Of a stretch of DNA of 39,022 nt, positions 1 to 39,022 are shown piece after piece. Where the stretch lies: IMG/VR virus record IMGVR_UViG_3300033156_000602, positions 1 through 39,022 of that record; one strand, given 5' to 3'. The DNA comes from a virus. The translations under genes and the position numbers were made by a program. Under the pieces are notes generated by a model. The model was not told the DNA's origin, did not search any database, and worked only from the letters and a program-made list of their open reading frames with translations. Numbering within the stretch: the first letter of the stretch is position 1; each line of letters opens with the position of its first letter.

Positions 1-87
1 TATGCCAAAATTAGGAGAAAGACGAACAATTGAAGGACGAGAACAAATGTATACCCCAGCACAGGGTGGCTGGATTGATGTTAAACA
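1..87. repeat. Contig-end overlap, first copy
   Basis: These 87 bases are identical to 38936-39022. The repeat contains the beginning of the coiled-coil virion gene, and the gene before it (ending 38913) runs in the same direction, so joining the ends restores a continuous late operon. The simplest reading is an assembler overlap of a circular or circularly permuted genome, not a biological terminal repeat, because it is so short and lies inside a coding sequence. Confidence 0.93.
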
Positions 88-1300
88 ACCTCCAGAAACT
101 GGAAAACTTGATGAGACCAAAGCTCCCGAAACAGAAGAAACCGCCGAAGAACTTGCCGAAGTAGGTGGTGAATTAAGAGAAGCCCCAGAACCAAGAGTAG
201 ATACCACTGATTTGATAAGTAGAACGGCGGGAATGGAGGATTTGCTTCAAATGTATGCTCAAAGGTCTCAACAAATGTTAGAACAGCAACGGGAAGCCCA
301 GAAAACATTTTTAGAAAAACTGAAAACCACTTTCAAGCCCAGCGAGAGAAGAAGGGAGGTATTAGAAGAAGCAGGCGTTCCAGAACAAATGACCCTACTT
401 CAAGAGTCAATCGCAACTGCCAAAGGAATAAGAGAAAACATAATCAACCTTGAATCCCAAAGAGACGCTGCCCTTGCTGCTGCCGAACAAAGACCAGTTT
501 CAATGGCTACCATTACCAGAGAGCAAGCAAAAATAGAAGAAGATTTTAATCGCAGAATAGCAACCGCTTCCAAGAGATTAGCCGCTGAAAGTGCTTATCA
601 GCAAGCATTACAAGGAAATATATCTCTTGCCCGCTCAATGGCTCAAGAAGAAGTAAAATACGCTATGTGGGAAGAAGACCGCAGATTAGATATTTTAGAA
701 ACTACCTATGAAATGAACCAAGACATTATAGAATCTATGGGAGCTGAATATGATAAAATCTTTCAGTTAGCCATAGAAGAAGCAAAAGACAGAAGAGATA
801 AAACTGAAAAAGAAAAAGATAAAATTGCTGAATTAGAGTTTCTTGCTGCCACTAACTACGGACTAAAACTTGACCTAATAGACAAAACCCTTGAAGAAGC
901 TCAAAAAGAATATAATGAAGCCATTACCCCATTGGCAAAAGAAGAAAGAGAATTGGAATTGGCGAGAAAGAGGAAATTGGCTGCCCCAGAAGAGCCCGAA
1001 GAGGCAGTTTTGATAGGTGAGATAATAGGATTTGACAAGGATATTGCCAAAAGATTTGATACTGACATTGAAGAAGTTTATGAGAAAGTAATTTCTGGCA
1101 GTTGGGGAACAGAAGGAGCAAGAGAAAGAGCACTTCAATTTTTAGTTTCTAAATATCCAACCAAAAGAAAAGAAATTGAAGAGATTATTTATGGGTCAGA
1201 TAGATTTCACGCAATGTTTCCCGATGGATATGAGAAGGATATTCAACCTCGTTGGAAGCCAGAAGAAGAAGGGAGCATAGAGGATGAGCTTTGGGATTAA
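2..1300 (+). CDS. Coiled-coil virion protein, putative internal or tail protein
   Basis: Encodes 432 residues rich in Glu, Lys, Arg and Ala, with long charged helical stretches from about residue 80 to 330 that look like coiled coil. No enzyme motif was recognised. It follows the beta-rich tail genes across the contig junction and directly precedes the ~920-residue putative ejection protein, the position where podoviruses keep internal core or ejection proteins. The ATG at position 2 is preceded, across the junction, by an A-rich stretch without a Shine-Dalgarno site, as elsewhere in this genome. Function is inferred from context and composition; a tail-associated or scaffolding role is possible. 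Confidence 0.6.
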   Translation: MPKLGERRTIEGREQMYTPAQGGWIDVKQPPETGKLDETKAPETEETAEELAEVGGELREAPEPRVDTTDLISRTAGMEDLLQMYAQRSQQMLEQQREAQKTFLEKLKTTFKPSERRREVLEEAGVPEQMTLLQESIATAKGIRENIINLESQRDAALAAAEQRPVSMATITREQAKIEEDFNRRIATASKRLAAESAYQQALQGNISLARSMAQEEVKYAMWEEDRRLDILETTYEMNQDIIESMGAEYDKIFQLAIEEAKDRRDKTEKEKDKIAELEFLAATNYGLKLDLIDKTLEEAQKEYNEAITPLAKEERELELARKRKLAAPEEPEEAVLIGEIIGFDKDIAKRFDTDIEEVYEKVISGSWGTEGARERALQFLVSKYPTKRKEIEEIIYGSDRFHAMFPDGYEKDIQPRWKPEEEGSIEDELWD

Positions 1301-1304
1301 AATT

Positions 1305-4076
1305 ATGACAGATTTTAAGAAATTTACAATTCTTCCTGAGGAAGAGGAAAAACCATTGGTTAAATTTCATCCTTTTGATTTGGTAAAAAAGGATTATTTA
1401 AAGAAAGAAGAGCCAGTATTAAAGGCAAGATTGGGGGAGGGACTAACCAAAGAACAAGAAGAAAGAGCAAGAGAAATTGCTCTTGAGCCAAGTATTCCAT
1501 TAATAAAAGTTAAAGAAGATAAACCAGGAAACTTTCTTACTCGCTTTATTAAAGGAATTCCAGAGACGTTAAAAGAATTAAAATATAAACTTTATGGAAC
1601 TCCCGAAGAGGCAAGAAAGATAGGGGTCATACCCATTCCCGAAAAATCATTTAAAGAAATGACACCAGAAGAAAGAAATAAGGTAGCAATGGGAGAAACC
1701 CTTGAGGGAGTTGATTATACTTATCTTGATTTATATGGAATGGGGGGCGGATTAAGAAATGTCGCCAAAGAAGGGCTTGACCAAATAGGAAAAGCATTTT
1801 TGAGAAATATTAAGTTATCAAGAGGAGAATCTTGGCTTAAAAAAGCAACTGGATGGGTTTTAACGAAGGTGGGACTTAAAAGAAAAGAAACTCCTCTGCG
1901 AAGCACTGTTTGGAATTTAATGAGAAAAAGGTATGGAGAAATTAAATCTGCCCTATTTGATAGTGCTGCTTTTAGACAGGGAATAAAAAATGAGCTTTCC
2001 AAGCCCGAAAGAGAAGCTATTCCCTTTATAAGAGAAAAAACTTTAGTTCCTAAAGAATTCGGGAGACCCGACCTTGAAGAAATAGTTAAGAATCCTTCGG
2101 CAAAACTAAAACGAGTAGCCGAAGCTATCGGTGATTATTATGATGAGGGATTTGAATTTCTAAAACGAAATTGGGATGAGCCAGGATTTGTTGAGAATTA
2201 TGTAAATCGCATATGGGAAGTTCCCAAAAATAAAGTAAAAGGAGTTGCCAGTTATTTTACAACCCGAAATCCTTTTCTTAAAAAAAGAACAATTCCCACA
2301 TTGGCAGACGGAATTAAATTGGGGTTAAAACCCAGAACTACTGATATAATAGAATTATTAGAGATTTATGATAGTTATAAAATTACTACTGTTGCCAATA
2401 AGAGATTTGTTGATGGGCTAAAAAGGTTAATCAATCCTGAAACCTATCAAAAAGTTATACAAAGAATTGATAAAGCCCCAGCCGATTTTAAAACAATTAC
2501 GCACCCTGCGTTACAAAAAGGATTGGGCATTCCATTAGAAGAAAAAGGAGTAATAATAGCTAAGAAACTTCCAGTAGGAGTTGACCCAGAAATAGCAAAG
2601 GAGTTAGAGGTTGTTTTTGGGCAACCATTTTCAAGCAAGGGAGCAAGAGCATTGCAAACCATAAATGCTTTTGCAAAAAAAGCAGCTCTTTCTCTTAGCT
2701 TCTTTCATCACTGGGCTTTAAGTGAATCAGCAATATCATCAGGAATTAAGAAGAAAATGTTAAAACTTTGGAATCCTGTTAATCTTTATAGGGCATTAAA
2801 AAAGGGGGAGTATGATGTTTTAAAAAAATTGCCATTAGCAAAAGATGCTGTTTCGCACGAACTTCAATTGGGAGCTATATCTGATGTTCAAGCCCACAGA
2901 GTTCAACAGGCACTAAGAACGCTTGAATATAAAACAAGAACTATTCCTATCTTAAAAGGTGTTACAAAAGGAATTAGGTCTTTTAATGAGTTGTGGGATA
3001 AAGCACTTTGGGACTATTTTCACAATGGATTAAAACTTTATACTTATGAAAAATGGGTTGAAGAGAGTTTAAAAAAAACTACAACAAAATCAGTAGATGC
3101 AGTTAAGAGAGAAGTAGCTCATTTAGTCAATGATACTTTTGGAGGACAGGTTTGGGAAAGTCTTTTAGTAACTCCAAAAGCCCAACAGGTTTTACACTGG
3201 TTATTGTTATCTCCTGACTGGACTCTTTCTACTATCCGACAAGCGGCTGCTCCATTTGCAGGGGGAATAAGGGGTAGATTAGGCAGAAAGTTTTGGGCAA
3301 GAGCCGCATTCTATTTCTGGGGAGGAAGCAACATTATAAATGGTGTGATGTCAAAGAAGTATTTAGGAGAATGGCGATGGATGTGGGAAAACGACCCAAA
3401 GCATAAAACATATATTTTTATTGGATTCAATGAGGATGGCAGTAAAAAATATCTAAGGTTTGGAAAACAATACAGAGAAATCTTTGAATGGTTAGAAGAC
3501 CCTATAAAGAAATTTGGAAGCAAGCTTGCCCCAACAGTTAGAGAGGCATATAAGCAACTTTCTGGGTATTCTGTTACTGGCTGGGAATCGGAATGGGCAA
3601 AGAAAGCTACTTGGAGCGCAGAGGCATTTAAGGAGCGTGCTAAAAGCTTAATTTCAATGGGCATTCCTTATTCTATCTCCACCATATCAAGGGCTAAAAA
3701 TCTATTGGGGATAGCTATGCCCATCAGCAAGGGATTAACTTGGTATGAAGGGAGAGAATTGATGATGGATGCCATTGAGAGAAGAGATAAAGATTATCTG
3801 GCTGAAATATGGAAAGCTCTTTTAGAAAATAAAATAGATGCTAAAAGTGTTTTTCAATCTGCTAAAAGTGAGGTTAAATTAAAAAAACGTCCCGAATTTC
3901 GTGAGACGAAAAAGTTATTACAAAAACTTAAAGAAATGGACAAGGCAGAGGGGATAGAAAAGATAAGGCAAATGAGAGAATCTGGGAAATTAACTCCCGA
4001 AATGGAAGACCAAATGCGTTATCTTTTGAAACAAGAACGGGAAATAGAAAGGCAAAGAATGAGGGCAGGGCTTTAG
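1305..4076 (+). CDS. Large putative internal virion (DNA-ejection) protein
   Basis: About 923 residues, the largest protein of the genome. It is basic and mostly helical, with an aromatic-rich region near residues 600-760 (for example FGGQVWE and LLSPDWTLSTIRQ) resembling large virion-associated phage proteins thought to enter the cell with DNA. No lysozyme or protease motif was seen. The chosen ATG at 1305 follows the upstream stop after four bases (TAAaattATG), the usual spacing here; an in-frame ATG at 1284 would add seven residues and overlap the previous gene. It is the last gene of the structural series. The role is inferred from size, order and composition. Confidence 0.55.
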   Translation: MTDFKKFTILPEEEEKPLVKFHPFDLVKKDYLKKEEPVLKARLGEGLTKEQEERAREIALEPSIPLIKVKEDKPGNFLTRFIKGIPETLKELKYKLYGTPEEARKIGVIPIPEKSFKEMTPEERNKVAMGETLEGVDYTYLDLYGMGGGLRNVAKEGLDQIGKAFLRNIKLSRGESWLKKATGWVLTKVGLKRKETPLRSTVWNLMRKRYGEIKSALFDSAAFRQGIKNELSKPEREAIPFIREKTLVPKEFGRPDLEEIVKNPSAKLKRVAEAIGDYYDEGFEFLKRNWDEPGFVENYVNRIWEVPKNKVKGVASYFTTRNPFLKKRTIPTLADGIKLGLKPRTTDIIELLEIYDSYKITTVANKRFVDGLKRLINPETYQKVIQRIDKAPADFKTITHPALQKGLGIPLEEKGVIIAKKLPVGVDPEIAKELEVVFGQPFSSKGARALQTINAFAKKAALSLSFFHHWALSESAISSGIKKKMLKLWNPVNLYRALKKGEYDVLKKLPLAKDAVSHELQLGAISDVQAHRVQQALRTLEYKTRTIPILKGVTKGIRSFNELWDKALWDYFHNGLKLYTYEKWVEESLKKTTTKSVDAVKREVAHLVNDTFGGQVWESLLVTPKAQQVLHWLLLSPDWTLSTIRQAAAPFAGGIRGRLGRKFWARAAFYFWGGSNIINGVMSKKYLGEWRWMWENDPKHKTYIFIGFNEDGSKKYLRFGKQYREIFEWLEDPIKKFGSKLAPTVREAYKQLSGYSVTGWESEWAKKATWSAEAFKERAKSLISMGIPYSISTISRAKNLLGIAMPISKGLTWYEGRELMMDAIERRDKDYLAEIWKALLENKIDAKSVFQSAKSEVKLKKRPEFRETKKLLQKLKEMDKAEGIEKIRQMRESGKLTPEMEDQMRYLLKQEREIERQRMRAGL

Positions 4077-4204
4077 GGTTGAAAAAAAGAAATGTCGGCA
4101 ATAAAAGTCCACACGTTGAAATCAATGGCAATCAGGTAATCTATTAATCCCCACACTGCCCCGACTATTAAAAGCACGACAAAAAGATAGGTTAAAACTT
4201 CCAT
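4073..4204 (-). CDS. Small leftward membrane protein
   Basis: Encodes 43 residues beginning MEVLTYLFVVLLIVGAVWGL, a single clear membrane segment followed by a short polar tail. It is the only leftward gene in this part of the genome, and its stop overlaps the stop region of the large ejection protein. A good sigma70 promoter (4213-4241) ends eight bases before the ATG, which predicts a leaderless transcript and supports a real gene. It lies between the structural and lysis genes. A role in superinfection exclusion or lysis timing is conceivable, but nothing shows it directly. Confidence 0.5.
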   Translation of the reverse strand: MEVLTYLFVVLLIVGAVWGLIDYLIAIDFNVWTFIADISFFQP

Positions 4205-4212
4205 ACGCTTTC

Positions 4213-4241
4213 ATCCTAACAAACAACAAAAATCTTGTCAA
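4213..4241 (-). promoter_or_regulatory. Sigma70-like promoter, leftward
   Basis: On the minus strand: TTGACA (4241-4236), a 17-bp spacer, then TAGGAT (4218-4213). The ATG of the 43-residue gene begins eight bases after the -10 box, so the predicted start of transcription falls at or next to the start codon. The -35 and first spacer bases (TTGACAAGATTTTT) are the same as in the promoter at 7007. Confidence 0.6.
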
Positions 4242-4254
4242 GTGTGAATAACTT

Positions 4255-4452
4255 ATGAAATCAAAAAACAATCAACAAGATATAGAAATCGCAATAATCA
4301 AGACCAAAGTTAAAGACCTTGAAAAAAGGTTTGAGAAGTTTGTTACCAATGAATTTGCCCATCTTCGTTCCCGCGTTGATTGGGTTTTGGGAACGGTTAT
4401 TATTGGCTTTCTCATTTCAATAGCGTTAATCGTTTTATCTAAATATTTATGA
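4255..4452 (+). CDS. XhlA-like small membrane protein, possible lysis factor
   Basis: Encodes 65 residues: a charged helical, probably coiled-coil N-terminal half (about residues 5-42) and one C-terminal membrane segment (about 43-63, VLGTVIIGFLISIALIVLSKYL). This resembles the haemolysin XhlA family, which works with holins in lysis of some Gram-positive phages. The stop overlaps the start of the metallophosphoesterase by four bases (ATGA). Its position at the head of a block with a holin-like protein and cell-wall hydrolase candidates supports a lysis role. The family match is by architecture rather than strong sequence motifs. Confidence 0.5.
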   Translation: MKSKNNQQDIEIAIIKTKVKDLEKRFEKFVTNEFAHLRSRVDWVLGTVIIGFLISIALIVLSKYL

Positions 4453-5150
4453 GAACGCTTATAACATCAGACTGGCATATTCCCAACGAGGACACCGAAA
4501 AGGTTGAAGAGTTTTTTAAACATCTCAAAGAGTTAGAACCAGACAGATTAGTAATAGCGGGCGACTTTGTCGATTGCTCGGAAATCTCCCATTTTAGAAA
4601 AAACCCCACATCAACCACTAGCATTCAGAACGAAATCTCATTTGCCAAAGAATACTTCGCGAAAATAAGAGAACTTTGTCCCGATATCCCCATAGATTAT
4701 ATTGAAGGCAACCACGAATTTAGAATAAAGGTAAGAATAATGGAGGGCAATCCCGAACTCTATTTCTTGTTTGAAGATGAGTTTTTGGGAAAGAAGGGCT
4801 TGGATTTAAAAAGTTTCAACATCACTTATCGCCATTGCCTAAAGCATTTGAATAAGTTCTCCCATAACTATATTGAAATAGACGGCTGGTTGATTGGACA
4901 TTTTGACAAAGCATTGAAGCACCCCGCCTACACAGGAAGAATGTTAATGGAAGAGTTTGGAACAAACATCATACAATCGCACACACACAAAATCGGCTCG
5001 TCTTATAAAACAACCCATAATGGAATTATTGGCTCTCACGAGATAGGTTGTTTGTGCGATTTAAAGAAAACCTTCATAAATAACGCCAACTGGCAAAGGG
5101 GGTTTGGCTTATTAGAAAACGGAAAGTTCTATCAAATAGTTTTAGATTAA
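4449..5150 (+). CDS. Calcineurin-like metallophosphoesterase
   Basis: Encodes 233 residues with the metal-binding motifs of the calcineurin-like phosphoesterase superfamily in the right order: SDWH (D8, H10), GDFVD (D39), GNHE (87-90), IGH (H151) and SHTHK (H178, H180). Such enzymes hydrolyse phosphomonoesters or diesters using two metal ions. Substrate unknown; phage relatives may act on nucleic acids, nucleotides or small metabolites. It starts inside the stop of the XhlA-like gene and is followed immediately by a 56-residue gene, so it belongs to the rightward block between virion and lysis genes. Confidence 0.88.
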   Translation: MRTLITSDWHIPNEDTEKVEEFFKHLKELEPDRLVIAGDFVDCSEISHFRKNPTSTTSIQNEISFAKEYFAKIRELCPDIPIDYIEGNHEFRIKVRIMEGNPELYFLFEDEFLGKKGLDLKSFNITYRHCLKHLNKFSHNYIEIDGWLIGHFDKALKHPAYTGRMLMEEFGTNIIQSHTHKIGSSYKTTHNGIIGSHEIGCLCDLKKTFINNANWQRGFGLLENGKFYQIVLD

Positions 5151-5321
5151 ATGAAAAACTTTGAAGAATATATCAAAAAGTTAAAAAAAGACCCAAAATT
5201 TAGATTATTGTTTTGGTGGTATGGAATAGTTTTAAGAGCCCGCCTTGCTTTTAATAAGTTGTTTCGCTTTTTCAAAAATATTTACCTCTTAATTCGATAT
5301 AACTCGAAAGATGAGTCGTGA
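5151..5321 (+). CDS. Small basic hypothetical protein
   Basis: Encodes 56 residues, starting at the base after the metallophosphoesterase stop. It is basic and aromatic-rich in the middle (LLFWWYGIVLRARLAF), which could be an amphipathic or membrane-interacting helix. No family recognised. It ends 27 bases before a 22-bp palindrome that precedes the peptidase gene. Confidence 0.5.
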   Translation: MKNFEEYIKKLKKDPKFRLLFWWYGIVLRARLAFNKLFRFFKNIYLLIRYNSKDES

Positions 5322-5347
5322 ACAGAAGGTCGGATTAAACCTAATGC

Positions 5348-5369
5348 TTAGTTAACAATTGTTAACTAA
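5348..5369. promoter_or_regulatory. Perfect 22-bp palindrome, operator-like
   Basis: TTAGTTAACAA is followed directly by its exact reverse complement. A further GTTAAC half-site follows at 5379-5384. It lies just upstream of, or over, the start of the papain-like peptidase gene; one possible TTG start lies inside it. It could bind a dimeric regulator or form a small hairpin in mRNA. No regulator gene was identified to pair with it. Confidence 0.5.
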
Positions 5370-5376
5370 TGACTCA

Positions 5377-6369
5377 ATGGTTAACATAAACAAAATGAAA
5401 CCAAATGAAAAATTTGTTCCTGGCGTAATAGCTCCTGACCCCAGAGATTATAGAGATATTTTGCTTAGTTCAGTAGTTCCTTTGCGAGCTGATTATCCCG
5501 AAGTAATAGATTGCAGCAAATACACGATTATAAGCCATCAGTATTATGGCACTTGCACTTCGCACGGAAGTTCTGGGGTTGCTGAAAGTCAGGAGTCATA
5601 TACCGATTATCAAAAACAAGTTGACCTTGCTTCTAAATTTGTATATATTAAAACTAAAGAAATAAGCGGATTATGGAATACGCAAGGCGATTATTTGAGA
5701 AATGCCTTAAAAGCTCTTGAAAAGTTTGGAGCTCCCTTTGAAAGCGATTTTCCAGACAAGCCAATGGGCAACTGGGCGGAATATGTCAAAACTCCTATTC
5801 CTGAAAGCGTAGAAGAAAAAGCCAGAACTCATAAAATTAAGGGGTATGCCAGAGTGGGCAAAACCTTAGACGATTTTATGTCGGGAATGTGGACTACTAA
5901 AAGCCCCGTGGCAACGGGTATGATGTGGTATGAAAGCTATCGCAACATCAAAGTAGACGGAAAACTGCCATTGCCCGACGGAAAAGAAATAGGGGGGCAC
6001 GCAGTTAGAGCTGACAAAATAGATTTCAAAGAAGAAAAAGTTTGGTTTCCTAATAGCTGGGGAACAAGCTGGGGAAACAAAGGATACTTTTATATTCCTT
6101 TTAAAGAGTTTAATCAACATAATATATGGGATTGTTGGGTGGTCTACCCGCTTGATAATTCCATAGCAAAAAGTATGAAAAAAATAATCGGAGACAAGCG
6201 AGACAAGAAGCAATACCTTGTAGGCGATGATAAAAAACTCCGCTGGATTTTTAATGAGACAATTCTTGATGAATTGCACAACGCTGGGATAATAAATAAA
6301 TCAGAGGTCGAATGGGTTGACAATCTCGATGGATACGAGATTGGTCGTCCTTGGGCTTCAATAGCATAA
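5377..6369 (+). CDS. Papain-like (C1 family) cysteine peptidase
   Basis: About 330 residues from the ATG at 5377. The papain triad and oxyanion glutamine are visible: Q55 and C60 in HQYYGTCTSHGSS, H208 in GGHAVRA, and N226 in PNSWGTSWGNKGYFYI, the typical Asn-Ser-Trp-Gly block. The last ~60 residues (from about KQYLVGDDKKLRW) form a separate C-terminal domain, perhaps a binding domain. No signal peptide is seen. The next gene is holin-like and overlaps the stop (TAATG), so the enzyme may help lysis or cleave host surface protein; virion maturation is an alternative. Other possible starts are TTG 5359 and ATG 5395. Confidence 0.85.
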   Translation: MVNINKMKPNEKFVPGVIAPDPRDYRDILLSSVVPLRADYPEVIDCSKYTIISHQYYGTCTSHGSSGVAESQESYTDYQKQVDLASKFVYIKTKEISGLWNTQGDYLRNALKALEKFGAPFESDFPDKPMGNWAEYVKTPIPESVEEKARTHKIKGYARVGKTLDDFMSGMWTTKSPVATGMMWYESYRNIKVDGKLPLPDGKEIGGHAVRADKIDFKEEKVWFPNSWGTSWGNKGYFYIPFKEFNQHNIWDCWVVYPLDNSIAKSMKKIIGDKRDKKQYLVGDDKKLRWIFNETILDELHNAGIINKSEVEWVDNLDGYEIGRPWASIA

Positions 6370-6578
6370 TGTTAGGTCAGGAATCTCCACAGACCACCAA
6401 GGGACTTCTTTTGACTTTGGGCGGCGTATTATCGGCTGGAGGATTTGCGTTCTTAGCCGATAGTGTAGCCAACTTCCCGATTGATTTTGGAAAACTGATT
6501 GCTGGATTATGCCTAATTGCGGGAGCATTTATTTGCTTCTTCATTCGGGAGAAGTTCAAAAAGTCTATTGGTGAATAA
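6369..6578 (+). CDS. Holin-like two-segment membrane protein
   Basis: Encodes 69 residues with two membrane segments (about residues 11-33 and 41-61), a short loop and a basic C-terminus (IREKFKKSIGE). Size, topology and charged tail fit small class II holins. The ATG overlaps the stop of the peptidase (TAATG), and the following CHAP-like hydrolase gene begins next to its stop. The lysis role is inferred from topology and position. A TTG start at 6351 would add six residues. Confidence 0.6.
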   Translation: MLGQESPQTTKGLLLTLGGVLSAGGFAFLADSVANFPIDFGKLIAGLCLIAGAFICFFIREKFKKSIGE

Positions 6579-6581
6579 TCT

Positions 6582-6926
6582 ATTTACAAAATCCTTATAA
6601 GTGGCATTGCGTTATTCCTATCTATCCCTCTCGCAGAATCGCTTCTAAGCCCTCTAAATGCCCCTGTAACGCACGAAAGCCCCTATTTGCGACCTTTGCC
6701 ATACATAAACGCTAAACCCACCTGTAATTGCGTAGAATTCAGAGAAAAATACTTTAAAGGTTTCCCCTATATCAATACCCGAGAGGGAAGAACGGGGCAT
6801 ACTGCGGTAATCTTAAAAAATGATGGAGATAGTTGGGTAATAGTAGAAAGCAACTGGGTAAAATGCTCTATAACAATCCGCAGATTATATAAAGACGACC
6901 CAAAAATTATAAAAACCTATCAATAA
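6582..6926 (+). CDS. Compact CHAP-like cell-wall hydrolase with signal sequence, start disturbed
   Basis: The frame encodes a hydrophobic signal-like segment (KILISGIALFLSIPLAESL) and then a small domain with the order of CHAP/NlpC-type amidases: a cysteine pair (PTCNCVEF), a histidine in GRTGHTAVI, and ESNW followed by a conserved-looking end (YKDDPKIIKTY). No ATG, GTG or TTG opens the signal part in frame. Either it starts at ATT 6582, or it begins at GTG 6571 and the A run at 6588-6591 lacks one A; a TTG at 6687 would remove the signal. It follows the holin-like gene and ends just before the operon terminator, fitting an endolysin. The family call rests on motifs only. Confidence 0.55.
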   Translation: MYKILISGIALFLSIPLAESLLSPLNAPVTHESPYLRPLPYINAKPTCNCVEFREKYFKGFPYINTREGRTGHTAVILKNDGDSWVIVESNWVKCSITIRRLYKDDPKIIKTYQ

Positions 6927-6943
6927 AAATGAGTTTTTTAACC

Positions 6944-6952
6944 TGTGGATAA
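6944..6952 (-). promoter_or_regulatory. DnaA box
   Basis: The minus strand reads TTATCCACA, the consensus DnaA box, within the 13-mer GTTATCCACAGGT (6954-6942). The same 13-mer occurs at 12894-12906 and 18168-18180. It lies about 55 bp upstream of the early promoter at 7007, so DnaA could act on early transcription or replication. Confidence 0.6.
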
Positions 6953-6974
6953 CTCAAAATTTTTCTTTATTTTT

Positions 6975-6998
6975 TGGCTTTATTGAGCCAGTTTTTTA
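6975..6998 (+). terminator. Intrinsic terminator of the late/lysis operon
   Basis: Stem TGGCT (6975-6979), six-base loop, AGCCA (6986-6990), followed by GTTTTTT. It lies after the CHAP-like gene and just before the early promoter, so it separates late from early transcription. Confidence 0.7.
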
Positions 6999-7006
6999 TT
7001 TGCCTC

Positions 7007-7034
7007 TTGACAAGATTTTTTTAACGCTTATACT
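7007..7034 (+). promoter_or_regulatory. Early rightward promoter, leaderless configuration
   Basis: TTGACA (7007-7012), 16-bp spacer, TATACT (7029-7034), then nine bases to the ATG at 7044. With transcription starting about seven bases after the -10 box, the mRNA would have at most two or three bases before the start codon. It would drive the gene series from 7044. Confidence 0.8.
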
Positions 7035-7043
7035 TAAAAGTGT

Positions 7044-7184
7044 ATGAAAAAATTTTGGAAAAACTGGGCATTAAGAGAAGTAGAAGGCGGACACGAACCA
7101 AAAGATTTTTGGTTTGACATTTTATCTTATTTTATTTTAGCAATCTTCCTTTTGATGATTGCTTTTTTATTTGGGCTAATATGA
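7044..7184 (+). CDS. Small early membrane protein
   Basis: Encodes 46 residues: a polar N-terminus (MKKFWKNWALREVEGGHEPK) and one membrane segment (about residues 25-46). First gene of the early operon, with its ATG nine bases from the promoter -10 box, so it is probably translated from a leaderless mRNA. Its stop overlaps the next start (ATGA). A host takeover or exclusion role is possible for a first early gene, but function is unknown. Confidence 0.6.
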   Translation: MKKFWKNWALREVEGGHEPKDFWFDILSYFILAIFLLMIAFLFGLI

Positions 7185-7321
7185 AAAAGAAACCTTACGA
7201 AGAAGCCAAAGAAATTTTGAAACACGCCAAAAAACAAAAAATGGTCGAGATACCTATTAAAGGAATTATTAAAGATAAAAAAATCATATGGTCAACAAAG
7301 AAGCAAGAGAAGAAGCAATAA
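7181..7321 (+). CDS. Small lysine-rich hypothetical protein
   Basis: Encodes 46 residues, strongly basic (begins MKKKPYEEAKEILKHAKKQK). It overlaps the preceding stop by four bases and the next gene by 34 bases. No family recognised; the charge suggests nucleic-acid or acidic-protein binding. Confidence 0.45.
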   Translation: MKKKPYEEAKEILKHAKKQKMVEIPIKGIIKDKKIIWSTKKQEKKQ

Positions 7322-7464
7322 GAGAAAACATAAAAGAGCTTCTTTCTCTTCAAAGACAACAAGGAGATATTAGGCGAGAGCTGGAAGATTTTCTTACTAA
7401 CTATTTAATTCTTAATAAACAAATAGAGAAGGTGGCTTCTTATTTGAAACATCTTCTAAAATAA
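7288..7464 (+). CDS. Small helical hypothetical protein
   Basis: Encodes 58 residues, almost entirely charged or leucine-rich helix (REEAIRENIKELLSLQRQQ), probably a short coiled coil. It overlaps the preceding gene in another frame and ends one base before the next ATG. No family recognised. Confidence 0.5.
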   Translation: MVNKEAREEAIRENIKELLSLQRQQGDIRRELEDFLTNYLILNKQIEKVASYLKHLLK

Positions 7465-7465
7465 T

Positions 7466-7717
7466 ATGAGAGGTTTTAATCTCTTAAAAGATATGGGAAA
7501 TTTTGTTGAGGGAGAAATAAAAAAACTGGGAGAAAAAGAAAGCTGGCAAGTATGCCATTATTGTCAATTTGAACTTCCCAATTGTATTAAAGATGGATAT
7601 GGATATTGGATATGCGAAGAGTGCTTAGCTAAGTGTCGGGAAGATTTGATTGACGCCGAGATTGAAGAAATATCCTTAAATGAAAATGAAAAAAACCCAA
7701 ATACAATATCAAATTAA
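7466..7717 (+). CDS. Small zinc-ribbon protein
   Basis: Encodes 83 residues with two CxxC pairs (C30/C33 in CHYC, C50/C53 in CEEC) separated by 16 residues, a typical zinc knuckle layout. The flanks are helical and charged. It may bind DNA, RNA or a host protein. It is tightly packed in the early operon and overlaps the next start by 38 bases. Confidence 0.65.
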   Translation: MRGFNLLKDMGNFVEGEIKKLGEKESWQVCHYCQFELPNCIKDGYGYWICEECLAKCREDLIDAEIEEISLNENEKNPNTISN

Positions 7718-8000
7718 GAAACTTGAAAAAGAACAAGCTAAAAATCCTTCATATCTTACAAGCGAGCTTAGAATAAAAAAAGAACGCTTGTATAAAATGT
7801 TGGATAAAATAAATATGAACCAATGGGAAATCAAACAAATTCTTGATTTAACCTCTAAGGGAGTTAATAGTGTTTTAATGCACAAGGAGGAGGTTAATCA
7901 AAAAGAATTAAAGGGGTTGGCAGAATTCTTGGTAGATTTATACTCGGGAATAATTGCCGACTTAAAAGGAGAAGATAATAAAGAAGATAAACCATTTTAA
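7680..8000 (+). CDS. Helical early protein with acidic C-terminal tip
   Basis: Encodes 106 residues, mainly helical and basic in the first two thirds. It ends in an acidic tip, GEDNKEDKPF, reminiscent of the DDDIPF-type tip of bacterial single-stranded DNA-binding proteins, although the body shows no OB fold. A second ATG at 7686 is possible. The next gene looks like an OB-fold protein, so the pair may handle single-stranded DNA together; this is inference. Confidence 0.55.
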   Translation: MKMKKTQIQYQIKKLEKEQAKNPSYLTSELRIKKERLYKMLDKINMNQWEIKQILDLTSKGVNSVLMHKEEVNQKELKGLAEFLVDLYSGIIADLKGEDNKEDKPF

Positions 8001-8002
8001 TT

Positions 8003-8335
8003 ATGGAGCAAGTAAAAATAACAAAAATTTATAGGAGCTTTAAGGATAAGGAAGGAAATCCTCTTAAAACAAAAGATGGAAGGAATTATGAAAGAGTAGC
8101 TATTAAATGCGAAGAATATGAAGATAGGTGGATTTCTGGCTTTGGCGAGGAAAGAAATAAGAATTGGGAAATTGGAGATGTGGTAGAAATAGAAATCTAC
8201 GAAAGCGATAAAAAAGACAAAGATGGAAATCCTTATTTGAATTTTAGAATGCCCTCTAATAGGGTTTCAAGAAGCGAATTTGACGCATTAGAGTCAAGAG
8301 TCAGTAATTTAGAAGCTCATATCTTAAAAAAATAA
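8003..8335 (+). CDS. OB-fold-like protein, possible ssDNA-binding protein
   Basis: Encodes 110 residues with alternating beta-strand segments (VKITKIYRSF, YERVAIKCEEYEDRWISGF, GDVVEIEIYES) and a Gly/Asp/Lys loop pattern seen in small phage single-stranded DNA-binding proteins, then a short helix (SEFDALESRVSNLEAHIL) that could oligomerise. It is a few genes upstream of the replisome organiser, consistent with replication. The call is by secondary-structure pattern, not a diagnostic motif. Confidence 0.5.
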   Translation: MEQVKITKIYRSFKDKEGNPLKTKDGRNYERVAIKCEEYEDRWISGFGEERNKNWEIGDVVEIEIYESDKKDKDGNPYLNFRMPSNRVSRSEFDALESRVSNLEAHILKK

Positions 8336-8338
8336 CTT

Positions 8339-8596
8339 ATGGCACTCATTAAAGTGGACAAGCTTTATAAGGGACAATATGTCTCAGTCAGAGATTATAT
8401 TGTCAAAGAGCATATAAAGAAACGCCAAGCTCTTAGAATAAAGCATAGTAATAAAATAATGACTATTCCATTTTCTAAACTAAAAGACGGAATAACCAAT
8501 AAAGAACTTTTTAAATCAAAATATAGTGGCACTTATTATCGGCTAATAGACTATCTATGGAAACCCGATAATAAAGACCAAATGAAGTTAATATAA
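8339..8596 (+). CDS. Hypothetical early protein
   Basis: Encodes 85 basic residues with predicted beta strands near the N-terminus (ALIKVDKLYKGQYVSVRDYIVKEH). Located three bases after the OB-fold-like gene and four bases before the replisome organiser, so it probably belongs to the replication gene group. No family recognised. Confidence 0.55.
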   Translation: MALIKVDKLYKGQYVSVRDYIVKEHIKKRQALRIKHSNKIMTIPFSKLKDGITNKELFKSKYSGTYYRLIDYLWKPDNKDQMKLI

Positions 8597-8600
8597 ATCA

Positions 8601-9371
8601 ATGGCACAAGGTAGATTTCTATTTAAAAGAATATCAATGAGCAAAAAAATGGCAAAATTGTCTAATGATACTGCCAGACTATTTTACACTTGGTTATTGG
8701 CTCATTTAGACAAAAATGGTTGCTTTTATGCCGACCCCAGAATACTAAGAAATATAGTGTTTCCTCGCTTAGATATATCAATCAAAGAAATAGAAAATTA
8801 TTTAGATGAATTAGAAGAAATCGGTTCTATTATTAGGTGGAAAAATGATGATGAAGAGTATCTTTGGTATCCTGATTTTAGAGAAAAACAGCCATATTTA
8901 CGACCAGAAAGAGAGGAAAGGGTGTCTGTTATTCCTGCTCCGCCAAGGGAATTACAGAAGAGTGTTGGAGTAGTGTTGGAGGAGTGTTGGAGTAGTGTTG
9001 GAGTAACTCCTGACCAACTCCCAAAGAAAAGGAAAAGGAAAAAGAAAAAGAATAATAAAAAGAAAAGGAAAAAGAAAAGCTTAAAACAACTTCAATCTCT
9101 TAGAGGAACTTTATTTGACGACGAGGACTTGCTTATACTAAAAACATTTTACAAATTGGGATATACTTGTCTTAATGGAGATGAAAAAGAATTGTCCGCT
9201 TGGTTAGAAGAAATTTCCAAAGAATTCCCCGACATCAATTTCTCGCAGGAAATTAAAAAGTTTGAAGAGTATTGGGAAGTTCAACCTCGCAAGCTAAAAA
9301 CTCATAAATTAGCTTGGCGTAATTGGTTAAATAACTGTAGAAAATATGCCAAAGATTCTCTTAACAGGTGA
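8601..9371 (+). CDS. Replisome organiser / replication initiation protein
   Basis: Encodes 256 residues. The N-terminal ~100 residues (MAQGRFLFKRISMSKKMAKL and the following helices) resemble the winged-helix DNA-binding domain of phage replisome organisers. The C-terminal part, ending with KTHKLAWRNWLNNCRKYAK, matches the layout of DnaD-like or helicase-loader-contacting domains. Between them is an extremely basic linker (about residues 140-160), encoded by a purine-rich tract directly after four 11-bp iterons. Gene order and the internal iterons suggest a lambda O-like initiator that recruits the host helicase and loader. No phage helicase was recognised. Confidence 0.72.
   Translation: MAQGRFLFKRISMSKKMAKLSNDTARLFYTWLLAHLDKNGCFYADPRILRNIVFPRLDISIKEIENYLDELEEIGSIIRWKNDDEEYLWYPDFREKQPYLRPEREERVSVIPAPPRELQKSVGVVLEECWSSVGVTPDQLPKKRKRKKKKNNKKKRKKKSLKQLQSLRGTLFDDEDLLILKTFYKLGYTCLNGDEKELSAWLEEISKEFPDINFSQEIKKFEEYWEVQPRKLKTHKLAWRNWLNNCRKYAKDSLNR
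8961..9079. other. Putative replication origin: four 11-bp iterons plus A-rich tract
   Basis: Four head-to-tail iterons AGTGTTGGAGT (the second ends GG) occupy 8961-9004, followed by the palindrome GGAGTAACTCC (9000-9010) and by a 57-base purine tract (9023-9079) with only two T. All lie inside the replisome organiser gene. Phage lambda has this arrangement: four iterons and an A+T-rich asymmetric tract inside gene O. The repeat unit is not a multiple of three, so protein repetition does not explain it. Confidence 0.65.
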
Positions 9372-9978
9372 AAATAAAATAGAGGTTTCCAATGAAACCG
9401 CCCAGAGAGTTAAAGAACAGCTTGAAGCTGGAGAAAAACGAATTGAAATAAATAACCGCTATATCAAAAGCTCAAGGATTGTTGATATTGATTTTGGCTC
9501 TGCCCAGAAAAAGACCTACAATTTGAATAACCCCGAAGACAAAAGAATTATCAAAGAGTTTGAACAGGAACTTTTAGATGCCAAAAAATGGGAGTTAGAT
9601 AGAGAACTTGAATGTTATGGCGAACCGATTAAAACAATTAAAGCTGTTGGTAAATTGCCAGAAAAAGAATTGCCTGATGGTTTTGTTAAAAATCCTGTTC
9701 TCGGTTTGTGCCACTGGTCAAAAGTCCAGTATTGCTTGAAAAATTGTATAATTTCTCGCAAAGAGGGAAAATGGTTCGTCGCTGATGCCAATAACTACAC
9801 GGACTGGTTAGAGAAAAACAACGCCTTGCACGAATTAAAGCTCCGCAGAGAATTCGCTGAAAGTAAAAACAAAGAAGAAACAGATGAATTTCTAAAATCC
9901 CTTGAGTCAACAAAGGTCGCAAAACCAATGGAAGAAGAAATAGAAATCCCCGATGATAATCCGCTTAAATGGATGTGA
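9346..9978 (+). CDS. Hypothetical early protein with acidic tail
   Basis: Encodes 210 residues. The N-terminal ~50 look beta-rich, the middle is mixed and contains GLCHWSKVQYCLKNC, and the C-terminal 40 residues are very acidic (EEEIEIPDDNPLKWM). The first ATG overlaps the replisome organiser by 26 bases. No family recognised. Position directly after the initiator suggests a replication or recombination role. Confidence 0.55.
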   Translation: MPKILLTGENKIEVSNETAQRVKEQLEAGEKRIEINNRYIKSSRIVDIDFGSAQKKTYNLNNPEDKRIIKEFEQELLDAKKWELDRELECYGEPIKTIKAVGKLPEKELPDGFVKNPVLGLCHWSKVQYCLKNCIISRKEGKWFVADANNYTDWLEKNNALHELKLRREFAESKNKEETDEFLKSLESTKVAKPMEEEIEIPDDNPLKWM

Positions 9979-9979
9979 T

Positions 9980-10162
9980 ATGAAAAAAGAAAAGAAAATA
10001 GACGAATCTGAACTAACTGAAGTAAATTTACAAGAAGCCCTCTGGAGAACTCGCCAACAAAGCGGTGGCATTTCTATCAAGAGAATAGCGGAAATAATTA
10101 AAAAAGAACTTGATGAGGCAGAAGTTGAGGCATTAATTAAAACTCTAACCCAACTAACCTAA
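9980..10162 (+). CDS. Small helical protein with MKKEKK start
   Basis: Encodes 60 residues starting MKKEKKIDESEL, followed by a predicted helical region (ISIKRIAEIIKKELDEAEVEALIKTLTQL). The ATG one base after the upstream stop is preferred over an in-frame ATG at 9953, because many genes here begin MKKEKK. Its 3' end overlaps a copy of the repeated leader (10150-10169). No family recognised. Confidence 0.5.
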   Translation: MKKEKKIDESELTEVNLQEALWRTRQQSGGISIKRIAEIIKKELDEAEVEALIKTLTQLT

Positions 10163-10169
10163 AAACAAT
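10150..10169 (+). repeat. Leader module, copy 1 (not followed by ATG)
   Basis: CCAACTAACCTAAAAACAAT, identical to 11045-11064 and 15082-15101 and one base different at 11349-11368. In this copy the sequence overlaps the preceding stop and no ATG follows closely; the next gene starts at a GTG 23 bases later. Confidence 0.75.
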
Positions 10170-10192
10170 AATTAACTAACTAATCAAAAACT

Positions 10193-10498
10193 GTGGAGGA
10201 AGAATTTAATGAAATAAATTTATTGCAACCAGAAGACCGACCAGATAAAGATTTGATTAAGCTCGGCTATGAACTATTTAAAGTTAGCATTTTTAAAGGG
10301 GGTAAAATAGAAAAAATTCCAAGACAGATTAGGTTTGTATTTATGTCAGCAAAACAACGAGACGGTAAGAAAGATAGTTTTCAAATAATTTTAGATGAGA
10401 GATTATCTTTTTGGTGGTTTAAAGAAAGTGGCAAATGGAAATTTGATGGATATGAGGCGGGTAATTATGAGAGAAGCTGGAAAGAATTTAGCTTATGA
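10193..10498 (+). CDS. Hypothetical early protein
   Basis: Encodes 101 residues from a GTG start; no ATG is suitable. Acidic N-terminus, then a beta-rich, tryptophan-containing region (SFWWFKESGKWKFDGYEAG). No family recognised. It ends three bases before the next ATG. Confidence 0.5.
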   Translation: MEEEFNEINLLQPEDRPDKDLIKLGYELFKVSIFKGGKIEKIPRQIRFVFMSAKQRDGKKDSFQIILDERLSFWWFKESGKWKFDGYEAGNYERSWKEFSL

Positions 10499-10501
10499 AA
10501 T

Positions 10502-10780
10502 ATGAAGAAGACAAGAAAACGAAAAATCTATCATCAAGTATTTAGAGTAGAAGGAAAAAGTCCAAGTGGAAAATTAACTTTTATAGAATTTGGTTGGGTT
10601 GAAAATCCGACTTTTGGCAATGATATTTATTTGGATGTAGTTTCGGCTCACAAAGGAGGGGAATTCACAAAAGAAATGAGAACAGATGAGGCACTAATTT
10701 TTATTCAAGGATTAGCTCAAGCGATAAATTATAAATTGACAGGGATAGAGTTGATTAAAAAACGCAACAAAAAATTCTAA
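10502..10780 (+). CDS. Hypothetical early protein
   Basis: Encodes 92 residues with a basic start (MKKTRKRKIYHQVFRVEG) and a beta-alpha pattern (LTFIEFGWVE, DEALIFIQGLAQAI). No family recognised. It is part of the rightward series of small genes. Confidence 0.5.
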   Translation: MKKTRKRKIYHQVFRVEGKSPSGKLTFIEFGWVENPTFGNDIYLDVVSAHKGGEFTKEMRTDEALIFIQGLAQAINYKLTGIELIKKRNKKF

Positions 10781-10798
10781 CCAACCAACATAAAAATA

Positions 10799-11044
10799 AT
10801 GAAACCAATAACAGAAAGACAACTTAAATACCTGAATATACTATTAACAGATTGTTTTGGCGATTATGACAGGAAGATTTACTTAAAAGTATTTTATAAA
10901 GTGGACAGCTCCAAAAATTTAACACTATTACAGGCAAGCGAAATTATAGAAAAGTTTGTGCCAGATAATGAAAATCGCAACAAAGAAATAAGTATCGCAA
11001 TAGAGAAAATAAATGAAATGAAAGGTCAAGCTAAACTCCTCTAA
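10799..11044 (+). CDS. Small helical phage protein, possible recombination accessory
   Basis: Encodes 81 residues. The pattern ITERQLKYLNILL ... LTLLQASEIIEKF resembles a short helical module common in phage recombination and single-strand annealing proteins, where ITxxQ is followed by LTxxEAS. This is a loose resemblance. A copy of the repeated leader begins at its stop codon and leads to the next gene. Confidence 0.45.
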   Translation: MKPITERQLKYLNILLTDCFGDYDRKIYLKVFYKVDSSKNLTLLQASEIIEKFVPDNENRNKEISIAIEKINEMKGQAKLL

Positions 11045-11064
11045 CCAACTAACCTAAAAACAAT
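11045..11064 (+). repeat. Leader module, copy 2
   Basis: CCAACTAACCTAAAAACAAT, one base (C) before the ATG of the gene at 11066, which encodes MKKEKK. There is no Shine-Dalgarno sequence, so the module may itself act in translation initiation. Confidence 0.8.
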
Positions 11065-11065
11065 C

Positions 11066-11356
11066 ATGAAAAAAGAAAAGAAGATTAAAAATATGATACC
11101 AACTATGCTTGTTGCCCGTTCGCTAATAAATTTAGAAAAAAACTATCTAAATAAACCTATGAAAAAAGAAAAGGAAAAGAAAAAAGAAATAAAAGAATAT
11201 TATGGGTATGTTGCGTTTTGGTTGAAGAAAGGAACGCCACTGACAAGAGTGGTAGCTAAAAGAAGAGATTTGCACCAAAATTGGATTAGTATATTTACAG
11301 GAATTGACCCAAAAGAAATAATAATTAAGAAGGTTGTAGTGAAACCTATCAACTAA
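11066..11356 (+). CDS. Hypothetical protein with two MKKEK starts in frame
   Basis: Encodes 96 residues. The frame opens with MKKEKKIKNMIPTM and contains a second start, MKKEKEKKKEIKEY, at 11159 that is preceded by a different repeated leader (11144-11167, identical over 24 bases to 13822-13845). Translation may begin at either site, or a short upstream gene has fused with a 65-residue gene. The C-terminal part (YYGYVAFWLKKGTPL) looks globular. No family recognised. Confidence 0.5.
   Translation: MKKEKKIKNMIPTMLVARSLINLEKNYLNKPMKKEKEKKKEIKEYYGYVAFWLKKGTPLTRVVAKRRDLHQNWISIFTGIDPKEIIIKKVVVKPIN
11144..11167 (+). repeat. Second leader family, copy 1
   Basis: A 24-base sequence spanning the ATG at 11159 (core TAAATAAACCTATGAAAAAA), identical to 13822-13845. 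Shorter versions with AAACCTATGAAA occur at 13154 and 33938. It marks 11159 as a likely real start. Confidence 0.7.
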
Positions 11357-11368
11357 CCTAAAAACAAT
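11349..11368 (+). repeat. Leader module, copy 3
   Basis: Differs from copy 2 only at the first base (T for C). One base separates it from the ATG of the DNA methyltransferase at 11370, which also begins MKKEKK. Confidence 0.8.
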
Positions 11369-11369
11369 T

Positions 11370-12125
11370 ATGAAAAAAGAGAAGAAACTAAAATACCCAG
11401 ATGACTTTATCAACAAAATAATCTGTGGCGATTGCTTAGAAGTTATGAAAGAAATACCAGACAATTCGGTAGATTGTGTGATAACTTCACCGCCGTATAA
11501 TAAAACTGGTTTTAGGGGGCGTAGAGATAAATCAAAGGGAAAAGGAAGGTGGCGAGGTTCAGATATAAGATATGGAAATTATTTAGATGATAAAAATGAA
11601 AACGAATATAAGGTTTGGCAGGTGAAAATTTTAGATGAGTGTTATAGAATAATTAAAGATAGTGGTAGTATATTCTATAATCACAAGATCAGGAGGGCTA
11701 ATGGAATAGCAAGTCATCCTTTTGAATGGATACAAAAATGTAAAGCAATTTTTTATCAACAAATAATTTGGGACAGAGGAGGAAGTCCAGACCATAATGT
11801 TAATTATTTAATGCCGACAACTGAACTTATTTTTTGGCTTACAAAGAATAAACCAAAAGTATTTAAGAAGAAAGAAATAGGTGAAGTTTGGAGATTAAAC
11901 CCAGATAAAAATAATTTACACCCAGCTCCATTTCCTATAAATTTATGCGGTAGAATAATATCCTTAACTACTAACCCAAACGATCTAATCCTTGACCCCT
12001 TCCTCGGTTCTGGAACAACAGCGGTGGCAGCTAAGCACCTCAAAAGAAACTTTATAGGCATAGAAATAAACCCAGACTACTGCAAAATTGCCCACAAAAG
12101 ATTAGGGCAAGAGATACTACTCTAA
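11370..12125 (+). CDS. DNA methyltransferase (N4-cytosine or N6-adenine), solitary
   Basis: Encodes 251 residues. Catalytic motif IV, TSPPYN, is at 39-44 near the N-terminus, and the SAM-binding motif DPFLGSGTT is near residue 211, giving the beta-class order (catalytic before SAM-binding). SPPY is usual for N4-cytosine enzymes, but N6-adenine activity cannot be excluded. No partner restriction enzyme is adjacent, so it probably protects phage DNA from host restriction. It carries the leader module and the MKKEKK start seen in several neighbours. Confidence 0.88.
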   Translation: MKKEKKLKYPDDFINKIICGDCLEVMKEIPDNSVDCVITSPPYNKTGFRGRRDKSKGKGRWRGSDIRYGNYLDDKNENEYKVWQVKILDECYRIIKDSGSIFYNHKIRRANGIASHPFEWIQKCKAIFYQQIIWDRGGSPDHNVNYLMPTTELIFWLTKNKPKVFKKKEIGEVWRLNPDKNNLHPAPFPINLCGRIISLTTNPNDLILDPFLGSGTTAVAAKHLKRNFIGIEINPDYCKIAHKRLGQEILL

Positions 12126-12145
12126 TTAATTAAACTAAAGACAAT

Positions 12146-12226
12146 ATGAAGAAGAAACTCTATAAAGAATTAAATAAAAATATCTGCGAATTATTGCGAA
12201 GCTTCCATGGGGTAAATAATTCTTAA
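12146..12226 (+). CDS. Tiny hypothetical peptide
   Basis: Possible gene of 26 residues (MKKKLYKELNKNICELLRSF and six more). It is preceded by an A-rich leader (AAACTAAAGACAATATG) resembling the leader module and has the usual lysine-rich start. The only other support is that it fills the gap between two genes. Confidence 0.3.
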   Translation: MKKKLYKELNKNICELLRSFHGVNNS

Positions 12227-12237
12227 ACTTAAAAAAC

Positions 12238-12435
12238 ATGAGTATTTGGTCATCAGGGGGATTTTATACACCAATGTGTGATGGGTGCAATGAAGAGCTT
12301 GAGCCTGAATTTGAATGGGCTGATGCTAAAAACGCTATGGAATGCGAGGGTTGGGTTTACAGAAACGGTGAGAATTTTTGTAAAAAATGTCAAGAGAAAG
12401 ATAACCACCAAAAAAGAGGCTCGCCAAAGACTTAA
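12238..12435 (+). CDS. Small zinc-ribbon phage protein
   Basis: Encodes 65 residues with CDGC (C14, C17) and CKKC (C48, C51) and a conserved-looking EFEWADAKNAMECEGWVYRNG between them. This layout occurs in small zinc-binding phage proteins of unknown function. It is followed by the PD-(D/E)XK nuclease gene. Confidence 0.6.
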   Translation: MSIWSSGGFYTPMCDGCNEELEPEFEWADAKNAMECEGWVYRNGENFCKKCQEKDNHQKRGSPKT

Positions 12436-12467
12436 TCAGATTAAAAAGATTTTAAAAAAATGAAAAC

Positions 12468-12890
12468 ATGTCAGTTCAAAACACAAGACAAAAAGGAAGA
12501 AGGTTTGTAAAAGAAATAATTGATATTTTTAGAAGAGAAATTGATGAAGCAACTTATGAGGTTGTAGGTTCTGGCGCGGGGCCTGACAAGGGCGATGTGC
12601 GAGTTCCAAAGCTTGACCTTGTAATAGAAGCGAAAGACCATAAAAAAATAAGTGTTGCTCAGTGGATAGAACAAGCGGAAGAAGAGGGGTTGGGCTTTAG
12701 CGATTATGCTCTTATCTGGAAACACCCAAGAAATAAAGAATTTTATGTAGATATTCCTCTTAATTATTTTATAGAGCTTCTTAAAAAATACGAAGAACCA
12801 AAAATAAAAGAACCTGACCGAGAATTAAAATGGAAACTTAATCATCTAAAAACCTCAATAAATCAAGTATTAAAAGAAATTAAAGATTAA
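12468..12890 (+). CDS. PD-(D/E)XK nuclease, Holliday-junction-resolvase-like
   Basis: Encodes 140 residues. The catalytic core is visible: GSGAGPDKGDV (D43) and LVIEAKDHK (E54, K56), followed by WIEQAEEEG, a pattern typical of small resolvase-like PD-(D/E)XK enzymes. The C-terminal ~35 residues are a charged helix. It may resolve recombination or replication intermediates before packaging. Last gene before the DnaA box and promoter at about 12.9 kb. Confidence 0.75.
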   Translation: MSVQNTRQKGRRFVKEIIDIFRREIDEATYEVVGSGAGPDKGDVRVPKLDLVIEAKDHKKISVAQWIEQAEEEGLGFSDYALIWKHPRNKEFYVDIPLNYFIELLKKYEEPKIKEPDRELKWKLNHLKTSINQVLKEIKD

Positions 12891-12894
12891 AAAG

Positions 12895-12903
12895 TTATCC
12901 ACA
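12895..12903 (+). promoter_or_regulatory. DnaA box
   Basis: TTATCCACA within the 13-mer GTTATCCACAGGT (12894-12906), ten bases upstream of the -35 box of the promoter at 12913. Bound DnaA would lie where an activator or repressor normally acts. Confidence 0.6.
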
Positions 12904-12912
12904 GGTTGACAC

Positions 12913-12941
12913 TTGACTTTTATAAAAAAATAAATTAGTCT
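12913..12941 (+). promoter_or_regulatory. Sigma70-like promoter, leaderless configuration
   Basis: TTGACT (12913-12918), 17-bp spacer, TAGTCT (12936-12941), then AAAAGT and the ATG at 12948. The predicted start of transcription coincides with the start codon. The bases after the -10 box (TAAAAGT) match those at 7035 and at the two leftward promoters. The -10 box itself is weak. Confidence 0.5.
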
Positions 12942-12947
12942 AAAAGT

Positions 12948-13148
12948 ATGAGATATAAATTTGACAAAGAAAAATTTAAAGAATGCGTTGAAATTTTTAA
13001 AAAACCAAGCTGGTTTTGGGAAGACGCAGAGAATTTATTGGAAGATATAGCTTTTAGAGTTTCAGGGGCTTTGATGATTTTTATGGCTATTATATTTTTT
13101 CCAATAGTTCTAATTATTTTTATTCTAATGAGCTTTAAAAAACATTGA
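12948..13148 (+). CDS. Small membrane protein
   Basis: Encodes 66 residues: a charged N-terminal half and one strong membrane segment (about residues 40-62, ALMIFMAIIFFPIVLIIFIL). First gene after the promoter at 12913, its ATG six bases from the -10 box, the same arrangement as the small membrane protein at 7044. Function unknown. Confidence 0.6.
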   Translation: MRYKFDKEKFKECVEIFKKPSWFWEDAENLLEDIAFRVSGALMIFMAIIFFPIVLIIFILMSFKKH

Positions 13149-13161
13149 CTTTGATAAACCT

Positions 13162-13521
13162 ATGAAAAACCTATTTCAAACATCCAGCTATATCCAATCT
13201 GTAAGAACTCTGGTAGACGGAGGTCTTAAATTGGATATTATAACCCAAGAGCTAACTCCTGATGAAGCCACCAAACTTTTTTCCTTAAAAGGAAAACAGG
13301 GGTGGTTTTTGTTTTCAGAAGCAGAAATAAGACCCGAAGACATAGACCTTCCCGATGAAGTCCCAGCAATAAAAGGAGAAAAAACCCCAAGCCAAAGATT
13401 AAGGGCGAGAATGTTTGTCTATTTCACAGAACACCTAAACAGAAAAAAAGAAGATTTTTATGACTGGTATGTCGCCCAATTAGATAAAATAGGTCAAAGA
13501 TATTTAGAAAAAATGGAATAA
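13162..13521 (+). CDS. Conserved-looking phage protein
   Basis: Encodes 119 residues. The segments VRTLVDGGLKLDIITQELTP, LFSLKGKQGWFLFSE and KTPSQRLRARMFVYF match a family commonly seen in early regions of tailed phages of low-G+C hosts; its function is not known to me. It is acidic in the middle (RPEDIDLPDEVP) and helical at the end. Confidence 0.65.
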   Translation: MKNLFQTSSYIQSVRTLVDGGLKLDIITQELTPDEATKLFSLKGKQGWFLFSEAEIRPEDIDLPDEVPAIKGEKTPSQRLRARMFVYFTEHLNRKKEDFYDWYVAQLDKIGQRYLEKME

Positions 13522-13526
13522 ACCTT

Positions 13527-13736
13527 ATGAAGAAAGGTCCCAAGAAGAAAATGTTAATTATTTATCCAGAAGGAGTATTAGAGTTAGAGACAAGCCCATC
13601 ATTATTTAGGGCTTTATGGAGTTCAATAGAAAAAAGAAAAACAAAGTTTAAGTTTTATAAATCGCAAGAAATAAAAGGAGAAGAATATAATGGAGTAATC
13701 ATAAATGAGGAAATTATAGAGAAGAAAGAATATTAA
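13527..13736 (+). CDS. Hypothetical protein
   Basis: Encodes 69 residues, basic N-terminus (MKKGPKKKMLIIYPEGVLEL), probably a small alpha/beta fold. No family recognised. The stop is five bases before the structured RNA candidate at 13742. Confidence 0.5.
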   Translation: MKKGPKKKMLIIYPEGVLELETSPSLFRALWSSIEKRKTKFKFYKSQEIKGEEYNGVIINEEIIEKKEY

Positions 13737-13741
13737 GGGGC

Positions 13742-13822
13742 AATAGGGTGCAAGCGTGGGCGTATCTGCGTTGAACACTGCTTGTTAAATGACTTGAAGA
13801 CCGCTTGAGGGTCAGCCCTATT
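13742..13822 (+). ncRNA. Candidate structured RNA element (branched fold)
   Basis: Closing stem AATAGGG (13742-13748) with CCCTATT (13816-13822). Inside are two hairpins: CAAGC plus GTG (13751-13758) with CAC, a bulged T and GCTTG (13776-13784), and GACC (13799-13802) with GGTC (13810-13813) around a seven-base loop. By count the stretch is about 54% G+C, far above its surroundings. It has no credible ORF and precedes a small gene and the RlpA-like gene, so it may be a cis-regulatory leader or processed RNA. It does not fit a tRNA. Confidence 0.45.
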
Positions 13823-13845
13823 ATCTAAATAAACCTATGAAAAAA
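13822..13845 (+). repeat. Second leader family, copy 2
   Basis: Identical over 24 bases to 11144-11167 and includes the ATG at 13837. It directly abuts the structured element at 13742-13822. Confidence 0.7.
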
Positions 13846-14019
13846 TATCTTGTTTTACAAATCTCAAATTCTCATAAAAGAGAGTATACAATCAAAGAAG
13901 AGACAGACAACTTCATTAAAGCTCTCTTTGTCTATGGCAAGAACCCATCAGGAAGGTTGCTGGTAAAAAACATTGACCCAATGGAATTAAAAATCTATGA
14001 GCATATTCCAAGAAAGTAA
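13837..14019 (+). CDS. Hypothetical protein
   Basis: Encodes 60 residues (MKKYLVLQISNSHKREYTI at the start), a small predicted alpha/beta protein. It overlaps the RlpA-like gene by 23 bases, which suggests coupled translation. No family recognised. Confidence 0.5.
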   Translation: MKKYLVLQISNSHKREYTIKEETDNFIKALFVYGKNPSGRLLVKNIDPMELKIYEHIPRK

Positions 14020-14572
14020 AATAGTTGGCAAACTATCAACAACAAACGGACTCTTAAAAGATATAAGAGATAATTTAAAGAATAATACTTCTTGGACTAT
14101 TATTGGCGGTATTTGCGGGATTGTGGCGATAATTATAGCCATTTTCTCATTATTAGTCGCTACGAAGATAATTCACATTGGAGCGGGGACAGCCCCCGAG
14201 CAGGAGGTTGCCCTTCTTAAAATTTTGCCTGTAGTCTCGACCCCCCAAGGTTCAGACAGGGATACAACAAATTTATATCGGGCTAACCCGCTCTTTCGAT
14301 TAGCGTCGTGGTATGACGAAGAACACTGCCTTGGTTGCCGTGAAGATTTACTAATGGCGAATGGGGAAACGCTCGACTCTCAAAAGCCAATTTGTGCGTT
14401 CAACGATTTGCCCTTAGGAACTTGGCTTAAGATTACTTATAAAAATAAAACCGCCTATTGCGAAATTACGGACAGGGTCGGTTTGGACAGAATAGATTTG
14501 TCCAAGTCCGTGTTTCAACAGCTGGCGGATTTAAAGGTCGGTATAATAAGAGTTAAAATAGAAAAAATATGA
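13997..14572 (+). CDS. Membrane-anchored RlpA-like double-psi beta-barrel protein
   Basis: Encodes 191 residues. Membrane segment at about 33-55, a linker, then an RlpA-type domain from about residue 100: ASWYDEEHCLGCREDLLMANGETL, DLPLGTWLKITYKNKTAYCEITDR (D159) and RIDLSKSVFQQLA (D167). Bacterial RlpA cleaves peptidoglycan glycan strands lacking stem peptides, so this could be a lytic transglycosylase-type lysin exported by its anchor. It is encoded with early genes, not the lysis block, which may point to local wall remodelling. Activity is not certain, since phage versions diverge. Confidence 0.75.
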   Translation: MSIFQESKIVGKLSTTNGLLKDIRDNLKNNTSWTIIGGICGIVAIIIAIFSLLVATKIIHIGAGTAPEQEVALLKILPVVSTPQGSDRDTTNLYRANPLFRLASWYDEEHCLGCREDLLMANGETLDSQKPICAFNDLPLGTWLKITYKNKTAYCEITDRVGLDRIDLSKSVFQQLADLKVGIIRVKIEKI

Positions 14573-15081
14573 AAATAAGTGAATGTAAAGATAAAATAAA
14601 AGTCGGCGACTGGGTTAGGACAAATGGAGATGGTGGCATGACGGGAGATTTTCTTGAAGGAGAAATAGGAGAGATATGGGAGAGTAGATTTTTTGTATGG
14701 CAGAATAAAAAACTTGGAGGCCAAGGGGACATCTGCCCGACCACCAAAGGATATAGTTGTAGTTGGCAAATATTGTTCTCCAGCCCAGGCGAAATAGAAA
14801 TTATAACTAAAGATTGGAGGGCTTATAGCACCTCGTGTGGCGAAGTTGTAAAAGGCGAGCCAAAGAGGAAAAAAATTATGAACAAACTATCAACTTTTTT
14901 AGAGCGTCAATTGGACGCCAAGACCAAAAAACTTTATAAGGCAGGTCTTATAAATGGCGACTTAGAACCTACTGAAAGAGGCGACAAAGAATTAAAGGCA
15001 ATTCTTTTTTTCGCAAATAGAGAAGCCCTTGTAAAAAGAGCAATAGAGATTATAAAAGAGGAAAAAGAAGAGAAGAAATAA
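14569..15081 (+). CDS. Two-part hypothetical protein
   Basis: Encodes 170 residues. The first ~100 look beta-rich (KVGDWVRTNGDGG...EIGEIWESRFFVW). The last 67 (MNKLSTFLERQLDAKTKKLY...LEPTERGDKELKAIL) resemble a small helical domain widespread in phages and also start with a well-placed ATG at 14878 (AAAAATTATG), so the second part may be made separately. It overlaps the RlpA-like gene by four bases. No function assigned. Confidence 0.5.
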   Translation: MKISECKDKIKVGDWVRTNGDGGMTGDFLEGEIGEIWESRFFVWQNKKLGGQGDICPTTKGYSCSWQILFSSPGEIEIITKDWRAYSTSCGEVVKGEPKRKKIMNKLSTFLERQLDAKTKKLYKAGLINGDLEPTERGDKELKAILFFANREALVKRAIEIIKEEKEEKK

Positions 15082-15101
15082 CCAACTAACCTAAAAACAA
15101 T
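15082..15101 (+). repeat. Leader module, copy 4
   Basis: Exact copy of CCAACTAACCTAAAAACAAT, one base before the ATG of the gene at 15103. It lies about 3.7 kb from copy 3. Confidence 0.8.
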
Positions 15102-15102
15102 T

Positions 15103-15411
15103 ATGAAGAAAAAAAAGAGAACAATTAAAAAAGAGATAAATGTGGATAGAAAAAGCCCGCTTCAGTGTTATGCTTATGAGTGGTTAGATAGTAGAGGATT
15201 ATTTGATAGTGATGCAGATTTGGGAAAAGCGGTTTTTGAATTAGTGAAGTTTTTTTCTTATCAAGGACATACTGGTTTTTCAGCGAGAATGACAAAGGCT
15301 TGGAAATCTTGCTTTAATTTAATGTTTAATCAGATATTAAAAGATTTTGAAAATAAACAAAGTCCAGATATAAGAAATAAAAAAGTTAAAAACAACAATA
15401 CTGGCAAATAA
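15103..15411 (+). CDS. Hypothetical phage protein
   Basis: Encodes 102 residues with a lysine-rich start (MKKKKRTIKKE) and a segment FFSYQGHTGFSARM resembling a QGHSGxSA motif of small phage proteins of unknown function. Preceded by leader module copy 4. Confidence 0.55.
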   Translation: MKKKKRTIKKEINVDRKSPLQCYAYEWLDSRGLFDSDADLGKAVFELVKFFSYQGHTGFSARMTKAWKSCFNLMFNQILKDFENKQSPDIRNKKVKNNNTGK

Positions 15412-15415
15412 ACTT

Positions 15416-15700
15416 ATGAAGAAAGAAAAGAAAAAGAAACCGCCAATTTACTTACTTGATTATCGCTTGAAGTGGAAAGTATTTAAAATGCTCCAAGACA
15501 AGTTAGTTCGGAATTCAGGTCTCGTTCCAGCTCAGGGCGACAAAGTGCTCTGGCGAATGCTAAGAGATAAGAGAATATATTGTTGGTTTGACCCACTTAT
15601 TAAAAATGATATGCGATTAGGATTTGAATTGCCTAAAAATAGAAAAGTTAAAATATTAAAAAACGCAAAAACCCTTTCACCAAACAAGATTAAAAGCTAA
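15416..15700 (+). CDS. Hypothetical protein with MKKEKK start
   Basis: Encodes 94 basic residues (MKKEKKKKPPIYLLDYRLKW at the start). The middle (LVPAQGDKVLWRMLRDKRIYCWFDPL) looks globular. No family recognised. Confidence 0.5.
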   Translation: MKKEKKKKPPIYLLDYRLKWKVFKMLQDKLVRNSGLVPAQGDKVLWRMLRDKRIYCWFDPLIKNDMRLGFELPKNRKVKILKNAKTLSPNKIKS

Positions 15701-15719
15701 TAATTAACTAAGAGATTCT

Positions 15720-15899
15720 ATGAAAAAAGAAAAACTAAAAATAATTTTAGAAGTAGAAGAGATACCTGAAAATGCGAAATTCAGCGATTTTAGAGTTGAA
15801 GTAATGGAAGATGGCTGGTTCACAAGAATAAGCAAAAACTGGAAACGTATAAGATATATTCCAGCAAAAGTAATCAAAATGGATATTAAGAAATTATGA
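15720..15899 (+). CDS. Small hypothetical protein with MKKEK start
   Basis: Encodes 59 residues (MKKEKLKIILEVEEIPENAK at the start), a beta-rich pattern with GWFTRISKNWKRIRYIP. Its stop overlaps an ATG at 15896, but the next gene more likely starts at 15956. No family recognised. Confidence 0.5.
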   Translation: MKKEKLKIILEVEEIPENAKFSDFRVEVMEDGWFTRISKNWKRIRYIPAKVIKMDIKKL

Positions 15900-15955
15900 A
15901 AACCCCTTACAGATTTTTAACCCTAACAAACCCCAACCCAACTAAACTAAAAATA

Positions 15956-16087
15956 ATGAAGAAAGAAAAGAAATTCAAAAAAATAAAGAATAAAATAATT
16001 TGTTTTATACGGGGGCACTATCCAATTTTAAGAGATAATAGCCCTACTCAAATGATGTGTGGAAGGTGTAAAAAACACAATTTATAA
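15956..16087 (+). CDS. Small Cys/His protein, DUF1660-like pattern
   Basis: Encodes 43 residues from the ATG at 15956 (MKKEKKFKKIKNKIICFIRG and onward). Contains CFIRGHYP and CGRCKKH, the pattern of small phage proteins such as DUF1660. This start follows a degenerate copy of the leader module (CCCAACTAAACTAAAAATA); an in-frame ATG at 15896 would add 20 residues. Confidence 0.5.
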   Translation: MKKEKKFKKIKNKIICFIRGHYPILRDNSPTQMMCGRCKKHNL

Positions 16088-16089
16088 TC

Positions 16090-16329
16090 ATGAAAAAAGA
16101 AAAGAAAAATGAAAAACTTTATTGCACTGAATGTGGCAATGAATTAAAAATGACCTTAGTCGGGGCTGAAAAATTTTATTATGTTTATTCCACTGGATGT
16201 TTTCATCCTTATTCAAAGTATAACCGAAAAACAGGTAAGCGACAGTATGTTAAGAGATATAAATGCCCCAACTCAAAATGGTGGAATTCTCACTCTGATT
16301 TTATGGAGGATAAGATAATACTTATTTAA
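16090..16329 (+). CDS. Small zinc-ribbon-like protein with MKKEKK start
   Basis: Encodes 79 residues. MKKEKKNEKLYCTECGNELK contains one CxxC pair; further single cysteines (TGCFHPY and RYKCPN) could complete a metal site. Highly basic C-terminal half. No function recognised. Confidence 0.55.
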   Translation: MKKEKKNEKLYCTECGNELKMTLVGAEKFYYVYSTGCFHPYSKYNRKTGKRQYVKRYKCPNSKWWNSHSDFMEDKIILI

Positions 16330-16332
16330 TTT

Positions 16333-16644
16333 ATGAAAAGAGAAGAAGCTATTATTCGTTATAGAAAATGTTATCAATGCGGAAAATTCTTTACTCCCAG
16401 CAAATACAATAAAAATACCCAGATATTTTGCTCAAAAGAATGTCAAAGAAAAAAAGAAACAGCGTGGGGAGATTTCAAGCCAACTTTTTGGAGATGCCAA
16501 TGGTGCGGACACTTAAACCGCTTAGACTACAACCCAAGATGTAATATTGAAAGATACAAAGAGCGTAAATGCTCCAACCCTGAATGCCGCAGAAAGCAAA
16601 AAAGCCCAAAAATTGGCTTAACAGAGCCAGTTTTATCAGTATAG
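16333..16644 (+). CDS. Multi-cysteine zinc-finger protein
   Basis: Encodes 103 residues with two cysteine-rich units: CYQCGKFF ... FCSKECQRK and CQWCGHLNR ... CSNPECRRK, each able to bind a zinc ion, and many Arg/Lys residues. Probably a nucleic-acid or protein-binding regulator. It is the last gene of the early rightward series; a promoter follows three bases after its stop. Confidence 0.65.
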   Translation: MKREEAIIRYRKCYQCGKFFTPSKYNKNTQIFCSKECQRKKETAWGDFKPTFWRCQWCGHLNRLDYNPRCNIERYKERKCSNPECRRKQKSPKIGLTEPVLSV

Positions 16645-16647
16645 CCC

Positions 16648-16676
16648 TTGACTTATTATAAGATTGGGTGTAGTAT
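16648..16676 (+). promoter_or_regulatory. Sigma70-like promoter with no gene downstream
   Basis: TTGACT (16648-16653), 17-bp spacer, TAGTAT (16671-16676). Predicted start near 16683. No ORF longer than about seven codons follows before the terminator at 16891-16911, so it would make a noncoding RNA. Confidence 0.5.
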
Positions 16677-16868
16677 TAAATTGAAACTGCAGTCATTCTG
16701 TCCAATGCCCTATTTTTTTGTTTGACAGCTACCGCGGTAGGTTCGGGGCAAGGTTTGTTCTCTCAACTTTGAATAGTTTTCTGTTTTTTCGGATGCCTTG
16801 AATAGTTTTCTGTCCGTGAACTATTCAAGGTTGAGAGAATAATGGAGTCAAACCACATCCCATAAAAA

Positions 16869-16890
16869 AACCGCCCTTGATAGAGCGGTT
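16869..16890 (-). terminator. Intrinsic terminator of the leftward block
   Basis: Stem AACCGC (16869-16874) with GCGGTT (16885-16890), followed on the minus strand by seven or more T. It lies about 20 bases past the stop of the last leftward gene. Confidence 0.75.
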
Positions 16891-16911
16891 AAAAAGCTAA
16901 AACGCTTTTTT
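16891..16911 (+). terminator. Intrinsic terminator for rightward transcription
   Basis: AAAAAGC (16891-16897), six-base loop, GCTTTTT (16904-16910) and a further T. Adjacent to the leftward terminator, it gives a convergent termination zone between early and leftward transcripts. Confidence 0.6.
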
Positions 16912-17062
16912 ACTTAATCCCCAGCACTTTGACATCAACATTCCCAGCGATGCCAAGCACTACAAGAAACGCAACCAACAAAATAGCTTTGAGGACTTGT
17001 ATAGCTTTCTCTCTTTTTTCTTCGTGCTTTTTATTTAGATTGTATAGGTTTTGATAACGCAT
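16910..17062 (-). CDS. Small leftward membrane protein
   Basis: Encodes 50 residues: a charged N-terminus (MRYQNLYNLNKKHEEKREKA) and one membrane segment (about 21-40, IQVLKAILLVAFLVVLGIAG) ending GNVDVKVLGIK. Last gene of the leftward block, its stop next to the terminator pair. No family recognised; an exclusion or lysis-timing role would be speculative. Confidence 0.5.
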   Translation of the reverse strand: MRYQNLYNLNKKHEEKREKAIQVLKAILLVAFLVVLGIAGNVDVKVLGIK

Positions 17063-17180
17063 AGATTTTAAACCCTCAATTCCAGCCCGCCCTAAAATCT
17101 CAACTTACGCTGTCCTTTATTAAAAAGTTAGAGCTTATATTTAGGAACGAGCCAGAGTTCAAGGTTTAATTCCCTCTATC

Positions 17181-17221
17181 ATCTCCACCAGCCAAGCCGT
17201 TGAAAATTGACTGATGGAGAT
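17181..17221 (-). repeat. Intergenic hairpin element, copy C
   Basis: Stem TGGAGAT (17215-17221) with ATCTCCA (17181-17187), loop 27 bases. It follows the stop of the gene at 17232 (minus-strand context CAAAATTAG before it) and is followed by AGAGGGAATTAA. Copies A and B share this layout with different stem sequences. Confidence 0.55.
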
Positions 17222-17231
17222 TAAGAGAAAA

Positions 17232-17471
17232 CTAATTTTGTTTTTCAATGTGTAGTTGTTCCGCTTGAGATAGTAAATCAGTCAAATTTATAATTTTTCC
17301 CTTTTTTACTGCTTTTTCTGCTTTTTTCCAGTTTTTATTATAGTTTTTTATCTTTTTTTCCAGCGTTTTACCTTTTGGATATAAGCCAAAATTAATAACT
17401 TTTTTATCGTTTGTCATTTTCACTTTTAAAGGTTCAACGGCAAACCTTAGATTAGTTCTTAATTTCCTCAT
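17232..17471 (-). CDS. Small basic leftward protein
   Basis: Encodes 79 very basic residues (MRKLRTNLRFAVEPLKVKMT at the start, many Lys after). The ATG follows GGAGGAGTAGG, one of the few good Shine-Dalgarno sites here, and that site lies in the 3' arm of a hairpin (17473-17512), so translation may be controlled by folding. No family recognised. Confidence 0.5.
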   Translation of the reverse strand: MRKLRTNLRFAVEPLKVKMTNDKKVINFGLYPKGKTLEKKIKNYNKNWKKAEKAVKKGKIINLTDLLSQAEQLHIEKQN

Positions 17472-17472
17472 C

Positions 17473-17512
17473 CTACTCCTCCAACTTGCTACTGGTAAAG
17501 CTGAAGGAGTAG
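17473..17512 (-). repeat. Intergenic hairpin element, copy B, covering a ribosome site
   Basis: Stem of eight pairs (17473-17480 with 17505-17512; core CTACTCC/GGAGTAG), loop 24 bases. On the minus strand the 3' arm carries the GGAG of the Shine-Dalgarno site for the gene starting at 17471, then AGGAAATTAA. The fold would hide the ribosome site. Confidence 0.55.
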
Positions 17513-17520
17513 AGGAAGAA

Positions 17521-17679
17521 TTAAGAAAATTTTACTCCATAAACATTTCTAAGTTCTTCGGGTTCAATAAAAAGTTTTAAAATTTCTCTAACTGGTTTAT
17601 TATAAGGATTATAAACTATTCTAATTAATCTTTTTGTCTTTTTGTCCTTAATTTTAATCCACCTTTTTTCTTTTTTCAT
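17521..17679 (-). CDS. Small leftward protein with MKKEK start
   Basis: Encodes 52 residues (MKKEKRWIKIKDKKTKRLIR at the start, ending YGVKFS), basic with a beta-like middle. The MKKEK start is shared with several genes of the rightward early block. No Shine-Dalgarno site; the leader is A-rich. No family recognised. Confidence 0.5.
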   Translation of the reverse strand: MKKEKRWIKIKDKKTKRLIRIVYNPYNKPVREILKLFIEPEELRNVYGVKFS

Positions 17680-17734
17680 TTTTCAATGAGCCAGCCAGTA
17701 GCTCTGGCAAGATTAATTTTTAATTCCTTTTATT

Positions 17735-17766
17735 CTACCTCCTATAGTTGCGGCTGTAAGAGGTAG
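17735..17766 (-). repeat. Intergenic hairpin element, copy A
   Basis: Stem CTACCTC (17735-17741) with GAGGTAG (17760-17766), loop 18 bases. On the minus strand it follows CAAAATTAG, the end of the gene at 17777, and is followed by AAAAGGAATTAA. Its stem differs from copies B and C but is perfectly paired. Confidence 0.55.
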
Positions 17767-17776
17767 AGAAAAGAAA

Positions 17777-17965
17777 CTAATTTTGTTCTAAATACTCTCC
17801 CACTACTTCTGTTATTCTTTCGAGCAATTCAACATTTTTGCTTAGCTTGTCTTTTGGCTGTCCCCATTGCTGCCAACCATTGCTCCCAATCCTGCCTTCA
17901 ATTAAGGTATCATCCTCTTCTTTATCAGTATAATAGAATTTTAACTCTACATCTGTTAGTTTCAT
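17777..17965 (-). CDS. Small leftward hypothetical protein
   Basis: Encodes 62 residues from the ATG at 17965 (MKLTDVELKFYYTDKEEDDT at the start; a TTG 15 bases upstream is also open). Mixed alpha/beta with an acidic start and a helical end (NVELLERITEVVGEYLEQN). First gene after the two leftward promoters, preceded by a strong leader hairpin (18020-18068). No family recognised. Confidence 0.55.
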   Translation of the reverse strand: MKLTDVELKFYYTDKEEDDTLIEGRIGSNGWQQWGQPKDKLSKNVELLERITEVVGEYLEQN

Positions 17966-18019
17966 GTTTTTAATGAGCAATCCGCAACTTGCCCTGATTA
18001 TAAAGAGACGACCCTTAAC

Positions 18020-18068
18020 CGTCAGGTATTAAGAGCCGCCTCAAAAATCTTAATAAAAAACCCTGACG
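18020..18068 (-). promoter_or_regulatory. Leader hairpin of the leftward transcript
   Basis: Outer stem CGTCAGG (18020-18026) with CCTGACG (18062-18068), inner stem TATTAAGA (18027-18034) with TCTTAATA (18048-18055), and a six-base bulge between them: 15 pairs in total. It lies about 35 bases downstream of the predicted start of the nearer leftward promoter, in the untranslated leader, so it could protect or attenuate the mRNA. Confidence 0.6.
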
Positions 18069-18079
18069 ATTAAAATAGT

Positions 18080-18088
18080 TTATCCACA
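18080..18088 (+). promoter_or_regulatory. DnaA box
   Basis: TTATCCACA, just downstream of the predicted start of the nearer leftward promoter. Flanks differ from the other three copies (followed by AC instead of GGT). Confidence 0.55.
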
Positions 18089-18108
18089 ACTTCAAATGTT
18101 CTACTTTT

Positions 18109-18136
18109 ATTATACTCTTCTTAAAAAACTTGTCAA
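18109..18136 (-). promoter_or_regulatory. Consensus sigma70 promoter, leftward (proximal)
   Basis: Minus strand TTGACA (18136-18131), 16-bp spacer, TATAAT (18114-18109): a perfect match in both boxes, followed by AAAAGT. It drives the leftward block. Confidence 0.85.
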
Positions 18137-18168
18137 GTCCCTGTCAATTTAGCTTCAAAATCAGTAAG

Positions 18169-18177
18169 TTATCCACA
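18169..18177 (+). promoter_or_regulatory. DnaA box
   Basis: TTATCCACA within the 13-mer GTTATCCACAGGT (18168-18180). It lies between the two leftward promoters, downstream of the distal start and upstream of the proximal -35 box. Confidence 0.6.
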
Positions 18178-18197
18178 GGTCAACCTTTTCACTTTTA

Positions 18198-18225
18198 ATT
18201 ATACTCTTTTAAAAAAACTTGTCAA
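18198..18225 (-). promoter_or_regulatory. Consensus sigma70 promoter, leftward (distal)
   Basis: Minus strand TTGACA (18225-18220), 16-bp spacer, TATAAT (18203-18198), followed by TAAAAGTG as at 7035. Nearly a duplicate of the proximal promoter about 89 bp away, including the TTGACAAGTTTTTT start. Confidence 0.85.
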
Positions 18226-18261
18226 GAGTTAATAACTTATTTGGTAGATTTTAGTAGATAT

Positions 18262-18612
18262 ATGGCAACGACAAAACAACAAAACGCATTAAAAATAAAA
18301 CTCAAAAATCCCAAATTAAATATGGGTAAAGTTATGATAGAGGCAGGCTATTCTGAAAAGACTGCCAAAGCCCCAACAAAATTAACCAAGAGCAAAGGTT
18401 GGCAAGAATTGCTTGCCCAAATAGATGATGAGCAGCTATTAAAAAAACTCAGAAAAATCGCATTAGATGATAAAGATAAAAGAGCTTGCCTTTCAGCAAT
18501 AGATACTTTACTAAAACTCAAAGATAGATACCCAGCAGGAAAACTAAACCTTAAACACCAAGACTCCGATTATAAAGAATTCCTCAAACAAATAAAAGCA
18601 ATAACAAGATAA
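18262..18612 (+). CDS. terS: Terminase small subunit, putative
   Basis: Encodes 116 residues from the ATG at 18262 (a TTG at 18241 adds seven). The N-terminal part NMGKVMIEAGYSEKTAKAPTKLTKSKGW fits the helix-turn-helix DNA-binding region of small terminases, followed by a helical oligomerisation-like part (DEQLLKKLRKIALDDKDKRA). It lies just upstream of the large terminase, separated by a repeat-rich gap and one small gene. The small subunit recognises the packaging site and feeds DNA to the motor. Moderately sure. Confidence 0.7.
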   Translation: MATTKQQNALKIKLKNPKLNMGKVMIEAGYSEKTAKAPTKLTKSKGWQELLAQIDDEQLLKKLRKIALDDKDKRACLSAIDTLLKLKDRYPAGKLNLKHQDSDYKEFLKQIKAITR

Positions 18613-19032
18613 ACAAATCCGCCCAGATTAAATATAAAATGCTTAGATATTAAGTAAATATAGTAATTAAAAGCAATAAAAGCGTTTATATTAAAAGTAA
18701 GTAAAAAGTAAGTAATAGATAGAGTAAGTAATGATAAGTAATAAGAATAAGTAATAAGTATAAGTAGAAAGTATAAGTAGTTAAAAGTAGTTATCCTCTC
18801 CCACACAAACCCTTAAAAGACAAAGAAAACCCTCTACAAGCATAAAACCCCATAAAACACCCTAAAAACACCTTAGAGAGCCATATAGACGCTAATAAGA
18901 ACATTCTATAAGATTATATAAGAATATGAGAAAATATAGGTCATATATCTAATAAGGGGGGTAGGGAGGCGAAGTCTGGAAGTTTTGAGATTACGTATAT
19001 ACCAACCTCACATTTTTTTTGAATTTTAGACA
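18613..19032. other. Gene-free repeat region, candidate packaging site
   Basis: A 420-base stretch without a credible gene between terS and the small gene before terL. 18695-18790 holds about twelve copies of AAGTA. 18795-18880 is C- and A-rich with almost no G and repeats like AAAACCC. 18956-18969 is the G-run GGGGGGTAGGGAGG. Repeats and strand bias next to the terminase genes suggest a pac or cos region; an origin is an alternative. Confidence 0.45.
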
Positions 19033-19230
19033 ATGCTTATAAAAACCCACAACATAAAAGGAAACTGGAGAGAAAAAATAGCAAGAAGTGAATATTTAAA
19101 AGAATTCCATAAAAATTCTAAAAATCATCCTGTTTTTGGAAAAAGAAGGGATAAGTTCAATAAAGAGCAATTTGACAAAAACTATAATAAAATAATATGG
19201 GACTCCAAAGAAACTCAACGGGAAAGTTAG
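19033..19230 (+). CDS. Small basic hypothetical protein
   Basis: Encodes 65 basic residues (MLIKTHNIKGNWREKIARSE at the start), mostly helical. It is six bases before the terminase large subunit. No family recognised; it could be a packaging accessory. Confidence 0.5.
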   Translation: MLIKTHNIKGNWREKIARSEYLKEFHKNSKNHPVFGKRRDKFNKEQFDKNYNKIIWDSKETQRES

Positions 19231-19236
19231 TTAAAT

Positions 19237-20589
19237 ATGACCAAGAAAAATACGAAAAGAATTGGGAACGAATTTTCAAAAATAGACAAGGTTCTTCAAA
19301 AAAGAATAGGTTGGACTCCTCACGAAGCCCAACAAGAAATTCTTAATGGATTAGCCCAATTTACAGCTATATGTGCTGGAACTCGGTTTGGAAAGAGTAT
19401 GCTAGCCGCTTATATCGCTCTTAGGCAGCTTTTATTGGCAGAACAGCATATTTGGGTCGTAGCTCCCACTTATGGGCTGTCAGAGAAGATTTACGCTTAT
19501 ATTGTCAAATGGTTGGGTAGAGGATTTGGCAACGATTTAAAAAAGGGCTTAATTCGCGTTTCTGACAGAAAGGGGGAAGCAAAAATAGAATACAAATTAA
19601 CAGGAAGCTGGATTGAGTTTAAATCTGCTGAAAACCCAACATCTTTATTGGGTGAAGAGCTGGATTTAGCAATACTTGATGAAAGTCCAAGAATTAAAGC
19701 AAATGTCTGGGAAAGCTATATTTATCAGAGATTAACTTCCCGCAAAGGAAAAGCTGTTTTCATTGGAACTCCAAGGGGAAAAGGTTGGTTTTATAGAGAG
19801 TTCGTAAAGGGTGAAGACCCAGAAAACAAAGAAAACGCTTCATTCACTTTTACTTCCAAAGACAATCCTTATTGGGGAAGACCCAAGAGTTCACCAGAGG
19901 AAGAGTGGCGAAAAGCCAAAGAACGATTACCAGAAAGAGTTTTCAAACAAGAGCACGTTGCCAAGTTTATTGAAGGAGCTTCGCAAGTTTTTAGAGGAAT
20001 AGATAAAATAACAGGAAATACCTTAAAAGATGTTCAATTTGGTCATTACTACACAATGGGCGTAGATATAGGAAAATATGAGGATTTCACAGTATTAACG
20101 GTCATAGATAGGAATACTCACGAAGTAGTAGCTTGGGAACGCTTTAATAAAATAGATTATCCTTTACAAAGAAAACGAATAAAAGCACTTGCCGACAGAT
20201 ATAATAGGGCAAGGATAGTAATTGATTCTACTGGAACTGGAGACCCAATTACTACCGATTTACAAAGAATGGGATTGATATTAGATGATTTCAAATTTAC
20301 CAACACTTCCAAAGAACAGTTAATAGAAAAATTAGCAGTTTATATTGAAAGGAAACTAATAACTATTCCCGAAATTCAGGTTTTAATAAATGAGCTTGAA
20401 ACATTTGGATACGAATATACTCCTTCTAAAAAAATAAAATATTCAGCTCCGCAAGGTATGCACGATGATTGCGTGATTTCACTTGCCTTAGCTGTTTGGG
20501 GACTATTTAAAGACAAACCGCCCCAAAAAGACCCAGTTCAACAAGAACTGGAAAGAAGAGATAGACCCAAGATAAGTTCAGATATATAA
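19237..20589 (+). CDS. terL: Terminase large subunit
   Basis: Encodes 450 residues. ATPase domain: Walker A GTRFGKS (48-54), Walker B LDLAILDE (142-149), and a coupling-type FIGTPRGKGWFY (about 175-186). Nuclease domain: D277 in VDIGK, D330 in RIVIDSTGTGD and D410/D411 in GMHDDCVISLALA, the acidic residues of the RNase H-like fold. It pumps DNA into the prohead and cuts it. The length is normal for the family. A 15-base motif shared with 33914-33928 covers its stop. Confidence 0.95.
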   Translation: MTKKNTKRIGNEFSKIDKVLQKRIGWTPHEAQQEILNGLAQFTAICAGTRFGKSMLAAYIALRQLLLAEQHIWVVAPTYGLSEKIYAYIVKWLGRGFGNDLKKGLIRVSDRKGEAKIEYKLTGSWIEFKSAENPTSLLGEELDLAILDESPRIKANVWESYIYQRLTSRKGKAVFIGTPRGKGWFYREFVKGEDPENKENASFTFTSKDNPYWGRPKSSPEEEWRKAKERLPERVFKQEHVAKFIEGASQVFRGIDKITGNTLKDVQFGHYYTMGVDIGKYEDFTVLTVIDRNTHEVVAWERFNKIDYPLQRKRIKALADRYNRARIVIDSTGTGDPITTDLQRMGLILDDFKFTNTSKEQLIEKLAVYIERKLITIPEIQVLINELETFGYEYTPSKKIKYSAPQGMHDDCVISLALAVWGLFKDKPPQKDPVQQELERRDRPKISSDI

Positions 20590-20596
20590 AGGTCGT
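20582..20596 (+). repeat. Late-operon motif, copy 1
   Basis: ATATATAAAGGTCGT overlapping the terL stop, identical to 33914-33928. The upstream flanks also match (TTCAG/TTCAA). A shorter TAAAGGTCG is at 22834-22842. It may be a phage-specific promoter element or RNA processing site. Confidence 0.45.
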
Positions 20597-20613
20597 AAAT
20601 TTAATAAAAAAAT

Positions 20614-20814
20614 ATGGCAAGAAAAAGATATTGGATTAAAAAAGCTATTAAACGCCCAGGTGCTTTAAGACGACAACTTAAAGTTAAAAAGGGAAAGAAA
20701 ATCCCTCTTAAAAAATTAAGAGCTGCTGCCAAGAAATCTGGTAAATTGGGTAGGCGGGCAAGATTAGCTTTAACCTTAAGAAAATTAGCTCGTCGTAAAA
20801 AAAGACGAAAATAA
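20614..20814 (+). CDS. Small highly basic conserved phage protein
   Basis: Encodes 66 residues, about half Lys/Arg, with WIKKAIKRPGALRRQL, IPLKKLRAAAKK and GKLGRRARLALTLRKL. This pattern recurs in small proteins near phage packaging or capsid genes. Probably binds DNA; exact role unknown. It sits between terL and the portal. Confidence 0.65.
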   Translation: MARKRYWIKKAIKRPGALRRQLKVKKGKKIPLKKLRAAAKKSGKLGRRARLALTLRKLARRKKRRK

Positions 20815-20816
20815 TT

Positions 20817-20957
20817 ATGCCCTTACCAACCAAAAGAAAAAATGAATCAAAAAACGATTTTATTTCCCGCTGTATGAGTTCGGAAATAATGCAGAGGGAA
20901 TTTCCCAAGCGAAAACAAAGGTTGGCGATTTGCTATAAACAATGGAGAGAGAAATAA
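20817..20957 (+). CDS. Small conserved-looking phage protein upstream of portal
   Basis: Encodes 46 residues, including KNDFISRCMSSEIM, REFPKRKQRLAICYKQW. The FISRCM ... EFP ... QRxAxC ... W pattern is common next to portal or prohead protease genes. It overlaps the portal start by 16 bases. Function unknown. Confidence 0.6.
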   Translation: MPLPTKRKNESKNDFISRCMSSEIMQREFPKRKQRLAICYKQWREK

Positions 20958-22612
20958 AACAAACAATTGAAGAATTCATAAAAGAGTTTGACGAATCAAC
21001 TCTTGATAATGCTCCAACTTACGCTCCGAGCCAGAAGGATATTATTGACTTAATTGATAATTATTGGGTTTCAAGGTTTAGAGATAATCAAAAAGATGAG
21101 CTTGGATTTCTAAAGCCATTTTATAATATAGTGGTTAATCCAACGCAGGTGGCGGCAAAAATGATTGACCTTGATACCAAAGACATTCAGATTAAAGCCG
21201 AAGATGGACAAAGCTACTATCCCGCTTGGCTGTTCCAAAAGGAATTAGTTATTTGGATGAAAGACACTAATTTTGGAAAGATACTTAATGAGATTATTTA
21301 TAATCTTCCCAAATATGGTTCGGTGGTTCTTAAAAAAGTTGGAAACGATGTTCAGTTAGTTCCGCTTCAGAACTTAGTAAACAATCCTACTGTAAGGAAA
21401 TTAACCGATGACTTGATTATAGAGGTTCACGAAGTAACTCCTGAGCGATTTAGCCAATTAGCTGAAAAACACGATTGGGAAATTGATGAGGTTAAGGTTA
21501 ATGACGAGATGATTACTTTTTATGAGGTTTATGGCGAAAATCTTGAATATAAATATAATATCGTAACAAAAGACGGAGTAATTCTTCATCAAGACAATCG
21601 TGATTGCCCATATAAAGAACTGCATTGGGATAAAATTGAGGGAAGGTGGCTTGGAGTAGGTCAGGTTGAAAGATTGTTTGAAGCCCAAATACAAACCAAC
21701 AGAATAGAAAAATATAAATCGCAAGCACTTCACTGGACTTCTAAAAGAGTTTGGCAGACCAGAGACGATACAATTAAGAAAAACTTAATGACCGATGTTA
21801 AAACGGGCGACTTATTATTTGTTAATTCAGAAGTAAATCCAGTTTCTACCGAAGAAAGAAATCTACACGCCTATGTTGAAGCAGAACAAAGATGGGAAGC
21901 ATTAAAAGATAGACTTAGTTTTTCCTACGATGTTATTCGGGGAGAAAGAGCTCCAGCAGGAACTCCTCTTGGTTCGGCAATTTTACAGACAAGAATGGCT
22001 GGCGGTTGGTTTGATTTGAAACGGGAAGAAATTGGAATTTTCTTAAGAGAAGTTTTGTTTGACTGGGTTATTCCCCAATTCGCTAAAGAAAAAAGAAAAG
22101 AGCATAAAATTATGCTCGGAGAATTTAATGAAGATGAATTGACGAAATTGAGAAATCTCATAATTACTAACAAGACAAACAAAGAAATCTTAAACTTAGT
22201 TAAGAAAGGAAAAGTTCCAAGTGCCAGAGAGGTTGATATGGTTAAAAGTGTAGTTAAAAGAAAAGTAGAACAAGAGAAAGAACTTAAAATCCCCAGAGGA
22301 TATTACGACAATCTTAAATACAAGATTAAGATAACAATTACCAACGAACAGGTTGATGTTGCTGCTAAAATGCAAACCCTGCAAACGGTTCTGACAATGC
22401 TGGCTACTAATCCGACTATTCTTCAAGACCCAAGAACTAAAAGAGTATTCTATCAATTATTAGATTTGGCTGGGATTTCTCCTGTTCAATTTGAAGAAGA
22501 AATACCCAGTTTAGAAGAACGGGCAGAAGTTCAAGCCCAGCGTGGTGGTTCATTGGCAAAAGTGCCTGAAATAAGAACTCCCGCTGCTGGAATTGAGCTT
22601 CGCACAGCTTAA
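20942..22612 (+). CDS. Portal protein
   Basis: Encodes 556 residues, a normal length for podovirus portals. The mixed alpha/beta body and the region VIRGERAPAGTPLGSAILQTRMAGGWFDLKREEIG resemble portals that form the ring at the DNA entry vertex. Order terL, two small genes, portal, scaffold, capsid strongly supports the call. The C-terminal ~40 residues are acidic and probably flexible. Confidence 0.85.
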   Translation: MEREIKQTIEEFIKEFDESTLDNAPTYAPSQKDIIDLIDNYWVSRFRDNQKDELGFLKPFYNIVVNPTQVAAKMIDLDTKDIQIKAEDGQSYYPAWLFQKELVIWMKDTNFGKILNEIIYNLPKYGSVVLKKVGNDVQLVPLQNLVNNPTVRKLTDDLIIEVHEVTPERFSQLAEKHDWEIDEVKVNDEMITFYEVYGENLEYKYNIVTKDGVILHQDNRDCPYKELHWDKIEGRWLGVGQVERLFEAQIQTNRIEKYKSQALHWTSKRVWQTRDDTIKKNLMTDVKTGDLLFVNSEVNPVSTEERNLHAYVEAEQRWEALKDRLSFSYDVIRGERAPAGTPLGSAILQTRMAGGWFDLKREEIGIFLREVLFDWVIPQFAKEKRKEHKIMLGEFNEDELTKLRNLIITNKTNKEILNLVKKGKVPSAREVDMVKSVVKRKVEQEKELKIPRGYYDNLKYKIKITITNEQVDVAAKMQTLQTVLTMLATNPTILQDPRTKRVFYQLLDLAGISPVQFEEEIPSLEERAEVQAQRGGSLAKVPEIRTPAAGIELRTA

Positions 22613-22836
22613 TGGAATTAAAAAAAGACGAAATTGAGTTTCTTAAAAGAAGTGCTTCAATCCTTGAACCAATCTTCAATAGGAGAGTAGAGGAGCTGAA
22701 AGAAGTTTTGTATAAAACAGAACCAGAAGACGGTGCTGAAATACGAGGCAGGGCAAGAGAAATGGACAGGTGGAGAGGAATTCTTAGAGATTTAAAAAAC
22801 CCAAAACCAATTAAAAAACAAGACAATGACATCTAA
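22612..22836 (+). CDS. Small helical protein between portal and scaffold
   Basis: Encodes 74 charged helical residues (MELKKDEIEFLKRSASILEP at the start). The ATG overlaps the portal stop (TAATG), suggesting coupled translation. Proteins of this size here are often minor head factors, but none was recognised. Confidence 0.55.
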   Translation: MELKKDEIEFLKRSASILEPIFNRRVEELKEVLYKTEPEDGAEIRGRAREMDRWRGILRDLKNPKPIKKQDNDI

Positions 22837-22903
22837 AGGTCGGCAGAGAAAACTGCTAAAAATCTAATAAATCAATTGCTCACTAAAGAGCTTAAAAAGA
22901 ATT

Positions 22904-23518
22904 ATGGCTAATTTAGAAACGCAAGGTGGCGAAATTTCCAAAGAGGAAGTTATCGCCCGAGAGGAGAAGACTTTTGAAAATCAAGATGACGGTTCGCAAA
23001 TTCCTGTTACCGAAGAAGAAGCCGAACAGGGCACTGAAGCCCCAAAGTCTTCAGAGGAGAAGGAAACTCCTGAAAAAACCGATGAGTCAGACAAGACTGA
23101 AAAATCAAAGGATTTGCAGTCTGCTTTAGCCCAAAAGGAGCATTGGCGAAAAAAAGCTGAAGAAGCTCAAAAAAAGCTTCAAGAGCAAGCTCCAAAAAAG
23201 GAAGAAAGTCCTGACGAGTGGAAAATGAAAGTTGATTTTCTGCTTGCTAATAGGGACAAAAATTATTCCGAAGAGGAGTTTGACCACATCGCTTCTGTTG
23301 CCGAACGAAAGGGCATTTCTCTGGAGGAGGCTGCTAAATCTGAAGAAGACTATATCAACTATCAGAGAACTAAGGTCGCACAAGAAAAGAAAACTCCTGA
23401 ACCTTCTTCTCCTGCTGCTTCGGGGTCTAAAATTGACCTCGAGAAGGCAGCTCAGGGTTCAACCGACGACTGGGTAAAAACAGTTGAGAAGTTGAATAAA
23501 AAAGGTTCAGAAGTTTAA
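22904..23518 (+). CDS. Scaffolding protein, putative
   Basis: Encodes 204 residues, very acidic at the N-terminus, with a helical region (about 65-100, SALAQKEHWRKKAEEAQKKLQE) and a low-complexity C-terminal part. Composition, length and location directly before the capsid gene fit an internal scaffold that guides prohead assembly and is then released. No protease domain was seen. Confidence 0.75.
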   Translation: MANLETQGGEISKEEVIAREEKTFENQDDGSQIPVTEEEAEQGTEAPKSSEEKETPEKTDESDKTEKSKDLQSALAQKEHWRKKAEEAQKKLQEQAPKKEESPDEWKMKVDFLLANRDKNYSEEEFDHIASVAERKGISLEEAAKSEEDYINYQRTKVAQEKKTPEPSSPAASGSKIDLEKAAQGSTDDWVKTVEKLNKKGSEV

Positions 23519-23524
23519 TAGAAA

Positions 23525-24373
23525 ATGGCTTTTAGTCAAGATTATACAGTCTTCAAGCCCGAGGTTTGGTCGCCAAGGTTTAATTTCTTCTTGAAGCAAC
23601 GACTTCAGGCGAAGAAGTTTGCACAAGACTACTCTGATGGATATATTCCTGGAACGAACAAAGTTCATGTTCCCCATATTGGAGACAGCTTTTCAGCAAG
23701 CTCTATTTCGACCACTAATGGTGAAGTAAGTGCTACTGGAGTATCTGACACAAGAACTATCTTGACATTGGACAAGTGGGAAGGTGCTGCTTACGCAATG
23801 ACTAAGTATGAAGCGACAGTAACGATGAGTAGACCAAAACTTCAAGATGCTTATGCTCAGGCAATGTCTTACGCTCTTGCGAAGAAGGTTGACACTGATT
23901 TGTTAAGCAACATTAAGAATTTGGATAACTCAGTAGGAACTACAACTTCTACTTTGTTATCTACTCAGATTGAGAAAGCAATCAGTATTCAAGAATCTAA
24001 CTCCGCAAGCATTTATGACAGCGTGTTCTTGTTCAATCCAAAGACTTATTGGTTAGATATTGCTGCTATTCAGAAATACTACGATGCTTCACAATTAGGA
24101 CGACCAGGGGTAGTTGCCAAAGGTTATGATGCCAATCTGTATGGTGTTCCTGTGTTAATTAGCGAGAACACTCCGCAAAGTTCTAACGAAACTAACACTT
24201 GGAGTCACAATGCACTGATTCATAAATCGGCAATTATTTACGCGATGAGAGATGTTCAGATTGAAAATAAAGTTGGGGAGCACTTGAGAGTCAAACCTAC
24301 TGCTGATGTAATTTATGGGCACAAACTGATGAATTCGGGTAGAGGTGTTCAATTATATTCAAGCAGGTCATAA
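23525..24373 (+). CDS. Major capsid protein (HK97 fold)
   Basis: Encodes 282 residues. Features typical of HK97-fold coats: an N-terminal arm, a helical spine-like region (YEATVTMSRPKLQDAYAQAMSYALAKKVDTDLLSNI), and a C-terminal half with FLFNPKTYWLDIAAIQKYYDAS and GVPVLISENTP. It follows the scaffold by six bases, and a G+C-rich hairpin lies just after its stop, as expected for a highly expressed gene. Confidence 0.88.
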   Translation: MAFSQDYTVFKPEVWSPRFNFFLKQRLQAKKFAQDYSDGYIPGTNKVHVPHIGDSFSASSISTTNGEVSATGVSDTRTILTLDKWEGAAYAMTKYEATVTMSRPKLQDAYAQAMSYALAKKVDTDLLSNIKNLDNSVGTTTSTLLSTQIEKAISIQESNSASIYDSVFLFNPKTYWLDIAAIQKYYDASQLGRPGVVAKGYDANLYGVPVLISENTPQSSNETNTWSHNALIHKSAIIYAMRDVQIENKVGEHLRVKPTADVIYGHKLMNSGRGVQLYSSRS

Positions 24374-24390
24374 TAAATCCTTGTAGTTAA

Positions 24391-24424
24391 TGTCGGGTTG
24401 GCGGGGAAACCCGCCTTCCCGATA
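24391..24424 (+). promoter_or_regulatory. Stable hairpin with GAAA tetraloop after the capsid gene
   Basis: Inner stem GGCGGG (24400-24405) with CCCGCC (24410-24415) around a GAAA loop; outer stem TCGGG (24393-24397) with CCCGA (24418-24422); a TT/TT internal loop between. No T-run follows, so it is not a standard terminator. It abuts the ATG at 24424 and could protect capsid mRNA ends and repress the next gene. Confidence 0.65.
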
Positions 24425-24861
24425 TGAAAATGAAAGTAGTATTTGTTGATAAAAATTTTAAATGGGGATGTGGTCTTTCGTTTTCCAATAAACAATTAAG
24501 GGAAATGATGGGTTTTAAGACGAATGAATTGAAAGATTATTGGGAGAGGTTGAAAAAATACTGCGTGAAAGCATTAAAGTTAAAGCTTCTTAAAAACTTT
24601 AAAAGCTACGAAGAATATGAAAAAGCTTTAAAAAAATTCTGGAAAAAAGATATTAAAAAGTATAAAAATCTTCCTTGGAAAGAAATTAGAAAGAAAATAC
24701 CAGAATTCAAATCATCATTAAAAGAAAAAGATATTAGAGTGGTATTTATTGGAAAGAAAGAATTTAGTAGATTTTTGTTATTTAAAGAATGTGATTATAA
24801 AGAGCTTAAAAAGACAATTAAATACTATTTAAAAGTAATATTAAAAGTTAAGAATATATGA
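24424..24861 (+). CDS. Hypothetical lysine-rich protein
   Basis: Encodes 145 very basic residues (MKMKVVFVDKNFKWGCGLSF at the start), mostly helical, more A-rich than the neighbouring capsid gene. Its start codon touches a stable hairpin. The bases GAAAGTAGTATTT near its start recur at the start of the HNH gene (36182). First gene of the insert between capsid and tail genes; no family recognised. Possibly acquired separately. Confidence 0.55.
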   Translation: MKMKVVFVDKNFKWGCGLSFSNKQLREMMGFKTNELKDYWERLKKYCVKALKLKLLKNFKSYEEYEKALKKFWKKDIKKYKNLPWKEIRKKIPEFKSSLKEKDIRVVFIGKKEFSRFLLFKECDYKELKKTIKYYLKVILKVKNI

Positions 24862-25724
24862 AAATTGTTTATCTTGGAAACCATAATCCCTACGCATTAA
24901 ATACAGAAAAAAAAGTAGTAAAAGCATTTCATCAGTTAGGTCATACCGTTGACCAAGTTGATGAGAGAAACTGGAACATTTACGACCTAATAAAAAGAAC
25001 TAAGGTTTCAGATTTATTCCTGTTTCACAAGGGAATAAGGTTTGGAAAAAGTTTAAGGGACTTAGTAGACCTTTTATCGCACGTCCCTTGTAAAAAAGCA
25101 CTTTGGTATTTTGATTACGTCTGGCAAGAGAGAGAAAGGTTTATGGAGATAGTTGCTCCGCTTGTAGATTATGGATTTATGACAGACGGAAGTTTTGTTA
25201 AACGGAGCGGTCACGACAATCTAATAATCCTCAGGCAGGGCTGTGAAAAACAAAGAAAGGGAAAGAAAAAGAAAAAATACGAATATGATATTGTTTTTAC
25301 TGGCTCAATTTTTGGCTCAAGAGAGATTTTAGTTAATGGGCTTAAAAAGAATTATGGCGATAGGTTTAAGCACTTTGACAATGTATTCGGAAGAGAATTT
25401 TATGACTTATGTGCTTCGGCAAAAATAATGGTTGCTCCCAAATTCCCTTCAAATGATTTCTATTGGTCAAACAGAATTTACGAAACGCTGGGAGCTGGAG
25501 GATTTCTTATTCACCCCAAATGCGAAGGATTAAAAGAAGAATACGAAGAATACAAACATTTCGTTCCTTATGTAGATGGCGACCACTTAAAATATCTAAT
25601 TGATTACTATCTGGAACGCCCCAAAGAAAGAGAAAAGATAGCTAAGGCTGGCAGAGAACATACATTAAAAAACTATACTTATAAACATAGAGTTAAAGAA
25701 TTATGCTTCTGCTTAAATCGTTAA
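24858..25724 (+). CDS. Glycosyltransferase, CgeB/GT-B-like
   Basis: Encodes 288 residues. The C-terminal half carries a GT-B donor-binding pattern: DIVFTGSIFGSRE, CASAKIMVAPKFPSNDFYWSNRIYETLGAGGFLIHPKCEGL and a trailing REKIAKAGREHTLKNYTYKHRVKEL, as in CgeB-like glycosyltransferases. It probably transfers a sugar from a nucleotide-sugar donor. It opens the glycan cassette and is overlapped by the DUF2061-like gene. Confidence 0.85.
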   Translation: MKIVYLGNHNPYALNTEKKVVKAFHQLGHTVDQVDERNWNIYDLIKRTKVSDLFLFHKGIRFGKSLRDLVDLLSHVPCKKALWYFDYVWQERERFMEIVAPLVDYGFMTDGSFVKRSGHDNLIILRQGCEKQRKGKKKKKYEYDIVFTGSIFGSREILVNGLKKNYGDRFKHFDNVFGREFYDLCASAKIMVAPKFPSNDFYWSNRIYETLGAGGFLIHPKCEGLKEEYEEYKHFVPYVDGDHLKYLIDYYLERPKEREKIAKAGREHTLKNYTYKHRVKELCFCLNR

Positions 25725-25882
25725 TATATCGTATTTATTCAATTTTTCTAACCTTTTTTGTGGTGTTGTTGATTACTGGCGACGCTAATTTATCAGCAAT
25801 TATTAGTGGCTGGGTAGCATTGGCAAAAATAATAAGTTATTGGGTATTTGAGGTTTTATGGGAAAAAATAAACAAATTATAG
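25703..25882 (+). CDS. DUF2061-like small membrane protein
   Basis: Encodes 59 residues: KSLIYRIYSIFLTFFVVLLITGD, then NLSAIISGWVALAKIISYWVFEVLWEKI. Two membrane helices with YR, TGD, K and W/E at matching positions fit the DUF2061 family. It overlaps the glycosyltransferase by 22 bases and the sulfotransferase by 25. As I recall, DUF2061 proteins sit beside sulfate-activation genes in some genomes, so pairing with a sulfotransferase may be meaningful; this is inference. Confidence 0.6.
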   Translation: MLLLKSLIYRIYSIFLTFFVVLLITGDANLSAIISGWVALAKIISYWVFEVLWEKINKL

Positions 25883-26463
25883 TTCTTGGCAGGGGCAGAA
25901 GCGGAACTTCGTTGGTTGCTGGATTGCTTGACAAAATGGGCGTAGATATGGGGAAATCACGACCAAGTTCTCCTAATAATCCCAAAGGATATTACGAAGA
26001 CGAGAAGATGTTAAAAATCCTTGATAAATATATTCAACCAATAGAAAGCGAATATCGCAGAGACAAAGATTTTGAAAAAGACTTAAAAAAATACGCTAAA
26101 AAAGGATTATGGGGCTGGAAATCTCCAAACACCCTTTATCTCCTGCCGTCAGTTGTAAAAGTATTAGATAATCCCCATTTTGTTGTTTGTTATCGCAACT
26201 GGAAAAAACAAGCCAAATCAATTAAGTGGGCTTTTGACCCAAGTAGAACAGAAGAAGAAGCGGAACGAACTATTTGCGATTACTATAATCTATTAGAAAA
26301 ATTCTTCAAACTAAATGATTATCCAAGATTAGACGTTCAATTTGAAAACTTTTTTAACGCCCTACAAGATAATCAAATAAAAAAATTATGTGGTTTTGTC
26401 GGAGGACAATACAATCCAAACTTAAAGGATTTTATTGACCCCGACCAGCCGAAATTTAGATGA
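25858..26463 (+). CDS. Sulfotransferase-like protein
   Basis: Encodes 201 residues. The N-terminal IIVLGRGRSGTSLVAGLLDKMGVDMG is the 5'-phosphosulfate-binding loop region of sulfotransferases (P-loop GRGRSGTS, about 11-18), followed by WGWKSPNTLYLLP and FVVCYRNWKKQAKS, a second phosphosulfate-binding pattern. It may transfer sulfate from PAPS to a sugar or protein. A remnant of a related gene end lies at 27170-27253. The ATGA overlap with the next gene indicates coupling. Confidence 0.78.
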   Translation: MGKNKQIIVLGRGRSGTSLVAGLLDKMGVDMGKSRPSSPNNPKGYYEDEKMLKILDKYIQPIESEYRRDKDFEKDLKKYAKKGLWGWKSPNTLYLLPSVVKVLDNPHFVVCYRNWKKQAKSIKWAFDPSRTEEEAERTICDYYNLLEKFFKLNDYPRLDVQFENFFNALQDNQIKKLCGFVGGQYNPNLKDFIDPDQPKFR

Positions 26464-27170
26464 AAAGTTTGATAATTGGGAATGGAGAAGTTGGCAATTC
26501 ATTACACAGGGTTTTATCCGATAGCTATATAAGGGATATAAAAGATGAAATTATTTTTAACAATATAAAACTGGGCAGAACAGAGGGGATTTTGTCTTTC
26601 AAATGCCTGCATATCTGCTTTCCGTATAATAAGAACTTTGTTGAGCAGGTTAAAAAATATCAAAAAGCATATAAGCCGAAATACACAATTATACACTCAA
26701 CAGTTCCAGTGGGAACTTCTAAAAAATGCAATGCCTATCATTCTCCAGTCAGGGGCGTTCACCCAAACCTTGAAGAGGGATTAAAAACATTTGTTAAGTA
26801 TTTAGCTCCTAAAAGCAGATGTCTTAAAAGGTATTTTAGAAAGAACGGAATTAAAATTGAGTTTATGGAAAAACCAGAAGAAACCGAGTTTGCGAAGATT
26901 ATGTCAACAACATATTATGGCTGGAACATCGTATTTGAAAAAGAAATGTATCGTCTTTGTCAGGAGCATAATTTGAACTTCAACAAAGTTTATGAGGATT
27001 GGAATAAAACATACAACTCTGGCTATGCGGCGCTTGGAAAACAAAATGTAATCAGGCCAGTGTTAAAGCAAATAAATGGAAAAATTGGCGGACATTGCGT
27101 TGTTCAAAATCTAAAATTATTTAAAACGAAAATAACTAATTTCATTAACAAATATAATCAAGAATTATAA
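26460..27170 (+). CDS. Nucleotide-sugar dehydrogenase-like protein (shortened)
   Basis: Encodes 236 residues, about half the usual length of UDP-glucose or UDP-ManNAc dehydrogenases. Visible: GNGEVG NAD-binding loop (7-12), HSTVPVGT (79-86), ETEFAKIMSTTYYGWNIVFEKE (E143, K146) and GKIGGHCVV with the cysteine at 213. The order matches NDP-sugar dehydrogenases, but spacing is reduced, so it may be a compact oxidoreductase or act on another substrate. It is flanked by the sulfotransferase gene and by a remnant of a similar gene end. Confidence 0.7.
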   Translation: MKSLIIGNGEVGNSLHRVLSDSYIRDIKDEIIFNNIKLGRTEGILSFKCLHICFPYNKNFVEQVKKYQKAYKPKYTIIHSTVPVGTSKKCNAYHSPVRGVHPNLEEGLKTFVKYLAPKSRCLKRYFRKNGIKIEFMEKPEETEFAKIMSTTYYGWNIVFEKEMYRLCQEHNLNFNKVYEDWNKTYNSGYAALGKQNVIRPVLKQINGKIGGHCVVQNLKLFKTKITNFINKYNQEL

Positions 27171-27253
27171 AAAAATTATGCGGTTTTGTTGGGGGGCGAT
27201 ATTCTTCTGAATTAAAGGATTTTATTGACCCCGACCAGCCGAAGTTTTTATGA
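27170..27253 (+). pseudogene. Remnant of a second sulfotransferase 3' end
   Basis: This frame reads KKLCGFVGGRYSSELKDFID followed by PDQPKFL and a stop, closely matching the last residues of the sulfotransferase at 25858-26463 (KKLCGFVGGQYNPNLKDFID, PDQPKFR). Similarity starts abruptly at the dehydrogenase stop. Several substitutions suggest a diverged paralogue whose body was lost or replaced by the dehydrogenase gene, not a recent duplication. Confidence 0.7.
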
Positions 27254-27474
27254 ATAAATTGTTTGTAGCACAGCTTAATAAGGGCTTGCCATCTTATCAA
27301 CCTTTACCTCCTGGAACTTATGTGATAGCAGCAAGGAATAGGCATACGGCAGAATATTATTTATTTGGAATAAATACTCCCAAGAGTGGTTTCAAACTTT
27401 GCGAAATTCCTAAGGATTATCTTAAAACAAATCAAGTCAATTCATTAGATTCTTTACTTAATAAATTAAAATAA
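27250..27474 (+). CDS. Hypothetical small protein in glycan cassette
   Basis: Encodes 74 residues (MNKLFVAQLNKGLPSYQPLP at the start). The ATG overlaps the stop of the sulfotransferase remnant. No family recognised. Confidence 0.5.
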   Translation: MNKLFVAQLNKGLPSYQPLPPGTYVIAARNRHTAEYYLFGINTPKSGFKLCEIPKDYLKTNQVNSLDSLLNKLK

Positions 27475-27478
27475 AAAT

Positions 27479-28514
27479 ATGAAAATAGGAATGATTGTAA
27501 GAGCAGATGTTACTGGCTTGGGAATGCATACCCAAGACTGGGTAAATAATCTGCCAATAGATAAAGTTTTAGTAGTTTGGGGACAAAAAGAATTTTATCC
27601 CAATATTTATGCCCACAAAGAAATGTTGGTTGCCAAAATGGGACAGCCCTCTCTAAAAGAGATTGATTGGCTACTAAAAGATATAGATATAGTCCTAACA
27701 ATAGAAACTCCATATAATTGGTCTTTAATAAGCAAAGCAAAAGAAAAGGGCGTGAAATCTGTTATAGCCCCCAATTACGAATGGATACCAAAAATAGTTC
27801 CAGCACAACCAGATTTATGGCTTTGCTATAATTAATCCGCTTACTTCCGAGTATGTTCCTTTTCCAAACAAAGTTTATGTTCCCCAGCCAATAGATTTAC
27901 AACAATTCAAGTTCAAGAAACGCAAGAAGGCAAAAATATTTCTATTCAATAATGGCAATGGCGGGGTTCACGGCAGAAATTCTGTAAATGAGTTTATACA
28001 AGCAATTCCATTTATCAAATCAGATATAAAGATAATAATCAATTCTCAAGTTCCTGTAGAGCCAATAAACGATAAAAGGGTTCAAATAAATGTTGGCGAC
28101 CAGCCAATAGGTGAAATTTGGAAAGAAGGCGATGTATTTGTTCATATAAGAAAATTTGGTGCTAATTCGCTTCCAATAAACGAAGCAATGGCACAAGGTA
28201 TGCCGATTATAGGAATGAACAGAAAGCCAGAAAACCTTTTAATTCCTGAAAAATTCTTAATCCAGCCCAGCGGAATAAGACCTATTGAATGTAGGGAAGA
28301 TGTAAGACCAGTTAAGGCGTGCGTTATAGACCCATTAAAAGTAGCAGAAAAGATAGATGAAATCGCTAATAATGATATTTCTGAAGATTCTCTAAAAATC
28401 AGAAAACAAGCAGAAGCGTTAAGTTGGGATAAATTAAGAAAAGATTTTATAAAAGTATTTGAAGATTTATGCTCATCACCTTCGGACAACCAAAAATTAG
28501 CAATCGAGAAATAG
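27479..28514 (+). pseudogene. Glycosyltransferase interrupted by a frameshift
   Basis: The first part (27479-27835, 118 residues, MKIGMIVRADVTGLGMHTQD at the start) stops at TAA just after WLCYN. The next frame is open from before this point to 28514 and continues sensibly: NPLTSEYVPFPNKVYVPQPI, then a GT-B C-terminal pattern (GDQPIGEIWKEGDVFVHIRK and ANSLPINEAMAQGMPIIG). One extra T near 27831 would explain it. Joined, it is about 345 residues, the size of a family 4-like glycosyltransferase. It could be a real lesion, a recoding site or a sequence error. Confidence 0.75.
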
Positions 28515-29560
28515 AGGAAGTTGTTGACACCTTGAAATCGGGCTGGATAGGAACAGGAAAGAAGGTTCGGCAGTTTGAAGAAGCATTTGCCAACTATAAA
28601 GGAGTTGACGAAGCACTTGCCACTAATTCCTGCACCTCCGCTCTTCACTTGGCATTAGACGATTTAGAACTTTATTCTACTGACGAAGTAATAGTTCCCA
28701 CGATGACTTTTAGCGCCACTGCCCAAGCGGTTCTTTATACGGGGGCAAAGCTTGTATTATGCGACGTTGATAAACACGGAAACATAGACCCAACAGCTCT
28801 TTGGAAAAAAATAACCAACAGAACGAGGGCGGTAATCGTTGTTCATTACACGGGAAGACCAGTGGAAATGAATAGCATACTTCAACTGGCTCGTAAATAT
28901 AATCTGGCAGTGATAGAAGATTGTGCCCACGCTGTTGAAGGAGAATATAAAGGGAAACCATTGGGAACAATAGGAGATTATGGCTGTTTCAGTTTTTATG
29001 CCACTAAAAATATAACCACCGCAGAGGGAGGAATGCTCATTTCAAAAAAACCCTTGAATGAAATAAGAATTAAATCTTTACACGGACAGGATAAAAAAGC
29101 ATACGAAAGACAGGGAGATTATAAAATTGTGGCTCTTGGCTATAAATATAATATGACAGATATTCAGGCGTCGCTTGGCATTCATCAGTTAGCAAGGATT
29201 GAAGAAAACTGGCAGAGAAGAAAAGAAATCTGGGATAGATACAATCAGGCATTTGAACAATTAGAAGTAGAAACCCCAGAATATATAGATAAACACGGAC
29301 TACATCTTTATACCTTACTGGTTAAAGACAGGGATAGATTTAGAGATTATCTTGCTAAGAAAGGAATTAGCACAGGAATTCACTACAAGGCACTCCATTT
29401 ACACCCTTTTTACAGGAGAATGGGTTTTCAAAGAAAAGATTTTCCAAACGCCGAAAGCATATCTTATAGAACCGTATCGCTTCCATTTTCGCCCTATTTA
29501 ACAGATGACGAAGTAAATTACATAATAAAAATAGTATATGAAATATGTTTGAAGAAATAG
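28469..29560 (+). CDS. DegT/DnrJ/EryC1-type sugar aminotransferase
   Basis: Encodes 363 residues with the fold-I PLP aminotransferase signature: SCTSALHLAL, VIVPTMTFSATAQAVL, VIEDCAHAVEGEYKGKPLG (D151) and GCFSFYATKNITTAEGGML with the PLP lysine at K180. The family transfers amino groups to keto-sugar nucleotides. Full length and intact motifs suggest activity. It overlaps the disrupted glycosyltransferase frame by 46 bases and the methyltransferase by 16. It may make an amino sugar for cell-surface or virion glycans. Confidence 0.92.
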   Translation: MLITFGQPKISNREIEEVVDTLKSGWIGTGKKVRQFEEAFANYKGVDEALATNSCTSALHLALDDLELYSTDEVIVPTMTFSATAQAVLYTGAKLVLCDVDKHGNIDPTALWKKITNRTRAVIVVHYTGRPVEMNSILQLARKYNLAVIEDCAHAVEGEYKGKPLGTIGDYGCFSFYATKNITTAEGGMLISKKPLNEIRIKSLHGQDKKAYERQGDYKIVALGYKYNMTDIQASLGIHQLARIEENWQRRKEIWDRYNQAFEQLEVETPEYIDKHGLHLYTLLVKDRDRFRDYLAKKGISTGIHYKALHLHPFYRRMGFQRKDFPNAESISYRTVSLPFSPYLTDDEVNYIIKIVYEICLKK

Positions 29561-30057
29561 ACCAATTAGCAAAAGAACGATTGCCAAACGGGACAAAAGA
29601 AATGGGAGTTATTCTTCACTTCCTTGCCCGTTTAATGAAAGCCGAAACCACTCTTGAAATAGGAGTAGAAGAAGGATATGTAAGCACATTATTAGCCCAA
29701 GCGTCCAAAAAGCATTATGCGATTGAAGAAAAAGAAGACAGGTGCGATAGGTTCAGGGACTATCTTGACAAAAAGGGCATAAAAAATGTTGAGATAATCA
29801 ATAAAAATTCATTAGAGGTTGATTGGGATAAAGAAGTAGATTTAATTTTTCAAGATTCATACCACAGAAACCCAGAACTTTTAGAAGAGATTAAAAAATA
29901 CGCTCCTTATGTTAAAAAAGATGGTTTCTTCTGTTGCCACGATTATTATTGGAAACCAGGAGACGTAAAAGAAGTAGTAGATAATTACTTTAAAGAGGGT
30001 TGGGAGGTAATAAATATCCCATACTACGAGGGCTTAACAATATGCAGAAAGCTATAG
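29545..30057 (+). CDS. Class I SAM-dependent methyltransferase
   Basis: Encodes 170 residues. SAM-binding motif ETTLEIGVEEGYVSTLLAQA (about 32-51), an acidic second strand (HYAIEEKEDRCDRF), and VDLIFQDSYHRNPELLEEIKKYAPYVKKDGFFCCHDYYW, the pattern of small sugar or small-molecule methyltransferases (Methyltransf_24-like). Likely methylates a sugar or similar group made by its neighbours. Confidence 0.82.
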   Translation: MFEEIDQLAKERLPNGTKEMGVILHFLARLMKAETTLEIGVEEGYVSTLLAQASKKHYAIEEKEDRCDRFRDYLDKKGIKNVEIINKNSLEVDWDKEVDLIFQDSYHRNPELLEEIKKYAPYVKKDGFFCCHDYYWKPGDVKEVVDNYFKEGWEVINIPYYEGLTICRKL

Positions 30058-30701
30058 CTATCAAAGCAGATAAAAACGTAGAAGAGATGTATCAGCTAAC
30101 GCTTCCCTATATCAGAAACTACGCTAAAAGGGTTGGTGCTAAACTAATTCGCTTATCCAAAAACAAGGGGCTTCATTATCACTATAAGATTTTACAACTA
30201 TACAAACTATTTAAAAAATACGATAGAATTCTGGTTCTTGACGCCGATGTTCTGATAAGAAAGGACTGCCCAGATTTATTTGATTGCGTTTTAGAAGATG
30301 AAATTGGCACGGTGTTAGAAGATAAAGGTTCTCGGTTAGAAGACAGGCGAAATAGAATAAAAGCTATTCAAGAGGAATTTGGAGATATTGGCTGGCGAGA
30401 AGGATACATAAACTCTGGCGTTATCTTGTTCTCAAAATGCCATAGAAATCTGTTTAAAAAAAGAAATCTCTGGCTAAACAACGGATACGACGATGTATAT
30501 TTGGGCTACTGGATACACAAGCTGGGATATAAGATATTTGAACTTCCCTACAAGCTAAATCATATGAGAATGTTTTCCGAACCTTGGAACGGTTCGCCCA
30601 GTAAGTTTGACAGCTGGATTATTCACGAAGCAGGGCAACAAAATCAAATAGTAGCCCTTAAAAGCGATATAGCAAAATGGGAAGTTGAAGGAAAGATATG
30701 A
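30042..30701 (+). CDS. Glycosyltransferase family 8-like
   Basis: Encodes 219 residues from the ATG at 30042; an earlier in-frame ATG at 30000 would overlap the methyltransferase by 58 bases. Contains ILVLDADVLIRKD (DxD metal site, D67-D69), YINSGVILFSK, and an acceptor-side region with DVYLGYWIHKLGYKIFELP. This is the layout of GT8-type GT-A retaining glycosyltransferases. Overlaps the next gene by four bases. Confidence 0.78.
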   Translation: MQKAIAIKADKNVEEMYQLTLPYIRNYAKRVGAKLIRLSKNKGLHYHYKILQLYKLFKKYDRILVLDADVLIRKDCPDLFDCVLEDEIGTVLEDKGSRLEDRRNRIKAIQEEFGDIGWREGYINSGVILFSKCHRNLFKKRNLWLNNGYDDVYLGYWIHKLGYKIFELPYKLNHMRMFSEPWNGSPSKFDSWIIHEAGQQNQIVALKSDIAKWEVEGKI

Positions 30702-31246
30702 TTTACACATTCATCCCCACATTTCCAAAAGAAAAAGATTTAGGTTGGGCTTATAATCATTTTATGGACTTAATTCCGAATGACGATGACTGGGGATGTT
30801 TGGTTGACCACGACACAATTTTTACAACTAAAAACTGGATGTATCAAATGGAAGATATAATAAAGAAACACCCAGAATATGATTGCTTTGTGGCAACTAC
30901 TAATAGAATTGGCTGCGACTATCAACAGGTTGCCGACCTAAGACATAATCACGACATTCAAGAACATATAAAACTCGGTCATAAAATACAAAAGGAACAT
31001 TACTCTGATGTTATCAACGTTACTGGCAGAATTGCGTTTAGCGGATTTCTAATGCTGGTTAAAAAAAGTGCTTGGAATAAAGTAAAGTTTAGAGAGGGCG
31101 GAGAAAAAATGGCTGGCATAGACAACCACTTTCATAGAGATTTGAGAAATAGGGGCTTTAGAATAGGTTTAATGAAGGGTATTTATCTCTATCATTTATA
31201 TATGACAGATAAAGAAATCAATGATTTACTCGGCAATAACAAATAA
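30698..31246 (+). CDS. Glycosyltransferase family 2-like (GT-A)
   Basis: Encodes 182 residues. MIYTFIPTFPKEKDLGWAYN at the start, GCLVDHDTIFTTKNW with DHD (37-39) at the metal-binding position, VTGRIAFSGFLMLVKKSAW and GIDNHFHRDLRNRGFRIGLM, matching small GT2 proteins encoded in phages and glycan loci. Overlaps the next gene by 26 bases. Confidence 0.75.
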   Translation: MIYTFIPTFPKEKDLGWAYNHFMDLIPNDDDWGCLVDHDTIFTTKNWMYQMEDIIKKHPEYDCFVATTNRIGCDYQQVADLRHNHDIQEHIKLGHKIQKEHYSDVINVTGRIAFSGFLMLVKKSAWNKVKFREGGEKMAGIDNHFHRDLRNRGFRIGLMKGIYLYHLYMTDKEINDLLGNNK

Positions 31247-31775
31247 CAAAGATAAGCCCAGAAAGGACATAAATTGTTTTGGTTCTTATAATCGGTTCAA
31301 AGAGCCAGTATTAAACGCTAAGATTTATAAAGTTCTTTCCCACCTGTTTATAGATGACGAATATAGTATTTGGGTTGACGGAAATGTATTTCTTAAAAAG
31401 CCAGAAGAAGAGTTCATTAAACTTTTAGGAGATAGCGATATAGCGGTTTTCAAACACCCTTGGCATAAAAATTTATTTGAAGAAGCGAATTATTGCATTG
31501 AACATAGTATTGGAGATAAGAAAACCATTGAAAAACAAATTCGCAGATATAAAGATTTTTCAAACGATGAGCTTGGCTGGTGCGGTTTAATAATCAGGAG
31601 GCATACAGAAAAAATTAAAAGATTAAACGAGCAATGGTGGGCTGAAATATGTAGAGGTTCGGTTAGAGACCAAATCAGCTTTCCTTATGTATTTAGTGGG
31701 GTGGTAAAATATCTGCCAAAACTTAAAAAGTTTTATGATAACGAATACTATGAGAGAAGGAAGCACAATTTTTAA
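31221..31775 (+). CDS. Glycosyltransferase-like protein (DUF616/TOD1-type)
   Basis: Encodes 184 residues. NAKIYKVLSHLFIDDEYSIW followed by VDGNVFLKKP (DGN at 53-55), IAVFKHPWHKNLFEEANYCI and the end region WWAEICRGSVRDQISFPYVF are typical of the DUF616/TOD1-MUCI70 glycosyltransferase-like family, where W(V/I)DGN is the metal-site equivalent. Sugar and acceptor unknown. Overlaps genes on both sides, indicating a tightly coupled cassette. Confidence 0.75.
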   Translation: MIYSAITNNKDKPRKDINCFGSYNRFKEPVLNAKIYKVLSHLFIDDEYSIWVDGNVFLKKPEEEFIKLLGDSDIAVFKHPWHKNLFEEANYCIEHSIGDKKTIEKQIRRYKDFSNDELGWCGLIIRRHTEKIKRLNEQWWAEICRGSVRDQISFPYVFSGVVKYLPKLKKFYDNEYYERRKHNF

Positions 31776-32439
31776 TGCAATACAAATAGAGACAATTCAG
31801 GGTTGCACCTTGAGGTGTCCGTGGTGTCCCAATAAAGATATTGAATATTCCTTTAATAAAATGACCAAAGAGCTTTATTATAAGATTATTGATGAGTTAG
31901 CTGGAATGAATTTTACAGGCAGGGTATCACCCTACTTAATGAACGAATCTTTATTAGATGACCGATTAGAAGATTTTATAGCATATACGAAAAAGAAACT
32001 TCCAGATTGCCATATAATGATAAACACCAATGGCACATTGTTAGATGAAAAGCGTGAAAAGAGCTTGCGAGAAGCAGGATTAGATGAAATAAGGGTTAGT
32101 TGCTATTCAGACGAAGTTGAAAACAAGGTATCTAAAATGGGCGTAAAAATAAATAAACTCCAACAAATTAAAGCAAGTTTTTATAATAGAGGGGGCAATG
32201 TAGATGTTGGGGGCGAAAAGAAGGGCGGATATTGCCCAAAACCATTTAATCAAATGTATGTTCGCTGGACAGGTCAAGCAGTTCTTTGCTGTTCAGATTA
32301 TCATTTTGAAGCAGTAATGGGCGATGTAAACAAACAAAGTTTAATGGATATTTGGAATAATTCTAAATATAACAAATATCGTCAACATCTTAAAAGGGGA
32401 AAAAGAGATTTACCACTTTGTAATAAATGTAATGCTTAA
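31750..32439 (+). CDS. Radical SAM enzyme with SPASM-like C-terminus
   Basis: Encodes 229 residues from the ATG at 31750 (31735 also possible). The iron-sulfur motif GCTLRCPWC (C19, C23, C26) is the CxxxCxxC of radical SAM enzymes. The C-terminus has CPKPFNQMYVRWTGQAVLCC, GDVNKQSLMDIWNN and LCNKCNA, cysteines suggestive of an auxiliary-cluster SPASM-like domain. It is shorter than most relatives. It may modify a sugar or peptide made by the cassette. Confidence 0.85.
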   Translation: MREGSTIFNAIQIETIQGCTLRCPWCPNKDIEYSFNKMTKELYYKIIDELAGMNFTGRVSPYLMNESLLDDRLEDFIAYTKKKLPDCHIMINTNGTLLDEKREKSLREAGLDEIRVSCYSDEVENKVSKMGVKINKLQQIKASFYNRGGNVDVGGEKKGGYCPKPFNQMYVRWTGQAVLCCSDYHFEAVMGDVNKQSLMDIWNNSKYNKYRQHLKRGKRDLPLCNKCNA

Positions 32440-32442
32440 ATT

Positions 32443-33195
32443 ATGAGAAAAGGAATTTATATTTCTTGGCTCAATCAGGGCGAGATAAGAGTAGAAAACG
32501 CCTATTTAATGACAAAATGGGCAAAAGAAGGAAAATACTTCACTCATTTAGGAGAAGATTTTATTCATAGTTTTCCTTCTGACAAACCAATCATCAACAA
32601 TAGAAATAAAATAGTAAAGGATTTTCTTAAAAAACCAGAATACGAGTATCTTTTAATGATTGATGACACCATCATTCCGCCAGAAAATCTTTTAGATTTA
32701 TCGCTTCTTGATAAAGATGTTATTACGCCAGTAATGTTCGCTCACAGGCAAAACGCAATAGTCCCTCTGGTTCTTAAAAAAAGAGAAGGGCATAAAGATT
32801 ATGAGATATTAAATGTTAATGGAGACGAGGGGCTGGTGGAGGTAGATAGCGTGGGAACTGGCTGTATAATGATACACCGCAGGGTTCTTGAACACCCCAA
32901 AATGAGATTTCCTTTCAAAAATGTTTGGAATAGAGATGGCGAAAGAATACTTGGTCAGGACTTAAACTTTGCTAAAAGAGCCAAAGAGTGTGGTTTTAAA
33001 CTATGGGTTCATTTGTCTTTCATTTGCGACCACTGGACGCCAATGAGCTTAAAAAACCTTTACAGAACCCTAACTTATCAAGAAATAAAAGGAGGTGCTT
33101 TAGATACAAGACTGGGATTTAAACATATAGCAGACAATTCACCTCTAAAAAGATATAATTATATGAAAGGTCGGTTAGACAAAGAAGTTAAATAA
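32443..33195 (+). CDS. Glycosyltransferase-like GT-A protein
   Basis: Encodes 250 residues. YLLMIDDTIIPPENLLDLSL has IDDT (73-76) as metal-binding motif, then VDSVGTGCIMIHRRVLEHPK and GQDLNFAKRAKECGFKLWVH followed by the histidine of CDHWTP, all standard for GT2-like GT-A enzymes found in phage genomes. Last gene of the glycan cassette; the head-tail adaptor gene starts at the next base. Confidence 0.75.
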   Translation: MRKGIYISWLNQGEIRVENAYLMTKWAKEGKYFTHLGEDFIHSFPSDKPIINNRNKIVKDFLKKPEYEYLLMIDDTIIPPENLLDLSLLDKDVITPVMFAHRQNAIVPLVLKKREGHKDYEILNVNGDEGLVEVDSVGTGCIMIHRRVLEHPKMRFPFKNVWNRDGERILGQDLNFAKRAKECGFKLWVHLSFICDHWTPMSLKNLYRTLTYQEIKGGALDTRLGFKHIADNSPLKRYNYMKGRLDKEVK

Positions 33196-33921
33196 ATGAA
33201 GTTCTCAGATACTTCGTCCCAAAGTGGGCTAATTCAGGACTGCGAAACTCTATTAGGATTTACCGATGGATACATATCGGGAAATTCAAATAGATTAAAT
33301 AGATTTACAAACTTAATAAACGCTTGGTATAGAAAAGCGGATACTTGGCTATGGGAAGCTGTGGGAACTTGGGAGTTTGATGACTCCAATAGAACAGACC
33401 TCCCAATTGCTACAACCGATTTGGTAGCTGACCAAAGAGATTACGAATTGCCCTCAACTGCTCGCAAAATAGATAGAATAGAGGTAAAAGATAGCGATGG
33501 TGATTGGTCGCCTGTTTATCCAATGGATAAAAGCGAAATCCCAACTACCGCAATGGAAGAGTTTGAGGAAACCAATGGACTGCCAGAATACTATGATATG
33601 GTAGGGCGGTCTATTCTTTTATATCCCAAACCCTCTGCCGATGATGTAACCCTGACCGATGGATTAAAACTTTATTGTTCACGGGATATTGTAGCGTTCA
33701 GTTCCTCTGCCACAACCAGAGAGCCAGGATTTGACAATCATTTTCACAGAATATGTTCTCTTGGTGCTGCTTATGATTATGCTGCCTCAAAAGGATTAAG
33801 GAAAACCCCTATTCTAAAAAAAGAATTAGAAGAATTAAAACAAGAATTACAAACTTTCTATGGAACACGCCATCGGGATTTCAAAACCCGTTTAGATGTC
33901 CAAGAAGATTCAAATATATAA
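33196..33921 (+). CDS. Head-tail adaptor / connector-like protein
   Basis: Encodes 241 residues. Features include FTNLINAWYRKADTWLWEAV, QRDYELPSTARKIDRIEVKD, GLPEYYDMVGRSILLYPKP and a helical C-terminus with GAAYDYAASKGL. This pattern matches phage adaptor proteins that attach below the portal in short-tailed phages. Location after the glycan insert restarts the structural module. The stop overlaps the second copy of the 15-base late motif. Confidence 0.65.
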   Translation: MKFSDTSSQSGLIQDCETLLGFTDGYISGNSNRLNRFTNLINAWYRKADTWLWEAVGTWEFDDSNRTDLPIATTDLVADQRDYELPSTARKIDRIEVKDSDGDWSPVYPMDKSEIPTTAMEEFEETNGLPEYYDMVGRSILLYPKPSADDVTLTDGLKLYCSRDIVAFSSSATTREPGFDNHFHRICSLGAAYDYAASKGLRKTPILKKELEELKQELQTFYGTRHRDFKTRLDVQEDSNI

Positions 33922-33928
33922 AGGTCGT
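33914..33928 (+). repeat. Late-operon motif, copy 2
   Basis: ATATATAAAGGTCGT, identical to 20582-20596 and likewise overlapping a stop codon just ahead of a structural gene. The next ATG is 18 bases downstream. Confidence 0.45.
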
Positions 33929-33945
33929 CCTAAAAAAATAAACCT

Positions 33946-34416
33946 ATGAAATTACACGACAATTACAAAATCAAAGGACAATTTATTGTTCAGCATTGGC
34001 GAAACCATCAGTTGATTGATATGGACGTTATTGACAACACCACCACGACTGCTGGGCTTGCTGAAGTGGCTGGATTATTCAACGAAAGCAGGGCTGGAGG
34101 TTTCAAATGGATAGCACTTGAAGAAAGCTCAACCGCTTATACTTCTGCCTCAACAGCATTGGGAGTAGAAGCAACTACTGCTGGTATGGGCAGAGCTGCT
34201 GCCACTTGTTCGCAGGTGACTACCACCAATCCTAACGATACAGCTCAACTTGTTAAAACATTTACAGCTACTGGAACTATTACCATTAAAGGTGCTGGTA
34301 TTTTTGACACCTCAACTGCTGCGGCTGGAAATATGGCTGCTGCTTCTCACTTTGCTGACAAGAATCTTGAAGCCAATGACAGTTTAGTGGTTACTTATAA
34401 GGTTGCCATTTCTTAG
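33946..34416 (+). CDS. Structural protein, possible decoration or tail protein
   Basis: Encodes 156 residues rich in Ala, Thr and Gly, with beta-strand patterns (FKWIALEESSTAYTSASTAL, TGTITIKGAGIFDTSTAAAG, DSLVVTYKVAIS). Similar small beta-rich proteins occur as virion decoration or tail components. It is preceded by the AAACCTATGAAA leader. No specific family can be named with confidence. Confidence 0.55.
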   Translation: MKLHDNYKIKGQFIVQHWRNHQLIDMDVIDNTTTTAGLAEVAGLFNESRAGGFKWIALEESSTAYTSASTALGVEATTAGMGRAAATCSQVTTTNPNDTAQLVKTFTATGTITIKGAGIFDTSTAAAGNMAAASHFADKNLEANDSLVVTYKVAIS

Positions 34417-34449
34417 ATTAGTTAAGGGTAGGTAATAGGTTCAAGTGAT

Positions 34450-34545
34450 ATGGAAGTTTATCCCAAATGGCACAAGGAAATGTTCTTTGCTATACCAGTT
34501 ATAATAATCTGGACAATTTTGCTTGTGTTAATTTGGTTGAAGTAG
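34450..34545 (+). CDS. Tiny membrane peptide
   Basis: Encodes 31 residues, MEVYPKWHKEMFFAIPVIII followed by WTILLVLIWLK, one membrane helix. It ends one base before the tail fibre start. Its start resembles the MEV opening of the membrane protein at 4204, which may be chance. Function unknown. Confidence 0.4.
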   Translation: MEVYPKWHKEMFFAIPVIIIWTILLVLIWLK

Positions 34546-34546
34546 T

Positions 34547-36178
34547 ATGATAGAAAAATTACTCAAAAACAAACCAGCTAAAGAACGAGCTAAAATTAAA
34601 GCTACTGAAATAGCTAAATTTGACCACAGAGGTAAGTTTACCGTTGGAGATATTAAAGTAGAGATTTTGAGCTTAGAGAAAATTCAGGTTGGACATCTTC
34701 ACGGAGTTGAAATATATGCTCGTGCTTGGAAAAACGGAAAACCGCTTGGTTGGGGAAAAGACGGCTCTGTTGAGATAGAAAGATTTAGAATTTTTAATCC
34801 TCCTGTTTTAGTTGATGACCCAAATGGAGATATTGTCAGAGAATTCGTTGACCCTGATACCAAAAAGACAAAACAGCGAAAGCTCCGAGAAGACCCGATA
34901 CAGGCGATACGAAAAAGTTTAGCTCATACTATAAAAGTTTCTGGGAAAGAAAATACTAAAGTTATTAAAGGAAAAATCGGGCATACCACTGATACTTTTT
35001 ATCCCGATGCTGACCCAGAAAGCACATCAATGGATGGTTGGCAAGGAGAGGGAAATGCAGATGGTCTTAGTTGGTCAGAATTGCACGACGAAAGCGGTGG
35101 AGGAACGCCAATGTCTGGAGCTTGGGCTGACCAACCAGAGTTATATATTGGTTATCAAGAAGATTATATATCAAATAAATGGACTCAATTATACAGGTCA
35201 ATGATTCTTTTTGATACCTCTGCTCTTCCAGATAATGCGAATATAAGTTCAGCAGTAATTTCAATTTATGGTAAAGAAATTTTAAATGATGTTGGTAATT
35301 CTATTGGTAGTTGTATTTATTCCGCAAATCCCGCTTCTAATACAGACCTATCAACAGCTGATTTTGACCAATATGGAACAACGGAACTTGCAAATACAAT
35401 AGCTGTTGGAGACTTTAATGATTCTGCTTATAACGACCACACCCTTAATGCATCGGGAATAGCTGCAATTTCTAAAACAGGAGTATCTAAATTTGGTTGG
35501 AGAGAGTCAACTTATGATGCTCCAGATAATACACCTCCTTGGCAGGGAAATAATTGCGGAACATATCCTTGTTATGACCGATTTCGTGCTTATTCTGCTG
35601 ATGAAACAGGGACATCTAAAGACCCTAAGTTGGTGGTGACTTATACGCCCATCCAAACCCTCTACGCCACAGTAACAGAAACCATATCTTTAACAGACAC
35701 ATTGGAAAAAAAAGCAAACTTTTCTAAAACTATTCAAGAAAGCATAAGCACGCAAGACGCTCTTTCAAAGCAAGCCAGTATGAGTGTAACCAAGTTAGAA
35801 ACCCTTAGCTTAACCGACGCTTTATCAACTATTAAAGCTAAAATTGTAAATATATTAGACACATTTCATTTAACAGACACTTTACAAAAAACAACCAAAT
35901 TCACCAAAACCATAACAGAAAACATTAGCTTAACGGATACATTGATTTCTGTTAAAACATTTTTCGCAACCATATCGGAAACCCTACATTTATCAGACGC
36001 AGTCAGCAGAACAGCAAAGTTCGCCAAAACAATAAGCGAAACTCTACATTTAAGTGATACCCTAACCATTACTGGAAAGTTCTGGAACTGGATAACGAAA
36101 AATGTGAGCAGTTGGACAAACAGGTCGAAGCACACGAGCAGTTGGACATTTAAAGACAAGAGCCAACCGCCTAACTAA
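34547..36178 (+). CDS. Tail fibre or spike protein with beta-sandwich domain and 20-residue repeats
   Basis: Encodes 543 residues in three parts: an N-terminal ~145-residue domain, probably for virion attachment; a middle domain (about 150-370) of the DNRLRE-type carbohydrate-binding-like beta fold (YRSMILFDTSALPDNANISS, DPKLVVTYTP); and seven tandem ~20-residue repeats at about 373-512 with the core ETxSLTDTLxK. The end repeats SSWT twice. The layout suits a receptor-binding fibre. The C-terminal repeats may form a fibrous stalk. Confidence 0.65.
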   Translation: MIEKLLKNKPAKERAKIKATEIAKFDHRGKFTVGDIKVEILSLEKIQVGHLHGVEIYARAWKNGKPLGWGKDGSVEIERFRIFNPPVLVDDPNGDIVREFVDPDTKKTKQRKLREDPIQAIRKSLAHTIKVSGKENTKVIKGKIGHTTDTFYPDADPESTSMDGWQGEGNADGLSWSELHDESGGGTPMSGAWADQPELYIGYQEDYISNKWTQLYRSMILFDTSALPDNANISSAVISIYGKEILNDVGNSIGSCIYSANPASNTDLSTADFDQYGTTELANTIAVGDFNDSAYNDHTLNASGIAAISKTGVSKFGWRESTYDAPDNTPPWQGNNCGTYPCYDRFRAYSADETGTSKDPKLVVTYTPIQTLYATVTETISLTDTLEKKANFSKTIQESISTQDALSKQASMSVTKLETLSLTDALSTIKAKIVNILDTFHLTDTLQKTTKFTKTITENISLTDTLISVKTFFATISETLHLSDAVSRTAKFAKTISETLHLSDTLTITGKFWNWITKNVSSWTNRSKHTSSWTFKDKSQPPN

Positions 36179-36179
36179 T

Positions 36180-36749
36180 TTGAAAGTAGTATTTAGAAAT
36201 AAAAAAGGGCAATTTGTTAAAGGAAAGCCTCTTCCAAAAGAAATAATAGAAAAAAGAAAAAAAACGATGATAGGAAAAAAATATCCTGAAGAGATATATC
36301 CTAATAAAGGAATGAGGGAGCGGAAACATAGCGAAGAAACAAAAAGAAAGATGAGTGAAAGTCATAAAGGTATATCTGTAAATAAAGGAAGAAAGCTTAC
36401 AAAAGAAGAAAGACAGAAAATAAGCGAAAGAATGAGGGGGAGTAAAAATCATTTTTGGAAAGGGGGCGTAACCCCTGAAAACCTTAGAATTAGAGCAAGA
36501 ATAGAATATCGCTTATGGAGAGAGGCGGTATATGCAAGAGATAATTTTACTTGTCAAAAATGTAAAGAAAAAGGAAGTAAGGAGCTTAGGGCACATCATA
36601 TATTAAATTTTGCTACTCATCTAAATATAAGATTTGCAATTGATAATGGAATTACTTTATGTAAAAATTGTCATCAAGAATTTCATAAAATTTATGGTAA
36701 TAGAAATAATACAAGAGAACAATTAGAAGAATTTTTAAAAGCACAATGA
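36180..36749 (+). CDS. HNH homing endonuclease with NUMOD3-like motifs
   Basis: Encodes 189 residues from a TTG start. Two NUMOD3-like DNA-binding repeats (HSEETKRKMSESHKG and GRKLTKEERQKISERMRG) precede an HNH domain: C125/C128, HH (139-140), N156, C161/C164 and H165/H169. Free-standing homing endonucleases spread by cutting alleles that lack them. It sits between two structural genes, is more A-rich than they are, and shares the opening MKVVF with the gene behind it. Confidence 0.88.
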   Translation: MKVVFRNKKGQFVKGKPLPKEIIEKRKKTMIGKKYPEEIYPNKGMRERKHSEETKRKMSESHKGISVNKGRKLTKEERQKISERMRGSKNHFWKGGVTPENLRIRARIEYRLWREAVYARDNFTCQKCKEKGSKELRAHHILNFATHLNIRFAIDNGITLCKNCHQEFHKIYGNRNNTREQLEEFLKAQ

Positions 36750-38254
36750 AAGTAGTTTTTTCTCAAGAACAATTTTTATACGGAATATCTAAAAGCCCTA
36801 CGGTTGGGCGGGGATTTCCCCGTTTAGATGGGGTAGATTTGATGAGGGATTTGGGTTATATGTCGGCAGGATATGGATTAGAACGAGTTCTTGCTTCTTC
36901 TATTACAAAAGCCCCCTATCATTTACTTTTAGACAATTCAAATGCTGATGGTTTGGGAAAATCTTATCTCTGGGGAGTAGCAGACGATGTTATTTATAAA
37001 GTTGATATAGAAACAAGCCCAGAAACTCTAACTATGAGTGCCTCAACAGCATCGGGATTTAACAGGGGGGCTTTATCTTATAAGGGTTATCTTTATGTTG
37101 CGAGTGGTGATGATATAGGAAGAGGATTAATATCCGCTACTAACTCTGATGCCTTTGCTTGGACAAGTTCTTGGCTAACAAATACCATAGGAGAAACTAC
37201 CAGCGATAGTTCTGCCCCTCATCCAATGATACAAATGAAAGATAATATGTATCGTTTGGACGGTAGGTGGATAGATAAATATGATGGAACTACTTATACT
37301 AAACACGCCTTAGATTTAGAAACTGGCTGGGTAGGAATTTCTCCAGAAAAATGGGGTGAGTTTATGGTAATAGGGGCAGTTAAAGAACCTGATTCTTATT
37401 CTCGTTATGGCACATTACCTTTACTTGGAAGAAAAAAATCCAGACTATTTTTTTGGGACACTTATTCGGAAAGCTGGGACAAAGACCGTTCTACTGAAAT
37501 TGATGGTCGCCTTGTCTGGGTAAAAAATAAAAAGGGAGTTATTTATACATTAGTTCAACACAAATCAGGAGTATTCGAATTGGGATATTTTGATGGAAAT
37601 ACTATTCAATCTTTAAAGAAATTCAATTTTCGGACCTGGGATGATTGTAGTGCCATCTATGAACCAGCAAAAGATATAATGAGTAATTTTATTTATTTTG
37701 CGATAAATAGTGCGACAACAGGATTTGCGAGAATAATGGCTTATGGGCAATACGATGGCGAAATGCCAAATACTCTATTTAATCCTTACTACATTAGTCC
37801 TGCCATTGCTAAGCCATCATCAATTTTTTCTTTGAAATGGGCAGAGGGAATTAATGATGCAATGTATATGGGACTCTATAATGAAACAGCTGGAAAAACT
37901 GGACTTTATAGGGTTCAAGCTCCCTGGTCTTCTACTGGAACTCCTGGGACTTATAATATTGAAACGCCAAATATATCGGGCGAGGGAAAGCAGATGATGA
38001 AATCTATAAGGATAAATCACAAACCATTGGCTTCGGGAGATGTTTTGTATCTTTATAGAAAAATAGATAACGCTAATTGGGAAGGTGCAATTTGGGCTAC
38101 TACTTCTTATGCCCGTCATCCAGACAGTGTTTCTTTTTCAATAGATGAAGAATTTGAATTTAGAGATTTCCAATTAAAACTTGTCCAACCAAATGGAGCC
38201 AATATAAGAATTAAGGATATAGTTATAGAAAGTGAAGATATAGATGAATTATGA
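36746..38254 (+). CDS. Beta-rich tail protein, possible tail hub or nozzle
   Basis: Encodes 502 residues, rich in beta strands with repeated aromatic, Gly/Asp-rich loops (YLWGVADDVIYKVD, GYLYVASGDDIGRG, NMYRLDGRWIDKYDGTTYTK, GVFELGYFDGNTIQ), the pattern of a beta-propeller. Podovirus tail nozzle proteins have comparable size and fold. It overlaps the HNH gene and the next gene by four bases each. Confidence 0.6.
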   Translation: MKVVFSQEQFLYGISKSPTVGRGFPRLDGVDLMRDLGYMSAGYGLERVLASSITKAPYHLLLDNSNADGLGKSYLWGVADDVIYKVDIETSPETLTMSASTASGFNRGALSYKGYLYVASGDDIGRGLISATNSDAFAWTSSWLTNTIGETTSDSSAPHPMIQMKDNMYRLDGRWIDKYDGTTYTKHALDLETGWVGISPEKWGEFMVIGAVKEPDSYSRYGTLPLLGRKKSRLFFWDTYSESWDKDRSTEIDGRLVWVKNKKGVIYTLVQHKSGVFELGYFDGNTIQSLKKFNFRTWDDCSAIYEPAKDIMSNFIYFAINSATTGFARIMAYGQYDGEMPNTLFNPYYISPAIAKPSSIFSLKWAEGINDAMYMGLYNETAGKTGLYRVQAPWSSTGTPGTYNIETPNISGEGKQMMKSIRINHKPLASGDVLYLYRKIDNANWEGAIWATTSYARHPDSVSFSIDEEFEFRDFQLKLVQPNGANIRIKDIVIESEDIDEL

Positions 38255-38913
38255 CTCCAACTAACGAAGAATTAAATATAGAATTTGAAAAACTCAAAAA
38301 AGAAATTGAGGATTTAAAAAGATTAAGAGAGAGGGAGTTTATGAAGCACAATCATTCTGGCGGAGACAGCGTTAGAATTAGAATGCAAGATTTAACTGGA
38401 CGAGTGGAAAAACATCTTGTTTTAGAGCCAAAAAGATTTAAACTGCCCGCTTCTAATTATCCATCTGAAACATTTGAAGGGTTGTATTATACTTTAGATT
38501 TTGACGCTTCAACAGAAGAAAGTGCCTATGCCCAAGAGATTATACCGTTTAATTGGGCTTTTGAAACGGATATAAGAATAGAAATTGACTGGTTTCACGA
38601 TACTGCTGACAACGGGAAAGTTGTCTGGGGCGTTGAATACAAAGCAATAAAGGAAGGAGAAGCTATTGCTGGTTCTGGGACAACAATAACCCAAACAACA
38701 GCAGGCAACCACCCAGCAGATGAACTTATTAAAACAACTTTTGATGATAAAATTTTAGGTTCAAACCTTGAACAAGGAGATTTATTTGCGGTTAGAGTTT
38801 TTAGAGACGCTGATAACGCCAATGATACATTGGGAGAAGACGCAAGATTATTACAAGTTCATTTTCATTTTATCCAAGATAAGATTGGAGAAAAACTTGC
38901 TAATATAGATTAA
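38251..38913 (+). CDS. Virion fibre or tail protein with coiled coil and HxH motif
   Basis: Encodes 220 residues. Coiled-coil start (about 5-32), then MKHNHSGGDSVRIRMQDL, an HxHxGxDS motif seen in trimeric fibre-like phage proteins where histidines may bind metal, then a beta-sandwich-like C-terminal domain (ALETDI-like strands from about 100). Last structural gene before the contig junction; the coiled-coil virion gene follows after 23 bases. Confidence 0.6.
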   Translation: MTPTNEELNIEFEKLKKEIEDLKRLREREFMKHNHSGGDSVRIRMQDLTGRVEKHLVLEPKRFKLPASNYPSETFEGLYYTLDFDASTEESAYAQEIIPFNWAFETDIRIEIDWFHDTADNGKVVWGVEYKAIKEGEAIAGSGTTITQTTAGNHPADELIKTTFDDKILGSNLEQGDLFAVRVFRDADNANDTLGEDARLLQVHFHFIQDKIGEKLANID

Positions 38914-38935
38914 AAAGTCGCAATAAATAAAAAAT

Positions 38936-39022
38936 TATGCCAAAATTAGGAGAAAGACGAACAATTGAAGGACGAGAACAAATGTATACCCCAGCACAGG
39001 GTGGCTGGATTGATGTTAAACA
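38936..39022. repeat. Contig-end overlap, second copy
   Basis: Exact repeat of 1-87, including the first 86 bases of the coiled-coil virion gene beginning at 38937. It should be counted once when the circle is closed. Confidence 0.93.

Follow-up and report, generated by a model that had tools for sequence, protein, structure and literature searches.

The early mRNA of phage T7 carries RNase III sites as punctuating hairpins, and lambda sib is a case of retroregulation by an RNase III hairpin. In the pR'-tR' layout of lambda a leader follows the last early gene, with the late genes downstream. Metastable folding is exemplified by hok, in which a local hairpin is later displaced by a longer pairing; in the mRNAs of type I toxins such metastable folds hide the start site of the toxin gene. 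With regard to sizes and architectures, PMC5371410 names T7 and lambda as RNase III targets and gives 22 nt as the minimum target, a value that may not be that of the present host; other papers cover lambda Q antitermination (PMC7171158), putRNAs of ~70 nt with two stem-loops located downstream of early promoters (PMC9378689), and metastable hairpins in type I toxin mRNAs (PMC6733600).

The locus described here belongs to the viral record IMGVR_UViG_3300033156_000602, whose entire 39,022 bases constitute the window of this study; since its ends share 87 identical bases, the record probably represents an entire phage genome of ~38.9 kb, circular or permuted. Early genes run rightward, downstream of the best rightward promoter candidate at 7007, and besides a match to a replication initiator they encode a DNA methyltransferase and a RusA-like Holliday junction resolvase. 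Four small ORFs form a leftward operon that reads from 18.1 to 16.9 kb behind two promoters matching the consensus at 12/12 positions, while the large terminase subunit (TerL, 19237-20589) and the head genes that come after it are all rightward, as is an ORF at 18241-18612 that is terS-like by place only, without a family match. From this gene layout the region of interest is the gap in which the early and leftward units converge. It contains a long hairpin, formed by arms A and C, which is preceded by the stop codon of the last early gene and followed by a converging pair of terminator-like hairpins; a further segment, arm B, offers arm C an alternative partner (Table 1). The G+C skew dips at 16.5-19.5 kb, roughly where genes run leftward; a replication strand switch at this dip was rejected, as the direction of transcription accounts for the skew.

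Like the RNase III hairpins of T7 early mRNA and lambda sib, this is a long intergenic hairpin of the transcribed strand at a gene boundary, and the A-C duplex, with 25 pairs, exceeds the 22-nt minimum given in PMC5371410, which B-C alone, with 12 pairs, does not; unlike them, its loop holds a spare copy of one arm, and cleavage here is only putative. With the 6S leader of lambda pR'-tR' the locus shares a place after the last early gene, a candidate promoter, a predicted RNA of ~230 nt and late genes downstream, but neither a PF03589 nor a PF06530 protein was found, its terminator is weak, and an opposed operon intervenes. The putRNA of HK022 is likewise a structured phage RNA that could act on polymerase, whereas here a single long hairpin stands where the early genes finish, with >9 kb separating it from the candidate early promoter at 7007. 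Finally, as in hok and aapA, a local hairpin would form first and a longer pairing displace it as transcription proceeds, although here no gene is seen under the control of the A-C and B-C folds.

A sequence-only reading of this DNA had proposed an orphan RNA gene with two mutually exclusive hairpins, in one of which 21 bases of arm A paired with arm C through one G-U. The pairing of arm A with arm C is confirmed, but its extent was understated: the arm sequences give, on the + RNA, a helix of 25 unbroken pairs with 3 G-U. Among helices with G-U allowed and a loop of up to 100 bases, it is the longest on either strand of the whole 39-kb genome, and after dinucleotide shuffling none of 300 genomes reaches 25 pairs (their longest helices average 15.6 pairs, with 22 as the extreme); it is beyond chance. 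For the 88-nt hairpin the folding energy is -35.9 kcal/mol (z -7.2), the whole 264 nt (16648-16911) have z values of -5.9 on the + strand and -4.0 on the - strand, and, when the 3,892 windows of 120 nt on both strands are ordered by G+C-corrected folding energy, the + windows 16721-16840 and 16741-16860 come 5th and 6th. There are two differences between arms A and C, at 16757 and 16768, which are both G-U in the + RNA and mismatches of A with C in the - RNA, and the helix is unbroken on the + strand only. This preference for the + strand is a hint only, as there are just two changes; it agrees with the better + fold, which makes a rightward RNA plausible, and with the placement of the leftward terminator before the hairpin, such that a leftward RNA should not contain it.

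Table 1. Coordinates of the features discussed in the text; positions refer to the window except where L023, the relative contig IMGVR_UViG_3300033141_002059, is named.
Feature	Position	Strand	Remarks
Replication initiator match	8601-9371		rightward early gene
Tandem 11-bp repeats, then A-rich stretch	8957-9075		GAGTAGTGTTG type; inside initiator ORF
Last rightward early gene	16333-16644	+	103 aa, Cys-rich, zinc-finger-like by eye
Candidate sigma-70 promoter	16648-16676	+	TTGACT-17-TAGTAT, 9/12 consensus matches
12-bp palindrome CTACCGCGGTAG	16729-16740	not applicable	
Arm A of the long hairpin	16755-16779	+	25 unbroken pairs with 16818-16842
Direct repeat TTGAATAGTTTTCTGT, first copy	16769-16784	+	16 bases
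Arm B, alternative partner of arm C	16796-16807	+	12 perfect pairs with 16819-16830
Direct repeat, second copy	16798-16813	+	16 bases
Arm C	16818-16842	+	pairs with arm A; inner part also with arm B
Strong intrinsic terminator of the convergent leftward operon	16869-16890	-	9 pairs, then T-run; -12.3 kcal/mol
Weak A/U terminator-like hairpin of the rightward RNA	16892-16912	+	-3.8 kcal/mol, two G-C pairs, T6
Last leftward gene	16910-17062	-	50 aa, hydrophobic stretch, possible membrane segment by eye
Gap hairpin E4	17160-17238 (hairpin near 17160-17228)	-	between small leftward ORFs
Gap hairpin E3	17450-17530 (hairpin near 17460-17540)	-	between small leftward ORFs
Gap hairpin E2	17707-17785 (hairpin near 17710-17772)	-	between small leftward ORFs
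Leader of the leftward operon	17954-18077	-	
Gap hairpins of L023	16005-16085, 16297-16375, 16629-16704	-	
Leader in L023	16852-16973	-	

We read the region, with a probability of roughly 0.4, as an untranslated segment that closes the rightward early transcription unit, in which the hairpin works as a transcript-end or processing structure. The rightward early transcript would end in an untranslated region, with or without a top-up promoter at 16648, and its + RNA would fold, as computed, into the 25-bp hairpin, with the last early gene on one side and the convergent terminators on the other. This double-stranded block would be long enough for RNase III cutting, or might be a stabiliser stopping 3' decay, and the hairpin would separate the early mRNA from the leftward operon opposite. 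Arm B duplicates the inner part of arm A exactly; while the RNA is being made, it would form a transient hairpin with arm C, until displaced by arm A. By analogy, our best guess for the A-C hairpin is a putative RNase III-sized processing or 3'-end hairpin of the early transcript; the analogy is supported by the long hairpins that the gaps of the leftward operon hold in the same genome, and counted against it are the lack of the hairpin in the relative L023 and of a RGRGGRAATTAA flank. In this capacity it would be a routine but clean example from an uncultivated lineage with almost no annotated relatives. Overall, the hairpin is real and non-random, an RNA gene is unproven, and a switch is unsupported.

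The elements needed for an RNA gene are of uneven quality. The promoter said to follow the last early gene ranks 23rd among 77,984 positions with a weight matrix built on approximate sigma-70 weights, and 2.3% of 389 windows of 100 bases on the + strand score as well with the same matrix; it is nevertheless moderate, and unremarkable by hexamer count (promoter-like sites at 9/12 or better number 17 in 3 kb, as compared to 9.8, sd 3.4, in shuffles), so that from its sequence we consider it a plausible candidate. A terminator had been placed about 230 bases further on: an A/U hairpin with its T-run may qualify, but it is weak and absent from the list of the terminator scan, and the strong terminator nearby points leftward. 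That the interval is free of ORFs and followed by no gene is borne out, as there is no ORF of at least 60 aa in 16645-16909 and the next rightward one starts at 18241, 1.3 kb away. Readthrough from the early operon would yield the same RNA as a promoter of its own. Thus, while a rightward RNA is plausible, an independent orphan RNA gene, with a moderate promoter and a weak terminator, is predicted, only partly supported and unproven. For an effect in trans on the leftward transcript the sequence offers no support: apart from the cis overlap, the longest perfect complement has 9 nt, a length that 141 of 200 shuffles match, and a trans target in that transcript was rejected with complementarity no better than in shuffles. 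The covariance models of Rfam 15 gave no match above the gathering score in the whole window; MIR815, MicX and other weak matches in 16600-18300, far below gathering scores, were discarded.

A search with TerL recovered 19 loci, the best of which, L002 (74% identity), is closest in the head genes but starts only at the terminase genes, short of the hairpin region; in genome_contigs the only TerL match, a distant one (36%), was in a MAG of the FCB group, too far to name a host. Searches with the 103-aa last early protein found no relatives and those with a 930-aa protein found 2, while the ORF at 13997-14572 led to the sole relative found that both shares the leftward operon and covers the region. 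This contig, L023 (record G022; 43,666 bases with 114-base identical ends), is a mosaic cousin in which two stretches of the leftward operon, of 124 and 117 bases, are 94% and 93% identical to those of the window, and which has its own leftward terminator-like hairpin; its rightward genes end in a different gene. No comparable hairpin is present at the matching place (149 bases folded), where the best + fold, at -23.8 kcal/mol, is partly the terminator stem; the leftward operon, at least, does not need the hairpin. The DNA pattern of the hairpin had 0 matches in viral_contigs and 0 in genome_contigs. A looser pattern matched once in viral_contigs, by chance, inside a 1906-aa ORF of an unrelated contig, and homologues sought in phages, plasmids and 22 related records amounted to scraps of 11-30 nt.

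The failure of the feature to appear in every relative covering the place (n = 1 phage) and in the pattern scans speaks for a neutral relic, in which the inner arm of the hairpin was copied by template slippage (quasi-palindrome repair) and kept for want of selection in the gap. The second copy is an exact 16-mer with sharp boundaries that lies in the first hairpin's loop, which is in keeping with such an origin, but a helix of 25 pairs with only G-U exceptions would hardly last unselected in a compact genome unless it were very recent, and we consider a relic rather unlikely.

The promoter bears on a late leader like that between pR' and tR' of lambda: a constitutive short RNA would start at 16648 and normally stop near 16912, and an antitermination signal, of which the hairpin would be a part, would let it extend across the leftward operon to the terminase and late genes. 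Site 16648, which follows the last early gene, encoding a small Cys-rich protein, scores best among the rightward promoter candidates in 16600-18300; the only other nearby candidate is at 17265, and the terS-like gene is not immediately preceded by any of the eight top-scoring sites. However, the lambda Q family PF03589 and the Q21 family PF06530 were each matched in 0/3 records (for the Q82 family PF06323 the 0/3 carries no weight, the control genomes being silent as well), the rightward terminator is weak, and the late RNA would have to cross the leftward operon with its two 12/12 promoters. If true, such a leader, which we regard as unlikely, would be a point of control between early and late genes that lacks a recognised Q protein.

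At the DNA level, the exact 16-base direct repeat reported earlier is indeed present, and its location is one of three places in the genome where a 16-mer is repeated within 100 bases; the palindrome is present as well, but it is one of four in the genome, a count not beyond chance. Two direct copies and one inverted copy of TTGAATAGTT, plus the GC-rich palindrome, occur within ~115 bp, upstream of the terminase genes of a phage that encodes a RusA-like Holliday junction resolvase, and could make up a site that binds a phage protein or extrudes as a cruciform in replication, packaging or recombination. Such a function is quite unlikely in our estimate: the imperfections favour the + RNA over DNA, since both differences between arms A and C are G-U (a weak argument, with two changes only), no integrase-type match was found among the 62 distinct ORFs scanned against PHROGs, and the 11-bp repeat array and A-rich stretch inside the initiator gene are more origin-like. 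As 11 is not a multiple of 3, that repeat is a DNA-level feature; judged from its sequence it is a likely replication origin, in an arrangement that we take to be lambda-O-like. An origin at the hairpin was put lower in view of this better candidate.

With respect to the suspected switch, arm B does pair with arm C through 12 perfect pairs as claimed. A perfect 12-bp helix somewhere in the genome occurs in 151 of 300 shuffles and alone is not unusual; when the region is shuffled, 22 of 1000 sequences have an arm with two strong competing partners, which is uncommon but not extreme. The best fold of 16740-16860 (-42.3 kcal/mol) contains A-C, and forcing B-C gives -39.0, i.e. 3.3 kcal/mol worse, such that in this energy model A-C should dominate at rest. 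The outer part of the A-C stem remains paired under forced B-C, which limits the choice to the inner 12 bases of arm C: the mutual exclusion of the hairpins holds for these bases, for which arm B competes, but not for the outer stem. In folds of the growing transcript (minimum-energy folds in 4-base steps, not a kinetic simulation) B-C is found at 3' ends 16830-16834 and A-C from 16838 onward, A-C displacing B-C within ~8 further transcribed bases. Given the energy advantage of A-C and the persistence of its outer stem, B-C would be an early folding intermediate and not an equal partner. There is no U-run after arm C, and the terminator-like hairpins at 16867-16912 fold independently and share no bases with the arms; the alternative fold, unlike that of a riboswitch or attenuator, controls neither a downstream terminator nor a start site. 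With A-C quickly taking over, homologues not found and a regulatory output missing, switching is not supported. A timed folding device at the early/late boundary, in which B-C forms first, A-C displaces it via a toehold, and the brief state (or a phage protein trapping it) decides whether polymerase from 16648 halts where the two units converge or reads on into the late genes, crossing the leftward operon in antisense and silencing the leftward genes simultaneously, is very improbable.

The hairpins of the leftward operon may be the more interesting find. All three gaps among its four genes hold a long hairpin of the transcribed strand (z -3.6 to -4.8), and the three gap elements of L023 fold likewise (z -4.7 to -7.0); each has 11 to 16 unbroken pairs, in most cases enclosed by an outer stem. 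Inner stems mostly differ in sequence with pairing kept, which is not formal covariation, the multiple alignment being out of register at these stems; between E2 and its L023 counterpart, 93% alike, one difference mends a mismatch (by eye). These hairpins, for which Rfam gave no match at gathering score, are a candidate repeated processing or leader element, and an operon with a different long hairpin in each gap would make hairpin-punctuated phage operons testable outside T7-like phages. A 3' flank motif, RGRGGRAATTAA, carried by two of the leftward hairpins, occurs at 17166 (-), at 17218 (-) in the coordinates of record G022, and once in coding sequence at 37843 (+); the flank of the A-C hairpin has no match to it, and for this reason we do not place that hairpin in the family of the leftward gap hairpins.

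The leader of the leftward operon is 94% identical to that of L023, while the ORFs that follow differ. Its terminator-like hairpin, of 15 pairs, faces competition from an upstream CGTCAGG/CCTGACG pairing (by eye), and at two of the positions where the phages differ the hairpin stays paired (G-U to A-U); it is a more classical attenuator candidate than the A-C hairpin.

Other structured or repeated elements were observed elsewhere. The most structured 120-nt window of the genome is 24381-24500 (+), just 3' of the major head protein gene, with a 14-pair hairpin of -28.7 kcal/mol at 24390-24425 (+). Four exact DnaA-box sequences, TTATCCACA, are located at 6944 (-), 12895, 18080 and 18169 (+), a number reached in 0 of 100 shuffles; most are near promoter candidates, three extend to AGTTATCCACAGGT, and one is found also in L023, near a TTGACA. 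At 5596-5664 (+) of the latter, in the coordinates of record G022, the loop CGGCGGATG of a strong 14-pair hairpin is complementary to CATCCGCCG just upstream, a possible pseudoknot with the second pairing assigned by eye. In a further record, L012, several inverted copies of TCGGACAAAATGTCCGATGAGT, with arms of 20-25 pairs, at 558-716 form a possible operator cluster.

Follow-up and report, generated by a model that had tools for sequence, protein, structure and literature searches.

The window, that is, the whole 39,022-nt viral stretch analysed here, contains 13 ORFs in the slot between the end of the major capsid protein (MCP) gene at 24373 and the start of the SU10-like adaptor gene at 33196. 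The type of 12 of the 13 is recognisable. The slot encodes six glycosyltransferases, a sulfotransferase, a C4-type DegT aminotransferase, a methyltransferase, a radical SAM/SPASM enzyme and a short UDP-glucose-dehydrogenase-like (UGD-like) protein. All features are on the plus strand, and the catalytic motifs are intact in the cassette enzymes that were checked.

Genes of the capsid-adaptor slot

The left border is the MCP gene (23525..24373; phrog_267 major head protein, 1e-15; 96% identical in L002), and the right border is the adaptor gene (33196..33921; SU10_adaptor PF24175, 1.5e-11). A 145-aa ORF of unassigned function (24424..24861) is inserted at the start of GT_A and is missing from the close relative L002. 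GT_A itself (24858..25724) encodes a CgeB-like (Glyco_trans_1_2) glycosyltransferase (PF13524, 1e-23). It is followed by a gene for a small DUF2061 membrane protein of 59 aa (25703..25882; PF09834, 1.1e-6; hydropathy 2.14), a sulfotransferase gene with the GRGRSGTS motif (25858..26463; Sulfotransfer_3 PF13469, 4e-8; L081 homologue 53% identical), and the UGD-like gene (26460..27170). Then come the remnant 3' end of a second sulfotransferase gene (27167..27254; 83% identity to 26377-26464) and a 74-aa ORF (27250..27474) for which family searches produced no significant match.

The second half of the slot starts with GT_B (27479..28514), a group-1 glycosyltransferase gene split by a frameshift near 27830 into ORFs 27479-27835 and 27843-28514. 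Downstream of it are genes for a DegT/ArnB/perosamine-synthase-like C4 aminotransferase with the PLP lysine motif (28469..29560; PF01041, 3e-112), whose relatives in PDB are ArnB and perosamine synthetases, and for a SAM methyltransferase (29545..30057; Methyltransf_24, Pfam 2e-10). A GT8-like glycosyltransferase with the DxD motif (30042..30701; Glyco_transf_8 PF01501, 7e-9; L081 homologue 59% identical) most likely starts at 30042. GT_C (30698..31246) belongs to the phage glycosyltransferase family phrog_14179 (2e-34) and is adjacent to a TOD1/MUCI70-like glycosyltransferase gene (31221..31775; TOD1_MUCI70 PF04765, 3e-15); in L021 GT_C is fused to a TOD1-like half. The short radical SAM/SPASM enzyme (31735..32439; Radical_SAM 6e-13, SPASM 4e-17) retains the CxxxCxxC motif, and a direct scan of viral contigs confirmed no relatives of it. 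The last gene, GT_D (32443..33195), has weak Anp1 and phrog glycosyltransferase matches and was assigned by its structure model.

An earlier note on this DNA, made from the letters alone, had described most of this cassette. All genes it named are found where it placed them by Pfam, phrog or structure-model matches, including the six glycosyltransferase-like genes with one frameshifted, and the near-continuous overlaps it reported correspond to ten gene junctions overlapping by 4-46 bp. Its title spoke of eleven genes, which is too few: its own list names twelve and the 74-aa ORF is the thirteenth. It also passed over the 145-aa ORF between the MCP gene and the first glycosyltransferase gene.

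The UGD-like protein shares with UDP-glucose and UDP-ManNAc dehydrogenases the fold, the NAD-binding motif and the catalytic Lys and Cys. Its match to the UDPG_MGDP_dh central domain (3e-5) is just below the cut-off; the fold was confirmed by a model (pLDDT 92) matching UGD 7kws (E 1e-9). The GxGxxG motif, K146 and C213 are present in all 39 sequences of the family, which was assembled via viral contigs and whose members occur mainly there. Unlike the classical dehydrogenases, 36 of the 39 lack the C-terminal UDP-binding domain, and the N-domain is shortened; the catalytic Cys is followed by 8-46 residues in these 36 members and by 23 in the window protein. A search of the annotated phage collection with this protein yielded no match, and by fold its short phage homologues are found in Campylobacter phage F379 and Microbacterium phage Fireman.

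Members of the GT_D family share invariant Asp and His residues. The best Foldseek match of the GT_D model is A197 of STIV (PDB 2c0n, E 3e-8, TM 0.52/0.66), followed by the protein glycosyltransferases LH3, COLGALT1 and GalNAc-T; these matches are partial (TM about 0.5 relative to the query). Unlike the virus studied here, STIV is not tailed, and at 18% identity the likeness of A197 to GT_D is one of fold only.

The slot in related viruses

The comparison covered 47 distinct MCP-adaptor pairs on contigs of related viruses. Dozens of relatives have the slot at this one position, which falls within the head module in those seen; the slot length varies from 48 to 10,475 bp. At least one glycosyltransferase gene is present in 39 of the 47 slots, and four are empty. 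In several distant clades the slot contains at most two glycosyltransferase genes (zero, one or two), all of the GT_D type. This series of zero, one and many genes suggests how the locus grows, with GT_D as the candidate first enzyme. The window has the most recognised glycosyltransferase genes of any slot compared. However, long cassettes are common here, and the earlier statement that so complete a set is rare in phages does not hold for this lineage.

Relatives also carry genes for GDP-mannose 4,6-dehydratase (GMD), formyltransferase and HldE-like nucleotidyltransferase; HNH and GMD/epimerase proteins were scored with separate profiles. GMD and DegT co-occur in nine relatives, and L027 has GMD (NCBIfam gmd equivalog), formyltransferase and DegT together, a gene set that fits a perosamine-type pathway. 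The window cassette contains DegT and no GMD match. HNH genes were found in or near the slot of L026, L037 and the window.

Local gene turnover is real, as seen from the GT_B frameshift, the sulfotransferase remnant and the truncated, divergent DegT of L081. The frameshift is real in the sequence as given and may be either biological or an assembly error; GT_B is a single intact ORF of 306-342 aa in relatives. Since GT_B is frameshifted and the sulfotransferase remnant lies beside it, part of the window copy of the cassette may not work. Selection could be measured on one cassette gene only, GT_A, because L002, the only close relative, ends inside the cassette. The dN/dS values are 0.079 for GT_A, 0.056 for MCP and 0.097 for portal, and thus GT_A is under purifying selection. 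Decay of these genes everywhere in close relatives, named earlier as an observation that would speak against a functional cassette, is not seen.

A scan of genome contigs for hosts produced five loci only. Two of them, in a Clostridia MAG (L071) and a Falkowbacteria MAG (L073), include genes of the present virus lineage and could be the result of mis-binning. L072 is a contig of a WOR-3 MAG, and the remaining two loci are located in a Bathyarchaeota chromosome.

RNA structure behind the capsid gene

Behind the MCP stop codon, 23 of 35 core relatives have a compact H-type RNA pseudoknot, compared to 4 of 501 control gene ends, and the structure is kept despite sequence change. At this position the window contains a strong hairpin rather than a pseudoknot: a GC-rich interrupted hairpin (24390..24425; -29.2 kcal/mol, z -5.5) that lies between the MCP stop and the start codon opening the cassette, reaches with its pairing into this ATG (24424) and is identical in L002.

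No gathering-level Rfam match was found for the pseudoknot region in eight sources tested. Two single stretches were also searched with E up to 5: that of L082 had no match, and that of the window only two weak sub-threshold ones. A literature search for a pseudoknot behind a capsid gene found nothing relevant. The structure may represent a new RNA family. A role in stop-codon readthrough or frameshifting was rejected as the general case, because the frames after the MCP stop have a median open length of just 9-13 codons.

Proposed function and comparison with known systems

The region is probably an island for virion-protein glycosylation with high gene turnover (we put the probability at roughly 0.7, judging from the genes). 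The cassette is predicted to be transcribed late, together with the head genes. In the cytoplasm, soluble enzymes would then build a modified sugar chain and attach it to a virion protein; the candidate acceptors are the MCP, the adaptor and a repeat protein at 34547. An enzyme of the GT_D type would place the first sugar on the protein, and GT_A and the GT8-like, GT_C and TOD1-like enzymes would extend the chain. DegT would aminate a 4-keto nucleotide sugar, probably supplied by the host since the window has no recognised 4,6-dehydratase gene. The sulfotransferase, the methyltransferase and the UGD-like and radical SAM enzymes could modify the sugars. We infer the acceptor, the order of steps, the virion glycan and its benefit, shielding or adsorption; single enzymes may possibly have host-directed roles.

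The earlier note had left the choice between virion glycans and remodelling of the host surface. The coherent set of sugar-modification genes among virion genes stands, and the evidence favours virion glycans, as the slot is fixed, GT_D resembles protein glycosyltransferases, no lipid-carrier enzyme, flippase or ligase is seen, and there is one tiny membrane ORF. Late remodelling of the host surface, either blocking superinfection or keeping progeny from sticking to debris, seems rather unlikely. It would account for DegT, the sulfotransferase and the nucleotide-sugar enzymes, all typical of surface polysaccharide clusters, for GMD, formyltransferase and the HldE-like protein in relatives, and for the membrane protein DUF2061. 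However, family searches recognised no polyprenyl-phosphate transferase, flippase, polymerase or ligase; the glycosyltransferases are soluble by hydropathy, with the tiny DUF2061 ORF being the sole predicted membrane protein of the window cassette; and in the relatives seen the slot falls within the head module. Among 95 slot proteins of relatives, one exceeds the hydropathy threshold for a membrane segment. Nor does the cassette contain the membrane flippase or bactoprenol-linked glucosyltransferase families of gtr-type serotype-conversion clusters.

It is quite improbable that the cassette is mostly decaying cargo with little present function, moved by recombination and homing endonucleases. 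The broken genes and the HNH genes described above agree with this, whereas the low dN/dS of GT_A, the intact catalytic motifs, the invariant residues of the UGD-like family and the long overlapping operons retained in many relatives argue against it. Hypermodification of phage DNA with sugars is very improbable indeed, although phage glycosyltransferases can glycosylate DNA (Pyle et al. 2024, as cited in PMC12619734) and the window has a DNA methylase gene at 11370-12125. No hydroxymethylating or base-priming gene was found among the larger window proteins scanned, in a record that may be incomplete and with small ORFs partly scanned; moreover, the slot is bordered by capsid and adaptor genes, and the GT_D model resembles protein glycosyltransferases.

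Virion-protein glycosylation may be part of a broader picture, which we propose tentatively and would rate at somewhat less than even odds. In this large, mostly uncultured lineage of tailed viruses the capsid-adaptor junction would be a dedicated slot for swapping glycans. Its starting point would be a protein glycosyltransferase similar to STIV A197, and it would grow to self-made sulfated, aminated and methylated glycans via a UGD variant that is mainly viral and lacks the UDP-binding domain. An undescribed RNA class would mark the entrance, its H-type pseudoknot separating abundant capsid expression from low enzyme expression. In a lineage spread over many metagenomes, the sugar genes next to the capsid gene show variation like that of a serotype locus, and therefore the surface chemistry of particles may evolve fast in uncultured viruses.

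To our knowledge, virion glycosylation in phages is known from few groups only. By gene content, the window would best be read as a variant of the kind of cassette seen in mycobacteriophages Corndog and Che8: glycosyltransferase genes lie within the virion operon, and this association is kept across relatives (39 of 47 slots). Corndog (cluster O) has an O-methyltransferase and several glycosyltransferases between portal and protease, for which its authors propose capsid modification (PMC4351075). The likeness is that of sugar genes inside a virion operon. However, Corndog has four genes between portal and protease, compared to up to about a dozen between capsid and adaptor in this lineage; the window adds an aminotransferase, a sulfotransferase, the UGD-like protein and a radical SAM enzyme, and the virus lineages are unrelated. 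Glycans on the capsid and tail of mycobacteriophages have been reported (Freeman et al. 2023, via PMC11256854 and PMC12619734). The cluster F1 phages Che8 and Rita likewise encode glycosyltransferases; their capsid glycans have been demonstrated (Freeman et al. 2023, via PMC11256854). In the F1 phage Maravista the glycosyltransferase genes are near the 3' end of the genome and do not adjoin the capsid gene, and nucleotide-sugar enzymes are unmentioned. Mimivirus and chloroviruses have their own 4-aminotransferase, dehydratase, UGD and glycosyltransferases for virus-made glycans (PMC9614988), but these are giant eukaryotic viruses, whereas the virus considered here is a tailed virus of roughly 39 kb with one compact positional island.

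The sugar cassette and its dehydrogenase

The glycosylation island between the capsid and adaptor genes is real, it recurs, and it looks functional; the proteins it serves are most likely those of the virion. It has two less expected parts, namely a truncated dehydrogenase family and an RNA pseudoknot at the end of the capsid gene. The gene order is terminase, portal, scaffold, major capsid protein (MCP, 23525-24373), cassette, SU10-like adaptor (33196-33921) and tail-like genes. The genes at 36746 and 2-1300 correspond to adjoining genes that relatives carry downstream of the adaptor. The window, an IMG/VR virus record of 39,022 bases, is therefore likely to be nearly complete, with a circularly permuted sequence. 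All enzymes listed in the earlier note were recovered, with corrected boundaries. The cassette contains six glycosyltransferases (GTs). The group 1 enzyme GT_B (27479-28514) is split by a frameshift that the relatives lack. Motifs are kept in the enzymes checked: sulfotransferase, DegT aminotransferase (28469-29560), GT8, the phrog_14179 enzyme GT_C (30698-31246), the STIV A197-like GT_D (32443-33195), methyltransferase, radical SAM enzyme and a short UDP-glucose dehydrogenase-like (UGD-like) protein (26460-27170).

In the only close relative, L002 (96% MCP identity), the CgeB-like gene GT_A (24858-25724 in the window) directly follows the MCP gene, and the sequence stops within it. A 145-aa ORF (24424-24861), absent from L002, sits exactly at the GT_A start codon in the window. 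The dN/dS of GT_A, the only cassette gene measured, is 0.079 (dS 0.39, 246 codons), close to the values of MCP (0.056) and portal (0.097), which argues against decay of this gene.

The UGD-like alignment has 39 members, 32-56% identical to the window protein. GxGxxG, Ser80, Thr86, Glu143, Lys146 and Cys213 are invariant in all 39, and 36 end 8-46 residues past the cysteine. Both the family profile and the structural model (pLDDT 92) match UDP-ManNAc and UDP-glucose dehydrogenases. Given these residues, matches and early ends, the protein looks catalytic, and the usual mode of nucleotide-sugar binding is probably not possible. The family was found in 47 viral contigs and only five genome-collection loci, in scans that used different patterns; this supports a mainly, and not an exclusively, viral distribution.

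The slot in related viruses

Terminase, UGD-like, adaptor and MCP sequences were used to scan for relatives, which were then annotated with profiles. The 47 distinct MCP-adaptor pairs, including the doubtful L120, whose slot contains a portal gene, enclose slots of 48 bp to 10.5 kb (median 4.2 kb); one or more recognised GTs occur in 39 of these slots, and four slots are empty. PHROGs independently backs five distant capsid calls (L121, L124, L118, L099, L130) and gave no support for L107 and L131. In several distant clades (L107, L117-L119, L122; L121, L124, L130, L131) the slot holds no more than one or two genes of the GT_D type, or none, which suggests that it may have grown by gene addition to an originally short junction.

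Locus L081 follows the gene order of the window: GT_A, sulfotransferase, GT_B, aminotransferase fragment, methyltransferase, GT8, further genes and GT_D. The UGD-like, GT_C, TOD1/MUCI70-like GT (TOD1, 31221-31775) and radical SAM genes are extra in the window. Just behind the UGD-like gene lies an 88-bp copy (83% identical) of the sulfotransferase 3' end, the scar that would be expected if this gene had entered by recombination there. HNH endonuclease genes occur in or near the slot in L026 (8798-9253, minus strand), the window (36180-36749) and L037 (13559-14977). The L026 gene, between the UGD-like and adaptor genes, is missing from the near-identical L027, which suggests homing as a driver of slot turnover.

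GT_C relatives occur in Escherichia and Cellulophaga phages. In a different phage, L021, a 402-aa protein (7679-8887) fuses TOD1-like and GT_C-like halves between head genes and protease/MCP. In another phage group (L007; L017, 4794-9267), CgeB-like GTs and methyltransferase-like genes lie between portal-side genes and protease/MCP. GT2-like cassette proteins of L005 (7427-8548) and L024 (4675-5682) have a C-terminal C2H2-like zinc finger.

RNA structures behind the capsid gene

An identical strong hairpin follows the MCP stop codon in the window (24390-24425) and L002. In other relatives the sequence differs, yet a compact H-type pseudoknot often recurs. Its crossing helices, 6-15 bp long, fit into about 40-64 nt, and many copies are enclosed by an outer helix. 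Conserved structured RNA at this position, in most relatives the pseudoknot, is seen in L024 (4032-4073), L026 (693-738), L031 (about 2031-2078), L035 (5887-5933) and L053 (3585-3630), and behind the MCP genes of L081, L082, L085, L098 and L102. The pseudoknot was found at 23/35 core and 4/20 distant MCP ends, compared to 4/501 ends of other genes; as the scanner was adjusted with the first examples already known, these figures err on the high side, but such tuning falls far short of explaining the enrichment. The 27 elements carry 26 distinct P2 sequences. An earlier scan version gave 20/36 against 2/511 control ends and 2/2160 shuffles, with median folding-energy z of -3.6 against -0.6. In about 2.0 Mb of loci, 22 of the 36 strict hits lay in the stretches behind MCP genes, which make up roughly 8 kb of that sequence.

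The pseudoknot belongs to the capsid end and not to the cassette, as it is also present in L105, a locus with no recognised cassette gene, and in the one-GT slots of L122 and L099. The distance from its end to the next start codon is often about 15 nt or less. Its likely roles are protection of the capsid mRNA end or damping of downstream translation; readthrough is unlikely. Rfam gave no gathering-level match for elements from eight sources.

Possible sugar pathway and glycan acceptor

The DegT protein falls among the C4 aminotransferases (ArnB, perosamine synthetases) and passes no NCBIfam equivalog cut-off. It occurs together with a GMD-like dehydratase in nine relatives. The L027 dehydratase is a gmd equivalog above the cut-off and shares its cassette with a formyltransferase. 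By established pathway knowledge, the L027 cassette fits N-formyl-perosamine. No dehydratase was recognised in the window, and so the host would have to supply its 4-keto sugar.

The gene type that occurs on its own in several minimal slots is GT_D. The best structural match of the GT_D model (pLDDT 83) is STIV A197, followed by LH3, COLGALT1, Mnn9, mimivirus R699 and GalNAc-T, mostly protein-glycosylating enzymes. Together with the location between virion genes, the soluble GTs and the lack of recognised lipid-linked machinery, this makes glycosylation of a virion protein the most likely purpose. The protein encoded at 34547-36178 is a possible glycan acceptor: it contains about six imperfect repeats, rich in Ser/Thr and of the TETISLTDTL type, and has homologues in L027, L031 and L081. 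Known precedents are phage Corndog, for which capsid modification is proposed (PMC4351075), and Che8/Rita, as cited in PMC11256854.
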